58,099 nucleotides of DNA from an uncultured Microcaldota archaeon (GCA_903835385.1 CAILMQ010000047.1:1-58099), one strand, 5' to 3'; shown: positions 1 through 58,099, numbered from the stretch's first letter. Notes: generated by a model from the sequence alone, not told the origin. Program-made: numbers and translations.

Positions 1-7
1 CCGAATC

Positions 8-14
8 TTTATAA
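8..14 (+). promoter_or_regulatory. TATA box of the heptose operon
   Basis: The box TTTATAA lies about 28 nt before the GTG at 42. This is the spacing expected of an archaeal promoter driving a leaderless transcript that starts at or just before the codon. Confidence 0.55.
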
Positions 15-41
15 GGACTATCAGCCAAGTTTTTGCAATAG

Positions 42-1469
42 GTGTTCTCATTGGAATGCGAGATGGATGCCATAGAGGCGAACAGCGGCAAGACCAGCGT
101 TCTTGTCATAGGCGACGTGATGGTGGACGAGTACCACTACTGCAAGCTGGAGCGCAAGACGCCCGAAGGCCCGTTCCTGGTGTGGAACCTGAAAAAGGTG
201 GGGAAGCGCCTGGGCGGCGCAGGCAACCTGGCGCACAACATCAAGGCGCTGGGCGCGAAGGTGCTCCTGGCCGGAGTAGCGCAGGACGGGGAAATAGAAG
301 ACATCGCTTCGGCCAATGAAATACCGGTCGTCCTGGAGCGGGACGGCAGGCCGACCACCATAAAGAGGCGGTTCATAGACATAGACAGCGGAGCGATGCT
401 GGCCAGGGAGGACATAGAGGTCACGGACCCGGTCCAGCGCGGCACCGCGACTTTCATGACCAAGCGGCTCAAGGAGGAGTTCGACGTCGTGATATATTCC
501 GGCTATGGCAAGGGGATGTTCAATGCCGACACCATATCCGAATTCCTCAAGGTGAAGGCCAAGAAGAGGATTGCGGACGTCAAGCCGTCCGAAGCCAGGC
601 TTTTCCGCGGCAAGGTTGACGTCATAAAAATGAACTTCAGCGAGTTCCAGGAACTCGCAAAGGAGTACGGCGAGAAAGTCAGGAACGAGAATGCGGATAT
701 AGAGGCCGTTGGGAAGAAGGTGAGGCAGGACCTCAAGTCCGACCTGCTTGTCACGCGCTCGGAAAAGGGCATGAGCTATATCGGAGAGGAGGTGTTCCAC
801 TCCAGGGTGGAGCCCCGCGAGGTAATAGACATAACAGGAGCCGGCGACACTGTCACCGCGGCATTCGCGGTCTCGCTGGCATGCGGGTCGGACGTCCGCA
901 GCGCGCTCCACATCGCGAACGTGGCCGCGTCCATAAAGCTTACGAAAAAGGGCGCGGTCCCGGTATCGCTCGAAGACATAGGGAAGACGCTGCTCAGGGA
1001 AGAGAAGAAAATCGTGAATGATAAGGAGCTCGCCGCGATAGCCGGCAGGCTCAGGGCAAGCGGAAAGAAGATAGTCTTCACCAACGGCTGCTTCGACATA
1101 CTGCACCATGGCCATCTTCATTTCCTCAAGAAGGCGAGGGAGTTCGGCGACGTGCTCGTGGTTGCGCTGAACAGTGATTCTTCGGTGAAAAAACTCAAAG
1201 GGGCAGGAAGGCCGAAAATCCCCCAGCACGGCAGGTCCGAGATGCTCGCGGCGTTCCCGTTCGTGGACTATGTCGTGGTGTTCGATACCGACACTCCGGA
1301 GTACCTCGTCGAGATGGTGAGGCCCAACGTCTATGTGAAGGGGAAGGATTACAGCATCAGCGAGCTCCCGGAAGCCAGGATAGTCAAGAGCTATGGCGGC
1401 AGGGTGGAGCTTGTTGACCTGGTCAGCGAAGGCGGGAAAAAGGTCTCGTCAAGCGAGCTCATTAGCTGA
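42..1469 (+). CDS. hldE: Bifunctional heptose-7-phosphate kinase / heptose-1-phosphate adenylyltransferase
   Basis: This fused enzyme makes ADP-heptose. The N-terminal PfkB/ribokinase domain (about residues 17-325, with the GAGD anion-hole motif near 267-270) phosphorylates D-glycero-manno-heptose 7-phosphate at C1. The C-terminal cytidylyltransferase-fold domain (about 340-475, [11 protein letters not shown] with its HxGH nucleotide site near 355) adds AMP. The length of 475 residues equals that of bacterial HldE, so both halves look complete. The GTG at 42 fits the TATA spacing; an in-frame ATG at 63 is the alternative. It is the first gene of a run with gmhA, gmhB and a GT9 transferase, which supports the heptose assignment over generic sugar kinases. 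A fused HldE is mainly a bacterial trait, so lateral origin is likely. Confidence 0.9.
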
Positions 1470-1488
1470 GCGGTTTGGGGTAATTTTT

Positions 1489-2058
1489 ATGGCGCTTGAA
1501 ACCGAATTGGATGAACACGTCGCTGTTTGCAAAAAACTCTCACTCAAAGAGGTGAAGGCCGCTGCGGAAGCTTCCATCCTCACTCTGAGGAACGGCGGCA
1601 AAATACTTATCTGCGGCAACGGGGGAAGCGCGGCGGACGCGCAGCATTTCTCGGCAGAGCTTGTCGGCAGGTACAAGAAAGAGCGCAAGGGCCTTCCTGC
1701 GCTCGCCCTGACCACGGACAGCTCCGTGCTCACGGCGATATCCAATGATTACGGCTATGACATGGTCTTCTCACGACAGGTGGATGCGCTGGGTGAAAAA
1801 GGCGACATGCTTTTCCTGATAAGCACGAGCGGCAATTCCCAGAACCTGCTTGAAGCTGCGAAAACCGCAAAGGAAAAGGGAATCAGGGCAATCGGCCTGC
1901 TTGGAAAAGGCGGCGGCAAGCTCGTTGCGCTGTGCGACAGCGCAATCGTCGTGCCTTCGGACAACACGCCCAGGATACAGGAGATGCACGGCATGGCAAT
2001 CCACATGCTTTGCGGGCTGATTGAAAACGGATTATTCGGGGAACCGGGCAAGCAATAG
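1489..2058 (+). CDS. gmhA: Sedoheptulose-7-phosphate isomerase
   Basis: This SIS-domain isomerase converts sedoheptulose 7-phosphate to D-glycero-D-manno-heptose 7-phosphate, the first step towards ADP-heptose. The 189-residue product matches the family length. The family signatures are visible: [15 protein letters not shown] near the N-terminal third, the SIS phosphate loop STSGNS, and IQEMH, which carries the Gln and His of the GmhA metal/active site. The ATG at 1489 lies 20 nt after hldE. A longer frame overlaps hldE but adds sequence unlike GmhA, so the shorter start was chosen. It sits between hldE and gmhB. Confidence 0.9.
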
Positions 2059-2068
2059 TTGATTGCAA

Positions 2069-2602
2069 ATGAAAGCAGTTTTTCTGGACCGGGACGGGGT
2101 CGTTGTCGCAGACGGAAATTATCAGTTCAAGACCTCTGATATGAAGATACTCGATGGAGTGCCCCAGGCTATAATCCGGCTGAACCAGGCGGGTTACCTT
2201 GTCATAATCGTCTCCAACCAGTCCGGAGTCGCACGGGGCTATTTCACCGAAGCGGATGTCGTCAGCTTCAACACTTACCTGGTCGTGGAGCTGAAAAAAG
2301 CAGGCGCGAAGATTGACGCAGCATATTACTGCCCGCATCATGCGACGGAAGCGAAGGTGAAAAAATACCTCCTTGACTGCGACTGCAGGAAACCGAAGCC
2401 GGGCATGCTTATCCGGGCCGCGAAGGAGCATGGCATCTCGCTTTCGGAGTCCTGGATGATAGGCGATAAGATATCCGACGTGAAGGCAGGGAAATCCGCA
2501 GGATGCAGGACGGTTTACATAGGAAAGGAAAAGAATTCCGGAGCGGACGCCACTGTCGCGGCCATAAGCAACGCGGTGGAATTCATACTCTCAAAAGGGT
2601 GA
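2069..2602 (+). CDS. gmhB: D,D-heptose 1,7-bisphosphate phosphatase
   Basis: This HAD-superfamily phosphatase removes the C7 phosphate of heptose 1,7-bisphosphate between the two HldE reactions. The nucleophile motif FLDRDGVV is at the N-terminus (Asp7 and Asp9 from the ATG at 2069) and the Ser/Thr motif II is in IIVSNQSG. A zinc-binding loop of the GmhB type follows (C-P-H-H, then C-D-C about 20 residues on), and IGDKISD is the acidic motif. These Cys/His ligands separate GmhB from histidinol phosphatases only in part, but the neighbours decide it. An in-frame TTG six bases earlier is a weaker start. Its stop overlaps the next start. Confidence 0.88.
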   Translation: MKAVFLDRDGVVVADGNYQFKTSDMKILDGVPQAIIRLNQAGYLVIIVSNQSGVARGYFTEADVVSFNTYLVVELKKAGAKIDAAYYCPHHATEAKVKKYLLDCDCRKPKPGMLIRAAKEHGISLSESWMIGDKISDVKAGKSAGCRTVYIGKEKNSGADATVAAISNAVEFILSKG

Positions 2603-3723
2603 AACGTTTGCTATTCAGGATTGAGCGGTTTGTTGAGAAAAAGGTCCTTCCGTCAATGTGCAGCCTGCTCTCCTTGGTAAAAAGAAAAAAGCCGCTACTT
2701 GAAAAAAACAGGGAAATCCTCGTCATCCGGCTTTGGGCGCTCGGCGAATCCATCCTGTGCCTTCCCATGATAAAGGCACTCAGGGAGGCCAATCCCGATT
2801 CCAGGATAACCGTGCTTTGCACGAAGAAGAATTCCGACGTGTTCAAGGGCCAGGATTTCATAGGTGACATACTGGAAACGCGCTCGCTGTCCATGCCTCT
2901 TTTCATCCTGAAAAATTTCAGGCGCTTCGACCTCGCCATTGACACGGAGCCGCATTTCGCAATCTCGGCAATACTCTGTTTTTTCTGCGCCAGGCGCTCA
3001 ATCGGGTACAATCATGGTCCAAGGGCAAAACTCTATGACGTGAACGTTCCCTACAACGACAGGCAGCATGTCGTCTATACGATATGCGACCTTCTCAAGC
3101 CGCTTGGAATCAGCGCCAGGCCAAAAGAGCTGGTAAAACTGAAGTACGGGGAAGACGCGGCCAGGACCCTGAGCTCGAAACTCAAGACCATGGGCATAAA
3201 GCCGGACAAGCCGATTATAGGCATCCACGCCTTCACGGGTCCGACCGCGACGTGGCGGGCATGGCCCAAGGAAAGGTTCGCCCAGCTCATAGGCCGCATA
3301 AAGGAGAAGTACGACTGCACAATCATCCTTACCGGCTCCCCATCCGAAGAAAAAGGCAACCTGGAAATAATAGGGATGCTGAAAAACAAAGAAAACGTTT
3401 TCTGCGTGTCAGGCCTTGCACAGACAGAGCTTTTCTGCCTCATCGGAAGATACGGCCTGATGATTGCCAATGACACCGGCCCTATGCACGTCGCCGCGGC
3501 CCAGAATGTCCCCACAATCGGCCTGTTCGGCCCCAACCTTCCCCAGCGCTTCGGCCCGTTCCCACCTGAGAAAAACCTGGCGTTTTATCATCCCAGCCCC
3601 GGGCACCCGGTGATAAACATCCATCTCAACGAAGTGCGCAACTGCGATGGGGAATGCATGCGGCTCATAAGCGTGGACGAGGTCTTCGAAGGCGTTCAAA
3701 AGCTGCTCGGAAAAAGTGAATGA
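2599..3723 (+). CDS. Glycosyltransferase family 9 (heptosyltransferase-like)
   Basis: This is probably the enzyme that transfers heptose from the ADP-heptose made upstream onto a surface glycan or lipid. The N-terminal GT9 signature ILVIRLWALGESILCLPMI, the mid-domain HAFTGPTATWRAWP and the C-terminal NDTGPMHVAAA and GLFGPN motifs define the GT-B fold. The start chosen is the GTG at 2599, overlapping the gmhB stop (GTGA), giving 374 residues; the frame extends further upstream but only through gmhB. Acceptor and exact sugar cannot be read from the sequence. Translation is probably coupled to gmhB. Confidence 0.85.
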   Translation: MKRLLFRIERFVEKKVLPSMCSLLSLVKRKKPLLEKNREILVIRLWALGESILCLPMIKALREANPDSRITVLCTKKNSDVFKGQDFIGDILETRSLSMPLFILKNFRRFDLAIDTEPHFAISAILCFFCARRSIGYNHGPRAKLYDVNVPYNDRQHVVYTICDLLKPLGISARPKELVKLKYGEDAARTLSSKLKTMGIKPDKPIIGIHAFTGPTATWRAWPKERFAQLIGRIKEKYDCTIILTGSPSEEKGNLEIIGMLKNKENVFCVSGLAQTELFCLIGRYGLMIANDTGPMHVAAAQNVPTIGLFGPNLPQRFGPFPPEKNLAFYHPSPGHPVINIHLNEVRNCDGECMRLISVDEVFEGVQKLLGKSE

Positions 3724-3739
3724 GACAAGCACCGGCATA

Positions 3740-3776
3740 TTTATATACCTGACAGGTATAATACCTACTAGGTATA
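3740..3776 (+). promoter_or_regulatory. TATA box overlapped by two tandem palindromic operators
   Basis: TTTATATA (3740-3747) is overlapped by TATACCT-GAC-AGGTATA (3744-3760). This is followed directly by ATACCT-ACT-AGGTAT (3761-3775). The two near-identical dyads have centres 16 bp apart and lie between the TATA box and the ATG at 3781. A dimeric repressor bound here would block transcription start. Confidence 0.6.
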
Positions 3777-3780
3777 TATT

Positions 3781-5169
3781 ATGTTCGTCGACAGGGAAAA
3801 GGAATTGGAGATATTGAAAGGCCTGAAACGGCCGAGAGTCGCAGTTGTCGGCAGGCGGAGGGTGGGAAAGACCACGCTTGTGGAACACGGCTACAAAAAC
3901 ATCCTGACGCTTTTCATCCCGGCGGAGAAGACCGAGAATGAGATAATCTCCGATTGGGTTGACGAGTATCCCGGCCTCAGCCTGCCAAGGCTCTCGAATT
4001 TCAGGGAATTCTTCGAATACCTGTTCGTCAAGGAGAAGGACAGGCTCGTTTTCATCGATGAGCTGCAGAATGTGGTCAAGGTGAACCGTTCCTTCATATA
4101 CGATCTCCAGAGGCTTCTTGACAAGCACAAGGACTGCGGGGTCGTGGTCTCAGGCTCTTATATCTCAGTCATGAAAAATCTGATAGAGGACTACAAAAGC
4201 CCGCTTTACGGGAGGTTCGATTTCATTATCAGGCTGAGGGAACTGGATTTCCGGGCGGTCCTCATGCTTTGCAGCGGATCAGGCTATTCGTTTGAAGATG
4301 CCATGCGGTTCTACCTGGTCTTCGGCGGCATACCGAAATACTACGAGACGCTGGAGCGCATGGGGAACCCTTCTTTTGCGGACGCGATCAAGGGCCTCTT
4401 CATGCTCTACCCGCGGCCTTTGAACGAGGAGATACGCGCCATGCTGAGGGAGGAGTTCGGGACCGAGCACAAGATGTACTTCACAATCCTGACCGCCGTG
4501 GCCGCCGGGAAAAATTCACTCAAGGAGATTGCGGATTACAGCGGGCGGAAGCCCACGGAACTCACCAAATACCTCAATGTGCTAAGGGACGAATTCGAGA
4601 TTCTTCGCAGGGAAATCCCGGCAACCGAGCGGAAAACGAAAAAAGGAAAATATGTGATAGCATCGAACGTATTCTCATTCTGGCTCTATTTCGTATGGAG
4701 GCACTATTACCTCCTTGAGCGGAACCTTGATGATGAGATCGCGGATATCTTCGAGAAGGGAATCGGCGCTTATCTTGGAAGAAGGTACGAGGCTCTTTGC
4801 GGGCAGGCCATCGGGGAACTGGACCGTGCCGGCAAGCTGCCTTTCAGGGTGTCCAGCTTCGGCCGGCAATGGGGCCAAAGCACCGGGGGCGAAGCTTATG
4901 AAATCGACCTGGTGGCGCTCAGCCGGAACAGCGGCGAGATTCTTTTCTGTGAATGCAAATGGAGCGAAAATGTGGACGCAGCGGACATTCTTTCCGATCT
5001 CGTCAGGAAGGCTTCGTTTGTCGGATGGAACAAGGGGAAAAGGAAAGAATATTTCGCCATATTCGCGAGAAGCTTTAAGAAAAGGACTACGGAAAAGAAC
5101 GTGTTGTTATTCGATTCAAAAGATCTTGAGAAGCTGTTTTCCGGAGACACGGTAAGAAGCACAAGGTGA
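3781..5169 (+). CDS. Archaeal ATPase with C-terminal DUF234-type nuclease-like domain
   Basis: This 462-residue protein has three parts. An AAA/STAND-type ATPase (about 1-230) carries Walker A GRRRVGKTT and Walker B LVFIDELQN. A winged-helix segment follows (about 235-310, including SLKEIADYSGRKPTEL). A C-terminal domain carries EIDLVAL and then ECKW (about residues 374-391), the D-x(n)-E-x-K pattern of the PD-(D/E)xK nuclease fold seen in DUF234. The family is common and mobile in archaea; its cellular role is not settled. Here it has its own promoter and operator and separates the GT9 gene from the epimerase. That suggests insertion into a surface-glycan operon. The winged helix could bind the tandem operator (inference). 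Confidence 0.8.
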   Translation: MFVDREKELEILKGLKRPRVAVVGRRRVGKTTLVEHGYKNILTLFIPAEKTENEIISDWVDEYPGLSLPRLSNFREFFEYLFVKEKDRLVFIDELQNVVKVNRSFIYDLQRLLDKHKDCGVVVSGSYISVMKNLIEDYKSPLYGRFDFIIRLRELDFRAVLMLCSGSGYSFEDAMRFYLVFGGIPKYYETLERMGNPSFADAIKGLFMLYPRPLNEEIRAMLREEFGTEHKMYFTILTAVAAGKNSLKEIADYSGRKPTELTKYLNVLRDEFEILRREIPATERKTKKGKYVIASNVFSFWLYFVWRHYYLLERNLDDEIADIFEKGIGAYLGRRYEALCGQAIGELDRAGKLPFRVSSFGRQWGQSTGGEAYEIDLVALSRNSGEILFCECKWSENVDAADILSDLVRKASFVGWNKGKRKEYFAIFARSFKKRTTEKNVLLFDSKDLEKLFSGDTVRSTR

Positions 5170-5173
5170 TGCC

Positions 5174-6079
5174 ATGAAGGTTCTGGTCACAGGAGCACTT
5201 GGATTTATCGGTTCCAACATCGTGGAAAGGCTGGTCAAGGACGGCCATGAGGTCACAGCGCTTGACAACATGCACACGGGCAGCGAGGAGAACGTCTCCG
5301 CGGTGAAAGGAAAGATAAAAATCGTGAAAGCGGACTCGGGCGAATTGGCGAAGGCCGGGGAAAAGTATGACGTAATCATCCATGACGGGACATTTTCCTC
5401 CTCGCCAATGTACAAGAGCGACCCGCATCTCGTCGCGAAAGCGATTGACGACTGGATTTCCATACTGGAGTACGCTAAGCAGAACAAGGCGAGAATCGTC
5501 TGGGCAGCGACCTCCTCGGTGTACAGCGGCCAGAGCCCGCCGCACAAGGAAAATATGGACGTCAAGGTAACGGATTTCTACACCGAGGCAAGGTACGAAA
5601 TGGAGCGCCTGGCCGAGCTTTACCACAATCTTTACGGTGTGCAGTCCGTGGGCCTGCGCTATTTCAGCGTGTACGGGCCGCACGAGCGCTCCAAGGGCAA
5701 GTACGCCAACCTCATCTCGCAGTTCCTCTGGGACATGCAGAAGGGCGAGCAGCCGGTTGTTTTCGGAGACGGCAGCCAGACAAGGGACTTCACCTACGTT
5801 GAGGACGTGGTGGAGGCGAACATGCTTGCCATGAAATCTGCGATAAAGTTCGGAATTTACAACGTGGGCACCGGCAGCTCCATCACCATCAACGACATGG
5901 TCGCCATGCTGGGCAGGAAGCTCGGCAAAGACATAAAGCCCAAGCACATAGAAAACAAGATAAAGAATTACGTCCAGGACACTCTCGCCGACACCAGCAG
6001 GGCCGAAAAGGAGCTCGGCTTCAGGGCGAAGATAAGCCTGGAGCAGGGCATAGAGCGGCTCATCAAGGCGTATTCCTAG
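5174..6079 (+). CDS. NAD-dependent nucleotide-sugar epimerase/dehydratase (extended SDR)
   Basis: This 301-residue extended short-chain dehydrogenase begins with the Rossmann motif TGALGFIGSN. It has the catalytic Ser/Thr region ATSSVYSG (about 112-119) and the late sugar-binding motif RDFTYVEDVVEA. The catalytic Tyr is in FYTEARYEMERLA. The residue four after Tyr136 is Arg140, not the usual Lys of YxxxK, so activity through the classical triad needs proof. Its place in the heptose locus makes ADP-heptose 6-epimerase or another nucleotide-sugar epimerase the best guess. It starts 4 nt after the ATPase gene and is followed closely by a flippase. Confidence 0.75.
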   Translation: MKVLVTGALGFIGSNIVERLVKDGHEVTALDNMHTGSEENVSAVKGKIKIVKADSGELAKAGEKYDVIIHDGTFSSSPMYKSDPHLVAKAIDDWISILEYAKQNKARIVWAATSSVYSGQSPPHKENMDVKVTDFYTEARYEMERLAELYHNLYGVQSVGLRYFSVYGPHERSKGKYANLISQFLWDMQKGEQPVVFGDGSQTRDFTYVEDVVEANMLAMKSAIKFGIYNVGTGSSITINDMVAMLGRKLGKDIKPKHIENKIKNYVQDTLADTSRAEKELGFRAKISLEQGIERLIKAYS

Positions 6080-6088
6080 GTATCCGAG

Positions 6089-7714
6089 ATGGCACTCAAG
6101 CATTCAAAGGAAATGGCAAAGGGCGCTTTCTGGAGCTTCGCAGGGCAGGCGGGCATAAAGCTTGTTGGCTTTTTCTACCTGGTCATCCTGGCGAGGATGG
6201 CGTCCCAGGGCGATGTGGGCACGTTCTACCTCGCGCTCAGCATATTCGGCATCCTTTCGGTGTTCTCCGACGCGGGATTCGCGTCCTCATTCTCGCGCTA
6301 CGTCCCCTATCTCACGGGGAAGGGGGAGCCGGAAAAACTGCGCGCGCTGCTGAAGGTGTCCTACGCCGTGGTCACCGTGCTGTGCATAGCCATGGGCATC
6401 GCCATATTCCTCGGGGCCGATTCAATAGCGGATTATTTCCACAACCCGCAGCTCGCATTGCCTCTTAGGTTGTTATCCCCCTATCTGCTGCTCAACACCC
6501 TCTTCTTCATGGACCTGGGCTTTCTCAGCGGCAGGAAGATGATGAAGGAGTACTCGGTCCTGCTCAACGCGCAAACAGTGGCCAAGTTCTGCCTCACCGC
6601 CCTATTTTTCCTGGTTATCGGAGCAGCCATATTCTCCATAGCCGCGAGCTTCGTGCTTTCATTCCTCCTCGTGCTCCTGCTTTCGTTCCTTTACATGAGA
6701 AAACCCCTCGCAGAGCTCGGCGAGAAGGCGGCGGACGTGGACATAGCCGGGCTCCTGCGCGAGGTGGTGCCGTTCGGCCTTACGATGACCACAATAAACT
6801 CGCTCTGGGTGCTGATAACCTGCAGCGACAAGATACTAATCGGCTATCTGATGGCCCCCCAGGTGGCGGCGCAGATGGTCGCGGTCTATTCCATGGCAAC
6901 GAGCCTCTCCATGCTCATCATGATATTCCCGACTGCAATAAGCCTGATATTCTTCCCCATGGTGTCCGAGCTCATCGGCCGCGGGAAAAAGGAGGAAATC
7001 ATCGAGCTGTGCGAAACCGCCATACGGTGGATTATTTTCATCACTTTCCCGCTCACGCTCGTGATGATTGCGTTCCCGGACAGCCTGCTCCGCATGTTCT
7101 ACGGGGATTCCTATGTGGCGGGCGCCCTGGCGATGTCCATCTTCACACTCGGCCTGTTCTTCCGCTCGCTTTCCACTGTGGAATCGCTGGTGCTGGGCGG
7201 CATGCGCCTCCTGGGGCTGGAGCTGAAAGTCGCGCTCGTCTGCGCGGTCGTCAACGTGCTCCTCAACGTCCTGCTCATCCCCCACTACGGCATAGTCGGC
7301 GCGTCAGCGGCTTCGGCAATCGCGTTCCTGATATCTACGATAATGTTCATCTACTATGCCAGGAAGCACGTGGGTTTCCGCTTCCCGCCCGAGACGCTCA
7401 AGGCCCTCTTTGCCGGCGTCATCGCCCTCGGCCTTATCCTGCTCCTAAAGCCGTACCTTAGCAGCGGGATGGCCGGGCTCCCTGTTTTCGGAACCGGAGA
7501 CACCGCGCTGCTCCTGGCCAAGACCCTGCGCCTGGCCGCCTTCGGCATCCTGTTCATGATATCGGCGCTGCTCTATGTCGTGCTCCTGTTCGCGCTCAAG
7601 TCCTTCAGCCGCGAGGACATGGACATACTGTCCGCCACGCTGGAAAGGGCGAAGGTTCCGGAGGCCTGGGCAACCCGCATAACGGCCGTGCTCCAGCGCG
7701 GGGTTCATTCGTGA
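6089..7714 (+). CDS. Polysaccharide flippase (MOP/Wzx-like)
   Basis: This 541-residue integral membrane protein has about 12-14 predicted membrane segments. It has the N-terminal pattern of the MATE/Wzx superfamily (SFAGQAGIKLVGFFYLVILARM) and paired repeats ending with long hydrophobic helices near 435-530. It probably moves lipid-linked sugar units across the membrane for surface glycan assembly, consistent with the preceding glycan genes. The ATG at 6089 follows the epimerase stop by 9 nt. Substrate cannot be inferred beyond the heptose context. Confidence 0.85.
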   Translation: MALKHSKEMAKGAFWSFAGQAGIKLVGFFYLVILARMASQGDVGTFYLALSIFGILSVFSDAGFASSFSRYVPYLTGKGEPEKLRALLKVSYAVVTVLCIAMGIAIFLGADSIADYFHNPQLALPLRLLSPYLLLNTLFFMDLGFLSGRKMMKEYSVLLNAQTVAKFCLTALFFLVIGAAIFSIAASFVLSFLLVLLLSFLYMRKPLAELGEKAADVDIAGLLREVVPFGLTMTTINSLWVLITCSDKILIGYLMAPQVAAQMVAVYSMATSLSMLIMIFPTAISLIFFPMVSELIGRGKKEEIIELCETAIRWIIFITFPLTLVMIAFPDSLLRMFYGDSYVAGALAMSIFTLGLFFRSLSTVESLVLGGMRLLGLELKVALVCAVVNVLLNVLLIPHYGIVGASAASAIAFLISTIMFIYYARKHVGFRFPPETLKALFAGVIALGLILLLKPYLSSGMAGLPVFGTGDTALLLAKTLRLAAFGILFMISALLYVVLLFALKSFSREDMDILSATLERAKVPEAWATRITAVLQRGVHS

Positions 7715-7749
7715 GGCTCTAGGCATGTTGTCAGTTTGTCATCTTATTA

Positions 7750-7798
7750 GTAAATCCTATAATTTACGAATTCGCACAAATTTTGCGAAAATTTGCGC
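7750..7798. repeat. Hairpin pair, AT-rich (island 0)
   Basis: Two inverted repeats lie in the gap after the flippase. One is GTAAAT-6-ATTTAC (7750-7767). The other is built on CAAATTTT-GCG-AAAATTTG, with partly paired outer bases (7774-7798). Both stem sequences recur in the island at 26.4 kb (CGTAAATCC and ACACAAATTTT stems). The rest of the gap holds a T7 run and TTTAATT (7827-7836), a possible TATA box 25 nt before the next gene. Confidence 0.6.
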
Positions 7799-7858
7799 TA
7801 TAATCCTATTATATGGCAATGCGCAGTTTTTTTAATTGTTGTCATATAATCTAATTAC

Positions 7859-8461
7859 ATGACAAATATTAACTTCGGAAGTGATACGCTTAAGATAGTC
7901 AAATTACTATCAAAGGAGATGCCGGCCCTTAGCCTTACAATCTGGGACTTAACGCCATTCATTCCACATTTACATGATTGGAGAAAGAATATAGTATTCG
8001 TAGAGTGTGACCGGGCGGCCATTGATTCTTTGGTCGAAATGCTTTCCGGGGCATTCCCGGATTACAACATATATGCAGGAGTGAAAAAACCGGTTCTTAA
8101 AATAAGCAGGGCAGAAAAAGAGGCGAGCATCGTAATTGTGGCCCGAGAGGCCAAAAATAGAAGGGAAGTCGAAGGTGTTCATCCTAAACTTGAGAAATGC
8201 CTTGTGGATCTGCTCTTTTATGCCAAAGCAGAGGTTCTGCCGCTTTCCCTGAAAGATATCCTGGATCTTTGGGAATACTATCTGACCAGCAATGAGGCAG
8301 TACGGTTCAATGAGCTGTATCGCTACTCCATAAGGAGATACCTCGGCTGGTTCGTAAGCATTTTTGCTTATGAGCTTTCAAAAAAAACCCACATGAAAAT
8401 CGACGAAAGGCATTTCAGGTCCGGTCTCAGGAACCTCGAACTCATAAGGATGGTTGCATGA
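7859..8461 (+). CDS. Putative antitoxin partner of an AbiEii-type toxin
   Basis: This 200-residue soluble protein lies directly upstream of, and overlaps by 4 nt (ATGA), an AbiEii-like nucleotidyltransferase. That layout is typical of AbiE-type toxin-antitoxin pairs. I see no clear N-terminal winged helix, which most AbiEi antitoxins have. The C-terminal half (VEGVHPKLEKCLVDLLFYAKA onward) resembles the C-terminal domain seen in AbiEi-like partners. The gene is more AT-rich than its neighbours, and its TATA-like TTTTTAATT ends about 23 nt before the ATG, suggesting leaderless expression. Function is inferred mainly from the partner. Confidence 0.55.
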   Translation: MTNINFGSDTLKIVKLLSKEMPALSLTIWDLTPFIPHLHDWRKNIVFVECDRAAIDSLVEMLSGAFPDYNIYAGVKKPVLKISRAEKEASIVIVAREAKNRREVEGVHPKLEKCLVDLLFYAKAEVLPLSLKDILDLWEYYLTSNEAVRFNELYRYSIRRYLGWFVSIFAYELSKKTHMKIDERHFRSGLRNLELIRMVA

Positions 8462-9384
8462 ACAGGGAATTTGAGAAAAGGAGCAAGACGGTCTTCCATG
8501 TGCTTTCATTATTGGTGAAGATAGATCAACGGATAGTTTTCCTGGGAGGCAGCGCAATCCAGGCGCTGTTCGAAAAGCCCAAGCGGCTCAGCATAGACCT
8601 TGACATCTCATACCCCGGGGAGATTTTAAACATCATAAAGAGCCTCGAAGAGGAAGGATATGCAGTGAAACAACGCCAGAGCCGGAATCCCAATTTCCTT
8701 TTCTACACGATATCGAAAGGCGGGGTGATAGTGAAACTGGATATAAGCCGGTTTGTCATTCCCGAGACTGAAAAGCATAATGTTTCCGGCACTGAGGTCC
8801 GGATTCCCAAGAAATGCTACTTTTTGGCTGCAAAGCTTTCTTCCCTTTCCTTTGGCACAATCGGGTGTTTCGAAGCCGAACCGGTCCAGGTCATCAAGGA
8901 TATTTTCGACATCGACTGCCTTTTGGGAATCGGTGTTGACCTGGATCATATGGCGAATGACTGGAAGCATATAACATCGGACCAGAACAAGCTGAGGGGC
9001 ACAGGATTCAGCGAGGTGCAATGCGCCAAGAGCGCCCAATCTGCCTTGTTGCGATGTATCGAAGTCGCACCTTTGCCGGATTTCTTCATCCCTTCAAGCG
9101 CGCTCGGCAGTTTCGAAGATTCCCTTGTCCGAGGCAGGATCACAAGACCGGAACTCGCTACCATGGCTGCAAGGGCGTTATTATTGCTCGTGAGCATGGG
9201 CAATGGATTTTACGAGCTTGAAAAGACGATATCGTCCGATTCGCAGGACAGGAACAAGCTCGACGAAGCGGAGCAAACCCTTGTGAAAAGGGGCGTTCTT
9301 GACGCCAAACAGATCCGCACCATAAAACTAACCGCACCAAGGGCCTTATCTTACCTAAGATGCTGGAGCGAAAAGCAGGTTTAA
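8458..9384 (+). CDS. AbiEii/AbiGii-type nucleotidyltransferase toxin
   Basis: This 308-residue protein has the DNA polymerase-beta-like NTase signature of AbiEii/MenT toxins. FLGGSAIQALF (Gly30-Gly31-Ser32) is followed by RLSIDLDIS with the metal-binding Asp47 and Asp49. Toxins of this family transfer nucleotides, in known cases to tRNA acceptor ends, and arrest growth or abort phage infection. The substrate here is unknown. The start overlaps the upstream gene, implying coupled translation in one operon. The pair stands alone between a glycan operon and a peptidase operon, as expected of a mobile defence module. Confidence 0.75.
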   Translation: MNREFEKRSKTVFHVLSLLVKIDQRIVFLGGSAIQALFEKPKRLSIDLDISYPGEILNIIKSLEEEGYAVKQRQSRNPNFLFYTISKGGVIVKLDISRFVIPETEKHNVSGTEVRIPKKCYFLAAKLSSLSFGTIGCFEAEPVQVIKDIFDIDCLLGIGVDLDHMANDWKHITSDQNKLRGTGFSEVQCAKSAQSALLRCIEVAPLPDFFIPSSALGSFEDSLVRGRITRPELATMAARALLLLVSMGNGFYELEKTISSDSQDRNKLDEAEQTLVKRGVLDAKQIRTIKLTAPRALSYLRCWSEKQV

Positions 9385-9502
9385 CACATCGAGTAACCGT
9401 AGTCCTCCCCATTCCATCCCAATCTGAGCCTGCCATTCGTGAGTTTTATAAATCCCTCCTTACCATATTCTACCTGGAAACGGTTTTATTCAGGGGTTTA
9501 TC

Positions 9503-10351
9503 ATGATTGAAGAAGTTCTTTTCGGGAAGCTTGCCATGCCAGGCGAAACCATACGCCTGCTGGTGGCGTTCGCAGGAGTGGCGCTCGCGACCTACTACGA
9601 CCTGTTCAACAGGCGCAACGTGCCCAACGTGCTGCTTTACGGGTTCCTGGCAGTCGCGTTCGTGGTCAACCTGGCGCTTTTCCAGCAGGACCTGTTCATT
9701 TTCTCCATCGCACTCGCCATATTCTTCTCCGCCATAGGCTACGTGTTCTACAGGTTCGGCCAGCTGGGGGGCGCGGACGTGTTCATAATCGCATCCGTGA
9801 TACTGCTGCTGCCCATCCACCCCTCCTTCAGCGGCCTCGCCTTCAACCTGCCCTACATATTCTCGGTCATGGTCTTTGCAGGAATCGCGTTCGCAATCTA
9901 CGTGGTCGGCTATTTCGGCCTGAAGCTGAGGCATGCGGGCGCGCACCCCAAGCGGATTTACGCATTGCTGCTCATACCCTACCTGCTGTTCGCGTTCGTC
10001 TATGTGAACTCGGTCATCTTCTCGCTGATGTATTTCGCGTTCGTGTCCATACTCATGCTCGCCACCATATTCTTCATGGCGTACAAGGAGGACATAAACC
10101 TCCTGCTCGCGGAGAGGATGAGCCCCGCGGAGCTTGAGGAGGAGGACGTGCTCGCCCTCGAGATGATGGACCAGGAAACAATCAAGAAATACGGCCTCAG
10201 GAGGCTCGCCACGAAGTCCGAAATCGAGCGCCTGGCAAAGCTCAAGCTGCCGGAGGTCTGGGTGTACTCCAAGATGCCGCCTTTCCTGCCGTTCTTCCTC
10301 CTCGGCATGGTCCTGTCGCTGTTCTTCGCCGGCTCGCTTCTCGCCGTATGA
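9503..10351 (+). CDS. Type IV prepilin/prearchaellin peptidase (A24 family)
   Basis: This polytopic aspartic peptidase processes type III signal peptides of archaeal pilins or archaellins. Family hallmarks are the first catalytic Asp in YYDLFNRRNVPN (Asp33) and the second in GQLGGAD (Asp92, a variant of GxGD). Several membrane helices follow, with a final helix near the C-terminus (about 260-280). At 282 residues it is longer than minimal archaeal PibD/FlaK, having a charged cytosolic stretch (about 180-250). TTTTATAAAT at 9444 and AGGGG 6 nt before the ATG support this start. No pilin gene lies next to it. Confidence 0.8.
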   Translation: MIEEVLFGKLAMPGETIRLLVAFAGVALATYYDLFNRRNVPNVLLYGFLAVAFVVNLALFQQDLFIFSIALAIFFSAIGYVFYRFGQLGGADVFIIASVILLLPIHPSFSGLAFNLPYIFSVMVFAGIAFAIYVVGYFGLKLRHAGAHPKRIYALLLIPYLLFAFVYVNSVIFSLMYFAFVSILMLATIFFMAYKEDINLLLAERMSPAELEEEDVLALEMMDQETIKKYGLRRLATKSEIERLAKLKLPEVWVYSKMPPFLPFFLLGMVLSLFFAGSLLAV

Positions 10352-11553
10352 GGCTGTTGCGGATGGACGCGATACTGTTATTGAACTACTCGATAGCATT
10401 CTTCTCTTTGTTCACAGTGTTCTTCTTCGTGCTGCTTTTCCTCCGCTACCGCAGGCATCTCACCGAGGCGCCGGCTCCGGCAGTGGACGGCCTGTTCCCG
10501 AACGTCTCCATAATCATACCGGCCCGCAACGAGGAGGCGGGCATAGCGGGAACAATAGACAGCGCCCTGGGCCTGGACTATCCGCGCGAAAAGCTTGACA
10601 TCATCGTGGTGGACGACGGCTCCACGGACAGGACGCTGGAAATCGCCAGGCGCTACGCCAGGGACGGCGTGCAGGTGCTCACGCAGGAGAACCGGGGCAA
10701 GGGCGCGGCGCTGAACAATGGCATAGGCTGTGCGAAAGGAGAGCTCATCGCCACAATGGACGCGGACTCAATGCTCAGCACGAACGCGCTGAAGGAGATG
10801 CTTCCCTTTTTCCAGGACCCGGAGGTCATGGCGGTCACGCCCGCGGTCAAGGTGAGGCCTGAGGCAGGCAAGCTCATCGTGGAGCTCCAGCGCATAGAAT
10901 ACCTGATGATACTTTTCTCCCGCAAGCTGCTTTCGTTCATTGATTCCGTGCCCGTAACGCCCGGCCCCTTCAGCCTGTTCCGGGCCGACGCGTTCAAAAA
11001 AGTGGGCATGTTCGACGAGCAGAACCTGGTGGAGGACCAGGAGATATGCCTGCGGCTCCAGGCCGCGAACTACAAGGTGCGCAGCTCCATGACCGCAACG
11101 GTGCATACGAGCGTGCCCAAGGACATGAAAAGCCTCCTGCGGCAGAGGGTGCGATGGCAGCGCGGCGGCCTGCGCAATTACTGGAAGTACAAGTTCCTCA
11201 TAAGGCCCGAATACGGCGATTTCGGCATGTTCTTCGTGCCCCTGAACTACCTCTCCATAATCGCCTTCTTCCTCATCCTCGGGCTCATGATAAACTCCGT
11301 CATCGCCTCGCCCTATTACACGAAGTACATGCTGGTGGACTCCTACGTCCTGGGCCTGGGCCTGGTCACCATAATAGGCGCCCTGGTGCTCGCGTCCACG
11401 GTCCTCTGGCTCTGGCTTTCCGTGCGCGCGTTCAAGGAGAAGATTCCGCTACAAAACCTCCTGCTGTTCGTGCTGTTCTACTGGTACCTCATGGTCGGCT
11501 ACAACGTGCTCACCGCTGTCAAGGAAATAAGGCGCGAGCCCGCCACCTGGTGA
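10348..11553 (+). CDS. Membrane glycosyltransferase family 2
   Basis: This GT2 enzyme of 401 residues has an N-terminal membrane helix (about 7-32) and a GT-A domain with VVDDGSTD, the metal motif MDADS and an acidic VEDQE motif. It also has the QRVRW motif of processive or membrane-associated GT2 enzymes (about 266-270). Two to three C-terminal membrane helices follow. It probably elongates or attaches a surface polysaccharide. The ATG overlaps the peptidase stop by 4 nt (ATGA), so the two are co-translated. An internal ATG at 10363 is an alternative start. Confidence 0.85.
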   Translation: MRLLRMDAILLLNYSIAFFSLFTVFFFVLLFLRYRRHLTEAPAPAVDGLFPNVSIIIPARNEEAGIAGTIDSALGLDYPREKLDIIVVDDGSTDRTLEIARRYARDGVQVLTQENRGKGAALNNGIGCAKGELIATMDADSMLSTNALKEMLPFFQDPEVMAVTPAVKVRPEAGKLIVELQRIEYLMILFSRKLLSFIDSVPVTPGPFSLFRADAFKKVGMFDEQNLVEDQEICLRLQAANYKVRSSMTATVHTSVPKDMKSLLRQRVRWQRGGLRNYWKYKFLIRPEYGDFGMFFVPLNYLSIIAFFLILGLMINSVIASPYYTKYMLVDSYVLGLGLVTIIGALVLASTVLWLWLSVRAFKEKIPLQNLLLFVLFYWYLMVGYNVLTAVKEIRREPATW

Positions 11554-11557
11554 ATAT

Positions 11558-12208
11558 ATGGAAAGGAAAATATCCTACCCGCTCTACGCGCTCGCGCTCC
11601 TCTTCAGCATAATCGTATTCTGCATAGGGGTATACGTCGGCAACATGATAGACCAGTACAACCAGCAGGCGATAGCAAAGGAGGTGGAAAACATCTCCCA
11701 GAAGGTGGCATCAGCCCAGCTCCTGATGCTCCTTGACGAAAACGGCTCCTCGTTCTGCCCGGTATACAGCTCCCAGCTGGATTCCATAAACGCGGACGTG
11801 GAGGCCATCGGGTACAGGCTCAGCTACCTGGAGGACGAGAAGCACGTCTATGACGTGCCGCTGAAAAAGAGCTACTTCGTGCTGGAAGCGCAGTCATACC
11901 TCCTTTCCAATAGGATAAAGGAGCGCTGCGGCGACAACAGCACAATCCTGATTTACTTCTATTCCAACGCCAACTGCTCGTCCTGCCGCCAGCAGGGATT
12001 CGACATACTCCAGGCTCGCGACGACACGCTCGGAAAGGTGCCCCTGGTCAGGATATACTCCTTCGACGGCGACCTCGGGAGCCCTGTGGCAAACGGCCTC
12101 AAGGCGCAGTTCAACGTGACGCAGTACCCGTCCATAGTCATAAACGGCGCTCTCAACAGCGGCACCATGAGCAAGGACAGCATAATCGCTGCGCTGAAAA
12201 GCGGCTGA
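11558..12208 (+). CDS. Membrane-anchored thioredoxin-like protein
   Basis: The 216-residue product has one N-terminal membrane helix (about 7-28) and a long mostly helical linker. A C-terminal thioredoxin-like domain contains a CxxC redox motif (NCSSCRQQG, about residues 143-149) and the cis-Pro region TQYPSIVINGA. It is likely an extracytoplasmic disulfide oxidoreductase, which fits the many Cys-rich exported proteins in this window. It starts 4 nt after the GT2 gene, in the same operon. Confidence 0.65.
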   Translation: MERKISYPLYALALLFSIIVFCIGVYVGNMIDQYNQQAIAKEVENISQKVASAQLLMLLDENGSSFCPVYSSQLDSINADVEAIGYRLSYLEDEKHVYDVPLKKSYFVLEAQSYLLSNRIKERCGDNSTILIYFYSNANCSSCRQQGFDILQARDDTLGKVPLVRIYSFDGDLGSPVANGLKAQFNVTQYPSIVINGALNSGTMSKDSIIAALKSG

Positions 12209-12214
12209 TTGCGC

Positions 12215-12463
12215 ATGCTAATCAAAGTCACCGCGGTCCCCAAATCCGGCTCCTTCCGGGTGGAAAGGAAGGCGGACGGAAGCCTGAAGGCCTATCTCAG
12301 GAGCGCTCCGGAATCGAACAAGGCGAACATCGAGCTTGTGAAGGAGATGCGCAGGCTCCTCAAGGCGGAAGTGCGCATCGTTTCCGGCCTCACGTCAAGG
12401 CGCAAGGTCCTGGACATCGCGCTCACCGAGCAGGACTATTTAAAAAGAATGCCGCAGATTTAA
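12215..12463 (+). CDS. DUF167 (UPF0235) family protein
   Basis: This small protein of 82 residues has the YggU/DUF167 pattern: N-terminal KVTAVPKSG, central [21 protein letters not shown], then [19 protein letters not shown]. The family is widespread in archaea and bacteria without a settled role. The ATG at 12215 is preferred over a TTG two codons earlier. It lies 6 nt after the thioredoxin-like gene. Confidence 0.8.
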
Positions 12464-12476
12464 GCGCGGTGTAATC

Positions 12477-13202
12477 ATGGCATTTGAAATACTCGGCGGA
12501 ATGGGATTGCTAACCTGCCTCGGCATCATCCTGGCCGGCGGCATCATAGTCGTGCTTTTGTTCGTGTGGATGACCTACAACCGGCTCATCACGCTGCGCA
12601 ACCGCGTTGAGAACGCCTGGGCGCAGATAGACGTCCAGCTCAAGAGGAGGTACGACCTCATCCCGAACCTCGTGGAGACCGTGAAGGGCTACATGAAGCA
12701 CGAGCGCGGCACGCTTGTCGAGGTGACGAAGTACAGGGCCGCTCTCATGACCGGCACCGTGGAGGAGCGGGCATCGGCCAACAACATGCTCTCCCAGACG
12801 CTCAAGTCGCTCTTCGCAGTCGCCGAGAACTACCCGGACCTCAAGGCCAACGAGAACTTCAAGATGCTCCAGGACGAGCTGGCGGGCACTGAAAACAAGA
12901 TTTCCTACATCCGCACCGCCTACAACGACTCGGTGCTGGAGTACAAGAACGCGAAGGAGATGTTCCCGACCAGCATAATCGCGGGAATGTTCGCGGCCAT
13001 GTTCCCAGCAAAGCCGTTCTTCGAAACCGCCGCGGCGGAGAAGGAGCCGGTGAAGGTATCGTTCGACGATTCGGCAGCGCCCGGGGCAGCGAAGGACGAG
13101 CCGGCCCCAGAAGCGGCCGAAGAAGACGCGCCCGCGCCGGAAGCGGCCCAAGCCGCGCCGGCTCCGAAAGCGAAGAAGCCCAGGAAAAAGGCGGCCGCCT
13201 GA
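12477..13202 (+). CDS. lemA: LemA family membrane protein
   Basis: LemA-family proteins have one N-terminal membrane helix and a long helical bundle. Here the helix is about residues 12-32, followed by the family signature [20 protein letters not shown] and [17 protein letters not shown]. The last 45 residues or so are an Ala/Pro/Glu-rich, then Lys-rich low-complexity tail not typical of the family core. The gene directly precedes htpX; LemA-HtpX pairing is common and suggests a joint role in membrane protein quality control (inference). A TATTTAAAAA box lies about 35 nt before the ATG. Confidence 0.85.
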
Positions 13203-13231
13203 ATCAGGGCCCGCCCTTGCGGAGTTTTCCA

Positions 13232-14146
13232 ATGGCAGACGCCAAAATCAGCTTCTTCGATGCGATAGACGCCAACAAGCGCAACTCAGCCATCCTCATA
13301 TTCTTCCTTTTCATTGTTTTCATGGCAGCGGTATGCGCGCTGTCCTATCTGTTCGACCTCGGGATAATGGGCCCCATAATCGGTTTCATAGCCCTTTCCA
13401 TATACGCGGTGGCGATGTATTATTCCGGGGACAAGGTCCTTCTCGGCATCAGCGGCGCGCAAAAGGTCACCGCAAAGGAGCAGCCCTTCCTCTACAACGT
13501 GGTGGAGGGCCTCGCAATCGCGTCCGGAATACCCATGCCGGAGCTCTATGTGGTTGACGACCCGAGCCCCAACGCCTTCGCAACAGGCAGGGACCCGCAG
13601 CACGCCTCGGTGGCGGTCACCAGCGGCCTGCTCAAGACCATGAAGCGCGAGGAGCTGGAAGGCGTGGTGGCCCACGAGATATCGCACATCGGAAACTACG
13701 ACATCCGCTTCATGATGCTCGCGGTGGTGTTCGTCGGCGCAATTTCCATGATGTCCTATATCGCCTGGAACTACATACGGTTCGGAGCCTTGCGGGGAGG
13801 CGGCGATGGCGGCGGCCGCAGGCGCGGCGGGGGCGGGGCCCAGGTCATAGTCCTGGTGATAGCGGTGGCGCTCATGATAGTCGCGCCCATATCCGCCCAG
13901 TTGCTCAGGCTGGCCCTGTCCAGGCAGAGGGAATACCTTGCGGATGCAAATGCCGCGAAGATTACGCGCTATCCCGAGGGCCTGGCGTCCGCGCTGGAGA
14001 AGATAAAGAACGCGGCCATGCCGGTGCAGAAGGCGTCGGACGCCACTGCGTCGCTCTACATCGCGAGCCCGTTCCCCAAAATGTCGTCCCTGTTCTCCAC
14101 GCATCCCCCGATAGACGAGCGGATAAAGCGGCTTAGGGCGATGTGA
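13232..14146 (+). CDS. htpX: HtpX-like zinc metalloprotease (M48)
   Basis: This membrane-bound M48 protease degrades misfolded membrane proteins. Two N-terminal helices are followed by the zinc site HEISH (in VVAHEISHIGNYD). After a further hydrophobic segment comes the third ligand region SRQREYLADANAA. A Gly/Arg-rich loop (GGGDGGGRRRGGGG) lies between the HExxH helix region and the next membrane segment. The ATG at 13232 gives 304 residues, the usual length; a TTG five codons earlier is unlikely. It follows lemA by 29 nt. Confidence 0.88.
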   Translation: MADAKISFFDAIDANKRNSAILIFFLFIVFMAAVCALSYLFDLGIMGPIIGFIALSIYAVAMYYSGDKVLLGISGAQKVTAKEQPFLYNVVEGLAIASGIPMPELYVVDDPSPNAFATGRDPQHASVAVTSGLLKTMKREELEGVVAHEISHIGNYDIRFMMLAVVFVGAISMMSYIAWNYIRFGALRGGGDGGGRRRGGGGAQVIVLVIAVALMIVAPISAQLLRLALSRQREYLADANAAKITRYPEGLASALEKIKNAAMPVQKASDATASLYIASPFPKMSSLFSTHPPIDERIKRLRAM

Positions 14147-14149
14147 ACA

Positions 14150-14203
14150 TTTTAAATACCTTGATTGGATATGCTAACAATCCCATTGAACGATTAGAGG
14201 TGA
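14150..14203 (+). promoter_or_regulatory. Promoter and Shine-Dalgarno of the proteasome gene
   Basis: TTTTAAATA (14150-14158) is a TATA box. GAGGTGA (14197-14203) is a strong Shine-Dalgarno site 7 nt before the ATG at 14211, so this is one of the leadered genes of the window. Confidence 0.6.
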
Positions 14204-14210
14204 ACATGTT

Positions 14211-14924
14211 ATGTACGGAGTTTCCCCGCAGGCGTATGATCGTGCAATTACGGTTTTTTCCCCGGACGGCCGGCTGTTCCAGGTGGAGTATGCGAAAGAG
14301 GCGGTGAAAAGGGGCGCAACCGCAATCGGCATAACCGCCAAAGACGGCGCGGTGCTCGTGGCCTTCAAGTCCATACACTCCAAGCTCGTGATGCCCGCGT
14401 CGCTCAAGAAAGTCTTTGAAGTGGACAGCCACATCGTTGTCACGGCATCCGGGCTGATTGCTGACGCCCGGCGCCTCGTGGACGTTGCCAGGATGGACGC
14501 CCAGAGGCACAGGATAACCTACAACGAGGCGCCCACCGTGGAGAACATCTCCCGCTCGGTGTGCGACCTCATGCAGGTGTACACGCAGTACGGCGGCATC
14601 AGGCCATTCGGCGTGTCGCTGCTGATTGCGGGCGTGGACAGCGAGCCCAGGCTTTTCGAGGCAGAGCCCAGCGGGGCCATGACCGCGTACAAGGCGGATT
14701 CCATAGGCGCCAACAAGAAGGAAGTGGACGACCTATTGGAGAAACACTACAGGGACACCATGACCACCGACGAGGCGGTCGAGCTGGCCCTGGAGGCGCT
14801 GCGCAAGACCCAGGACGAGAAGCTCCAGCAGGAGAACGTGGAAATCTCCATATGCGACCTCAAGAACAAGAAATGCAGGACGCTTTTCGACAAGGAAGTC
14901 GCCAGGTACCTGAAGAAGGACTGA
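14211..14924 (+). CDS. psmA: Proteasome alpha subunit
   Basis: This is the structural alpha subunit of the archaeal 20S proteasome, forming the outer rings and gating substrate entry. The 237-residue protein begins with the gating segment YGVSPQAYDRAITVFSPDGRLFQVEYA, including the YDR motif and the family proteasome-A signature. The Lys of GATAIGI is in the expected pore region. It ends KDEVARYLKK-like, without the HbYX motif that belongs to the unfoldase. No beta subunit is nearby. Confidence 0.95.
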   Translation: MYGVSPQAYDRAITVFSPDGRLFQVEYAKEAVKRGATAIGITAKDGAVLVAFKSIHSKLVMPASLKKVFEVDSHIVVTASGLIADARRLVDVARMDAQRHRITYNEAPTVENISRSVCDLMQVYTQYGGIRPFGVSLLIAGVDSEPRLFEAEPSGAMTAYKADSIGANKKEVDDLLEKHYRDTMTTDEAVELALEALRKTQDEKLQQENVEISICDLKNKKCRTLFDKEVARYLKKD

Positions 14925-14954
14925 TTTTTAAATTCTTTGTTATAGAATATAGTT

Positions 14955-15557
14955 ATGCATGTTAATAATTGCAGGCGACTCCTTGCAGCATCGTCACTGG
15001 CGTTAGTGCTGGCGGTGCAGCCGTGCCGTGCCAGTACCGCGAGCCAGGACAAATCCCGCAGCTTCCAGGCCAGAACTCCGGCAGCCGACAGGTTCATTGA
15101 ACCGCAATCAACCGCCCAAAAAATCCACAAGTCGTCGCTCGCGATGGACATGGTGAGGGGCGAGGGCATCGAAGACGACATCCTGAAAAAGAATAAAAAA
15201 AGCCTGATGGGAATCATCAGCCGCGTGTTCGATAACGAGTTTTCCAAAGGAGCCGAACGGAGCCATGTTGCTAAAAAGCTGGATACCCTGGCCATGGCAG
15301 GCCACATGTTCACTTACGAGCAGAGGCACCACATAGTGCTTGGCATGGCAGTGGCCTCGGCCAAGGAGATGAGGGCCGTGGCCAGGACCAGGGACGGCGC
15401 AGCCTATATCAATGATGTTTTCAGCACGTTCATCAAAACCGCACCAGAGATGAGGGGAAGGCTCGGGGAAGTCAGGGCGTGGGTGTTTTCCGAAGAGAAA
15501 CCGGAGGCGCTCGCGGACAGGCTGATTGGCACGATTGGCACTGCGGGCAAGCAATAA
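14955..15557 (+). CDS. Small exported protein, unknown family
   Basis: The 200-residue product has a cleavable-looking signal peptide (about 1-26, hydrophobic core LAASSLALVLAVQ, then CRAS). A charged helical domain follows without recognised motifs. TTTTTAAAT at 14925-14933 lies about 25 nt before the ATG, indicating a leaderless transcript. It precedes two large paralogous proteins whose N-terminal halves are also helical, and may share that helical module, although I cannot align them confidently. No function is assigned. Confidence 0.6.
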   Translation: MHVNNCRRLLAASSLALVLAVQPCRASTASQDKSRSFQARTPAADRFIEPQSTAQKIHKSSLAMDMVRGEGIEDDILKKNKKSLMGIISRVFDNEFSKGAERSHVAKKLDTLAMAGHMFTYEQRHHIVLGMAVASAKEMRAVARTRDGAAYINDVFSTFIKTAPEMRGRLGEVRAWVFSEEKPEALADRLIGTIGTAGKQ

Positions 15558-15637
15558 TCCCGCCCATAATCTTCCTATAAATGAACCATTTATAAACCCT
15601 TCCTAACACTATTACATGTAGCTATAAAGTGGTTTTA

Positions 15638-17488
15638 ATGGTAATAATGCAAGGCGCCAGATTCACAGCAGGGCCTACGCCCAGGGCTGCCAGGGGCAGA
15701 TGGGCGGCCTGCCTCGCACCGATGCTCGCGCTGAGCATGTCTCTCGCCAGGCCTTCCTGGTCAGCGGAACCCGGGACGGCGCCTGTGGCACAGGCCGCAG
15801 ACTGGTCCCCCATGCCGTTCCGCCGCGCCCGCTCCAGGCTGGCCAAATCGCTGCCGGACAGCGTGGCGAGGAACATCCCTGCCAAAGAGGGCGGCGAAAG
15901 AATCCTTGTAATCAACAAGTTCGCGAAACTGCTCGCCCATTATCCCGGAGCCTCCCGCCTGCTTGAGGACGAGCGGGTTGCGGCATTTTTCGTGAAAAGG
16001 CCGGTAAAGGCGTTCTACGTAATCACAACCATAATCAGGCACGCGTCCGAGGGCACGACCGACCCGAAAAAGAAGGCGGAGAAAGCGAACCGCGCGCTCG
16101 ACGTCCTGCTCGACGACAAGGTAACGCCGGTTTTCGTGAAGTACCCGGACATATTCGCGGACATGGCCAAGGAAGCGCACGGGGACACCTGGTATTCCTT
16201 CGAGAAGGCCGAAGACCAGCTGGAATCGACCATCCTCGCCGGCATCTCCCTTTACGACGCCGCCGCAATAGAGCTGGGCCGTCCCCTGGACGACCTGCGT
16301 GGCGATGAAGCCGGGCGCACGAAATACCTGGAGGGCCTCAGCAGCCCGGAGAAACTCGGCCTATTGTGCTCCGACCCGTCTTTCTTCGATGCCTCATCCA
16401 ACAAGCTTCTTTTGAAATGGCTCGTGCAGAACGGCAAAAGCTCGGACATGCAGAAGCTGAAGGAAAAATACAGCCTCACCGACACGCAGGCGGCCAACCT
16501 GGCGTTCAGGATTCTCAACAACGGCCTGGTGGATGATTTCATCCCCGCGCAGAGCCGCGAGCACGACACCGGCGTGTTCCTTGCCGCGCTTATGGGCACC
16601 CAGGCTGCCAAAAACGGCATCTATGGGGACAGTTTCAATCCGAGGTACTTCTACGTCCTGGCCAACAGCGCGGAAAAGATATCCGCCCGCTTTCCATGGC
16701 TCGCGGACGTCATAAAAAGGAGGCGTGAGCGCCTCGGGGGCACGGCCGGAAGCCAGGACACGGAAAAAATACGCCATGCCCTCACATACGCGCATTATCT
16801 CATCACGAAAAAAACAAACGACTACGAGCTTGCGCGCTTCGGCGCAGAGCGCGCGGCGTTCAATCCCAGGAATTATATGGTGGGCGGGAAGGTGGCGGTC
16901 GTCCAGGTGTTCGACAAGGATGACACGGGCAACACCCATTGGCACATGAGCAACACATGGTTCGGCGCCAAATACGGCAAGCCAAGGACCGGCCGCAGCG
17001 GGGAGCTCATCTACGAGACCGGAAACCTGCGCCTGGTGCATTTCATGGGCGCGACCAAGGCGGCCAACCAGAAATTCGTGAGAAGCTGGGTGGCGGAGCA
17101 CGACGCCTCCATAATCACGCTTCGCGCCGACGTCCTCCATCTCGAGGAGAACATGCCATACGACGTGTTCGGAAACAGGGCGGGAAGGTACCTTTTCATA
17201 AACGGAGTGTGCGGCGGGGCCGCCAGCGATTCTAGCTACGTGGCAGGGAATCCGAATACCGCGCTCGACATCATCAGCTATTCCTCGACCGGAAGGGGGC
17301 AGGTCACCAACACGCTCTTGGAACTGCTCCTGGACAGGGCGGGCCCGGCGCCATACCAGGAAATCGTGGATGCGGGCCGCGGGAAAATCGTTGCCATGGG
17401 CGGAAACCAGTTCACAATAATGACTCCGAGCGCCGGCCAGGGCCTGCTTTCCTACGTGAACATGAAAACTGCCGGGAGCCGCGAGTAG
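15638..17488 (+). CDS. Exported large protein with caspase-like C-terminal region (copy 1)
   Basis: This protein of about 616 residues has an N-terminal signal sequence (RGRWAACLAPMLALSMSLA, then SWSAEPG). A helical N-terminal half and a C-terminal alpha/beta region follow. It is clearly paralogous to the next gene over the C-terminal half (shared LEENMPYD-FGN-, Y-FI-G-CG-A, STGRG-VTNT). In clan CD peptidases a His-containing strand precedes a hydrophobic strand ending in Cys. Here Cys525 (NGVCGGA) is present, but the residue aligned with the paralogue's His is Asp498, so this copy may be inactive or use another His. TTTATAAA at 15589-15596 is the likely TATA. ATG 15638 or 15647 could be the start. 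Confidence 0.65.
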   Translation: MVIMQGARFTAGPTPRAARGRWAACLAPMLALSMSLARPSWSAEPGTAPVAQAADWSPMPFRRARSRLAKSLPDSVARNIPAKEGGERILVINKFAKLLAHYPGASRLLEDERVAAFFVKRPVKAFYVITTIIRHASEGTTDPKKKAEKANRALDVLLDDKVTPVFVKYPDIFADMAKEAHGDTWYSFEKAEDQLESTILAGISLYDAAAIELGRPLDDLRGDEAGRTKYLEGLSSPEKLGLLCSDPSFFDASSNKLLLKWLVQNGKSSDMQKLKEKYSLTDTQAANLAFRILNNGLVDDFIPAQSREHDTGVFLAALMGTQAAKNGIYGDSFNPRYFYVLANSAEKISARFPWLADVIKRRRERLGGTAGSQDTEKIRHALTYAHYLITKKTNDYELARFGAERAAFNPRNYMVGGKVAVVQVFDKDDTGNTHWHMSNTWFGAKYGKPRTGRSGELIYETGNLRLVHFMGATKAANQKFVRSWVAEHDASIITLRADVLHLEENMPYDVFGNRAGRYLFINGVCGGAASDSSYVAGNPNTALDIISYSSTGRGQVTNTLLELLLDRAGPAPYQEIVDAGRGKIVAMGGNQFTIMTPSAGQGLLSYVNMKTAGSRE

Positions 17489-17519
17489 ATTTTAAAGCGC
17501 TTTGCACGGAAATGAGACC

Positions 17520-19382
17520 ATGGTTGAAGCGGAAAAGAGGCCGGAAAATACTGGGCAGAACTTAATCGGAGTCAGCCCCGTGCGAACCGCAAGCGACGCG
17601 GCAAGGCAGGCCGTGGAAGGCATGCAGGCGAACGTGCCGCACGCGAGTTACGAGCAGGTGAGGGCGGCGCTGGACAAGCGCATGCCCGATGCGGTCGCGA
17701 GGGAGATAGTCCGCAGCGGCATGGAGAAAAAGATGGATGCCATCAACCACCAGGCGGAGCTCCTCTCCAAGCACCCGCCATGCGTGCAGAAAACCCTGGA
17801 GAACGAGGACGTCGCAAGGGCGTTTGTCGAGAAGCCGGCAAGGCTCGGGCTCGCGCTCAAGGACATCGCGCGTGCCATGCACGGAGCCGAAAGCGAAGAA
17901 ATCAACAAGGCATTTTCGCTGCTTTCCAAAGATTTCGCGCCGCTGTTCGCGAGATACCCGGAAGCCTTTGTTGCCACGGCCCGTGACGCCAAGAAGGATG
18001 CCGCCATCGCATTCGGGGCCCTGGACGAAAGGGATCCCAAGAGCATCCTGCTCGAGGCGCTCTCTTTTCATGGCGGCGCCCTCAAGGAGTTCGGCAGGCC
18101 GCTTGATTACCTGCATGACTTCGAAAAGGAGCGAATGCAGTACCTTAATTCGCTCCAACCCTTTGAGGCGGTCAGCCTTCTCTGCTCCGACCCCTCGCTT
18201 TTCTATACGTCGTCCAACCACCTCCTCTTCGACAAGCTCAAGCTTGACTTTAATACAAAAGGGCTGACCGCGCTCAAGAAAGAGTTCGCCCTCAGCAACG
18301 AGCTTACCAGGAACCTCCTGCTCAGGGCGATAAACTACAACCGCCTCGGCGACCTGATATCCCCGAAGGACGGGACCCAGCAGGATGTGAAACTGGCGGT
18401 TGACATCGTCCTGGGCACGCCCCAAAGCAAAACAGGCATATACAGCGAGAGGTTCGAGCCCAGGGACGCCTACCTCATGGCGAACGGGGTGGAGACGCTC
18501 AGGAAGTATTCGGATATAACCGGCAAGATAAACGACAGGCTGGGCGAACTGGAACAGAGCCAGGCCGGCAGCCCGACCGTAGAACGGGGGCGGACGATTT
18601 TCGCCCTCAAATACATGTCCTTCATCCTCACGGGCGACGCACACGGGGACAAGGTGATAGGGGATATCGGCAAGAGGTCGGTTTACACTCCTGCGGATTA
18701 TAAGACGGGAGGAAAGACCAATGTCATCCAGATATTCGACAGGGAAGACGCGCACGAGGAAGTGGACCACTGGAAGATGACCAACGAATGGCTCCAAAGA
18801 CAGTACGGAGAGCCTAAAGCGGGCCCCAGGGGCGAACTCACATACGAGAACGCGAACGCGCGCATAACCCTTTTCATGGGCGGCAGCAAGCCGGCCAATG
18901 CGAAGTTCATAAAAGACTGGGTCAAGAAAAACCAGGCGGGAGTGATAACCTTCCGCGGCCACAGTTTCAGCCTCGAGGAAAACATGCCCTATGACCTGTT
19001 CGGGAACAAGCCCGGCAAGTACCTTTTCATCCCCGGAAGCTGCGGAAGCGCGGGAAGCATCCCGGACTATATGAGCGCCAATCCCGCCACCGAGCTGGCG
19101 TTCTTCAGCAACACGGCCACAGGAAGGGGCGCGGTGACGAATACCATCATCGACCTGGTGGCCGAGCAGAGAAAACCAATCGGATTCAAGGAAATACTCG
19201 TAAAGGGCGAGAAGAAGATAGCCGCGCTGGAGGGCGATATCGCCGACATACAGGTCTTCAATCGCGGCGAACAGATACTCTCCTATGTGAACGGCAAGGA
19301 AGAGGAGATTGTCGCGTTCGTTGCAAGCGCGAATGCGAAGAAAGCGGAGCTCAAGGCAGGCAAGCGCCAGAACAAGGAATGA
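17520..19382 (+). CDS. Large cytosolic protein with caspase-like His/Cys signature (copy 2)
   Basis: This protein of about 620 residues is homologous to the preceding one but lacks any signal peptide when started at the ATG 17520. That start lies about 26 nt after TTTTAAAG (17490-17497), so it is leaderless. The C-terminal region has VITFRGHSF (His481) and then YLFIPGSCGSAG (Cys508), followed by TATGRGAVTNT. A Gly-His strand followed by a hydrophobic strand ending in Cys is the layout of clan CD (caspase-hemoglobinase fold) cysteine peptidases; I infer this fold, not a proven activity. The N-terminal half is helical. The C-terminus is Lys-rich. Confidence 0.65.
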   Translation: MVEAEKRPENTGQNLIGVSPVRTASDAARQAVEGMQANVPHASYEQVRAALDKRMPDAVAREIVRSGMEKKMDAINHQAELLSKHPPCVQKTLENEDVARAFVEKPARLGLALKDIARAMHGAESEEINKAFSLLSKDFAPLFARYPEAFVATARDAKKDAAIAFGALDERDPKSILLEALSFHGGALKEFGRPLDYLHDFEKERMQYLNSLQPFEAVSLLCSDPSLFYTSSNHLLFDKLKLDFNTKGLTALKKEFALSNELTRNLLLRAINYNRLGDLISPKDGTQQDVKLAVDIVLGTPQSKTGIYSERFEPRDAYLMANGVETLRKYSDITGKINDRLGELEQSQAGSPTVERGRTIFALKYMSFILTGDAHGDKVIGDIGKRSVYTPADYKTGGKTNVIQIFDREDAHEEVDHWKMTNEWLQRQYGEPKAGPRGELTYENANARITLFMGGSKPANAKFIKDWVKKNQAGVITFRGHSFSLEENMPYDLFGNKPGKYLFIPGSCGSAGSIPDYMSANPATELAFFSNTATGRGAVTNTIIDLVAEQRKPIGFKEILVKGEKKIAALEGDIADIQVFNRGEQILSYVNGKEEEIVAFVASANAKKAELKAGKRQNKE

Positions 19383-19390
19383 CCCGGCGG

Positions 19391-20068
19391 CTACCGCACG
19401 ACCGTCCCGCCGTGCCGTTTCCCTTCCATGGCCGCCTTCAGGTCGTCCATGCTTTTCCAGCCCACGAAATGGGTTTCTATTTTCGAGCGGGCGATGAGCT
19501 TGCAGGCAAGGAGGTCGAAAACAAAATTAGTGCCCGCGACCCGCTTGTCCGAGGCCATTGCGAGCGAGATAAGCGCGTCATAGCCGAGCGTGTCGATTTT
19601 TTTTGCTCCTGGGTTCTTTTTCGGGTCGCTGTCGTAGATGCCGGTTACGTTCGAGACGTTCACGAGCCGCTTCGCGCCGATGGCTTCGGCGAGAAGGACC
19701 GAATCCGTATCCGTGGTTATGCCCGGGATAGTCCCGCCCATCACGACGACCTTGTGCCGGGCAGCGAGCTCGCGGGCTTTTTCAAAGCCGTGCGCGACAT
19801 CGGCAGGCGCAATGCCCTTGAGCGCGGCGAGAAGAAGTTTCGCGTTCTGCTTCGTTGACATTATGGCTATCTGGTCAGCGTCGAATTCTCCTGCGCCCAG
19901 TTCCCGTACGGCGCCAGCATAAGTCCTGGCAGGAGGGCCTCCGCCGACGACGATTCCAAAATCATTTTTGCTCGCCCGTATCGCGCTCGCGAGCTCTTTC
20001 AAGAATTTGATGTTCGGTTTTCCATCCGGCACCACCGCGCTTCCGCCTATTGAAAGGACGACATGCAT
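19391..20068 (-). CDS. pyrH: UMP kinase, archaeal type
   Basis: This amino-acid-kinase-fold enzyme phosphorylates UMP to UDP. Motifs are the N-terminal VLSIGGSAVVPDG, the Gly-rich VVGGGPPARTY, GGTIPGITTDTDSVLLAEAIGA and NVTGIYDSDPKKNPGAKK. The ATG at 20068 with AGGTG upstream gives 225 residues, the archaeal length; the longer frame runs into the IS element end. It converges with the preceding caspase-like gene (8 nt gap). A TnpB element lies immediately upstream, only 40 nt away, and I see no clear TATA box between them. Expression may therefore depend on the element. Confidence 0.92.
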   Translation of the reverse strand: MHVVLSIGGSAVVPDGKPNIKFLKELASAIRASKNDFGIVVGGGPPARTYAGAVRELGAGEFDADQIAIMSTKQNAKLLLAALKGIAPADVAHGFEKARELAARHKVVVMGGTIPGITTDTDSVLLAEAIGAKRLVNVSNVTGIYDSDPKKNPGAKKIDTLGYDALISLAMASDKRVAGTNFVFDLLACKLIARSKIETHFVGWKSMDDLKAAMEGKRHGGTVVR

Positions 20069-20108
20069 AAGTACACCTGTTCCATTGTCGAAGATTACTT
20101 TTTGTGAA

Positions 20109-21326
20109 CTATCCATGCTTAAAGGCATGGGCTTCCTGTTTCATTGAAGATACTTGCCAGTTATGCTTATAATTGGTAGCGGTCCCCTCTCCACAGGTTT
20201 TACTTCCCGGCGTTCCACCGGTAGCCGAATCGCTTGTCGATTCGGATTGCCAAACTCGCTCCCGCGAGTTTGCAATAGCTCGTCGGAGTATGTTTATCGC
20301 AGCATTGAGGTCCCTGTGCATTGATGCCCCGCATGGACAATCGTGCCATCTCTCAGCTAGCGTTTTCTTCCGTATAAGACCGCAGTTGCTGCACCTTTGG
20401 GAAGTGTGGGCAGGATCCACCAGCACGACTTCGCAACCAGCTTCTTCCGCTTTGTAGCTGATCATGTTCGCGAACTCCGCCCAGCTGCAGTCCAATACCT
20501 CTTTTGCCAGGAAACCTCGCGCCAATCCTTCGTTGTTCAGCGCTTCCATAGCTATGAGTGAATGATTCTCCACAAGAGCACGGCTTGCTTTGTGGAGGAA
20601 ATCCCTTCTCTTGTTCGTAAGCTTTTCATATGCGATGGCAACTTCTTTTCTATTCCTGGCCCTGTTTGAGCTGCTCTTTTTCTTATTCGACATCCTCCTC
20701 TGGACGAGCTTCAGCCGTTCCTCTGCTAATCTTAGATTCCGAGGATTCTCTATTCTTGAGCCGTCGCTCAAATATGCGTAGGTTTCTATGCCCAAATCAA
20801 TTCCGACCTTAGGCATCTTGTTTCTCTCGAATGCTGTTCTCTCGTATTCGGTCGTGAAAATCGCATGCCATTTTCCTGAGGCAGATTTCTTTACGGTCAG
20901 TGTTTTGACTTCACCGTTTATTTCTCTGTGTTTTCTGATAGAAAGGCTTCCGATTCTTGATAGCTCCAGCCTATCAGTGAGCTTGAAGCCGGACTGAGGA
21001 TAGGTGAGGGATTTCACCCGTTCGATAGATTTGAATCTAGGAAAACCTGCCTTCAGACCGGTTCTTTTCCTGGCAATCAGTCCCCACAGGGATTTCACAA
21101 GCCTGTCCGCGACGTTCTGGGCTACCTGGGAGTATAGTTCCGTATCCTTTGCGAGAAGATAAAGCTGTTTTCTGGTTGGAAATTTCTTTGTTTCCTCATA
21201 ATACTTCTTTGTATATTCCAGTAGAGAATTCCAGAGCGTTTTGCATTCGTAGAAATGGTGGTTCAGCAATTTTTCCTGGCTTTTGGAAGGATAGAGCCTG
21301 TACTTCCAGGCTCGTGTCACTCTCAT
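20109..21326 (-). CDS. tnpB: IS200/IS605-family TnpB, RNA-guided nuclease
   Basis: This intact TnpB has 405 residues. The N-terminal helix-turn-helix/OrfB region begins RAWKYRLYPSKSQEKLLN. The RuvC residues are Asp177 (VGIDLGIE), Glu261 (IAMEALNNEGLARG) and Asp339 (HRDLNAA). The Cys4 zinc ribbon is at Cys312, 315, 330 and 332. It ends SSMKQEAHAFKHG, a common IS605-group tail. Residues 351-368 look like an in-frame insertion between NILRRA and ATGGTPGSKTCGE (see the repeat entry). ATG 21326 is chosen because TTATAAA (21348-21354, minus strand) lies 22 nt upstream. No TnpA is present in the window, so the element would need a transposase in trans. Confidence 0.93.
   Translation of the reverse strand: MRVTRAWKYRLYPSKSQEKLLNHHFYECKTLWNSLLEYTKKYYEETKKFPTRKQLYLLAKDTELYSQVAQNVADRLVKSLWGLIARKRTGLKAGFPRFKSIERVKSLTYPQSGFKLTDRLELSRIGSLSIRKHREINGEVKTLTVKKSASGKWHAIFTTEYERTAFERNKMPKVGIDLGIETYAYLSDGSRIENPRNLRLAEERLKLVQRRMSNKKKSSSNRARNRKEVAIAYEKLTNKRRDFLHKASRALVENHSLIAMEALNNEGLARGFLAKEVLDCSWAEFANMISYKAEEAGCEVVLVDPAHTSQRCSNCGLIRKKTLAERWHDCPCGASMHRDLNAAINILRRAIANSRERVWQSESTSDSATGGTPGSKTCGEGTATNYKHNWQVSSMKQEAHAFKHG
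20113..20290 (-). ncRNA. Putative reRNA (omegaRNA) and right end of the TnpB element
   Basis: TnpB guide RNAs typically come from the 3' end of tnpB and the adjacent right end. Here the tail holds several hairpins and finishes with CCATGC-TTAAAG-GCATGG (20113-20130), the usual subterminal IS605 right-end hairpin. The guide would begin just past the element end, near 20097-20108 and into the pyrH upstream region. The exact ends are not determinable by eye. Confidence 0.4.
20223..20276. repeat. In-frame hairpin pair inserted in tnpB
   Basis: Two inverted repeats lie side by side within the tnpB frame: CCGAATCG-5-CGATTCGG (20225-20245) and CAAACTCGC-TCCC-GCGAGTTTG (20251-20272). They encode the extra residues 351-368. 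The second has the 9-bp stem and 4-nt loop form seen in the intergenic islands. Confidence 0.55.
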
Positions 21327-21512
21327 GATGATCTGCCGGAAAGGTCGTTTATAAGCGTTGCCCGGGTGAATTTCCGCGGTGCTCACGACGAATCGACTGT
21401 CTCGCCCTATCATCCAACGGCTAAAGCAATGCCTCAAATTTGACTTATGATGGATTTCCCGGGCTTAAAACATTTAATTAACCCACGCTACATACTCCCC
21501 ATCGGTGCGAAT

Positions 21513-22109
21513 ATGCCGCTTCATCTCGGAATCGAAACAATAGACAAGACCCTCAGGAAGAAGGAGGAGCAGCTGGACAGCGTCATGACCGGCAGCAGGC
21601 AAATCGTGCGGGACTGCTCCAATGCCATAAAGGCGCTGCACGCCTATGACCTGAAGACCGCAAGGGCGCACCTGAAGGACGCGGAAAAGAACCTCAAGGA
21701 AATCCGCGCCCTGTCCGGCTCGTTCCCGGGCCAGCTCAACCACATACTCCAGGAATACGCGGAGGCGAGAATCGTCCTGTCCGCCATTGAAAAGAAAAAA
21801 ATACCCGCCTTCGGCGAGCTGGAGGTGGGCGAGATACCATACCTGAACGGCCTGCTGGACGCCATAGGCGAGCTCAAGCGCGAGATGTACGAATCGCTGC
21901 GGCGCGGGAACCGCCACGAGGCGAAGTACTATTTCTCCATGATGGAGCAGGTCTACGACGAGCTGCTGCCGCTCCGCTTCTCCAACGCGGTCCTGCCCGA
22001 TTTCAGGCACAAGCAGGACGTGGCGCGCATGCAGATAGAGCAGGCCAGAGGCGAGCTGCTGGAAGTCAATTACATAGTGGAGAAAAAAAGCCCGGCGAGC
22101 GCGGAATAG
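21513..22109 (+). CDS. Translin/TRAX-like protein
   Basis: This all-helical protein of 198 residues matches the translin superfamily. An N-terminal region, RQIVRDCSNAIKALHAYDLKTARAHLKDAEKNLKEI, is followed by QEYAEARIVLSAIEKKKIP and LGELKREMYESLRRG-like helices. Translins bind single-stranded nucleic acid and, as octamers with TRAX, cleave RNA; archaeal homologues can have both activities. The ATG at 21513 has GGTG 5 nt upstream and an AT box (21473-21480) before it. A longer frame starts upstream at 21447 but would overlap the promoter. It converges with the next gene. Confidence 0.75.
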   Translation: MPLHLGIETIDKTLRKKEEQLDSVMTGSRQIVRDCSNAIKALHAYDLKTARAHLKDAEKNLKEIRALSGSFPGQLNHILQEYAEARIVLSAIEKKKIPAFGELEVGEIPYLNGLLDAIGELKREMYESLRRGNRHEAKYYFSMMEQVYDELLPLRFSNAVLPDFRHKQDVARMQIEQARGELLEVNYIVEKKSPASAE

Positions 22110-22110
22110 G

Positions 22111-23073
22111 TCAGAACTCGCCGACTATCTCCTCAAGTATGTCTTCAGTGGTGATTATGCCGGTCACCTTGCCCGCCTGGTCCGTGATGTAGGCTATGTG
22201 GGCGTGCTCCTTTTTCATCAGGCCGAACGCGTCGTCTATCATCACGTCCCCGTCCACGAAGAGCGGCTTGTCCGCCAGCTCCGCGACCTTTTTGCCCTTG
22301 CCGTCGTATGCATGGTGGAAGAGGGTCTTCACCCTCAGGCTGCCTATTATCCTCCCCGAGGCATCGGTTATCGGGTATCTGGTATAGTCGTGGATGGACA
22401 CCTGCTTCACGGCGTCCTCCACCGTGGCGTCCGCGGCGAGCTTCGCCACCCGCTCTATCGGGGTGATTATGCTCTTTACCGGGATGTCGTTGAACAGGAG
22501 CACGCGCTTTATCATGCCCACCTCGCTCTTCTCCAGCACGTTCTCGTCCATGCCCAGCTCCATGAGGTCGTGCATCTCCCTTTCGCTCACCATCACCCTG
22601 CTCTGCTCCTTGGAGGTGCGGAATATCACATCAGGCACGGCCCTGAACATCAGCACAAGCGGAAACAGGAGGAATGACAGGAGTTCGACCAGCGGGGCGC
22701 AATAGAGCGCGGTCTTCTCCATGTGCGTGGTGGCGAACGTCTTCGGAAAAACCTCGCCGAAAGTCAGCACGAGCAGGGATATGACCCCTATGGCCACCCC
22801 GACCCCCACGGAACCGAAGGCTTCTATGGCCAGCAGGGTGGAGACCGAAGAAAGCACTATGTTCACTATGTTGTTGCCTATGATTATGGTGATTATGGCG
22901 CCCCTCATGTTCTGTTTCAGCCTGCGCAGGCTTTCCGCGCCCCACCTGCCCTCCTTGGCGAACCGGTGGACCTTGGGGTATGGAATCCCGATTATCCCGA
23001 CTTCCGCAAGCGCGAAGAAAGCGGATATGAGCAGCAGCACTCCGAGAGCCGGGAGGTATCCTATGTCAATCAT
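22111..23073 (-). CDS. CNNM/CorC-like membrane protein with CBS pair
   Basis: This 320-residue protein has an N-terminal DUF21 (CNNM) transmembrane domain with about four helices. It contains IGNNIVNIVLSSVSTLLA and FGEVFPKTFA, the conserved acidic/Pro helix. A cytosolic CBS pair follows (about 190-320), with RYPITD and ITTEDILEEIVGEF at the end. The family exports or regulates magnesium or sodium. It lacks the C-terminal CorC/HlyC domain found in longer bacterial relatives. It is on the minus strand, directly downstream of tRNA-Tyr. Confidence 0.85.
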   Translation of the reverse strand: MIDIGYLPALGVLLLISAFFALAEVGIIGIPYPKVHRFAKEGRWGAESLRRLKQNMRGAIITIIIGNNIVNIVLSSVSTLLAIEAFGSVGVGVAIGVISLLVLTFGEVFPKTFATTHMEKTALYCAPLVELLSFLLFPLVLMFRAVPDVIFRTSKEQSRVMVSEREMHDLMELGMDENVLEKSEVGMIKRVLLFNDIPVKSIITPIERVAKLAADATVEDAVKQVSIHDYTRYPITDASGRIIGSLRVKTLFHHAYDGKGKKVAELADKPLFVDGDVMIDDAFGLMKKEHAHIAYITDQAGKVTGIITTEDILEEIVGEF

Positions 23074-23100
23074 GCCGCATCATCCATAAAAATAACATTT

Positions 23101-23220
23101 CCCGCCTGCCTGACTTGAACAAGCAACCTGTCGGTATCTACTGTGATTACAGTAGTACGGCTCCAAAAACGGAGCGAAACCAAGCTACAGCCGACCGCTC
23201 TACCATTGAGCTAAGGCGGG
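23101..23220 (-). tRNA. tRNA-Tyr (GTA) with a 49-nt intron
   Basis: The 120-nt locus folds as a tRNA once 49 nt are removed. The acceptor is CCCGCCT/AGGCGGG and the D arm GCTC-AATGGTA-GAGC. The anticodon arm GTCGG-CTGTAG..A-CCGAC has GTA as anticodon. The variable loop is AGGTT and the T arm GCTTG-TTCAAGT-CAGGC. The intron lies at the canonical 37/38 position and forms an internal CTACTGT-AATC-ACAGTAG hairpin, consistent with bulge-helix-bulge splicing. C1-G72 and A73 are the archaeal tyrosine identity elements. No CCA is encoded. Confidence 0.93.
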
Positions 23221-23248
23221 GATGGAAGATGAAAGTGCGGAGAAGTTC

Positions 23249-23255
23249 TTATAAA
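23249..23255 (-). promoter_or_regulatory. TATA box of tRNA-Tyr
   Basis: On the minus strand TTTATAA lies 29 nt upstream of the tRNA 5' end, the usual archaeal spacing. Confidence 0.65.
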
Positions 23256-23296
23256 TATCGCGCTCTCCGGGGCGCGACCCTTATGTGGCGAACTAT

Positions 23297-23546
23297 TGCA
23301 GTGGTGAAACCGCGACTGCCGACGCAATCGTGTTCCGAATCGTCGGAACACGGTGCGCAGTGTTCGAAGCGTCGAACACTGCCGTGGCGCGAGTTTGTTC
23401 GGAGTCCACGGCAGGAACCTTGAGGTTCCTGCGCACCATGTTCGACGCGTCGAACATGATTGCGTCACCCTTGAACACACGAGAGCAGCAACGACCGATA
23501 AATCGACGCTTCGATTTATGGTCCATTGGTCGTTGCGACGACCAAT
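23297..23546. repeat. Hairpin island 1
   Basis: The 361-nt gap between tRNA-Tyr and the AMP phosphorylase gene carries no gene. It holds at least six near-perfect hairpins. Stems are at 23329-23352 (loop ATCG), 23357-23382 (AGCG), 23411-23432 (TG), 23437-23458 (CATGTTCGA stem, loop CGCG), 23498-23519 (CGCT) and 23525-23546 (TGCG). Most stems are 9-11 bp with a 4-nt loop. A less perfect stem spans 23297-23318. Stem sequences differ within the island, so this is not a simple tandem repeat. Confidence 0.85.
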
Positions 23547-23581
23547 TGGACGAACCGCACGATTGGGAACACATTTGTTTA

Positions 23582-25204
23582 TTACAGCCCGTTCTCCCCT
23601 CCCATGGTGCCGAGCAGCATCTTGCGCATCTCTATTGGCTCCAGCTTCTCCAGGGCCTTGAGCGTGAAGTCCAGGGCGGTCTCGCTCTCGGCGTAGATGG
23701 TGAACAGGTCGTCCCCGCGGTTTATCCTGTCGCCCCTGAGCTTGTAAAGGTCTATGCCAGCGCCCTGGTCCCTGGGCGCGCCGGCAATTCTCGCTATCTT
23801 GGACATGGTATGGTTGTCTATGTGGAATATGCTGCCTCCCTGCTCGGCCTTCACAGTGAACTTGTATTGGCCCAGGGGCATGTCCGAGGATTTAACCTTC
23901 GGATCCCCTCCCTGGAGCTCGATTATCTCCCTCATCTTGGCAAGCGCCTTGCCGGATTTCAGGAGTCCTTCGGCCGCGGCATAGCCTCCTCCTTTTTCCA
24001 CCTTGCCGCAGAGTTCCATGAGCTTGCCTGACATGAGCAGGGATTTGTGCCGCAGATCCTCGGGCCCGCCGCCTTCGAGCACCTGGAGCACGTCCCGGCA
24101 TTCGAGCCCCGGCCCTATGCCGTTGCCCACCGGCTCCGCGCCGTCGGTTATGAGCGCCTCGATGCCCATGTTGAGGGACTTGCCTATCGCCAGGAAGTGC
24201 TTCGCCAGCTCCCGCGCCCTTTCCACGTACGGCACCTTCACTCCCCGGCCCACGGGTATGTCTATTACGACGTATTGCGCGCCCACGGATTTCTTCTTGC
24301 CCAGTATGGACGCGAGCAGCATGCCTTCCGGGTCCAGGCTCAGGGGATGCCTTATCCTGATGAGCTTGTCATCAACCGGCGCCAGGTTCATGCCGCCGCC
24401 CCACACCACCGCACCCTTGGCCTTGAGCACGATGGTTTTCATTTCCTCTATCTTGAAGTCCACGTCGCAGAGCACCTCCATGGTGTCCGCGGTGCCGGAT
24501 GCTGATGTTATGGACCTGCTGGAGGTCTTGGGTATGTAAAGCCCTGCAGCGGCGATTATGGGAACCAGTATCATCGTCGTCCTGTTGCCAGCCACGCCCC
24601 CGATGCAGTGCTTGTCCAGAATCGGCTGGACGCCCAGGTTGAGCGATTCGCCGGATTCCACCGTGGCGTCGGTGAGCGCGATTATCTCGCTGTCGGCCAG
24701 GCCGTTCACGTAGGTGCCGGTTATCCAGGCCGATGTCTCTATCTCGCTCAGCTTGCCGTCCATCACTTCGCGCACCACGGTCCTTATCTGCTCGGTGGAG
24801 AGCGTCCCCTTGTCGAGTTTCTTCTTGATATACTCTATGGAAGCGGGCCTGTCCATGTGGACTATCTCCACACTCTCGCCGTCTTTCAGGCCGTAGGCGT
24901 CGGCGATGTCCTTGTACACGCCCACCTCGCCGGCCCGCACCAGCACGTCGCTCACGTCCACCATGGCTATCACGTTCTCCTTCCCGAAGTGCATCTCCGT
25001 GCGGTAGCCGCCGTAGATGTCGTGCTGCTTGGCCTCCGCCGTGTTGAGCACGATGACGTTCATGGTCGTGAGTATGTTCACTATCCTGGCCTTGCAGATG
25101 TACTTCTTGTACCTCCATACGTCTACCTTCTTCGTCTCCTTCTCCACGAACATCGGCCCCGCGTTGTTTTCCCTGTCATCCTTCTTTTCCTTCTTCTCCG
25201 CCAT
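23582..25204 (-). CDS. deoA: AMP phosphorylase
   Basis: This enzyme phosphorolyses AMP and other NMPs to ribose 1,5-bisphosphate and base, the entry step of the archaeal nucleotide salvage pathway that can end at form III RuBisCO. The C-terminal two thirds have the thymidine-phosphorylase fold (DKHCIGGVAGNRTTMILVP, then TSSRSITSASGTADTMEVL). The N-terminal extra domain (about 30-120) is typical of the archaeal AMP phosphorylases. The product has 540 residues. The ATG at 25204 has AAGGTG 6 nt upstream; another ATG at 25219 overlaps the upstream stop as ATGA. The isomerase for its product lies immediately upstream. No RuBisCO gene is in the window. Confidence 0.92.
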   Translation of the reverse strand: MAEKKEKKDDRENNAGPMFVEKETKKVDVWRYKKYICKARIVNILTTMNVIVLNTAEAKQHDIYGGYRTEMHFGKENVIAMVDVSDVLVRAGEVGVYKDIADAYGLKDGESVEIVHMDRPASIEYIKKKLDKGTLSTEQIRTVVREVMDGKLSEIETSAWITGTYVNGLADSEIIALTDATVESGESLNLGVQPILDKHCIGGVAGNRTTMILVPIIAAAGLYIPKTSSRSITSASGTADTMEVLCDVDFKIEEMKTIVLKAKGAVVWGGGMNLAPVDDKLIRIRHPLSLDPEGMLLASILGKKKSVGAQYVVIDIPVGRGVKVPYVERARELAKHFLAIGKSLNMGIEALITDGAEPVGNGIGPGLECRDVLQVLEGGGPEDLRHKSLLMSGKLMELCGKVEKGGGYAAAEGLLKSGKALAKMREIIELQGGDPKVKSSDMPLGQYKFTVKAEQGGSIFHIDNHTMSKIARIAGAPRDQGAGIDLYKLRGDRINRGDDLFTIYAESETALDFTLKALEKLEPIEMRKMLLGTMGGENGL

Positions 25205-25215
25205 TGTGAACACCT

Positions 25216-26148
25216 TCATATCCTTATTCCGAGCTTCTGCGCAGCCAGGTTGAAAAACGACTGGGCCGGTATCACGCCCAGCTCCGTGACGTATCCGCTT
25301 ATGTAGGACGAGGCCGTTACGTCGAACGCGGGATTCCTTATCTTCACCCCGCGGGGAGGCATGTCCCAAACTTCCTCATGGTCCCTTTCCTCTATCTCCT
25401 CCCGTGCGCCGTACATGGTGAAGCGGCTGAATTTCGAGAGCTCGGCCGCGGAGAAGAAGGAGACATCGTGCATCCTCGCAAGGTGCGCAATCATGCTGGT
25501 GCCGACCTTGTTTATCAGGTCGCCCTTGGAGGTCACGGAATCCGCGCCCACAAGGCACAGGTCCGCCTTTTTCATCATCATGTTCGCGGCTCCGTCCACC
25601 ACGAGCGTCACGCCTATGCCGGCCCTGGCGAGCTCGGCAGCGGTTATCCTTCCCTGCCACCTGGGCCTGGTCTCGCAGGAGACCACCGTGAATCTCTTTC
25701 CCTTGGCTTTCGCCCTCTTGAGTATTCCGGTAACTGTCGAGGAATGGCAGTGGGTCAGCACGACGCCGTTGTCCGGTATGAGGCCGGTTCCGTACTCGAA
25801 AAGATTCGCGGCGTCCTTGTCCATGCGCCCGAGAAATGCGGCCTCGTGGCTTTTGAACATCCTTTTCAAATCCCGCACGCCCGCCTTCCCCTTCGCCTCC
25901 TGCGCAAGATAATTCTTCGCGTCCTCTATCGCGTTCCTCATCATGGGTTCTGTGGGCCGGGAATTGGCGAGCGCGCCGCCCGCGAGCCTGATTTCGCGGA
26001 GCAGAGCATGGGGAGTCTTCGCCCTGGAGCTGTTGGCTTCAATGACGAGCGCGCCCACAGCCTCCTTTGCTATGTTCCTCGCGCCCTGTATCTTCAGCGA
26101 CTTTATGTCCCGAATTATGCGGCGTACCCCGGTCTGCATGAGCGACAT
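25216..26148 (-). CDS. Ribose-1,5-bisphosphate isomerase
   Basis: This eIF2B-alpha-like isomerase converts ribose 1,5-bisphosphate to ribulose 1,5-bisphosphate in AMP salvage. The 310-residue protein has VVSCETRPRWQG with the catalytic-type Cys, VDGAANMMM, and LVGADSVTSKGDLINKVGT with the partner Asp. These features match the R15P isomerases rather than plain aIF2B. ATG 26148 is used. A TATA-like TATTTATTA at 26160-26168 would place a leaderless start better at ATG 26139, three codons in. Its stop overlaps or touches the AMP phosphorylase start, so the two are one operon. Confidence 0.88.
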   Translation of the reverse strand: MSLMQTGVRRIIRDIKSLKIQGARNIAKEAVGALVIEANSSRAKTPHALLREIRLAGGALANSRPTEPMMRNAIEDAKNYLAQEAKGKAGVRDLKRMFKSHEAAFLGRMDKDAANLFEYGTGLIPDNGVVLTHCHSSTVTGILKRAKAKGKRFTVVSCETRPRWQGRITAAELARAGIGVTLVVDGAANMMMKKADLCLVGADSVTSKGDLINKVGTSMIAHLARMHDVSFFSAAELSKFSRFTMYGAREEIEERDHEEVWDMPPRGVKIRNPAFDVTASSYISGYVTELGVIPAQSFFNLAAQKLGIRI

Positions 26149-26186
26149 TCGGAGAGCAGTAATAAATAGGTTGCTTTGGCGCCTGT

Positions 26187-26345
26187 TTACTTCCTGCGCA
26201 GCAGCTTCTTTGCGAGCGCGACCAGTTTCCTCACCTTGGACTGCTTGCCCTTTCCGCTCGCGCTCCTCCCGCCCTTCCTGTTCGGGCCGGGCTTTGGTTT
26301 CGATTTCTTCGCCTTGCCGGAAGGCGCCTTCGTCTTTTTCGCCAT
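26187..26345 (-). CDS. Small Lys/Arg-rich basic protein (52 aa)
   Basis: This short gene encodes 52 residues, about 40 percent Lys or Arg, with almost no acidic residues. It begins MAKKTKAPSGKAKKSKPKPG and ends KLVALAKKLLRRK. AGGTG lies 8-12 nt before the ATG, and TTTTATTTTA upstream could serve as TATA. The composition suggests a nucleic-acid-binding protein, with a disordered basic N-terminus and a short amphipathic helix at the end. No family is recognised. It precedes the R15P isomerase by 38 nt and may share its transcript. Confidence 0.6.
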   Translation of the reverse strand: MAKKTKAPSGKAKKSKPKPGPNRKGGRSASGKGKQSKVRKLVALAKKLLRRK

Positions 26346-26389
26346 TCACACACACCTAAAATAAAATCCTAAGGGCTCCGTTATTGCTT

Positions 26390-26559
26390 CGTAAATCCAT
26401 GGGATTTACGACAATCATGTTCGGCACTCCGAACATGATGCCCCATTGTCCGAATCGTCGGACAATAGGGAGGCACACAAATTTTCGCAAAAATTTGTGT
26501 TCTGGACTCGGTGAAGGAGTTCCCCGAGCGATTGCGAATATCAATCTTAACCCGATTCG
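26390..26559. repeat. Hairpin island 2
   Basis: Hairpins lie at 26390-26410 (CGTAAATCC stem, loop ATG), 26414-26439 (11-bp stem around CATGTTCGG, loop CACT), 26445-26466 (ATTGTCCGA, loop ATCG) and 26475-26500 (ACACAAATTTT, loop CGCA). A looser stem is built on CGAGCGA...TCGCTCG (26525-26563). The remainder of the gap up to 26819 (about 250 nt) shows no convincing gene, only one TTTATAAAT near 26750. Confidence 0.85.
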
Positions 26560-26819
26560 CTCGCTCTAGGGGTGATCTCTTTCGGAACGCCGGAAGCATG
26601 GCAAGCCGGGGTTTCGTGCAGTGAGTTATAGTCCAGTCACCACATTAATGGCCGATCACTTGACAGAGGCTGAAGCGTATCCATCCTTTTCAGGACAACC
26701 GAAATATCCTCCTCAGAGCCCTTCAGAGGCGGATTGTATATCTCACCAAGATTTATAAATTTTTTGGTAAGCGCTTCGTTAAATGCCGATTTGGCAGTGG
26801 AAAATCACAGCCCGGCACC

Positions 26820-27317
26820 TTATGTACTGTGTGAAATGGCATCCGGAATGCCGCGCGAGAGCCTTTCCGCAGCCTCGTATATCCTGGTTATGTTCTTCCA
26901 GTGCGAACCCTCCCAGTATGCCTTGTTGCATTTCCTGCACAATTGGAATTTTTCGTACTGCTCCAGCACATTGGGCTTCACAAGGCCCTGGACCTCGGAA
27001 CGCGGGACCACTTCAAGGGGGTTGTTGCATGAGGGGCACCTGGTCTTTTCCGGAAACGTGAACTCGAGGCCGAGCCCGTTCTTCATCTCGGCCAGCTGCT
27101 CCTCCAGCTCGTTGCTTTTCACGAAAAAGCCTCTCACCCCTGCCTTCACGCAGTTGGAATAGAGCTCCGCGTCCCGCGTCACGAGAACCGCGCCGGAGTC
27201 CCTTGCCGCCTTCAGCAGCTCGCTGTCTTTCCTGCCTTCCGCGAATTCCGCGTCCATGCCGAAAATCCGCAGGAACCTCACGGCTTTCTTGAGCATCTCG
27301 TCCAGAAGGAGTTTCAT
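26820..27317 (-). CDS. Mut7-C family PIN-like RNase domain protein with zinc ribbon
   Basis: The 165-residue product begins MKLLLDEMLKKAVRFLRIFGMDA, the start of the Mut7-C (PF01927) PIN-like fold. It contains LLKAARDSGAVLVTRDAELY with further acidic positions. Two CxxC pairs (CPSC and CRKC) form the usual C-terminal zinc ribbon. The family is predicted to cleave RNA. The ATG at 27317 lies 25 nt after GTATAAA (27339-27345, minus strand), so it is leaderless; the longer frame would cross the promoter. Hairpin islands flank it on both sides. Confidence 0.85.
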   Translation of the reverse strand: MKLLLDEMLKKAVRFLRIFGMDAEFAEGRKDSELLKAARDSGAVLVTRDAELYSNCVKAGVRGFFVKSNELEEQLAEMKNGLGLEFTFPEKTRCPSCNNPLEVVPRSEVQGLVKPNVLEQYEKFQLCRKCNKAYWEGSHWKNITRIYEAAERLSRGIPDAISHST

Positions 27318-27376
27318 GGTAAGCGCTTTGGTTTTCCCTTTATACGGGAACCGTTGCATTCTTTCGGCACACAAAG

Positions 27377-27560
27377 AAGACGTCCACAATGTCCGCCGCT
27401 TCGGACATTGGGACCCACCCTATTGTCCGACGCATCGGACAATGGGGCACCATGTTGCCCGGCAACATGATTGTGCCCGCACAAAAGCGGGCATGTGGTC
27501 GTCTCATGCCAAACAGGTGCTCCGTCAGTCGTTGGCGGTTTTTCTACTGTGCAAGTTTTT
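27377..27560. repeat. Hairpin island 3 (backbone with insertion at site 1)
   Basis: Hairpins are at 27387-27410 (CAATGTCCG), 27422-27443 (ATTGTCCGA, loop CGCA), 27451-27469 (CATGTTGCC, loop C) and 27474-27493 (TGCCCGC). They occupy 27385-27497, between AAGACGTC and GTCGTCTC. The backbone then continues with GCTCCGTCAGTCGT (27519-27532) and a T-rich end with TGTGCAAG. The same backbone occurs near 52.4 kb without this insertion. Confidence 0.8.
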
Positions 27561-27573
27561 AAGCACTCGCATC

Positions 27574-27882
27574 TCATGTGATGGAGATTTTCACGAACAC
27601 GTTGGTCGGGACCTTTATCCTGAGAATCTGCTTTATGTACTTCTCGTCCCCTTCCAGGTCCACGAGCCGCTTGGAGACGCGCTTTTCCCAGATTTCATAG
27701 GTGTCGGAGCCGTCGCCGCAGGGCGTGCGCCTGCATGCGATATTGAGCCTCCTGACCGGCATCCTCACCGGGCCGTGGAACTTCATCTGCAGCGCGGTGG
27801 AGAGCTCCCTGACCTGGCTTATGACGGATTCCAGGGCCTTGGGGTCCTCGCCGCTGAGCGTTATCCTTACCTTTGTCATCAT
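27574..27882 (-). CDS. rpsJ: Ribosomal protein uS10
   Basis: This small-subunit protein of 102 residues has the uS10 pattern: KVRITLSGEDPKALESVISQV, GPVRMPVRRLNI and HxxYEIWEKRVSKRLVDL-like IWEKRVSKRLVDL. It ends in KVPTNVFVKISI. It is separate from the elongation-factor operon in this window. Two adjacent ATGs (27882 and 27879) could start it. A hairpin island lies immediately after its stop. Confidence 0.95.
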   Translation of the reverse strand: MMTKVRITLSGEDPKALESVISQVRELSTALQMKFHGPVRMPVRRLNIACRRTPCGDGSDTYEIWEKRVSKRLVDLEGDEKYIKQILRIKVPTNVFVKISIT

Positions 27883-27935
27883 ATCAACTCTATGAGAATT
27901 ACTTAGGTTACGTAGAAGGGAGATTTAGGCGCAAA

Positions 27936-27946
27936 CATATTTAAAC
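27936..27946 (+). promoter_or_regulatory. TATA box of argF
   Basis: CATATTTAAAC is a good archaeal TATA box about 70 nt before the start, leaving a short leader that ends in AGGAG (28002-28006). Confidence 0.5.
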
Positions 27947-28012
27947 GTTCGGGGACGACTTCTAAACGGTTACGAGATAGCGCTTTCCATGATTTGACAA
28001 CAGGAGATGCCT

Positions 28013-29242
28013 ATGAACGTGCTGACCATACGGGACATGCCCGAAGACTTCATGAAAGAGGTGGTTGACCTCGCAATCGAGCTTCGGAAAGAGAACGACC
28101 GGGCGAGGGACGACCTGGGGGGCATGACGCTCATATCCCTCTACGAGAAGCCGTCCACCCGCACCAGGCTCTCATTCGAGGCCGCGATGGCGAACCTCGG
28201 CGGCAGGTCCATTGTCATGGATTTCAAGAGCTCGCAGATAAGCAGGGGCGAATCGATGGCCGACACCGCCCGCGTGCTCTCCCGCTACTGCCATGCCATA
28301 ACCGCAAGGCTTTCCAAACATTCGGACCTCGAGGAGCTTGCGAAGCACGCCACCGTTCCCGTGATAAACGCGCTCACAGAGGCGGAGCACCCCTGCCAGG
28401 CGCTGGCGGACATGCAGACAATAATAGAGCACAACAAGGAGAGCGGCAAGCTGGTTTTCATGGGGGACGCGGGGAACAACGTGGCGACCTCAATAATGCA
28501 CATCGCCTCGCGCTATGGCATGCACGTCGTGCTCTGCGGCCCGAAGGGATACCTTCCCAAGGGCGAGACACTGGAGGCGGCATGGAAAACCGGGGCAAAG
28601 GTGGAAATCACCAGCGACCCTGCTCATGCGGCAAAGGACGCGGACGTGATATACACCGACGTCTGGGTGTCCATGGGCGATGAGGCGCAGCAGGCCGAGC
28701 GCATAAGGGCGCTTACGCCGTACCAGGTTAACGACGAATTGCTCAGGCTCGCCAAGCCGGACTGCATAGTGATGCACTGCCTGCCGGCGCACAGGGGCCA
28801 GGAGATAACGGATTCCGTGCTTGACGGAGCGGGCGCCACGGCGGTGTGGGACCAGGCCGAGAACAGGATGTGGGCGCAGGAGGCGCTGCTGCTGAAACTG
28901 CTGGGTGGTTCGGTGGCCAGGCCAAAACCCAGGAAAGAGCCGGCCAAGCAAGGGAAGCAGGAAAAAGACAAGTCTTTCTGGGGCTTTGGTTTCGGGGACG
29001 CTCCTGCCGAGGACGAAAACAAGCCCGCGCCGGCTGAGGAAGGGAAAGAGGAGCCTGAAGAAGAAAAGGAGGAGCCTGAAAAAGAGCCCAAACCCGCGCC
29101 AAAAGCCGCGAAAAAAGACAAGAAGGCAAAAGGCAAAAAAGCCGCCAGGACAGAAGAGCCGGAAGAATCCGAGGAAACGGAAGCGGCCAGGGAGCCCGAA
29201 GGCAAAAAAACAGACGTGATGAAGGACCTACTAGGGTTCTAG
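28013..29242 (+). CDS. argF: Ornithine carbamoyltransferase with long charged C-terminal tail
   Basis: This enzyme forms citrulline from carbamoyl phosphate and ornithine. The catalytic core (about 1-302) has KPSTRTRLSFE, the HPCQALADMQT carbamoyl-phosphate site, the SMGDE ornithine loop and HCLPAHRGQE with the catalytic Cys. About 105 extra residues follow, with the motif SFWGFGFGD and then alternating Glu/Pro and Lys/Ala runs, ending TDVMKDLLGF. This tail is absent from ordinary OTCases. AGGAG sits 6 nt before ATG 28013 but touches ATG 28007, so the second is chosen. No other arginine gene is near. Confidence 0.9.
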   Translation: MNVLTIRDMPEDFMKEVVDLAIELRKENDRARDDLGGMTLISLYEKPSTRTRLSFEAAMANLGGRSIVMDFKSSQISRGESMADTARVLSRYCHAITARLSKHSDLEELAKHATVPVINALTEAEHPCQALADMQTIIEHNKESGKLVFMGDAGNNVATSIMHIASRYGMHVVLCGPKGYLPKGETLEAAWKTGAKVEITSDPAHAAKDADVIYTDVWVSMGDEAQQAERIRALTPYQVNDELLRLAKPDCIVMHCLPAHRGQEITDSVLDGAGATAVWDQAENRMWAQEALLLKLLGGSVARPKPRKEPAKQGKQEKDKSFWGFGFGDAPAEDENKPAPAEEGKEEPEEEKEEPEKEPKPAPKAAKKDKKAKGKKAARTEEPEESEETEAAREPEGKKTDVMKDLLGF

Positions 29243-29259
29243 TTTCCACGCCGGCCTGA

Positions 29260-29841
29260 TTACTGCATTGATTCCGCTATTTTCGGTCCGGCTTCCGGTT
29301 CGGAAACGTTCGCAGGAAGCGTGGTCTGCGCCTCCGCGTCCTGCGTCTTGGGTACCGTGTCCTGGCTGGCTGCGGCCACTTCTCCCTTGACGAAATATTT
29401 GTGGAACTTGTCCGTGAGCCACAGGCTCGAGCTCCTGCCCGCCTTCTTCGGCTTCACGAAACCAGCATCCACCAGCTCGCGTACGTCTTCGTAAATTGAA
29501 GAGCCGATGCGCTTGGCGAGCTCGGATTTCAGCACGCCGTCGTGCTTTGATATGTAGGCGAGCGTGCGCAGCGCGGGCCTGGATATCTCCGTGTCCTGTG
29601 CGAACTGCTTCACCCTGCCGACATAATCCTGCCGCACCCTCATCTCGTATTTTCCGTCCACGCTGAGTATCTCTATGGCGCTGTTGCGCCCCGCGTATTC
29701 TGACTGAAGCTCCTCCACCGCCTTTCTCAGGTAGCCCAGCGCACCTATTCCGGTCAGCGTGCGCAGCTCCTCGAGGGCCATGGGCCTGGCTGAGATGAAC
29801 AAAGCAGCCTCTATTATCCTGGTTTCCTCTTTTTCGCTCAT
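29260..29841 (-). CDS. scpB: Segregation and condensation protein B
   Basis: ScpB-family proteins form the kite subunit of SMC complexes. The 193-residue product has two winged-helix domains. It begins RIIEAALFISARPMALEELRTLTG and contains SRPALRTLAYISKHDGVLKSELAKRIGSSIYEDVRELVDAGFV. The last 40 residues are a disordered tail. It converges with argF. No scpA or smc gene lies next to it. Confidence 0.88.
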   Translation of the reverse strand: MSEKEETRIIEAALFISARPMALEELRTLTGIGALGYLRKAVEELQSEYAGRNSAIEILSVDGKYEMRVRQDYVGRVKQFAQDTEISRPALRTLAYISKHDGVLKSELAKRIGSSIYEDVRELVDAGFVKPKKAGRSSSLWLTDKFHKYFVKGEVAAASQDTVPKTQDAEAQTTLPANVSEPEAGPKIAESMQ

Positions 29842-29861
29842 GCTCTCAGCCTCGAGTGCAT

Positions 29862-30404
29862 TCAGCCACCGTGCAGCCTTAGAAATGATTGCAGTTCCGA
29901 TGTGTAATCTGGTGCGTCAAGCTTTTTTTTCTTTGCCTTCATCGCCCTGAGCATCTTTTCCACACAAACCCCAGCCGTCCGCTTCGTGGTATCAAGTTCG
30001 AGCGGCGCGGTGCCATAGACCAGCTCCACCCTCTGCACGCAATAGTCCAGCATTTCGGAAAGCAGGTTATCCTCGAGTTTCGCCTTGCTGTACTTTCTTT
30101 TCGCGAGCCTTTGCTTTAGTTTTTTCGGATGCGTTCTCAACACGAAAACGAAGTCCGCCGGAATTCTGAACTCGCACGCGAGATGGCCTTCGACGATGTA
30201 TGCCGGGAGGCGCGAGAGATGCGGAAGGAGTTTTTTCTTCAGGATGGCGACATCCACTGTCTTTTCGCCTTTTTCTTTTTTGAAAATCCGGTTCTCATTG
30301 ACGAACTCCTTTATGTCCACGAGCGGAAGCCTGGCCTTTTTCGCGAGCAGCCGGCCGACTTTGGTCTTGCCAGTCCCAGGGGTTCCGGTTATTATAATCC
30401 GCAT
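29862..30404 (-). CDS. Adenylate kinase-like P-loop ATPase (Fap7/AK6 family)
   Basis: This 180-residue P-loop kinase has Walker A GTPGTGKTKVG, a short NMP-binding region including YIVEGHLA, and a basic insert with RTHPKKLKQRLAKRKYS. Fap7/AK6 proteins combine adenylate kinase and ATPase activity and act in 40S/30S maturation with uS11. ATG 30404 is chosen over a GTG three codons upstream. It lies downstream of scpB's reverse partner genes on the minus strand, in the order PadR-like, AK6, ScpB. Confidence 0.85.
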   Translation of the reverse strand: MRIIITGTPGTGKTKVGRLLAKKARLPLVDIKEFVNENRIFKKEKGEKTVDVAILKKKLLPHLSRLPAYIVEGHLACEFRIPADFVFVLRTHPKKLKQRLAKRKYSKAKLEDNLLSEMLDYCVQRVELVYGTAPLELDTTKRTAGVCVEKMLRAMKAKKKKLDAPDYTSELQSFLRLHGG

Positions 30405-30439
30405 CGCGCTCACGTTTCGTTTTTTGCCTGCCAGCTCAG

Positions 30440-30772
30440 CTATAACTTGCCGGCCAGCAGCTTGAAGTACTGCCTTGCCACCTTGATGGCGTCCTCGCCC
30501 TTTTTCGTCATGCTGTAGTATTTCCTGCGCTCCTCGAACTCGGATTTTATCAGGCCCTCGTTCTCCAGCTTGTAGAGCACTATATAGACCATGACCCTGG
30601 AAGGCCTGAACGCGAATCCCTTTTCAATGTCCGAATCCAGCGTGTAGGCATAGGCTCTGCCTTTCTTCCTTATGAGCGAGAGGATGTAGAGCCAGAGATT
30701 GCCGAACGTGAGCAGGTTCTCGAGGCGTTGGATGGGCTTTGCACTCCGGGCGCTGCTTTCACTGGAGGGCAT
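30440..30772 (-). CDS. PadR-like winged-helix regulator
   Basis: The 110-residue protein has a winged helix with IRKKGRAYAYTLDSDI, RPSRVMVYIVLYKLENEGLI and the wing EERRKYYSMTKKGEDAI, the classic PadR layout. Its ATG shares one base with the stop of the 1005-residue membrane protein gene (TGATG). The two are therefore co-translated, and it is the best local candidate to regulate that gene and the divergent membrane-protein operon (inference). Confidence 0.8.
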   Translation of the reverse strand: MPSSESSARSAKPIQRLENLLTFGNLWLYILSLIRKKGRAYAYTLDSDIEKGFAFRPSRVMVYIVLYKLENEGLIKSEFEERRKYYSMTKKGEDAIKVARQYFKLLAGKL

Positions 30773-33700
30773 CAGGATTCATCTTCGCCGGTGGGTTTCT
30801 TCTTCTTACCCCTTGTGACGGGCTTCGCTGCTTCGGTTTCCTGCTCCCTTTCTACTCTGACGGGTTCGCTGGGAGCCACGTGTGTCTCAGCTGCTTCATG
30901 TTCAGGTTTGGGCGGTGGTTCGGACCCCGGCCCGCCTCCCCCTCCGCCAGCCATTCTTGGTACGGCTGGTGCCGTTCCTCCGCCGGCTTCAGGAGGCTTC
31001 ACCCCTGGCGGAAGGCTGAGATTGTCCATTACATATTTAAGCGTGTCTACATTGGCCTGCCCCGTGATGACGGGGTTTGTGGCCGCGGCTTCCGCCCAGG
31101 CTGCCACCTGCCGGAGATTCGTTTCCCTCTGTTCCGGAGCCCTTTCGGTCGCCACTGCGGCCACGACCGCATTGGCAACACTCGGGCTTATCCGCTCGCC
31201 ACCGAGTTCGGTGAGTTCCGAAGAGAACTGCTTTTTCATCTCGGTGGTGTATGCCGCCATGTAAGTCGTAGTCCCGGGCGTAGCCGAAGTACTCGCTGCA
31301 GCAGACACAGCAGCCGCCTCCGCCTTCTGGAAAATCGCACCTACGACCTCCGGGTTGTTCCTCAGCTCCTGTTTAAGCTTATCCGAAACCCCCTCGACGC
31401 CCTCTAGGGCGCTGGCCACGCGGGTGGCGTGAAATTCGTCCGCAAGGGCACTGGAATTGGCTGCCACGGCCTGGAGTTCGGCCTGGCGCTCCACCACGGC
31501 TGCTCCGAGCATTTTCACATTGTCCGCAACGTGCCCGACTTCGTCCGAGCCGAGCTTGATTCCGGTCACGCTGTCCACGGTCGGATGGCGCTCGCGCGAG
31601 GTCTCACTTTCGTTTCTATCTATTATGTCCGTGATTCTCCCATTGGTTACCTGGAACACCACGCCGTTGTTCGTGTCATTGCCGCCTTCTCCCGGCCTTA
31701 TGACCTGGTATGTGTCTGTTGGGCCGAGCGGATTCGTCACCACCGTGACCGCGCCACCGTATTCCTGGGCATTGAACCTGCTCTCCACTGTGATTGCGGT
31801 AGCGAGCGCGCCGGTGACCGCATCCATGTTGAATTCCTTTGCAGCCGCGGCGAATTCCTTGCCAGGCGCGGTGGCTCCCTGAAGCAGCCAGGGTGCGGCT
31901 ATGGTCGTTCCGACTGAGGCGATTTTGCCGCCATCAATGTTCACTACAGTATCAACACCCGGTGGCGCCTTGCTATCTGAAGCTAGTACTATGGTGAATT
32001 TGCCACTGGCCACCTCCTCAGGGGTTCCCAGGATGGTTATTTTTTGTCCGTTCGCGAGACTGACAGTGGCCTGGTCCATGATTATATTGGTCGGGTCCCT
32101 AAGCCCGAATTGGAACGCTTCCGTCCCCACCAGGGCCATGACCTCCTTCATGTCGACTCTGCCCAGCACGGCCGCCCTGTCCTTGCCGCCGAGTTCGGTC
32201 CAGACGCTTTTGATTTTGCCCTCTTCCACAGTGGCGGTCTTGTCGCCTATGGTTATCCGTCCGTTAATGGAGCCCATGCGCAGGCTCGCCTCGTCCAGGG
32301 TCACCAGCACCTTTTTGCCGCCTACGGTCATCTCGACTACGACCTTATTCACTTTCTTGCGATCTTCTATCTCAATCGTTTTTTTGGTGCTCAGTATGAC
32401 CACTGGAGGTTTGCCCTGCCCCGCTTCCCCGCGCTTGACCTCTATGCTCTGCGATACCGCCGCGCCCAGTTTGGCCGCGACCTCATTTGCCAACGACGCG
32501 CTTCCTGCGGCAAGCTGTGCCGCCTGTAGCAGGCTCGACGCCCTTGCCGAGTCATTCGGAGTAAGCTGCCCGATTGACCTCAGGTTCGCTCCTGCCTGTT
32601 TAACGCCGCCCACCGCCTGGGCTACAATCGAGCTCTTCATAATGGACTTTTTCGCGCCGGCCATGTCCCCCCTGGCGGCATGGTAAGCCGCTGCCGCACC
32701 ATAGCCGACAAGGCCTGCAAGCTGCCCAATAGCGCTGAATCTTGAACCCGGGCTGATGGTCTGGCCTCTCAGCACCTCCCTCAAGCTGCGCGCCCCGCCC
32801 CCGGCCACCTTCCCGCCGCCCACCAGCTGTACCTTGCCCCCTGCATCTTTGCCTTGTTTGGCCTGTTGTGCCTGTTGCTGTGCGGCTTTTATATTTTGTG
32901 ACGTGTCGATGGCGGCCGTGACAATCTTTTCGCCTTTCTTGCCCTGTGTCAGGCCGGCGAGTTTTTTCACCCCTGCGGTCAAAGCCTTTCCGGTCAAATC
33001 CGTTGTTATGCCCTTTGCATACGTTTCCAGGACGCCGGCGCTGATGCCCGCGCCCCTTCCCTTGGCCTCGTACCTTATGTGCTTGCCCACCCTGGGCGCT
33101 GTGAAGTCAAAGCCGCCGAACGGGTTCTTTCCGCTGAGGAAAAGCCCGCCTCCGAGCACCGTGAATATGAGCAGCAGCGGGAAGCATATGGTGGGCACGC
33201 TGCTCAGGGGCAGCGGCGACGGGCAGTAGCTTGCAGTGTCCATGGTCGGCAGCGCCACGTAGCACCGCACGGCTGGCGGCACCTTGGCATTCGGGGCCGG
33301 TGTTATGGTCTGTGCTGTGCACGAAGTCGCACTGCAGACGCCCCCGGCATTGCACGGTATGTTGGAGTAATTGAGGCAGTTCTGGAACCCGCAATCCGAG
33401 GAACCGATGCAGGTGAACGGGCAGTACATGACCTTGAAGTCCATGCAGCCCCCGGCATACGCCGAGAAGTCCAACACGGCCCTGCCGTTCGCGTCGGTGT
33501 AAATCTTGTACGTCTTGTCGAACGTGTTGTTGAACATCTCCACGATTATCGTGGTGTTCGCGAGAAATGGCCTCGGGTTGACCGGGTCGGACGCGTTCTC
33601 GTAGAAGAAGGTGCCGGTGAGATTGTAATTCTCGCTGTCCAGGCTGAGGAACATCTGCGCCCTCGGCGCACCCTCTATTTCCTTGCACCCCGGGCAGTCG

Positions 33701-33789
33701 GTGTCCGGCATTGCGCACTGGGCAACGGAAGGCTTAATCACAATCGCCACAAAAACCAGCAATGCCAGGAAAAGCAATCTCGCTCGCAT
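30772..33789 (-). CDS. Exported single-pass membrane protein with large cytosolic region (1005 aa)
   Basis: The protein has a signal peptide (about 1-24). A Cys-rich extracellular segment follows (25-198; many Cys, for example CPGC and CIGSSDC). One membrane helix (about 199-219) is followed by basic residues, so the remaining 785 residues should be cytosolic. That part is Ala/Gly/Gln-rich, with repeated beta-rich stretches of the type GKITI-G-V (about 480-690) and a Pro/Gly/Glu C-terminus ending in Lys. No known domain is recognised. It is transcribed divergently from the six-paralogue operon over a 50-nt shared promoter and co-translated with a PadR-like gene. A role as a scaffold of the same membrane complex is inferred. 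Confidence 0.7.
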   Translation of the reverse strand: MRARLLFLALLVFVAIVIKPSVAQCAMPDTDCPGCKEIEGAPRAQMFLSLDSENYNLTGTFFYENASDPVNPRPFLANTTIIVEMFNNTFDKTYKIYTDANGRAVLDFSAYAGGCMDFKVMYCPFTCIGSSDCGFQNCLNYSNIPCNAGGVCSATSCTAQTITPAPNAKVPPAVRCYVALPTMDTASYCPSPLPLSSVPTICFPLLLIFTVLGGGLFLSGKNPFGGFDFTAPRVGKHIRYEAKGRGAGISAGVLETYAKGITTDLTGKALTAGVKKLAGLTQGKKGEKIVTAAIDTSQNIKAAQQQAQQAKQGKDAGGKVQLVGGGKVAGGGARSLREVLRGQTISPGSRFSAIGQLAGLVGYGAAAAYHAARGDMAGAKKSIMKSSIVAQAVGGVKQAGANLRSIGQLTPNDSARASSLLQAAQLAAGSASLANEVAAKLGAAVSQSIEVKRGEAGQGKPPVVILSTKKTIEIEDRKKVNKVVVEMTVGGKKVLVTLDEASLRMGSINGRITIGDKTATVEEGKIKSVWTELGGKDRAAVLGRVDMKEVMALVGTEAFQFGLRDPTNIIMDQATVSLANGQKITILGTPEEVASGKFTIVLASDSKAPPGVDTVVNIDGGKIASVGTTIAAPWLLQGATAPGKEFAAAAKEFNMDAVTGALATAITVESRFNAQEYGGAVTVVTNPLGPTDTYQVIRPGEGGNDTNNGVVFQVTNGRITDIIDRNESETSRERHPTVDSVTGIKLGSDEVGHVADNVKMLGAAVVERQAELQAVAANSSALADEFHATRVASALEGVEGVSDKLKQELRNNPEVVGAIFQKAEAAAVSAAASTSATPGTTTYMAAYTTEMKKQFSSELTELGGERISPSVANAVVAAVATERAPEQRETNLRQVAAWAEAAATNPVITGQANVDTLKYVMDNLSLPPGVKPPEAGGGTAPAVPRMAGGGGGGPGSEPPPKPEHEAAETHVAPSEPVRVEREQETEAAKPVTRGKKKKPTGEDES

Positions 33790-33809
33790 AATGAACTATT
33801 AGGAACAAG

Positions 33810-33819
33810 CATTTTAATG
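33810..33819. promoter_or_regulatory. Shared TATA-like box between divergent membrane operons
   Basis: CATTTTAATG lies exactly midway between the two divergent ATGs (33789 and 33840), about 25 nt from each. It could serve as TATA for leaderless transcription in both directions. Confidence 0.45.
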
Positions 33820-33839
33820 ATTGCTATGCAGATGTTAGC

Positions 33840-35048
33840 ATGCGCCCGGTCAGGCACCTGTTGCTATTGCTAATCGTGCTCGGAATCGCATCCGCAGCGC
33901 CTCCGGACTTCACGCCCATAGTGCCCGCCACGGCCATAATCGTGGCAATCTTCCTGGCAATGATGAACATGTTTTCGGCAACTGTCTCGTCCCCCCAGCT
34001 GGACGCCTGGGCCAAGAACGAGCTCCGCGAACTCATCGCAGGGGTGATACTCGCGGCGCTGATATACGGGTTCTTCGTCGGTTCCACGAGCATTATTCCG
34101 GCCTTAACCGGCAAGTCCGATTACATGAAGGCGTCGCAGGACGTCCTGGACAACCTTCTGACCAACCAGACCACGGGGTTGGACCGTGCGTTCGACGACA
34201 TCATACGCGCCGGAACCAGGGTCAGGGCCGCGGCATCGTACTCGCCCTCCATCAGCATACCCGCATATTGGGTCGGCATCGGCTACACGACCTCCCCCCT
34301 GAGCGGAGTGGCCCCGCTTTTCTCCGCGCTCGCAGCATCCACCACCGGCCTCGCGAACAGCATCTTCCTCTACGAGGGCCTGCTGTTCCTGCTGAAGTTC
34401 TGCGCCACCGCGGTGCCCGCGATGCTCCTGCCAATCTCGCTATGCATCCGCATGATTCCCTTCACGCGGAAAACCGGGAACACGCTGGTGGCAATCTGCC
34501 TGGCCGGCATGGTGCTCGTGCCGTTCTCCGTCATCCTGGTAGGCGAGATGAACAAGGCCATCAACTATCCGCAGGTATATCTCACCAGCTCCCAGCTCGA
34601 CCAGCTGGACCCTGGCGCCTGGGCCATGACCGTAGCGGAGCCGTTCTGCCAGAACATGGTCATACGCCTCATCCTCTCGCTCAACGACCTGATGTTCTCC
34701 CTGGTGATATGCCTGCCGTTCCTGCTCATCCCGATTTTCGGCGCCGGGATATTCGCGGTCTGCCAGCCCCTTGTGCAGAATCTGGTATACCCCATCCTGA
34801 TGATGGTGATGCAGGCTGCCTATGACATCGCCCTGGGAGCCTGGATAGCCTTCGCAGGGGAGGGCATAGGCTACAGCGACAGGGCGTTCGACGTGCTCGT
34901 GGTTTTCCTGAGCAACGTGAACAATGCAATCCTGCTCAGCTACCTGGACACAATAATAATAGGGATAATAACCATATCCGGGGCGCGCAGCATCTCGACT
35001 GCGCTGGGGGGCGAGTGGTATCTCGCCGGAATACAGAGGTTCGTGTGA
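33840..35048 (+). CDS. Polytopic membrane protein, paralogue 1 of 6
   Basis: This 402-residue membrane protein has a signal-like N-terminus (HLLLLLIVLGIASAAPP) and about 7-8 membrane helices. Family marks shared with the five following genes are LDAWAKNELRELIAG after the first mature helix, PISLCIRMIPFTRKTGNTLVAI in the middle, and the C-terminal ALGGEWYLAGIQRFV. It is the first gene of the operon, leaderless behind the shared TATA box. The family resembles VirB6/TrbL or CedA channel proteins in layout only; I cannot show homology. Gap to the next gene is 4 nt. Confidence 0.75.
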   Translation: MRPVRHLLLLLIVLGIASAAPPDFTPIVPATAIIVAIFLAMMNMFSATVSSPQLDAWAKNELRELIAGVILAALIYGFFVGSTSIIPALTGKSDYMKASQDVLDNLLTNQTTGLDRAFDDIIRAGTRVRAAASYSPSISIPAYWVGIGYTTSPLSGVAPLFSALAASTTGLANSIFLYEGLLFLLKFCATAVPAMLLPISLCIRMIPFTRKTGNTLVAICLAGMVLVPFSVILVGEMNKAINYPQVYLTSSQLDQLDPGAWAMTVAEPFCQNMVIRLILSLNDLMFSLVICLPFLLIPIFGAGIFAVCQPLVQNLVYPILMMVMQAAYDIALGAWIAFAGEGIGYSDRAFDVLVVFLSNVNNAILLSYLDTIIIGIITISGARSISTALGGEWYLAGIQRFV

Positions 35049-35052
35049 TGCC

Positions 35053-36006
35053 ATGAAGGGACCGATATTGCTCCTGCTCCTGATGAGCGCGGTGTTCTCC
35101 GCGTCCTGCATCAGCGACGCCGGCGACACCATACTCAGCGAGCAGGGGCTCGCCATAGCCGTGGCGTTCAGCCTCACCATAATGGTCATCGCGGTCGCCT
35201 ACGCGGCGGGCACGGTCACGGCCAACTCCGGGCTCACCATATTCGCCAAGGACGAGCTCTACCACCTGTTCTTCTCGGTCATGCTGCTTTTGGGCTTCTC
35301 CGGCATACTGGTCTTTTCCTGCCAGACCATGAACATCTTCTACGACTCCACGATGTCCCAGATGGGGGCCCTCTCGTGCTACCATCCGGGAAACAGCCTC
35401 AGCGCGACATCCATGTGCTACATCAAGCTGGCCAAGAGCGACGCGGAGAACATCGCCAAATATTACATCAGCCAGCACATAGAGAACATGATGCAATCCA
35501 CGTTCTCGTTCACGGTCTCCATCCCCTTCATGGACGCCTACACCTCGGTGGCGGACAGCTATCACAAGGTCCATGCCCAGCAGTACGACATGGTGCTCAA
35601 CAGCTTCGTGCTGCCCGCGCTTCTCAGCATCAACATGCAGAAGCTGCTACTGGAATTCGTGAACAACAACGTGATACCCTGGGTGCTGCCCATAGCGTTC
35701 CTTTTCAGGGTGATACCCCCCTTCCGCTCCATGGGCAACACGCTCATCGCCCTGGCGGTGGGGCTCTACATATTAATACCCTTCATGTACACGTTCAACC
35801 TGTCCATGTACGACATAATGGGCCAGGGATGCAGCGGGTTCTCCGCCGGCGTGGACGATTTCGTGTTCGGCCCCGGCTGCAGCACCTACGGGTTCTGGAA
35901 CGTGGGCAGGCTGATGCCCCAGGCGTTCTTCCTGCCCAACCTCACCATGGCGCTGTTCATAACTTTCATGGCTGCGATAAACAAGGCATTGCGGGCGATA
36001 GGGTGA
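35053..36006 (+). CDS. Polytopic membrane protein, paralogue 2 of 6
   Basis: The 317-residue product has a signal-like start (ILLLLLMSAVFSASC), about 5-6 membrane helices, and the family marks LTIFAKDELYHLFF and PIAFLFRVIPPFRSMGNTLIAL. Unlike the others it ends shortly after its last helix (INKALRAIG) and lacks the LGG-type tail. Several Cys lie in the predicted extracellular loops (SCYHPG, GCSGF, GCSTYG). GTGTGATG precedes its start. Confidence 0.72.
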   Translation: MKGPILLLLLMSAVFSASCISDAGDTILSEQGLAIAVAFSLTIMVIAVAYAAGTVTANSGLTIFAKDELYHLFFSVMLLLGFSGILVFSCQTMNIFYDSTMSQMGALSCYHPGNSLSATSMCYIKLAKSDAENIAKYYISQHIENMMQSTFSFTVSIPFMDAYTSVADSYHKVHAQQYDMVLNSFVLPALLSINMQKLLLEFVNNNVIPWVLPIAFLFRVIPPFRSMGNTLIALAVGLYILIPFMYTFNLSMYDIMGQGCSGFSAGVDDFVFGPGCSTYGFWNVGRLMPQAFFLPNLTMALFITFMAAINKALRAIG

Positions 36007-36007
36007 T

Positions 36008-38146
36008 ATGGTGAAGCACAAAATCATGCTGGCGGCCTTCCTGCTGCTCCTGTCAGCCCCGCTCCTCGCCCAGAACGTCACCAACGTGGTGCAGAACGCG
36101 CCGACAGGCGCGGCGTTCGAGCTGTTCAACAACTGGCAGGCCCTGGCGGCCATAGCCCTGGTGATATCCACCATACTGGTCGGCATGGCCTACGCGGCTG
36201 GCATAGGCTTCCAGATGTCCGAGCTGGAGGCATGGGCAAGGAGCGAGCTCGGCCAGGTGTTCGCAAACGCCGTCATCGTGCTGGCGCTCATCGCCACGGT
36301 CGCGCTGATAGACGCCCTGACCATGGAAATCGTGAACGTCTCGGGCATAGGCGGGCTGCACTGCAGCCCGGGCCAGAACTGCCTGAACAAGACCGCCAAC
36401 GCCTATCTGGAGGATTACATAAACCTTTCCAGGGACGGCGCGAGGAACGTGCTCCACCAGAACCTTGCCGCGACCGCATGGGCGAACAGGAGGTTCAGCG
36501 TCACCTGCTACGTAATATATTGTGCGCAGGTGGGCGTCTCGTGGTCGCTCTGGGCCCACTACATACTGGATTCGGACAGGTTCTCGCTGGTCTTCGAGTA
36601 CTACCAGGGCGTGATGTCCTCGCTCTACTCGCAGAAATTCTTCGTGAGCGAGATATGCTTCAAGATAGGGCCGCTCATACTCGCGGCCGGCATTGTGGCG
36701 CGGTCGTTCTTCCTCTCGCGCAAGGTCGGAGGCCTCCTCATAGCCATAGCCGCAGGCATAATGTTCTTCTTCCCGGCAATGTACATCTTCGACTGGATGA
36801 GCATGGACATGGCCATAACCGGGGACACGGGCACAGTGGCGCCGGCAGACTGCCCCCTGGAATGCAGCTACGTGGCTCCCATAGCATATTACAACCAGAG
36901 CCCGGGTGTCCCAGCGGCCCTGAATACCACGTCGCAGGTATACGCCCTGTTCGACGAGACCAAGTATAACGCCGTCAGGGACCTCGTCCTGGGCAAGACC
37001 AGGTCCATGAAAAACGCCTCCGGCGTCCTGGTGGTCTCCTGCGAGAACTGGAGCGTGCACGTGAAAGACGCGAGCTGCGCGACGGGCAACGGCGAGTGCG
37101 ACGTTGCATGCGACCGCTCCTGCAGGGAACTGCCATATCCGACCGGCTCCAGCACCTGCGTGAACTACACCATGCAGGTCGCCTGCGCCGCGCTTCCCCC
37201 GGAATGCAAGGTGACGCGCCTGGTGGCGGTGGTGGATGTGGAGGAGAACAAATCATGCCCCGCGGACTGCAAGATAGTCCCGCCGCTGAGAAGCGACTGC
37301 AACCTGGCCGCCACGAACAGCAACAAGCCCGGGGGCAACTGCCTGTATTCCCGCTTCGACTGCAGGGTGGCGGAGACAAACGACCTGAGCTGGAGGCCTT
37401 CCATAGACACCAACATCAAGAACGCCGACCGCTGCAACGTCTATCCCAAGGACTGCATCGCAAGCACGGACGCGTCGCAAAGCTGCGTGTGGGTGCTGCC
37501 GCCCTTCGGCTCATGCGACGACTCCTGCGACGGATGCCCGCAGGAGTGCAGGATATCCAACGGCACGAAGAGCATGTCGAAAATCCTGCCGGATTACTGC
37601 ACGAACGTGAGCCTTGACGGCCCGGCATGCAAAAAATGCACGGACATGTGCAAGGTGCCCATTGACGCGATATACGCAAAAGCCCCCTCGGACAGCGTCA
37701 ATTGCAGCAGATGCCCGCAGACAATGCGGATAACCGGCACGAACCTTCCAGCCAACTATTTCCTCGACAACAACGGCTGGTTTTTCAGCACGAGCTGCTC
37801 CCCTGACAGCTGCCCGTTTGATTACCGTGTTACGGTACCCTCCAGCATATGCGAAACCTGCGGAGGCATTGACGAGGAATACACCTACAACCCTCCCCTT
37901 GACACCGAATGCACGGACCTGTGCAAGCCTCCTGACGGCGGGCCATCCAAATCATCGGGCGACTATACCAAAATAGGGGAGGAGGGCCTGGTGGGCAGGC
38001 AGGAAATCCAGTCAGTGTCCAAGTTCATGGGCCCGGCCTACCTGCTGCCCCTGCTGAACATCGCAGCAACGCTCATAGTGATAAAATCCCTTTCCGAGAT
38101 GCTTGGCGGGGACGTGGAGATACCGGGCATATCAAAGATATTCTGA
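36008..38146 (+). CDS. Polytopic membrane protein with Cys-rich ectodomain, paralogue 3 of 6
   Basis: The 712-residue protein is the longest of the set. It has a signal peptide (KIMLAAFLLLLSAPLLAQ). The first helices carry LEAWARSELGQVFAN. A helix pair follows with ARSFFLSRKVGGLLIAI. A large insert (about 275-655) with some 50 Cys in short CxxxC-type clusters should be extracellular. A last helix and the shared tail LGGDVEIPGISKIF finish it. The insert resembles the Cys-rich parts of the 1611-residue lipoprotein downstream. It probably forms disulfides, for which the thioredoxin-like protein at 11.6 kb could serve. Confidence 0.75.
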   Translation: MVKHKIMLAAFLLLLSAPLLAQNVTNVVQNAPTGAAFELFNNWQALAAIALVISTILVGMAYAAGIGFQMSELEAWARSELGQVFANAVIVLALIATVALIDALTMEIVNVSGIGGLHCSPGQNCLNKTANAYLEDYINLSRDGARNVLHQNLAATAWANRRFSVTCYVIYCAQVGVSWSLWAHYILDSDRFSLVFEYYQGVMSSLYSQKFFVSEICFKIGPLILAAGIVARSFFLSRKVGGLLIAIAAGIMFFFPAMYIFDWMSMDMAITGDTGTVAPADCPLECSYVAPIAYYNQSPGVPAALNTTSQVYALFDETKYNAVRDLVLGKTRSMKNASGVLVVSCENWSVHVKDASCATGNGECDVACDRSCRELPYPTGSSTCVNYTMQVACAALPPECKVTRLVAVVDVEENKSCPADCKIVPPLRSDCNLAATNSNKPGGNCLYSRFDCRVAETNDLSWRPSIDTNIKNADRCNVYPKDCIASTDASQSCVWVLPPFGSCDDSCDGCPQECRISNGTKSMSKILPDYCTNVSLDGPACKKCTDMCKVPIDAIYAKAPSDSVNCSRCPQTMRITGTNLPANYFLDNNGWFFSTSCSPDSCPFDYRVTVPSSICETCGGIDEEYTYNPPLDTECTDLCKPPDGGPSKSSGDYTKIGEEGLVGRQEIQSVSKFMGPAYLLPLLNIAATLIVIKSLSEMLGGDVEIPGISKIF

Positions 38147-38157
38147 GGCAGATTGAC

Positions 38158-39132
38158 ATGAGGGCAAAGGCATTGCTGGCGATGTTCCTGCTGGTGTCCG
38201 CCAGCTTCGCCGCATGGCAGACCACCGCGGCGCTGGCCATGGTCACGTCCCTAATACTGGTCGCGATAGTCTTCATGATAGGATTCGGCTTCGGAGTGGA
38301 CGCCCTCACGGGCATGGCAAAGGACGAGGTCTACCAGCTGATAGTGCTTGCAGTGATGGTCGCGGCGCTTTACGGGACTGACAGTTTCATAAACGCCCTG
38401 TCCACCAACACCGAGCTCGCCCAGGGCGCGCCGAACCTGCAGACCGCCGCCCTCCTGAGCCTGAACAGCACCATAGACAGCCTGTCCACGGACTATGCCA
38501 GCGTGCGCGCAGTGGACAAGAGCGCAGGCATAGCCTCATCGCAGATGCTCTCCTGCCAGCTCCAGAGCATCGGCTACACCGTGTCGGGCTGCGGCGGGTT
38601 CTCCATGCTCGCGGGCCCGTTCTCCCTCGCAGGCACCATCATGGGTTTCGCGCTCGGCGAGCTGAACGCGGTCCACAGGCTAATCGAGCTCGGGCTCGCC
38701 TACGCGCTGACGCTGCTCCTTCCCCTGGGCATAGTGCTGCGCACGTTCAGGTTCACGCGCGGCGCGGGCGGCTTCCTCATCGCCATCGCGGTCTCCATCC
38801 ACATCCTGCTGCCCGCCGGCATAGTATTCGTGGACATGCTCGGCGAATCGTTCCTCGCGAGCTCCGACGCGTCCCTCTACCAGCCCAAGGACACGCTGAG
38901 CGGAGTGAGCGCGTCATGCGAGCCCGGCGACACCGGGGATGGCAACAGCGACGCGGCCATAAGCGTGTACAATTCGCTGCGGGCCGCGATAAAGAGCTAC
39001 ATGTACATCATATTCGTGAAAGCCACGCTGGGCCCGGTGGTCGCGGTGCTCATGATGAGCGCGGGAATAAGGGCGATATCCTCGCTCGCCGGGGCAGAGG
39101 TGGACGTGAGCGCATTGGCGAGGGTGGTCTGA
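38158..39132 (+). CDS. Polytopic membrane protein, paralogue 4 of 6
   Basis: The 324-residue protein has the family order: N-terminal signal-like helix, LTGMAKDEVYQLIVLAV, a luminal region with a Cys pair (SCQLQSIGYTVSGCGG), LPLGIVLRTFRFTRGAGGFLIAIAV, and the tail LAGAEVDVSALARVV. About 6 membrane helices are predicted. It begins 11 nt after paralogue 3. Confidence 0.74.
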   Translation: MRAKALLAMFLLVSASFAAWQTTAALAMVTSLILVAIVFMIGFGFGVDALTGMAKDEVYQLIVLAVMVAALYGTDSFINALSTNTELAQGAPNLQTAALLSLNSTIDSLSTDYASVRAVDKSAGIASSQMLSCQLQSIGYTVSGCGGFSMLAGPFSLAGTIMGFALGELNAVHRLIELGLAYALTLLLPLGIVLRTFRFTRGAGGFLIAIAVSIHILLPAGIVFVDMLGESFLASSDASLYQPKDTLSGVSASCEPGDTGDGNSDAAISVYNSLRAAIKSYMYIIFVKATLGPVVAVLMMSAGIRAISSLAGAEVDVSALARVV

Positions 39133-39133
39133 C

Positions 39134-40285
39134 ATGGCTAAACCAACCATCCTCCTCGCATTCCTTTTCCTGCTCCTGCCCGCCCTGCACGCAGACCTGG
39201 CTCCGCCCGCGGTAGACTTGTGCTCTGCGGATTTCATGAGCCCCATAGAGGTGATATGCGGAATCGCGAGCATTGCCGCCATACTGCTCATAGCGTTCGG
39301 CTATCTCCTGGGCCAGGTCACAAGCAACCCCAAGGTGAGCGTGTGGGCCAAAAGCGAGATACTGCAGGTGCTGATGTCCATCGCCTCGTTGTTTCTCCTG
39401 ATGCTCCTGGTGAGCTCGTTCTGCGCCATAAACATGAGCGAGGTGGCGTCCATATTCGACATCCCCATGGCGCCGAATTCGGCTTATTCGGGCAACGTGT
39501 ATTCCGCGGCCCTCGGATACCTGACCAACACGCTCGTTTTCAGCCATGACGCGCTCAGGGTGATACGCTACCACCTGGAGGCGTTCACGGTGCTCAGCCA
39601 GATAAGCCTGTTCAGCTGCGACATGAAGAGCCCGTCCATAGACGTCTTCGGGGTCTTCAGCATCCCGGCCATAGGGTGGGGCTGCTTCTTCTCCTATTCC
39701 GGCACCCAGGGCCAGGCGCTCGGCGCGTATTCCTCGGTCATGGGCGCGCTCAACCTGTTTTACAACAGCACCCTGGTGGCCTACATCACCACGCTCAACT
39801 TCCTGTTCATACTGATGTTCATATACAAGGGGTTCGTGCTGTTCCTGCTCCCGTTCGCCATATTCATGCGCTCCATGCCCTACATGCGCTCCTTCGGCTC
39901 CCTGCTCATAGCAGTGGCACTCTCCTTCATGATAATATACCCGCTCATGCTCGCGGTGTTCGGGATGATGGCGGACGTGCTGCTCAGGGAGCCGCCCAAC
40001 GTGGCGCAGTTCATGAACGAGAACACATTCCCTGACAATACTGGCGCCAGCGCGCTGGGAGCCTCCACGGCCGCGGCGCTCAGCAGCGGAGCGGCCTATT
40101 TCGAGCACATATATTTCCCCAATGGCGACAATGTCGCCGGGGCGATAGCCTTCGCGGCCTACGCGTTCATAGCCGGAGTGTTCCTGCCCACATCCGCGCT
40201 GCTCGCGGCCATGGCCTCGGTGAACTACCTGGCGAGGATTTACGGTGAGGATATAGACCTGAGCAGGATACTCCAGATGGTGTGA
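39134..40285 (+). CDS. Polytopic membrane protein, paralogue 5 of 6
   Basis: The 383-residue protein has a cleavable-looking signal (ILLAFLFLLLPALHA). It then has VSVWAKSEILQVLMSIAS, LPFAIFMRSMPYMRSFGSLLIAVAL, and the C-terminal YGEDIDLSRILQMV in place of LGGD. Seven or so membrane helices are predicted. It begins 1 nt after paralogue 4, so translation is coupled. Confidence 0.74.
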   Translation: MAKPTILLAFLFLLLPALHADLAPPAVDLCSADFMSPIEVICGIASIAAILLIAFGYLLGQVTSNPKVSVWAKSEILQVLMSIASLFLLMLLVSSFCAINMSEVASIFDIPMAPNSAYSGNVYSAALGYLTNTLVFSHDALRVIRYHLEAFTVLSQISLFSCDMKSPSIDVFGVFSIPAIGWGCFFSYSGTQGQALGAYSSVMGALNLFYNSTLVAYITTLNFLFILMFIYKGFVLFLLPFAIFMRSMPYMRSFGSLLIAVALSFMIIYPLMLAVFGMMADVLLREPPNVAQFMNENTFPDNTGASALGASTAAALSSGAAYFEHIYFPNGDNVAGAIAFAAYAFIAGVFLPTSALLAAMASVNYLARIYGEDIDLSRILQMV

Positions 40286-40287
40286 AC

Positions 40288-41337
40288 ATGATGGTGCCAT
40301 TGCTCTCAGCGTTTGATTTCTTCGGCAATGCCGGCGTGAACTGGATGGACAACTGGTTCCCGATGTGCATACTGGCCACCCTTCTTGCCGTGACCATCCA
40401 CGCCACGCTCATCGCGTTCTCCAAGGCGTTCAAGATGACCGAGCTGGAGCACTACGCGGAGTCCGAGATACTTCAGGCCCTCGCCACGGCCTTCATAGCC
40501 ATATTCCTGGTGGGCCTCGTGGGCGGGGCAACTGATTTCGTCGGCAACATCGTGGGAACCGGCGGCTCCTATGTGACGTGCGGCAACACGCAGATGCCGG
40601 TCATTGCGTCCGGCACTGCGACCAAGGACTCCTTCCAGACCATGCTGGACATCGTGCAGTGCAGGCTCCATGAAAAGGCGGTCTCAATAGCAAATGCCCA
40701 GGCGGCAATTTCCACAGGCAGCGCAGCCAAGTTCAACCTGCTCAACCTGGGGGTGTCGTTATTCGGAGTAACCGTGTTCAAGGGCGACTGGATAAGCAGC
40801 TGGTTCAGGGACACGGAGACGTTGCGCATCACGAACAACCTCGCCACGGTGCTGCTCGTGGGGCTCAACGCCCAGTCCTTCCTCGTGCTTTACGTGAAGA
40901 ACACCATGCTGACCATGTTCATACCCCTGGGCATACTGCTCAGGGCGTTCCACTTCACGCGCGGCGCGGGCGCGCTGTTCATCTCCCTTGGAATCGGGCT
41001 ATACTTCCTGTTCCCGGTCTTCTTCGTGCTCCTGGACCCGGGTTTCGTGAAAATAGACGCGGCCCCGAACATGGGAGGGGCGCAGGTGGTGTCGCAGGGC
41101 CTCTGCTATCCCACGCTGAGCGCCGCGGTGTCGCTCATGACCACCAACAACCAGGCCTCGCCTACGGTGTCGCTTTCGTTCGCCCGGCTCCGCGACCAGC
41201 TCTCGCAGGCCTATATAGGCCTCATGCTGCACCCATTGGTCGCCCTGTTCCTCACGCTCGCGTTCGTGCGCTACATGATGACGCTGCTGGGCGGAGACCC
41301 GTACACCGTGATGAGAATGGTAACCAAGGTGATATAG
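40288..41337 (+). CDS. Polytopic membrane protein, paralogue 6 of 6
   Basis: The product of about 349 residues lacks the obvious cleavable signal of its neighbours but keeps TELEHYAESEILQALATAF, PLGILLRAFHFTRGAGALFISL and the tail LGGDPYTVMRMVTKVI. Mid-region Cys (VTCGNTQ, VQCRL) could pair outside the cell. ATG 40288 with GGTG upstream is preferred; a GTG at 40282 would overlap the previous stop. Confidence 0.73.
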   Translation: MMVPLLSAFDFFGNAGVNWMDNWFPMCILATLLAVTIHATLIAFSKAFKMTELEHYAESEILQALATAFIAIFLVGLVGGATDFVGNIVGTGGSYVTCGNTQMPVIASGTATKDSFQTMLDIVQCRLHEKAVSIANAQAAISTGSAAKFNLLNLGVSLFGVTVFKGDWISSWFRDTETLRITNNLATVLLVGLNAQSFLVLYVKNTMLTMFIPLGILLRAFHFTRGAGALFISLGIGLYFLFPVFFVLLDPGFVKIDAAPNMGGAQVVSQGLCYPTLSAAVSLMTTNNQASPTVSLSFARLRDQLSQAYIGLMLHPLVALFLTLAFVRYMMTLLGGDPYTVMRMVTKVI

Positions 41338-41340
41338 AAG

Positions 41341-44300
41341 ATGAAACCCGCCGCCTCTGCCGCACGCATTATCCTCGCCATCCCGCTCGCCGTTGCCTTC
41401 TTCATGCTGCTTTCCGCGGGATGCATCGAGAAATCCAAGGCCCTGGGCTGCTGCGTGCTGACCAACGCGACAAATCCCCCCTACAAGTGCTTATGGTTCA
41501 ACATGTCCAACGACAGGTTCGTGGACCTGTACTCCAAGACCAAGTTCTGCGACCAGGGCACCCAGATGTGCAATGTCACGTCCCTGGACCCTGCCAACCC
41601 CAATATCCAGCTTGAGATACCATTCTGCACGGACGACACCATAACCCAGTGCATAAAGCCCGACTGCCTTGCCATGGTCTGCGGCGATTTCACATACAAG
41701 CCCAAGGTCGCTCCGGGAGTGGCCACTGCGGAGGATGCGGCGGACACGGCTCCGGCGAACGACACCAAGGAGACCACCCAGGCGCTCTACAACGGCCAGT
41801 GCAGGTTCCTTCCAATGGACTCCAAGCTTAAGATAACCATGAAGACCTCGAAATCCGCCATAAACGACTTCAGGTTCGGCATAGGCAAGGATTTCGACGA
41901 ATACGACTACTACCACTATTATTTCCCCGTATCGGACAGGCTCTGCATGACAAATCCCACCGGAAGCATAGACCGGTACATGAACTACCTGCAGCCCGGG
42001 ACCGGCGGCGTTCCGGTTCCCTACGACCCGAAAACGTCTTTGACCGGGTCCTGCACCACGGACGCGTCGGCAGCGCCGCCCGCAAGCTTCGCCCCGACGC
42101 CGGCCTCGGCAAGCCTGCCCCTTATCCGGGATTCAAAATCCTACGCCTATCAGGACTACGCCGACTTCGCCTGGACAGTCACGTCCAAGGGCTGGTCCAC
42201 GTCCATGGGTTTCAACCTCTCCGGATACTACGAGGACCTGGGCAGGTCTTTCTACAGGACAACCCTCTCCACCGCCTACGTGGACAAGTTCTACAGCGAT
42301 GCCACGGCCCGCGCGCCATTCGAGTGCGACCAATCAAAGTACGAGTGCCTCTCGGGCAGATGCGCGAACGACTTCTACAACAGGGGCGTGAACCTGGTAA
42401 CCAGGGCGGACGGGACTGCGGAGGATCCGATGGTCACGGACTGCAAGAGCATCAAAACCACGACTGGCCAATCCATGGTGGTGTGCTACCCCACAATCAG
42501 CGCGAACAACAACGGAGGCACCGCGAACCTGCAGTACGCCAAGGTCACCTACAGGACATTGGATAACCTGGAGCCCACGGATGACTACAGCCACGACGAT
42601 TTGAAATTGGGATCGACCGATTACCATAACCCGGGCAGGGCACAGATCGACTATCTATTGAATCCCTGGGGCGGGGTCGCCTTCGGTTTCAACGGCAACT
42701 CGGGAGCGATTGGCGGTTCCCTGTTCTATCTTGGTCCTGGGACTGCGGTGACGATGCTTCCGAAAGATTTCAACTACACCTGGATGGACACCACCGGAGC
42801 GTATCCGCCTGCCGCCCAGATAGCGTTCTTTGACAACCCCAATGTCCAATTCAATGGCGAACAGATTATCGGCTATGCGGTGATGGATGACGGCGAGCTT
42901 TATAAGACATATTTTGGGCAGAACTGCCTTTTGAACAATTACTATAGCAATCCCAGGTATTCATACAACCCCAAAACCCCGGTATCAGAGGCCGACTGCG
43001 AGGCCGACTGCACCGGCTCCTCCTACTGCACCGCAGCGCACCAGTCCGATTGCCATGATTATTGCACCGCGCGCGTGAACGAACGTACCGGCCTCACGGA
43101 CTACGCATACGTCCCCACGCCCGGGACAGCCACATCAATGGACAACTGCATAAAGGAGTGCAACAGCACCGCCTTCTGCGGGCCGGCGAACACCTCCAAT
43201 TGCCAGGACTATTGCAACGCGCGTTTGATGACCGTGGATACGGGAAACGCTAAGAACTATTCGTATACCGACACCTCTTACGTTGGAAAGACAGCCCAGG
43301 GCAGTTGTCCTACAAGCAGCTCAATCTGCCTAACCTTACCTACCGACGATTACAATCATGCCATAGCCGCGTGCGCAAGTGCTTGTAATGATACCTCTGT
43401 CTGCGGGCCGGACAGCAATGTTGACGCATCTGGTTATTCTTATGCTGGCAGATGCTATGCCTATTGCAACGCGCGCGTATCACGCGATGCCCAAGGCCTA
43501 ATCGCGCTCAAAGAGCCGGAGCCGGAAACACCATGCCAGTATGGGTCAAGCTTGACCGCAATCAACGATGACGCCACGCCCGCACCGGCATGCACCTATA
43601 CCAAAACCGCGGTCACGCTCAATGCTCCGGATCCTGCAGCGCCATGCACGTATACTGTGAAATACTCGCAGACACCAAACCCCACATATACTAACAAGGG
43701 TGCCTACAAGGAAACAAGCGACTTCATAGAAGTGCAGCTCTCGGCCTACTCGTACGGCACCTTGGGCGACCAGGCGGGAACATACAGCAAGGGAGGGCCG
43801 CCCGGTTCTGCGAACGGGGGGCTCGAGGACGCGCAAAACATGAACAATCCGGATGATCTGGCAAATTACCAAAGGCTGATTTATGCTTTCGAGCCGCTCT
43901 TCAACGACACCCTTGACGGCTATTCGTCATCCGCGGGGTGGGAAGACAAATGCAGCCCGTGGAACAGTGTCGATGTGAATGACATGTTGTTCGCCGCCAT
44001 GCCCTGGGTGCCGATGTACAAGAAATACCTCAGCAACGGCGAGCATCTGGTCCTGAACGCGCCAGCACTGAATTTTTTCAGGCAGGACAACGTTTTTGGC
44101 CAGGATACCAGTACCACGCCCCTCATCTCAGGCAACAATATCTGCGACCTCGAAATGGTATCGGCAAAGTATACCGGCATAGGCCAGGGCGCCAGGGATT
44201 GGATTCCAATCGACTACCAGGCCCTGCTCCCAAATACGATATACCTGCTCAAAGGCACGACGGATGCGCAAGGCAACATAAAAATAGGCAAGTGCAACGT

Positions 44301-46176
44301 CGTCTCGGGGTCGACCCTGCCCGAGATCAAGACGTACGGCTGGTGCGAGCCGTGCACGCTCGCCACCCTTGCCTACCAGAACATAACTGCGGGCAACACC
44401 GTGAAGATTCCCAAGTCCACACTGAAGCTAGAGCCAGGTTTCACGCCGAACCCCAGCAACATCTATCCATCCAACGGCACCCCGATATGCAACTTCCTGA
44501 ACGTCTTCCAAGGCGTAAAAACCTCCTGCAGCAGCACGGCCATAAGCGACATCGGCGATTACAGCGACCTGTTCATTTCTTACTGGGGCAGCGCGACCGA
44601 AGTCACGCCCGAAGGGGTTCCCAGGACCAACCAGGACGCAGCCCTTCTCAAGGAGCGCATGGGCAACTACCTCAAGTCAGGCATAATGCCTGTGATGGAC
44701 ATCTCGGACAAAAGCAACTGGAACCTCTCCGCGCCCTACATCACGGAAACATTCGTGGATTCGTCCGGCTCCACGCAGCAGCTGAGCAAATACACGGAGT
44801 ACGATTTCCAGCGCCTGTTTGGCAATAATGGCGCCATGGTCGTGATAGTGGACACTTTCAATTACTCCTCGCCCTCCATTTCCGTAAAAAGGATATTGAA
44901 CAGGACCGCGCTGGTGAGGGCGAGCTGCTCCAGGTGCCTGACCGCGGCCAGGGTATATGGCACCGAGTCGGGCTTTTATATCTATAACGACAGCCTGAAG
45001 CAGATGTTCGGCCCGGGCTCGGACCCGAGGCTGAAGCTTAACGTGGACATGATTGTGACCGATTACGACGCTTCGAAGTTCGGCGTTTTGGAGTATTCGG
45101 CCTCAAGCCCGGCCATAAACAAAATCCAGACACTGTCGCAGGGGTTCCTCGGCTCCAGGTTCGGAAGCGCGCTCCAGTCAGGGTACGTGTCGCGCATGCT
45201 CGGAACAACCACGTTCCAGGACAGGATTTCATACGTGCTGGAGGACATGGAGGGCTACGGGCACGCATCGCTGAGTTACAGTAAGCCCGTAATCATAACA
45301 GACTTCTCTGTCAACAACGACGTATTCTGGAACGACGCCACCCAGGAGCCGCTCTTCAGCGCCATAATAGCCAACGAGGACCAGCTGGTGAAATCCGGCA
45401 TCATCGGCATAATATACCAGCCGGTCCGCTTCACCGCCGCGGGCGGGCCGAATAACGGCCTTGTGAACGCCTCATCCCCGTTCCTTATGGCAGCAGTCGC
45501 GAGCGTCGGAGTGGGGTTGGCGGGTTTCACCTCGGGAATCGTCGTGAACCCGGAGGTGTCGCCAACGCTCGGAGTCAAAACGCAGAAATTCTGCGCCCTT
45601 GAGAACGCCGTGAACAGGATGGCAGGCACCAACCCATACGCGACTTTCGTCCAGGTGTACGACCTGCCTTCCGTGAACTGCACGCTCTGTTCGTCCACGG
45701 AAAAATCCCAGGGGCTCTGCGACCGGAAGTGCGACAACGGCGCCTGGTGCACGATGCCGGTTGCTGGCGCGGCCCTGAGCGACTACAAGTGCCCCGACGA
45801 CACCATTGCCGGCGCATGCACGCTCTGCAACCAGACGAACAAGGTATACAACTGCGTCAAGACATTCGGCAATGGAAGCATAATCCCCCAAACTCCCGTG
45901 CCATCCACGGTCATAAGCACGGACGCATTCCAGGACGTCATCGGAGGCATTTCCAAGCCCGACAAGTGCTGCCTGACAGACGCGACAGGGCAGAACTACA
46001 CGTACTTCAAGAAAATGTACTACACCTCGGTGACGGCTCCGGCGGTGTTTTCCAGGACAGGGGACCAGAACCAGGACTGCGGCATAGGCACGGGCAAGTC
46101 CCTCACTGACATAGGCGGGTTCTGCGGCATAAACCTGCCGGTGCAGAACTTCGACATAGACTGCAAGGCGGCATGA
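41341..46176 (+). CDS. Giant Cys-rich lipoprotein (1611 aa)
   Basis: The N-terminus is a signal peptide ending in a lipobox, LLSAGC, so the protein is probably lipid-anchored outside the cell at Cys28. Residues about 550-715 hold three copies of a Cys module: C-x3-C, a C about 6 on, then DYC or AYC followed by NAR/TAR (nucleotides about 42990-43090, 43145-43235 and 43370-43480). A later part (about 1080-1430) has alternating beta strands and helices (PVMDISD, IVTDYDASKFG, KPVIITDFS, GIIGIIYQPVRF) that recall a TIM-barrel glycosidase-like fold; this is weak inference. The C-terminus is again Cys-rich. It begins 3 nt after paralogue 6 and is likely a partner or surface cap of that membrane complex. 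Confidence 0.72.
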   Translation: MKPAASAARIILAIPLAVAFFMLLSAGCIEKSKALGCCVLTNATNPPYKCLWFNMSNDRFVDLYSKTKFCDQGTQMCNVTSLDPANPNIQLEIPFCTDDTITQCIKPDCLAMVCGDFTYKPKVAPGVATAEDAADTAPANDTKETTQALYNGQCRFLPMDSKLKITMKTSKSAINDFRFGIGKDFDEYDYYHYYFPVSDRLCMTNPTGSIDRYMNYLQPGTGGVPVPYDPKTSLTGSCTTDASAAPPASFAPTPASASLPLIRDSKSYAYQDYADFAWTVTSKGWSTSMGFNLSGYYEDLGRSFYRTTLSTAYVDKFYSDATARAPFECDQSKYECLSGRCANDFYNRGVNLVTRADGTAEDPMVTDCKSIKTTTGQSMVVCYPTISANNNGGTANLQYAKVTYRTLDNLEPTDDYSHDDLKLGSTDYHNPGRAQIDYLLNPWGGVAFGFNGNSGAIGGSLFYLGPGTAVTMLPKDFNYTWMDTTGAYPPAAQIAFFDNPNVQFNGEQIIGYAVMDDGELYKTYFGQNCLLNNYYSNPRYSYNPKTPVSEADCEADCTGSSYCTAAHQSDCHDYCTARVNERTGLTDYAYVPTPGTATSMDNCIKECNSTAFCGPANTSNCQDYCNARLMTVDTGNAKNYSYTDTSYVGKTAQGSCPTSSSICLTLPTDDYNHAIAACASACNDTSVCGPDSNVDASGYSYAGRCYAYCNARVSRDAQGLIALKEPEPETPCQYGSSLTAINDDATPAPACTYTKTAVTLNAPDPAAPCTYTVKYSQTPNPTYTNKGAYKETSDFIEVQLSAYSYGTLGDQAGTYSKGGPPGSANGGLEDAQNMNNPDDLANYQRLIYAFEPLFNDTLDGYSSSAGWEDKCSPWNSVDVNDMLFAAMPWVPMYKKYLSNGEHLVLNAPALNFFRQDNVFGQDTSTTPLISGNNICDLEMVSAKYTGIGQGARDWIPIDYQALLPNTIYLLKGTTDAQGNIKIGKCNVVSGSTLPEIKTYGWCEPCTLATLAYQNITAGNTVKIPKSTLKLEPGFTPNPSNIYPSNGTPICNFLNVFQGVKTSCSSTAISDIGDYSDLFISYWGSATEVTPEGVPRTNQDAALLKERMGNYLKSGIMPVMDISDKSNWNLSAPYITETFVDSSGSTQQLSKYTEYDFQRLFGNNGAMVVIVDTFNYSSPSISVKRILNRTALVRASCSRCLTAARVYGTESGFYIYNDSLKQMFGPGSDPRLKLNVDMIVTDYDASKFGVLEYSASSPAINKIQTLSQGFLGSRFGSALQSGYVSRMLGTTTFQDRISYVLEDMEGYGHASLSYSKPVIITDFSVNNDVFWNDATQEPLFSAIIANEDQLVKSGIIGIIYQPVRFTAAGGPNNGLVNASSPFLMAAVASVGVGLAGFTSGIVVNPEVSPTLGVKTQKFCALENAVNRMAGTNPYATFVQVYDLPSVNCTLCSSTEKSQGLCDRKCDNGAWCTMPVAGAALSDYKCPDDTIAGACTLCNQTNKVYNCVKTFGNGSIIPQTPVPSTVISTDAFQDVIGGISKPDKCCLTDATGQNYTYFKKMYYTSVTAPAVFSRTGDQNQDCGIGTGKSLTDIGGFCGINLPVQNFDIDCKAA

Positions 46177-46197
46177 AGCGACTGGCCGGGTGTATGC

Positions 46198-46539
46198 ATG
46201 GGCATTCTTCAGATGTTCAAGGACGCGCTGCGCGGCGGCCCGGGCGGCGCGGGGGCAAAAGGCCAGTCGCAGAAATGCCCGAACTGCGGGGACCCGGTCA
46301 CGCTGGACATGGAACGCTGCCCCAAATGCGGGACGCACATAAAGAGCATGTTCAGGAGGAAGTGCCCGAACTGCGGCTCCCTCAACGAGCTGGACGCGCC
46401 AGCGTGCGTGAAGTGCAAATACAGCTTCGAGGCGGAATTGGAAAGGGCTAAAAGGACTTATTACGTATGTCCCATATGCGGGTACAGGAGCGAGGCCTTC
46501 CTCACGCAGTGCCCGGCATGCAATACGAAATTCATGTGA
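46198..46539 (+). CDS. Triple zinc-ribbon protein
   Basis: The 113-residue cytosolic protein consists almost entirely of three CxxC...CxxC zinc ribbons: CPNC/CPKC (about 29-48), CPNC/CVKC (about 59-79) and CPIC/CPAC (about 93-110). A charged helix separates the second and third. Such ribbons mediate protein or nucleic-acid contacts. It lies 21 nt after the giant lipoprotein in the same operon. Confidence 0.75.
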   Translation: MGILQMFKDALRGGPGGAGAKGQSQKCPNCGDPVTLDMERCPKCGTHIKSMFRRKCPNCGSLNELDAPACVKCKYSFEAELERAKRTYYVCPICGYRSEAFLTQCPACNTKFM

Positions 46540-46578
46540 ATGGGTTGCGGGATAAGGGGAAATCGGCGGGTAGGGGAG

Positions 46579-47145
46579 ATGTCAGAGACATTTGCAATGA
46601 AGCAGGAGGAGAAAAAGAAGGAGGACCAGAAGAAGAAATTCCTCTACCTGCTCGACGAGGACCAGGTGGAGGTCAAGCGCCTGGCCAGGGAGGACCTGGA
46701 GGAGTGCGTGAAGGTCATGCGCAAGTGCGCCTTCGACGTCACGGAAGCCGAAGTGGCCGGCATAATCGATTATAAGACGTCCTTCGGCTGCTGCGTCAAC
46801 CGCATGCTCATCGGCGTGGGCCTTTCATGGCCCGCGGTGTACGACCCCGAGAGGCGCACGGTGAGGGGCGGGGAGCAGACGAACGCGATATACCTGGAGG
46901 ACCCGGCGGTCCTCCTCTCTTTCGAAGGCAGGGACATAAGGCGCATCCTGCTGCGGCAGAGGGAGGAGGATGCGAAAGCAGCGGGCAAATCCTATGCCGT
47001 CGCCTACCTCTACGAGGACCTGCCCGGCGGCAGCATCGTGGATTCCATAAAAGGGGCCGGCTCCCAGCTCGGCAAGCTCTACCTTTCGGAGGAGTACGAG
47101 TTCTTCAAGACCGACAAGGGCATACTCACGGTTAAAAAACTGTGA
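46579..47145 (+). CDS. GNAT-like protein, last gene of the operon
   Basis: The 188-residue protein starts with a Lys-rich helix, then VKRLAREDLEECVKVMRKCAFD. That beginning is reminiscent of GNAT acetyltransferases, as are the later helix GRDIRRILLRQREEDAKAAGKSY and the final strand EYEFFKTDKGILTVKKL. The canonical acetyl-CoA Q/RxxGxG/A loop is not clear, so catalysis is uncertain. ATG 46579 is chosen; an upstream in-frame ATG at 46540 directly follows the zinc-ribbon stop and adds 13 unlike residues. Confidence 0.5.
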   Translation: MSETFAMKQEEKKKEDQKKKFLYLLDEDQVEVKRLAREDLEECVKVMRKCAFDVTEAEVAGIIDYKTSFGCCVNRMLIGVGLSWPAVYDPERRTVRGGEQTNAIYLEDPAVLLSFEGRDIRRILLRQREEDAKAAGKSYAVAYLYEDLPGGSIVDSIKGAGSQLGKLYLSEEYEFFKTDKGILTVKKL

Positions 47146-47208
47146 CTGATTCGCTTCGCCAATCGCGGCAACGAAACACCGCCCGCTCTCGCGCGCTCAA
47201 CGCGCCCG

Positions 47209-47254
47209 TTTTATTTTTTATCTTGTTTGTTTTTTGTTTTGTTTTTGTTTTTTG
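47209..47254 (+). terminator. Oligo-T terminator region
   Basis: A 46-nt stretch with repeated T4-T6 runs follows the operon end, preceded by GCGCG-ctcaa-CGCGC. Runs of T are the intrinsic termination signal of archaeal RNA polymerase. Confidence 0.6.
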
Positions 47255-47312
47255 AACTTAACCGGATGCGCTTTCGGAAACCTTTATTTATGCAGCGTCC
47301 TATTATTCCGTT

Positions 47313-49091
47313 ATGAACGCCCGCATCCCCATTCTTATCTTCCTGCTGTTCTCCTTCATCGCCTGCGGCATCTCCCACGGGGCGCAATGCAACGGAAGCG
47401 CGAGCATGCTCGTGCCCGCGGTGGTGGGCGACGGCTCGGGCGCGATTAACATTTCGCTAAGGCTCGTGCCGGGGAACGGAGGGACGTACCTTTCCGCCTA
47501 CCCGCAAACGGGCACCAGCACCCAGCAGTCGGCGCAGGACGCGGCCGCCTACGCCTTTGAAAAGGCGGGCGTGTCGGGCTGCGACGCGATTGTCACGATA
47601 GATTCCGGCTCGGCGAGCTACGTGGAGGGCCCGAGCGCTGGCGCGGCGATGGCGGTTCTCGCCTACGGCGCCGCGACCGGCCTGGCCCCGAGGCAGGACG
47701 CCATGATGACCGGTGCGGTGGACCGGCTGGGGAACGTAGGGCCCGTGGGCGGGCTATACGAGAAATCCCTGGCAGCCGCCGCATCCGGAGCCAGGTATTT
47801 CCTGACCCCGAAGAACACCTTCTTCGACATCCTCCTGCTGAGGAACGCGAATTCATCCTACGGGCTCCAGGTGGTGGAGGCGCAGACCATGGATGACGCG
47901 ATAGGATTCATGCTTCTCAACAAATCCCTGCCCGCGCCCTCCCTTGAACGCAAGCCCGACCCGGTTCCGGACGTGCCGCAATACGCCGCATCCGGCCCGT
48001 CCGGATTTTCCAGCGTGGCGGCCGGCATGATATCCCTGGAGAACCGCACGGTGCAGGGCCTTCCCGTTGCGGACAACGACTCGGCTTCAATAGCCGCGTA
48101 CTACTCCTCCGAGGCGGCCAGGCAGGAGCAAATCCTTGGCAAGGGCTACACGTTCACCGCGGCCAACGAGGCGTTCATGGGCTACATAGAGGCGTCCACG
48201 GTGGCCGCCATGGTTTCCCAGGATTCCGACCTCAAGGCGAAACAGGCGTCCGTGGCCCGCTGCATCGCATCGCTCCCCGAGAGCCCCAAGACCGACTCGA
48301 ACTTCGAATGGCTGGTGGGCGCGGACGTGCGCAAATCCTGGGCCTCTAACCGCCTGAACTCCACGGACATCGCCCAGGCCGACACGCTGGAGGCCAAATA
48401 TGTCTCCTATAACGACCTGATGTACGCGGACGCGTGGTGCTCCGTGTCCGGCCTGCTGCGCGATGCGGCGGGAAGCGAAGGCACGGAGCTGGACGAATCC
48501 GCGTGGAAAGGGATTGCGGCAGAACGGCTCGCGGAAGCCGGGAAAATCAGCGGGCTGGACGAGGACCTCCAGGAGCACCTCGACTCGGCCAGGCTCTCGT
48601 TCGATGAAGGCAGGTACGGCGCGGCGCTGTTCGACTGCACATATGCGATTGAAACTTCCAAAGCTGATGCCGACATGGCCGCCACGGGCCCCGGCGTCAT
48701 CCAATCCGAAGTGCAGGGCATGCTTGCCGAGAACAGGACATCGCTCTGGGGCTCCGTCTACCGCTCGCACGCAGCCTGGCTCGCGGCCCAGAACGACACG
48801 TCCCTCGTGCCATCGGCGTTCAGCGCGTTGCGCTACGCCCGCGGCCTGGACGCGGTTGTTGCGCAGATGGCGGCAGCAGCCCGCCCGGCCGCGGTCCGGC
48901 CGCAGGAAGCCCCGTCCTGGCAGCCGCCGGACACGTCGAAAATCCTCGTCGTGGTGTCAATGTTTTTAATAATAATCGTGCTATTCTACATGTCAGTCAG
49001 GAAAGCCTACGACCAAGGGTTATCAGATGGCGCCAAGCGTGGAACTAAAGGACCTCGTTACGTTTCTCGAATTAAGCAAAAGCAGGGCTGA
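47313..49091 (+). CDS. Secreted, membrane-anchored Lon-type (S16) protease
   Basis: This 592-residue protein has a signal peptide (1-23) and a Lon proteolytic domain (about 40-200) without any ATPase. The catalytic Ser108 is in EGPSAGAAM and Lys151 in GGLYEKS; their spacing of 43 equals that of E. coli Lon (Ser679/Lys722). A helical repeat-like region (about 230-530) and a C-terminal membrane helix (about 550-570) follow. It is probably an ATP-independent protease facing outside. TTTATTTA at 47283-47290 and ATG 47313 give a leaderless transcript. Its 3' end overlaps the next frame by 65 nt. Confidence 0.82.
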   Translation: MNARIPILIFLLFSFIACGISHGAQCNGSASMLVPAVVGDGSGAINISLRLVPGNGGTYLSAYPQTGTSTQQSAQDAAAYAFEKAGVSGCDAIVTIDSGSASYVEGPSAGAAMAVLAYGAATGLAPRQDAMMTGAVDRLGNVGPVGGLYEKSLAAAASGARYFLTPKNTFFDILLLRNANSSYGLQVVEAQTMDDAIGFMLLNKSLPAPSLERKPDPVPDVPQYAASGPSGFSSVAAGMISLENRTVQGLPVADNDSASIAAYYSSEAARQEQILGKGYTFTAANEAFMGYIEASTVAAMVSQDSDLKAKQASVARCIASLPESPKTDSNFEWLVGADVRKSWASNRLNSTDIAQADTLEAKYVSYNDLMYADAWCSVSGLLRDAAGSEGTELDESAWKGIAAERLAEAGKISGLDEDLQEHLDSARLSFDEGRYGAALFDCTYAIETSKADADMAATGPGVIQSEVQGMLAENRTSLWGSVYRSHAAWLAAQNDTSLVPSAFSALRYARGLDAVVAQMAAAARPAAVRPQEAPSWQPPDTSKILVVVSMFLIIIVLFYMSVRKAYDQGLSDGAKRGTKGPRYVSRIKQKQG

Positions 49092-49842
49092 GCTCTCATT
49101 CAAGCTCGATGTCCAGAAATCCGCTGGAATCGATGCAGCCACGCTCGGGCAGGCCGAGGCGAACCTGCGCTCTGTCCAGGCGCAGCTTGATGCGCTTTCA
49201 GCGAAAATGGATGCTGTCGGAGTGAAGTTCGCCATGCCCAATGAGCATGAAATCGCCAGGCTCAACAGCCTGCTCTGTGCCTACTCTCCAAAAGAACTGG
49301 CCGAATGCATAGCGAAGCAGGCGGGCGGCAGCTACGGCATCCTGTCCAGCCGCGGAGCGCTGCTGAAGCGGAATTACGGGGAGCGGGAGAGCATCGCGCA
49401 GCTCGCGCTCCTTCTCGCAAGGCTCCAGAAGGATGTGCGGGATTCGCTCGCGGAACAGGTGCGCAAAGGTAAACTCGATGCGCCCGTGCCAATACTCAAG
49501 GGCGAGGAGCCCCTTGGCAGAGAGATTGCGCTTGTTTTGGGAAGGCTGGGCATGCCGGCCGAGGTGAACGGCGGCTCGCTCGTGAGCGCGCAGAGCCATC
49601 CGGAGGTCCCGGTCCAGCTCCAGAACCGCAGGGTCTGGGTTACGCCCGAAGTCAGGGACAGGCTGAGCGAGAACATGAGGCTCATAGCAGACATCTCGCC
49701 CCGGATACAGGTGAAGAACGCGGTGCGGTACGTGAAGATTTTCAGCGATGACGAGGAAAAGGAGTTCGCCGCGATACAGAACGAGTACCTGCGGCTTCTC
49801 AAGGAACAGGACGCGCTGCTCAAGCCGTCCGCCGCGGAATAG
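49027..49842 (+). CDS. Coiled-coil/helical protein of unknown function
   Basis: The 271-residue protein is soluble. An N-terminal coiled coil (LRSVQAQLDALSAKM) precedes a mixed domain, and a C-terminal helix is KEFAAIQNEYLRLLKEQDAL. No known family is recognised. The ATG at 49027 overlaps the S16 protease gene by 65 nt in another frame. The overlapped residues (VELKDLVTFLELSKSRAEL) look like real helix, so the overlap is kept. An internal start is the alternative. Confidence 0.6.
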   Translation: MAPSVELKDLVTFLELSKSRAELSFKLDVQKSAGIDAATLGQAEANLRSVQAQLDALSAKMDAVGVKFAMPNEHEIARLNSLLCAYSPKELAECIAKQAGGSYGILSSRGALLKRNYGERESIAQLALLLARLQKDVRDSLAEQVRKGKLDAPVPILKGEEPLGREIALVLGRLGMPAEVNGGSLVSAQSHPEVPVQLQNRRVWVTPEVRDRLSENMRLIADISPRIQVKNAVRYVKIFSDDEEKEFAAIQNEYLRLLKEQDALLKPSAAE

Positions 49843-49857
49843 CCGCCATCCGCGCCC

Positions 49858-51435
49858 TCATTGCCGTATCCGTTTCGCCATGTAAGCGCCCTGGAGCCGG
49901 TACCCCCTTTTCCTGTAGTACTCCCTCACCCCGATTCCGCTTATCACCATAATTTTTTTCATATCAAACCGCTTGCCCGCGATTCGCTCGGCTTCGGCGA
50001 GCAGGCCCGTGCCAATGCCCCTATGCTGTACCCGGCCCCCCTGCCCGAGCAGCGCTTCCGTCCCGTAAACATGGAGCTCGCGCACGAGCGCGGTCCTGTC
50101 GCCTATTTCCTTGCGGAATGGCCTGTTCGGGAGGCGCAGGCGCAAAAAGCCCGCGAGCGCCGCATCTTCGTTTTCGTATGACAGGAAGATTTCTTTTCCA
50201 GCGCTCGCCCCGTACTCGATTTTTTTTATTTTGAACTCCTTGTTCCCAATGGCTGCATCCCCCATCTCCCGCATCCTGATCTCCCGCGATTGGATTTTCT
50301 TGTCCCTCACCCTTTCCTCCACGAGCTGGCGGAGGTTGCTGTTTTTCACTCCCGCCGCTATGAGGCCCGCGGGTATGTCCCGCTGGATGCGCATCACCCG
50401 CACATAGGCGGGCACATGGCGATAGAATTCCGAGATGGTCCCGGCCGCCTTTTCGGTGTCATAGGGCTCGTAATCCCCATCCAGCATCATCCTCTCAAGC
50501 CCGGTTCCGCTCATGACCAGCGCAGGATAGATTTTCAGCATGTCCGGCCTGAACCTCTGGTCCGAGAACAGGCGCTTCACCATGGCGATGTCCTTTTTGG
50601 GGTTTGAGCCTGGCAGCCCGGGCATGATGTGGTAGAGGACCTTGAACGCGCTGTCCTTGAGCAGTGCCGTGGCCCGTACCACGTCTTCGGTTTTGTGCCC
50701 CCGGTTTATCAGCCGGTATATCGCGTCGTCAGGGTGCTGCACCCCCAGCTCCACGCGAGTCGCCCCGAAACTCAGCATTTCGTTGATTTCGCGCTCGCCA
50801 CAAACATCCGGCCGCGTCTCGATTGTCAGCCCGACCGCCCGATTGCGGGCGCGCTCATTTATTTTTTGCGCCTGTGCAAGCGTCCCGCCCCTCCTGCTGT
50901 TGAGCCCGTCATAAATCCCCTTCACGAACGAGCGCCTGTATGCCGCGGGCGTTCTCAGGAACGTGCCGCCCATGACTATGAGCTCGCATTTGTCCGTCGG
51001 ATGGCCGCATTCGGTGTAGTGCCCCAGCCGGTTCCTGACCTGGCCATAGGCGTCGAAACCCTCCTGCCTCGCCCTGAGCGCGGCAGGCTCGAAGCCGGTG
51101 TAGCTTTTGGCACCGAGCCCGCTGGGGCAGTATATGCAGGAGTAGGGGCAGGAGCCTTCGGGCCTTATCATGACCGCGACCGGGGTCACCCCTGACAGCG
51201 TGCGCATGGGGCGCTTCCGGAGCAGCGGCAGCAGGCGCCCGGTGTCCGGTTTTCGGTGTCCGGCATCCTGCGCCCTGAGCCTTGCGATGAGCTCGCTGTT
51301 CCTTATCATCCTCTTCCCGATGTCAAACCTACCCGCGGCATCCAGCTTGAGGCAGGAGACGTCAATGCCCCTCTTGCCATTCCCTTTCCTGAGCCGGGCT
51401 ATGATGAAATCCATTGCCTGTTCGCGGTCGTCCAT
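49858..51435 (-). CDS. elp3: Elp3 family tRNA uridine modification enzyme
   Basis: Archaeal Elp3 adds a carboxymethyl-type group to C5 of wobble U34. The 525-residue protein has a radical SAM domain with the cluster motif CPYSCIYC (about 97-104). Further radical SAM features are ETRPDVCGEREINEML and ELGVQHPDDAIY. A C-terminal GNAT domain (about 385-525) has HRGIGTGLLAEAE for acetyl-CoA. TTATAAAA at 51467-51474 (minus strand) supports ATG 51435. Confidence 0.93.
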   Translation of the reverse strand: MDDREQAMDFIIARLRKGNGKRGIDVSCLKLDAAGRFDIGKRMIRNSELIARLRAQDAGHRKPDTGRLLPLLRKRPMRTLSGVTPVAVMIRPEGSCPYSCIYCPSGLGAKSYTGFEPAALRARQEGFDAYGQVRNRLGHYTECGHPTDKCELIVMGGTFLRTPAAYRRSFVKGIYDGLNSRRGGTLAQAQKINERARNRAVGLTIETRPDVCGEREINEMLSFGATRVELGVQHPDDAIYRLINRGHKTEDVVRATALLKDSAFKVLYHIMPGLPGSNPKKDIAMVKRLFSDQRFRPDMLKIYPALVMSGTGLERMMLDGDYEPYDTEKAAGTISEFYRHVPAYVRVMRIQRDIPAGLIAAGVKNSNLRQLVEERVRDKKIQSREIRMREMGDAAIGNKEFKIKKIEYGASAGKEIFLSYENEDAALAGFLRLRLPNRPFRKEIGDRTALVRELHVYGTEALLGQGGRVQHRGIGTGLLAEAERIAGKRFDMKKIMVISGIGVREYYRKRGYRLQGAYMAKRIRQ

Positions 51436-51467
51436 GCAGAATCAGGATTATCTTTCCGTGGTCACTT

Positions 51468-52295
51468 TTATAATCCGAATGCCCCTGCCAGCGCCCCCAG
51501 CAGGCCTGAGAGGGCGTATATGGGCGCCTCGAAAACCGGGAAAAGCAGCGTGCCGTGGCTGGTCGCCTTGTAGTCCCCGACCAGGCCGGACTTCACGGAG
51601 AGCGTGACATTCGCCTCCTTGTGTATTATGCCGCTTGAGACCGAGACCACGCTTATGCTTGGCATGTAGGTCTCCTCCTCATTGCCCGCTATCTCGTAGG
51701 GAACCGTCCTGGAGCTCTTTGCCGGCACATAGACCTGTTTGACAAAATCCCACTGCTTCACTCCGCTCGTGTTCACGGTGTAGGTGTCGCTCGCAGAGCC
51801 CCTGTTGGTGATGGTTATCCCGAACTGGGCGGGCTGGCCCGGCCCCACGGTGGCCTGCGTCGGCGAAACGTCCATGTCCAGCACGTTCCAGGTGACGTTT
51901 ATCCTCACCCTGAAGGTGACGTTCCCGAGATTCTCCCCGTTATTCTCATCCGCCACTATCACATCTGCGTAGTATTCGCCTTCGGGGGCGGACTTGTCCG
52001 CGGTTATCTTGACCTGGAGCGGGTTCCCATAGAGCTTGCTCGGCTCCGAGTTCCAGCCTACGGGCAGGGCGGAAACTTCGGCACTGTCGTACTGGCCTCC
52101 GGTGCCATAGATGCCGCCCTCGGTCACAATCGGGTCTATGCGCACATCAAGCGTCTGGCCAGGGCCTATGGTGCCGATGAAAAGCGAGTCGCCGTCGTTT
52201 ATCGTCTGCTCGAGGGGGGCAGTCATCCGCACCGGCACTGCGCATGATAGTGCTGCCAATGCAAAAATCGCCATGAACACGGAACCAGGTCGCAT
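51468..52295 (-). CDS. Secreted Ig-like (NEW3-type) surface protein
   Basis: The 275-residue protein has a signal peptide (MAIFALAALSCAVPV) and two beta-rich segments. The second (SPTQATVGPGQPAQFGITITNRGSASDTYTV, about 150-240) matches the NEW3/COG1470 Ig-like surface domain. The C-terminus is hydrophobic (about 253-275), forming a membrane anchor. ATG 52295 lies 25 nt after CTTTATAATT, so it is leaderless. It probably sits in the cell envelope. Partners are unknown. Confidence 0.7.
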   Translation of the reverse strand: MRPGSVFMAIFALAALSCAVPVRMTAPLEQTINDGDSLFIGTIGPGQTLDVRIDPIVTEGGIYGTGGQYDSAEVSALPVGWNSEPSKLYGNPLQVKITADKSAPEGEYYADVIVADENNGENLGNVTFRVRINVTWNVLDMDVSPTQATVGPGQPAQFGITITNRGSASDTYTVNTSGVKQWDFVKQVYVPAKSSRTVPYEIAGNEEETYMPSISVVSVSSGIIHKEANVTLSVKSGLVGDYKATSHGTLLFPVFEAPIYALSGLLGALAGAFGL

Positions 52296-52393
52296 GTTCC
52301 TGTTTTTACTCTCAAGAATTATAAAGTTGGCGGTTGTTGGCACTTACGTTTTCCCATTAGCCGAAAATCGTTGTTCGCCTCCTGTGTTCAAAA

Positions 52394-52709
52394 AAGACGT
52401 CGTCTCCTGCAATTCCGGCGCTCCGTCAGTCGTCCTCATGGTCGTTGCGACCATGAGGCCCCGCGACTGCAAGTCGCGAGGTCGTGGTTTTCTTGTGCAC
52501 AAGTCAAACACTGATTAACCTCGCGAGCCCCAAGTTAAGCAGGAGACGAGCGACCTTAAGACCTCGCATCCGACGCTTCGGATGCGGGGTCCCATGTTCG
52601 ATGCGTCGAACATGAGGGACACCGGAGAGAAGCGATGTGGAGCCGCACTAATGGGACCTCGCGAACGGCGTTCCGTTCGCGGGGCTCCATGTTCGGTGCA
52701 CCGAACATG
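52394..52709. repeat. Hairpin island 4 (backbone with insertion at site 2)
   Basis: The 433-nt gap between the surface-protein gene and herA carries no gene. Hairpins are at 52434-52458 (11-bp stem, loop TTG), 52462-52478 (7 bp), 52565-52586 (CGCATCCGA, loop CGCT), 52593-52614 (CATGTTCGA, loop TGCG), 52660-52681 (CGCGAACGG, loop CGTT) and 52688-52709 (CATGTTCGG, loop TGCA). The last four form two pairs, each a variable stem followed by a CATGTTCG stem. A palindrome CTTGTGCACAAG is at 52492-52503. The left part (52394-52503) shares its backbone with island 3. Confidence 0.85.
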
Positions 52710-52728
52710 AGGGAAACAGTTGTAACAT

Positions 52729-54240
52729 TCAGAGGAACGCCTCCACCTGCTCCTCTTTCCTCTCCTTCGCGGCCTCGTACTCCATCGCCTGCTGGTGCAG
52801 GGGAGCCCCCCGCTCGCGCTTCAGGGATTTCCGGTCGCGGATGCTGACGAACACCGGATAGTTCGCCGCCTCGCCCACTATTATGGCCTCCCCGACCTTG
52901 AGCCCGGTGATGCTTTTGGCCACCCGCGCGTCTATGCCTTCGCTTGACATCTGTATGTGGTCCAGGTCATTGGGGTTCGTGACGCGCAATATTATATGGG
53001 TGTTGCACTGGGAAAGGGCGGTGGTGCTGAGGTTGACCGGCCTCTGGGATATGAGGCAGAGCGAGGCGCCGAATTTCCTGCCTTCGCGGGCGATGGTCTC
53101 TATGACGCTTCTGGATATGGCTTCGTGCGCCTCCGCTTTTTCCCTGGCGAAGTTGTGCGCCTCCTCCAGGAGCAGGAGGAAGGGCGGTATCCTGCCCTTC
53201 TTGCGCAGGCTGAACAGCCTCCTGGCGAGCAGGGCCACGAGTATCTGCTTCTTGCGCAGCGAGTCTATTGTGCTGAAGTCCAAAATGAGAAGTTTTCCCG
53301 GCTGGATGTCCGAAATCAGCTTCGGGTTCTCCTTGCCCTGGGAGAGGAACCTGTACCTGCGCAGCTCGTTCAGCGCCCGCGCCAGCGTCTTTTTCGTGTC
53401 CTCCTTCGCAACCTGGGCCGCGTCCACGCCAACGAGCAGCTCCTTGAGCGAGTATCCGTCCTTTCCCCTGCTTTTGCGGAGCTCGTGCATTGCATGCCGC
53501 AGCAGCTCCCGCTGCGGGCCCGACAGGTTGGGCAGCCATTCCTCCACCAGTTCCGGGGGTATCTTCCTGAACGGGACCGCTATTTCCGTTCCCTCCACCA
53601 CCTTGGTGAGATGGCCGTATTTGTCGTCGTGTGCGAAGCCGCCGTATTCGCCATGGATATCTACCACGACCACTGCGATGCGGCCATGCTCCTTTTTGCG
53701 CTCAAGAAGCTCCTCCAGTAGCACGCTCGCGAGATGGCTCTTTCCCGCGCCGCTCATGGCGAGTATGGCCACGTGCTTCTGCAGCAGCCTCGTCATGCTG
53801 AGTTTCGCCGCAACGTCGTGGTGCTGTATCGCGCCCATGTGCAGCCCGTTCTCCTCGAAACCCAGGAATCTTCTCAGGACATCGTCATTTGCATTGGACA
53901 CGGCGGCGCCGGGGCACGGGGGCGTGAACGTCCTCGTGAACCTCCCGTCCCGATGGTTGCCCAGTATCCTGACCTGGGCGAGCACGTATTCCCAGCCGTC
54001 CGAAGGGAAGGCATCGGCAATCCTGCCGAACTTCTCGTACTCGGCAACGGATTCCGCCTGCTCGAAGTACCTGTTGGCGCGCACAATCTCGGCCACGAAG
54101 CCGAAAACCAGCTCCTTTTCGTTCTCCACCTGGACGTACTGGCCTTTCTTGACATCCGCGCCCGGCTTTATCACGAACGAGAAATCGGACGTGGAGGGCG
54201 AGCCCTCCAGCGCCACTATTGTCCCGAGCTGCTTGTCCAT
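52729..54240 (-). CDS. herA: HerA-type hexameric DNA translocase
   Basis: The 503-residue ATPase has an N-terminal HAS-barrel domain (about 1-130). The FtsK/VirB4-related core has Walker A AMSGAGKSHLAS, VVVVDIHGEYGG, Walker B FLLLLEEAHNFA and the sensor region SLCLISQRPVNLS. In most archaea HerA works with NurA nuclease and Mre11-Rad50 in end resection; none of these genes is adjacent. The related CedB and VirB4 proteins drive DNA transfer, so a link with the six-paralogue membrane complex 11 kb away is possible but unproven. ATG 54240 is preferred to a TTG four codons upstream. Confidence 0.88.
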   Translation of the reverse strand: MDKQLGTIVALEGSPSTSDFSFVIKPGADVKKGQYVQVENEKELVFGFVAEIVRANRYFEQAESVAEYEKFGRIADAFPSDGWEYVLAQVRILGNHRDGRFTRTFTPPCPGAAVSNANDDVLRRFLGFEENGLHMGAIQHHDVAAKLSMTRLLQKHVAILAMSGAGKSHLASVLLEELLERKKEHGRIAVVVVDIHGEYGGFAHDDKYGHLTKVVEGTEIAVPFRKIPPELVEEWLPNLSGPQRELLRHAMHELRKSRGKDGYSLKELLVGVDAAQVAKEDTKKTLARALNELRRYRFLSQGKENPKLISDIQPGKLLILDFSTIDSLRKKQILVALLARRLFSLRKKGRIPPFLLLLEEAHNFAREKAEAHEAISRSVIETIAREGRKFGASLCLISQRPVNLSTTALSQCNTHIILRVTNPNDLDHIQMSSEGIDARVAKSITGLKVGEAIIVGEAANYPVFVSIRDRKSLKRERGAPLHQQAMEYEAAKERKEEQVEAFL

Positions 54241-54267
54241 GTCTTCTCCCAAACAAATACACGCCGT

Positions 54268-54277
54268 AAATTAATAA
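54268..54277. promoter_or_regulatory. Shared TATA-like box, herA / DUF599-like gene
   Basis: AAATTAATAA sits midway between the divergent ATGs at 54240 and 54302, about 30 nt from each, and reads as a TATA element on both strands. Confidence 0.45.
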
Positions 54278-54301
54278 GCCTTCTCGTTCCATTGCCCTAT
54301 T

Positions 54302-54940
54302 ATGGAGCTGCCCCAAGTCACCCTTGAGGAATTCACCAAGATACTGTCGCTGCTGATCTTCGCGTTATGCTTCGCCATATCCATGGTCACCAGCAGCAGG
54401 GCGTTCAGGCGCGGCAACAACGCCCGCGCGGTCCGCTCAGAGTACAGGCGCAACTGGGCTGAGGCGGTCCTCAAGGCAGGCGACGTCACCCCGGTGGCCG
54501 ACGTGTTCAGGAACAAGCTCACAGTGCTGGCCGCGATGCTCGGCGGCCTTGTGGTGTCCGCAGGCCTGGTGCTCAACGCGCTCTTTGCCGCAACCAACAT
54601 AATCTCCATGTTCCACATAGGATTCATCCTCGTGATGATGGCGGCAGCCTTTTTCCACCTCCTCATGGAGATACGCACCAGCACCTACATACCGCTGATA
54701 TTCACGGTGGACGGCAGCCTGATAGAGAAGCACGAAAAGATGACCAAGGAGGAATACCTGGGCCGCCTGGTGGACAACACCTACGACGATTTCTCCAGCA
54801 CCATAAACGCGCTGTTCTACATAGTGGCGCTGCTGTTCTTCCCAATCAGCCCGCTGCTGTTCATCTTCATCACGCTGGTGCTGACCTATCTTTTCGTGAG
54901 AAGGGACATCTCCGAGAAATCAAGGATAGAGATATTCTAG
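54302..54940 (+). CDS. DUF599-like membrane protein
   Basis: The 212-residue protein has four main membrane helices (about 12-30, 75-95, 103-122 and 170-205). The DUF599-type elements are visible: EYRRNWAEAVL followed by RNKLTVLAAMLGGLVVSAG, and near the end INALFYIVALLFFPISPLLFIF with VRRDISEKS. The function of DUF599 is unknown. It is leaderless behind the box shared with herA. Confidence 0.6.
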   Translation: MELPQVTLEEFTKILSLLIFALCFAISMVTSSRAFRRGNNARAVRSEYRRNWAEAVLKAGDVTPVADVFRNKLTVLAAMLGGLVVSAGLVLNALFAATNIISMFHIGFILVMMAAAFFHLLMEIRTSTYIPLIFTVDGSLIEKHEKMTKEEYLGRLVDNTYDDFSSTINALFYIVALLFFPISPLLFIFITLVLTYLFVRRDISEKSRIEIF

Positions 54941-54949
54941 GCAGTGCAG

Positions 54950-55456
54950 CTATTCAAAATTGGCTCTTCCCAGTTTGATGAACCTGGGCTTGCTGTTCCT
55001 GACCATCGCGACGACCAGCTCCTTCCTGAGCTTCCCGGCGAAATCCAGCGCCTCGTCCAGTTCGCCCGGCTTCGGCACCCATGCCTCGCTCACCACCTTC
55101 ACCAGATAATACGTCCTGTCCTCGCCGGGCCTGAAGCCCTTCCTGTGCAAACGCAAAAACTCGTCCGTGTCGAGCGAGACGCGGGTGATGTAACCGCGGC
55201 TTCTCAAATGCTCAATAACCACATACTTGTCGTTTGCGAGCGGGTCGCTTTTGGACGCGAGCGCGAGTATCTCGTCTTTTGTGAATGGCAGCTTCCCCTT
55301 TTCCGCGAAATACGCGGCCTCGATCAGCGGGATTTTCGCCTCCTTCCCCTCCTCCACCGCGGCGCCTATGTTCCGCAGCAGAAGGATCAGGGGCTTGTCC
55401 CTTATGACCACGAACCTGTCCGTTAGTTCCGCGCTTGTTGTCTTTGTTTCTTTCAT
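54950..55456 (-). CDS. tRNA-splicing endonuclease family protein, degenerate (structural) subunit
   Basis: The 168-residue protein has the EndA fold: an N-terminal domain, then KYVVIEHLRSRGYITRV and YYLVKVV...LRKELVVAMV, the conserved scaffold of the catalytic domain. In active EndA the Tyr of DFxLY, the His before YLV and a Lys in the RKK-type helix form the triad. Here these positions read EFLRLH, EDRTYYLV and RKEL, so all three seem lost. Several archaea use (alpha-beta)2 enzymes with such a non-catalytic beta subunit, the likely role here. Its ATG overlaps the stop of the PH-like gene (ATGA). Confidence 0.75.
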   Translation of the reverse strand: MKETKTTSAELTDRFVVIRDKPLILLLRNIGAAVEEGKEAKIPLIEAAYFAEKGKLPFTKDEILALASKSDPLANDKYVVIEHLRSRGYITRVSLDTDEFLRLHRKGFRPGEDRTYYLVKVVSEAWVPKPGELDEALDFAGKLRKELVVAMVRNSKPRFIKLGRANFE

Positions 55457-55896
55457 TTCCTCGCCCCGCTGCTTCCGGTCACGCTTTGCATTATCCCCTT
55501 CACGTCGTCGTAGCGGACCGCAGGTATCCTTATCGCCACGCCGGATTCGCTGGCGGTCTCCACTTCAAGCGTGCCGACTCCGAACAGCCTTTCCACAATG
55601 GACTGGTTGTAGCGCGTGTCGCTCACCCTGTTGTAAGGGACGAGGACGGTCTTCACCGCCAGTATGCCTTTTTTGAAAACCAGGTCGTTTTCACTGATTT
55701 CCAGAGTGACGAACATGGTGGAGATGAAGGCAAGCAGGCACGAAAGGAGCGCAATGCCCCAGATGAGCGCCAACGCCCAGCCGAAGGCGTCATGGGTGTA
55801 ATCCCTCAGGACGTAGAGCGCCACGGTGAGCAAGACCGCGACAAGGAGGGCCTTGGCTATCTTGACCACGGGGTTGGGATGGATGACCTTGACCAT
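55453..55896 (-). CDS. PH-like (DUF304/YdbT-type) membrane protein
   Basis: The 147-residue protein has two N-terminal membrane helices (about 12-30 and 38-62). A bacterial PH domain follows: EISENDLVFKKGILAVKTVLVPYNRVSDTRY, then GVGTLEVETAS. These are the hallmarks of DUF304. The family's role is unclear. It is co-translated with the EndA-like gene and leaderless from a palindromic TATA box shared with rnhA. Confidence 0.8.
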   Translation of the reverse strand: MVKVIHPNPVVKIAKALLVAVLLTVALYVLRDYTHDAFGWALALIWGIALLSCLLAFISTMFVTLEISENDLVFKKGILAVKTVLVPYNRVSDTRYNQSIVERLFGVGTLEVETASESGVAIRIPAVRYDDVKGIMQSVTGSSGARK

Positions 55897-55915
55897 GCCA
55901 TTCTACCGCTCCGAA

Positions 55916-55928
55916 GTATTTTAAATAC
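55916..55928. promoter_or_regulatory. Palindromic bidirectional TATA box
   Basis: GTATTTTAAATAC is a 13-bp palindrome centred at 55922. It lies 26-27 nt from both divergent ATGs (55896 and 55949), the ideal TATA distance for two leaderless transcripts. Confidence 0.6.
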
Positions 55929-55948
55929 AAATCCAGACGAAGCCCTAC

Positions 55949-56386
55949 ATGACGCTCATTATTTTCACAGACGGGGCCTCCCTGGGCAACCCAGGGCCCA
56001 TGGGAATAGGCGTCGCCGCGTTCCGGCACGGGAAAAAGGTGAAGGAAATCAGCGAATACATCGGAGAAGGCACGAACAACATAGCCGAGTACACCGCGGT
56101 GATGCGGGCATTGGAGTTCGCAAGAGGCGAGGGGGAAAAGGAGGTCCATATAAAATCCGACAGCCAGCTCGTGGTGCGGCAGCTCAACGGCGAGTACAAG
56201 GTGAAGGACGAGAAGCTCAAGGCGCTCAAGCTCGCTGTGGACGAGCTTTGCGTTGGCATGGCGGTGAAATTCGAGCACATCCCAAGAGAGCAAAACGAAG
56301 GGGCGGACGCGCTTTCCAAAGAGGCGGCGGAACAAGGGAAGAAAATAGTTCATAAGGGGAAAACAGGGCAGCAGAAGCTGGTGTAG
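55949..56386 (+). CDS. rnhA: Ribonuclease HI family protein
   Basis: This enzyme degrades the RNA strand of RNA-DNA hybrids. The 145-residue protein has the four carboxylates of RNase HI: Asp8 (FTDGASLGNPG), Glu47 (NIAEYTA), Asp71 (IKSDSQLV) and Asp120 (NEGADALSKEA). The short compact form without the basic protrusion is typical of archaeal and Gram-positive RNase HI. It is leaderless from the shared palindromic TATA box. The next gene starts 9 nt after its stop. Confidence 0.92.
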   Translation: MTLIIFTDGASLGNPGPMGIGVAAFRHGKKVKEISEYIGEGTNNIAEYTAVMRALEFARGEGEKEVHIKSDSQLVVRQLNGEYKVKDEKLKALKLAVDELCVGMAVKFEHIPREQNEGADALSKEAAEQGKKIVHKGKTGQQKLV

Positions 56387-56395
56387 CTGATTCAC

Positions 56396-57598
56396 ATGAA
56401 AATCACGAACGACTTTTCCATCGGTCCCTACATGACCTTTGACCAGAGCAAGGAGCTTCCCATACATTCCTGGTTCTGGTACAAGGAGGGCTTCTCGCCG
56501 GAGCTGGTGAAATGGGCGATTGCAAGCGAAGGAAAAAATAAAAATGACAACGCGCCCGTGCCCGAACGCCTCCTCGATCCCTTCTGCGGCGTGGGTACGA
56601 GCCTTTTGGCAGCAAAGGAGAAGGGGATGTTCGCCAAGGGCGTTGACGCCTCGGATCTGGCGGCTTTCGTCTCGAAAACAAAAACCCGCAACTACTCGTC
56701 CCGCGATATCGAAATGGCGAAAGAATTCAGCGCCAGCATTTTCGCAGAAAGCAGGCCCCCCGCCCCGCTCCAGTGGGAGTTCGAGCTTTTCAATCCCGCG
56801 GCCGCATTCCCGAAGCGGAACCTCAACGACATCATGTTCCTGCGCGAGCGCATAGAATACCTGGAGCCAGGGCCAAGGAGCCTGCTCCTTCTCGCCCTGC
56901 TTTCCGTCCTGCCCCAGGCCAGCCTCGTCATCAAGGACGGCGGCGTGCTCAAAATCAGCAAGGAAAAAAGCGCCATGCCGCTCAAAGACGCGTTCCGGAG
57001 AAAGGTCAAGCGGATGGTAGCGGACCTGGAAGCGAAAAATGAAACTAACGCGCCCGCGAACCCGGGCCAGAACGCTGCGCCCGAACCAGAAGTTTTTCTG
57101 GGGGACGCGCGGGCAATGGGCTTTCCGGACGATAGCGAGGACATAATCGTCACGTCGCCCCCTTACCTGAACAACATAGATTATTCCAAAATCTACGGCA
57201 TGGAGCTGAGCCTGCTCGCAATGTCAAAGGCAGCGGCGGAGGAGGTGCGCCTGCGCAGCGTGCGCTCGTTCATAGGCAGGAAGATGCGGGTCCAGGAGAT
57301 GCCCGTGGAAGTCGGCGAAATCGGCGAGCGCATCCCGATTATCGGAACGTATTTCGCGGACATGGAAGGCGCGATAAAGGAGATGCACCGTGTCCTGTGT
57401 CCAGGGTCCTGCGCTTACGTTAATGTCTCCAACTCGGTGATACATGAGACCCATGTTCTTGTCGACGAAGTGTTCGCCGAGATGGCGCTGCGCATAGGAT
57501 TCTCAGATGTCGAGATTGTTGTGGGAGCCGAGCGCATTGCGGATGTCAAGCCGCAGAAAGTGAGGACAAGGGAGAGCGTTGTAATTATGAGGAAGTGA
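56396..57598 (+). CDS. N4/N6 amino-methyltransferase
   Basis: This SAM-dependent methyltransferase of 400 residues has motif I LLDPFCGVGTSLLAA (about 58-72) and the catalytic motif IV TSPPYLNNIDY (about 255-265). Motif I before IV is the alpha/beta-type order. The (S/T)PPY site marks amino-group methylation of cytosine or adenine. A target-recognition segment between them (about 110-240) is unique. No restriction endonuclease is adjacent, so an orphan DNA methylase or an RNA methylase is possible. It begins 9 nt after rnhA. Confidence 0.8.
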   Translation: MKITNDFSIGPYMTFDQSKELPIHSWFWYKEGFSPELVKWAIASEGKNKNDNAPVPERLLDPFCGVGTSLLAAKEKGMFAKGVDASDLAAFVSKTKTRNYSSRDIEMAKEFSASIFAESRPPAPLQWEFELFNPAAAFPKRNLNDIMFLRERIEYLEPGPRSLLLLALLSVLPQASLVIKDGGVLKISKEKSAMPLKDAFRRKVKRMVADLEAKNETNAPANPGQNAAPEPEVFLGDARAMGFPDDSEDIIVTSPPYLNNIDYSKIYGMELSLLAMSKAAAEEVRLRSVRSFIGRKMRVQEMPVEVGEIGERIPIIGTYFADMEGAIKEMHRVLCPGSCAYVNVSNSVIHETHVLVDEVFAEMALRIGFSDVEIVVGAERIADVKPQKVRTRESVVIMRK

Positions 57599-57611
57599 GG
57601 CTCGCTATCGG

Positions 57612-58099
57612 CTATAGATTGCTCTTTTTTTCCGGGGCATAAGGCATGGCGACCTTGTCCCATAAGTATTTGTGGAACCTGAGATAGTTCTGCGCGATTT
57701 CCCTGCTTTCTATCACGAATGAGAACGGCTCCTCCGCCCATGAGACGTTCGCGACCTTGTTCCCGTAGATGTAGACCACCACCGGGTTGCCGCTGAACTC
57801 CTTTGGCAGGACCTTGACGTGCATGAGCCTCTTTTCCGGAAGCGGGTCGTTCCTGGATTCGTACCGTATGAGGTTGTACCATGCGAGCCCTGCCTCCAGC
57901 CTTCTCATGTTGTAGCGCGGCCAGTAATACTTCAGCAGCTTGGGCAAGGCCCACGCGCCGCCGATGAAGCGTATGGACTTGTAATTAAGGCAGTCCTCCA
58001 GAATGGCCTTGATTCCCTCCCTGCCCCTGTAGATTTCGGCGCTGATATCGGGCTTGTAGCTTTCATAGAGGCTCTTTATCTCCGGAAGCTGCGCCTCCA
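57612..58099 (-). CDS. TrmB-like transcription regulator, C-terminal part (truncated by the window)
   Basis: The open frame runs off the window edge, so the gene starts beyond 58099. The visible 162 residues include ISAEIYRGREGIKAILEDCL, typical of the TrmB C-terminal effector/sugar-sensing domain, followed by a mixed alpha/beta region ending KVAMPYAPEKKSNL. The expected N-terminal winged helix is not in view. It converges with the methyltransferase gene. Confidence 0.65.
   Translation of the reverse strand, partial: EAQLPEIKSLYESYKPDISAEIYRGREGIKAILEDCLNYKSIRFIGGAWALPKLLKYYWPRYNMRRLEAGLAWYNLIRYESRNDPLPEKRLMHVKVLPKEFSGNPVVVYIYGNKVANVSWAEEPFSFVIESREIAQNYLRFHKYLWDKVAMPYAPEKKSNL

Follow-up and report, generated by a model that had tools for sequence, protein, structure and literature searches.

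What machine could a cell build from six adjacent, mutually related membrane proteins, and why six? The stretch of DNA analysed here (58,099 nucleotides, the window) raises this question. It belongs to a 1.29-Mb MAG of Candidatus (Ca.) Micrarchaeota, a placement that agrees with the DPANN-like archaeal host inferred in an earlier note on the sequence. The same note suggested a VirB6- or CedA-type secretion or DNA-transfer complex.

The A cluster and its neighbours

ORF calling identified six mutually homologous proteins with five transmembrane (TM) helices, A1-A6, which are encoded at 33840-41337 on one strand with intergenic gaps of -4 to +11 bp (Table 1). All six match a single iterated profile in a profile search of the genome (E 1e-60 to 1e-79), which bears out the first description of six consecutive, tightly packed and related membrane proteins. 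A plain query with one paralogue retrieved three other cluster members and four further places in the same genome. This genome encodes a second six-gene cluster, B (B1-B6; locus L009, 8085-15714), plus one lone paralogue, C (locus L010, 10470-11552). Searches of Pfam, NCBIfam and PHROG gave no match for any paralogue tested.

Five TM helices are seen in the structure model of A4, and the stretch that joins TM3 to TM4 holds the conserved motif P-x-G-x-x-x-R...R-x-x-G. Lysine and arginine make up 13% and 23% of the TM1-TM2 and TM3-TM4 loops, respectively, compared with 5-6% of the ectodomains. This enrichment supports an inferred topology in which both loops are cytoplasmic and the two variable domains lie outside. 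The ectodomains differ strongly in length among the paralogues; the second ectodomain of A3, for example, has approximately 410 residues and 34 cysteines in a pattern that is kept across 16 genomes.

The lipobox of the giant lipoprotein is present as first described, within a signal peptide, and both its length and its lipobox are conserved among homologues. A homologue follows A6 in 18 further A loci; in locus L034 the sequence beyond A6 lacks one, and L048 stops too early to judge. In the replication set (see below), the lipoprotein was found in 10/10 A clusters and 0/10 B clusters. The giant lipoprotein is a surface component specific to the A operon, since only A clusters have it. The triple zinc ribbon was likewise read correctly, and this protein is sometimes kept beside the A cluster, with homologues in L047 and L048 and at the same place in L186. 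The label "GNAT-like" for the last protein was rejected, as no GNAT family in Pfam matched it at E<1.

The feature extends beyond the interval originally delimited (33840-47145). A divergently transcribed protein of approximately 1000 residues goes with A clusters, and its distant relatives are found near some B clusters; moreover, essential partners are encoded on other contigs.

Table 1. Genes of the A cluster and its surroundings (positions in the window).
Feature	Coordinates	Strand	Description
Divergently transcribed secreted/anchored protein	30772..33789	-	~1000 aa; conserved at A loci
A1, putative VirB6/CedA-like channel paralogue, position 1	33840..35048	+	402 aa, signal peptide, 5 TM; profile 2e-60
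A2, paralogue position 2	35053..36006	+	317 aa; profile 5e-63; position clade in tree
A3, paralogue position 3	36008..38146	+	712 aa; profile 6e-79
A4, paralogue position 4	38158..39132	+	324 aa; profile match; AlphaFold2 model pLDDT 91.6
A5, paralogue position 5	39134..40285	+	383 aa; profile match; position clade in tree
A6, paralogue position 6	40282..41337	+	351 aa; profile match; A6/B6 clade includes single paralogue C
Giant Cys-rich lipoprotein	41341..46176	+	1611 aa, signal peptide, lipobox LLSAGC, 63 Cys
Triple zinc-ribbon protein	46198..46539	+	113 aa, six CxxC pairs = three ribbons
Conserved protein (earlier label "GNAT-like" unsupported)	46540..47145	+	conserved at 5 further A loci

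Number, order and duplication of the six genes

Exactly six genes were present in 64/64 complete clusters examined, comprising 33 from the window's taxonomic order, 11 from other families of the class and 20 fetched later for replication. Clusters with fewer than six genes run off contig ends and were not counted as complete. In L186, A1 is present (E 1.8e-90) and had been missed by the gene caller, which gives six genes rather than five.

Each of the six genes has its own identity. In a tree of 204 sequences from the window's taxonomic order, all 13 positions (A1-A6, B1-B6 and C) are monophyletic with support of 0.86-1.0 (0.996 for A1). Each A gene is sister to the B gene of the same position at all six positions (0.93-0.99; 0.99 for A1 and B1), and C is nested in the position-6 clade. 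Position profiles matched 56/56 held-out genes (families f14, f17, f19, f22 and f23) and 114/114 genes of the replication set to their own position; the latter come from 19 clusters called whole, the 20th being L186. The distant families f12 and f13 (L153, L155 and L157) also have six genes each, but here positional identity is only partly recoverable (9 of 18 best matches, P 0.001). Given the position-specific clades and the 170/170 held-out matches, a chance likeness among membrane proteins was rejected.

Because of the positional clades, the sisterhood of A and B genes and the held-out matches, we conclude from sequence comparison that the ancestor was already a six-subunit operon, which was later duplicated whole. 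The fixed number and positional orthology further indicate that six distinct subunits predate the A/B split and that none is dispensable. Paralogues that serve as alternatives should differ in number between clusters and drop out one at a time, which is not seen in the 64 clusters. The genome survey proposed in the earlier note found number, order and identity conserved in relatives. Neither of the two outcomes that the note named as refuting its reading occurred; in particular, the six genes were not found scattered.

The paralogue family was detected in 40/40 near relatives and in 134/146 genomes across the phylum, and a scan of named genomes yielded 49 loci, nearly all from "Candidatus Micrarchaeota archaeon". 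The phylum scan covers Micrarchaeota only and says nothing on other phyla. Presence in most of the phylum together with conserved gene order argues for a fixed rather than a mobile conjugative system, and a mobile element was rejected on these grounds. Neither a relaxase nor a DNA-processing gene stood out in the T4SS-like loci that were inspected, without a dedicated relaxase search. An assembly artefact was also rejected, given dozens of independent MAGs and the closed genome of Ca. Mancarchaeum acidiphilum Mia14.

The genome that we tentatively identify as Mia14 (G046) carries one six-gene cluster with a pilin-like ORF and an ATPase. The published Mia14 chromosome has 952,257 bp, and the 2017 paper names only type IV pili and possible conjugative elements (PMC5498576). 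In the literature searched, with subscription literature outside its scope, we found neither a mention of VirB6 together with Micrarchaeota nor an earlier description of the six-gene system.

Partner genes and a possible relation to VirB6

In other Micrarchaeota families, the operon of the six genes also encodes VirB2-like pilins, VirB3/VirB4-N-terminus-like proteins and a VirB4/CedB-like ATPase. Families f12, f13 and f17 have a lone six-gene cluster preceded by small 2-TM pilin-like ORFs and followed by two 2-TM proteins of ~270 aa, an ATPase of ~500 aa and three to four small conserved genes. A VirB4/CedB-type ATPase lies in the same operon as the channel genes in L153, L155, L157, L159 and L160, and also at C loci, where the lone paralogue is linked to one 2-TM protein and the ATPase, with a pilin-like ORF upstream in several genomes. 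In the window's taxonomic order, the genes for the ATPase and the pilin lie outside the A and B operons, on separate contigs. The genome of the window encodes both 2-TM proteins, two ATPases (contigs C63 and C40, of which the C40 protein groups with the cluster-linked type) and one pilin (contig C48, E 5.9e-16) that is unlinked to the A and B operons.

The cluster-linked ATPase contains DUF87, AAA_10 and TraG/VirB4 P-loop domains above the Pfam cut-off, and the C-locus ATPase matches CedB (1.4e-28, below the equivalog cut-off) as well as VirB4 families. When ten R388 T4SS proteins served as a panel, VirB2 was recovered by the pilin profile (4e-7) and TrwK/VirB4 by the ATPase profile, and the 271-aa 2-TM protein had VirB3 as its top match (E 0.01). 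The sole credible PDB match of the pilin profile was R388 TrwL/VirB2 (E 0.0012), and several pilins appear to have a cleavable signal peptide. The model of the 271-aa protein (pLDDT 83.7) found its best PDB fold match in 7o41_B, of the R388 T4SS inner membrane complex (E 5e-3, probability 0.95), with a modest TM-score of 0.25; the runner-up (E 0.3) trails by approximately 50-fold in E-value. A tblastn search of plasmids with the C-locus ATPase returned bacterial VirB4/TraC proteins at 22-28% identity and no archaeal neighbours. The Sulfolobus conjugative plasmid pNOB8 was considered as an archaeal source of VirB6, and only its ATPases matched.

The paralogues occurred together with the 2-TM VirB4-NTD-like protein in 134 of the 146 genomes; 11 genomes lacked both, and one was discordant (Fisher 1e-15). 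Shared ancestry lowers the effective sample size of this statistic; the absences are spread over four families. Three parts of a Ced/T4SS-like machine are present, namely a VirB4/CedB-type ATPase, a VirB2/CedA1-type pilin and a VirB3/VirB4-NTD component.

The paralogues themselves show a trait of the VirB6/CedA/TrbL channel family, being polytopic proteins (5 TM, where the family has 5-7) with an N-terminal hairpin that resembles the cognate pilin. The pilin profile aligns over their TM1-TM2 hairpin (~80 columns) in 12/13 groups, mostly with modest probability, and reciprocal matches between pilin and paralogues range from 1e-4 to 1e-6. Moreover, B2 of the window's genome has two pilin-like hairpins fused to its N-terminus. 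Such likeness between pilin and channel N-terminus has been published for CedA1/CedA and VirB2/VirB6 (PMC9905601).

Direct homology to VirB6 was not detected. In the ten-protein R388 panel, the paralogue profile matched VirB2 first, through the N-terminal hairpin, and VirB6 second and weakly (hmmsearch E 0.03), hhalign against R388 VirB6 gave nothing, and a search of PDB sequences gave chance matches only. The structure prediction proposed in the earlier note was carried out for A4; Foldseek found no significant match to this model (pLDDT 91.6) in the PDB, VirB6 included (best E 0.07), although R388 VirB6 has been solved. Foldseek may be insensitive to small TM bundles. The initial suggestion of a VirB6/CedA-type transfer complex is therefore supported by its T4SS/Ced operon partners and by co-occurrence, but not by direct homology. 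Our connection of the six genes to T4SS and Ced rests on these two lines of evidence and on the pilin-like N-terminus.

A proposed six-subunit conduit and its relatives

Taken together, we observed the homology of the six proteins, their fixed number and order, the duplication of the whole operon, and both operon linkage and co-occurrence with VirB2-, VirB3/4- and VirB4-like partners. We propose, with a probability of roughly 0.7, that these genes encode a chromosomal Ced/T4SS-like conduit in which the VirB6/CedA-like channel is a hetero-oligomer of six subunits and the cargo is probably DNA. The heterohexamer, the topology, the pilus, the substrate and the direction of transfer are inferred.

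In the proposed conduit, each subunit would be of the 5-TM VirB6/CedA type, with its N-terminus outside, a pilin-like TM1-TM2 hairpin, two extracellular domains and an invariant Arg-rich TM3-TM4 loop in the cytoplasm, facing the ATPase. Six non-identical subunits, most likely one of each, would form a single pseudo-hexameric pore, seated on a VirB4-type hexameric ATPase whose membrane-anchored NTD and motor are two distinct proteins. The pore may serve as the base for a VirB2/CedA1-like pilus, and one copy of each subunit would match the six-fold symmetry of the motor. A six-membered ring would be a departure, because R388 VirB6 is a pentamer (PMC9259494). The lone C paralogue, which has its own ATPase, also counts against a six-part ring, as a single gene can evidently be enough. 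On the cell surface, the A complex would also bear the giant disulfide-rich lipoprotein, probably to make contact with the partner cell. With CedB as the nearest relative of the motor, DNA is favoured as the cargo and may be imported or exchanged, as in Ced and Ted, between symbiont and host or kin; proteins are less likely.

We further hypothesize, at slightly better than even odds, that an asymmetric heterohexameric pore is ancestral in Micrarchaeota and that its whole duplication in one order and some families gave two pores and a single-gene third. One of these would be decorated with the lipoprotein, and together they would form a symbiont-host transfer interface.

The cargo could nevertheless differ. 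Export of effector proteins, or a nutrient conduit at the symbiosis interface with the lipoprotein as a host-contact adhesin, overlaps our model in anatomy; we consider it unlikely but far from negligible. In its favour are the DPANN lifestyle, the giant secreted proteins that neighbour the A and B clusters, and the fact that no relaxase was noticed in the loci read (without a dedicated search). Two published cases point the same way: giant surface proteins of nanohaloarchaea that contain VirB4-like domains have been proposed to act on hosts (PMC10266531), and virB6 is essential for epibiotic growth of a patescibacterium (PMC12102498). However, the motor resembles the DNA-import ATPase CedB most closely, the archaeal relatives of known function (Ced) import DNA, and no effector candidates were identified.

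It seems less plausible still that, within the same T4SS-like machine, the paralogues do not share one ring but combine into a number of alternative oligomers, homo- or heteromeric, whose differing ectodomains provide receptor or antigen diversity, as one might picture for the duplicated VirB6 of Rickettsiales. Strong differences in ectodomain length (410 aa and 34 cysteines in A3), the five divergent VirB6 copies of Rickettsia (PMC2653234) and the adjacency of the single C paralogue to its own ATPase would fit such an arrangement, but it leads one to expect variable numbers and single losses, like those of Rickettsia virB6e. Instead, there are strictly six genes, never five or seven, in 64 clusters, with 1:1 positional orthology even between highly divergent families, and all six were duplicated together. 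Least probable is an unrelated polytopic family, for instance a complex that exports surface proteins or builds the envelope, whose proximity to T4SS genes is incidental: the absence of a detectable VirB6 fold or sequence match would allow it, whereas operon linkage in several families, the near-perfect co-occurrence with the VirB4-NTD-like protein in 146 genomes and the pilin-like N-terminus speak against it.

If the six-subunit conduit is correct, a pore for secretion and DNA transfer, known as a homo-oligomer, became an obligate six-part hetero-oligomer throughout a phylum of archaea that depend on hosts, by a ratchet comparable to the diversification of the proteasome and AAA+ rings. It would also provide a concrete candidate for the way in which Micrarchaeota exchange DNA or other macromolecules with their hosts, which is so far unexplained. 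The model is testable now in Mia14, which grows in co-culture and would have a single six-gene cluster if our tentative identification of its genome holds.

Several known systems share parts of this design. The Ced system of Sulfolobales (CedA, CedA1, CedA2, CedB, CedD and CedE) is likewise chromosomal, with a CedB-like ATPase, a 2-TM pilin and a channel with a pilin-like N-terminus (PMC9905601), and a hetero-oligomer of CedA and CedE, the latter with five TM helices, has been proposed (PMC11868833). Ced has one or two channel genes, whereas six are obligatory in Micrarchaeota, which unlike Ced also have a separate VirB4-NTD-like protein; channel sequence homology to Ced was undetected in a comparison without CedA or TedA sequences, and the function in Micrarchaeota is inferred. 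The Ted system of Thermoproteales (TedA, TedB and TedC), divergent from Ced, combines the same VirB6-, VirB4- and VirB2-type triad as Micrarchaeota, and TedC has a cleavable signal peptide (PMC9905601). However, Ted has a single TedA channel gene, and its HerA/ParA/Rad50 neighbours are not seen in Micrarchaeota clusters.

In the R388 Trw system, TrwL/VirB2 and TrwK/VirB4 are found by the Micrarchaeota profiles and the inner membrane complex resembles the 271-aa protein. In R388, a VirB6 homopentamer lies between the VirB4 hexamer beneath it and the pilus that it seeds (PMC9259494). By comparison, no VirB8-10 or VirB11 was identified in Micrarchaeota, and homology to VirB6 was not detected. Patescibacteria (CPR) also keep a conserved chromosomal T4SS-like machine in tiny epibionts; it is of the monoderm-bacterial type, and the available part of the source does not mention a six-gene VirB6 array (PMC12102498). 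Similar to Micrarchaeota, the Rickettsiales are symbionts with reduced genomes, and their rvh T4SS has divergent VirB6 copies in tandem that are flanked by large variable regions (PMC2653234). Its VirB6 copies number five, of which one is lost in some species and one is not arrayed in Orientia (PMC2653234), whereas the Micrarchaeota genes are strictly six, fixed in order and duplicated as a unit.

Genes downstream of the six-gene cluster

Downstream of the A operon, which encodes six paralogous VirB6/CedA-like membrane proteins (A1-A6), lies a gene for a secreted protein with a Lon-type protease domain. The gene is conserved: some relatives (L030 and L033) likewise have a homologue 3' of their A cluster. 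The HerA-type helicase is encoded well downstream, ~11 kb beyond A6; its closest family is HerA rather than the T4SS-like ATPases. HerA is also present at the Ted DNA-transfer loci of Thermoproteales, but linkage of the window's helicase to A clusters is not established.

Features considered
Feature	Locus	Position	Strand	Remarks
Lon-type protein	window	47313-49091	+	secreted; C-terminal Lon-type (S16) protease domain
HerA-type helicase	window	52729-54240	-	HAS-barrel and DUF87 domains
~100-aa stand-alone proteins	L153	16310-16639		
	L155	3332-3637		
	L157	16373-16669		
	L159	17284-17583		
	L160	2495-2794		
Tandem paralogous ORFs	L173 (G000 contig C63)	3054-9352		about six or seven
B2 of window's genome	L009	9353-10906		N-terminal fusion to two tandem pilin-like TM hairpins
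Secreted protein, 687 aa	L155	16870-18933		pilin-like hairpin at its C-terminal end; upstream of six-gene cluster
Tandem divergent VirB2-like pilin genes	L160	13034-14193		two to three; upstream of six-gene cluster
	L157	69-956		as for L160

ATPase-related proteins and a tandem ORF run

The ~100-aa proteins show homology to a portion of the adjoining ATPase family's profile (E about 1e-22), probably its C-terminal region. The tandem ORFs on contig C63, whose nature is unknown, share the motif KSTCR..LG.EIGEL..Y..WL.

Pilin-like hairpins and tandem pilin genes

The double hairpin fusion of B2, a member of the genome's second six-gene cluster, also occurs in L052, and the 687-aa protein is possibly a pilin-fused adhesin. 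The tandem VirB2-like pilin genes are reminiscent of the pilin arrays in the T4SS of Patescibacteria.
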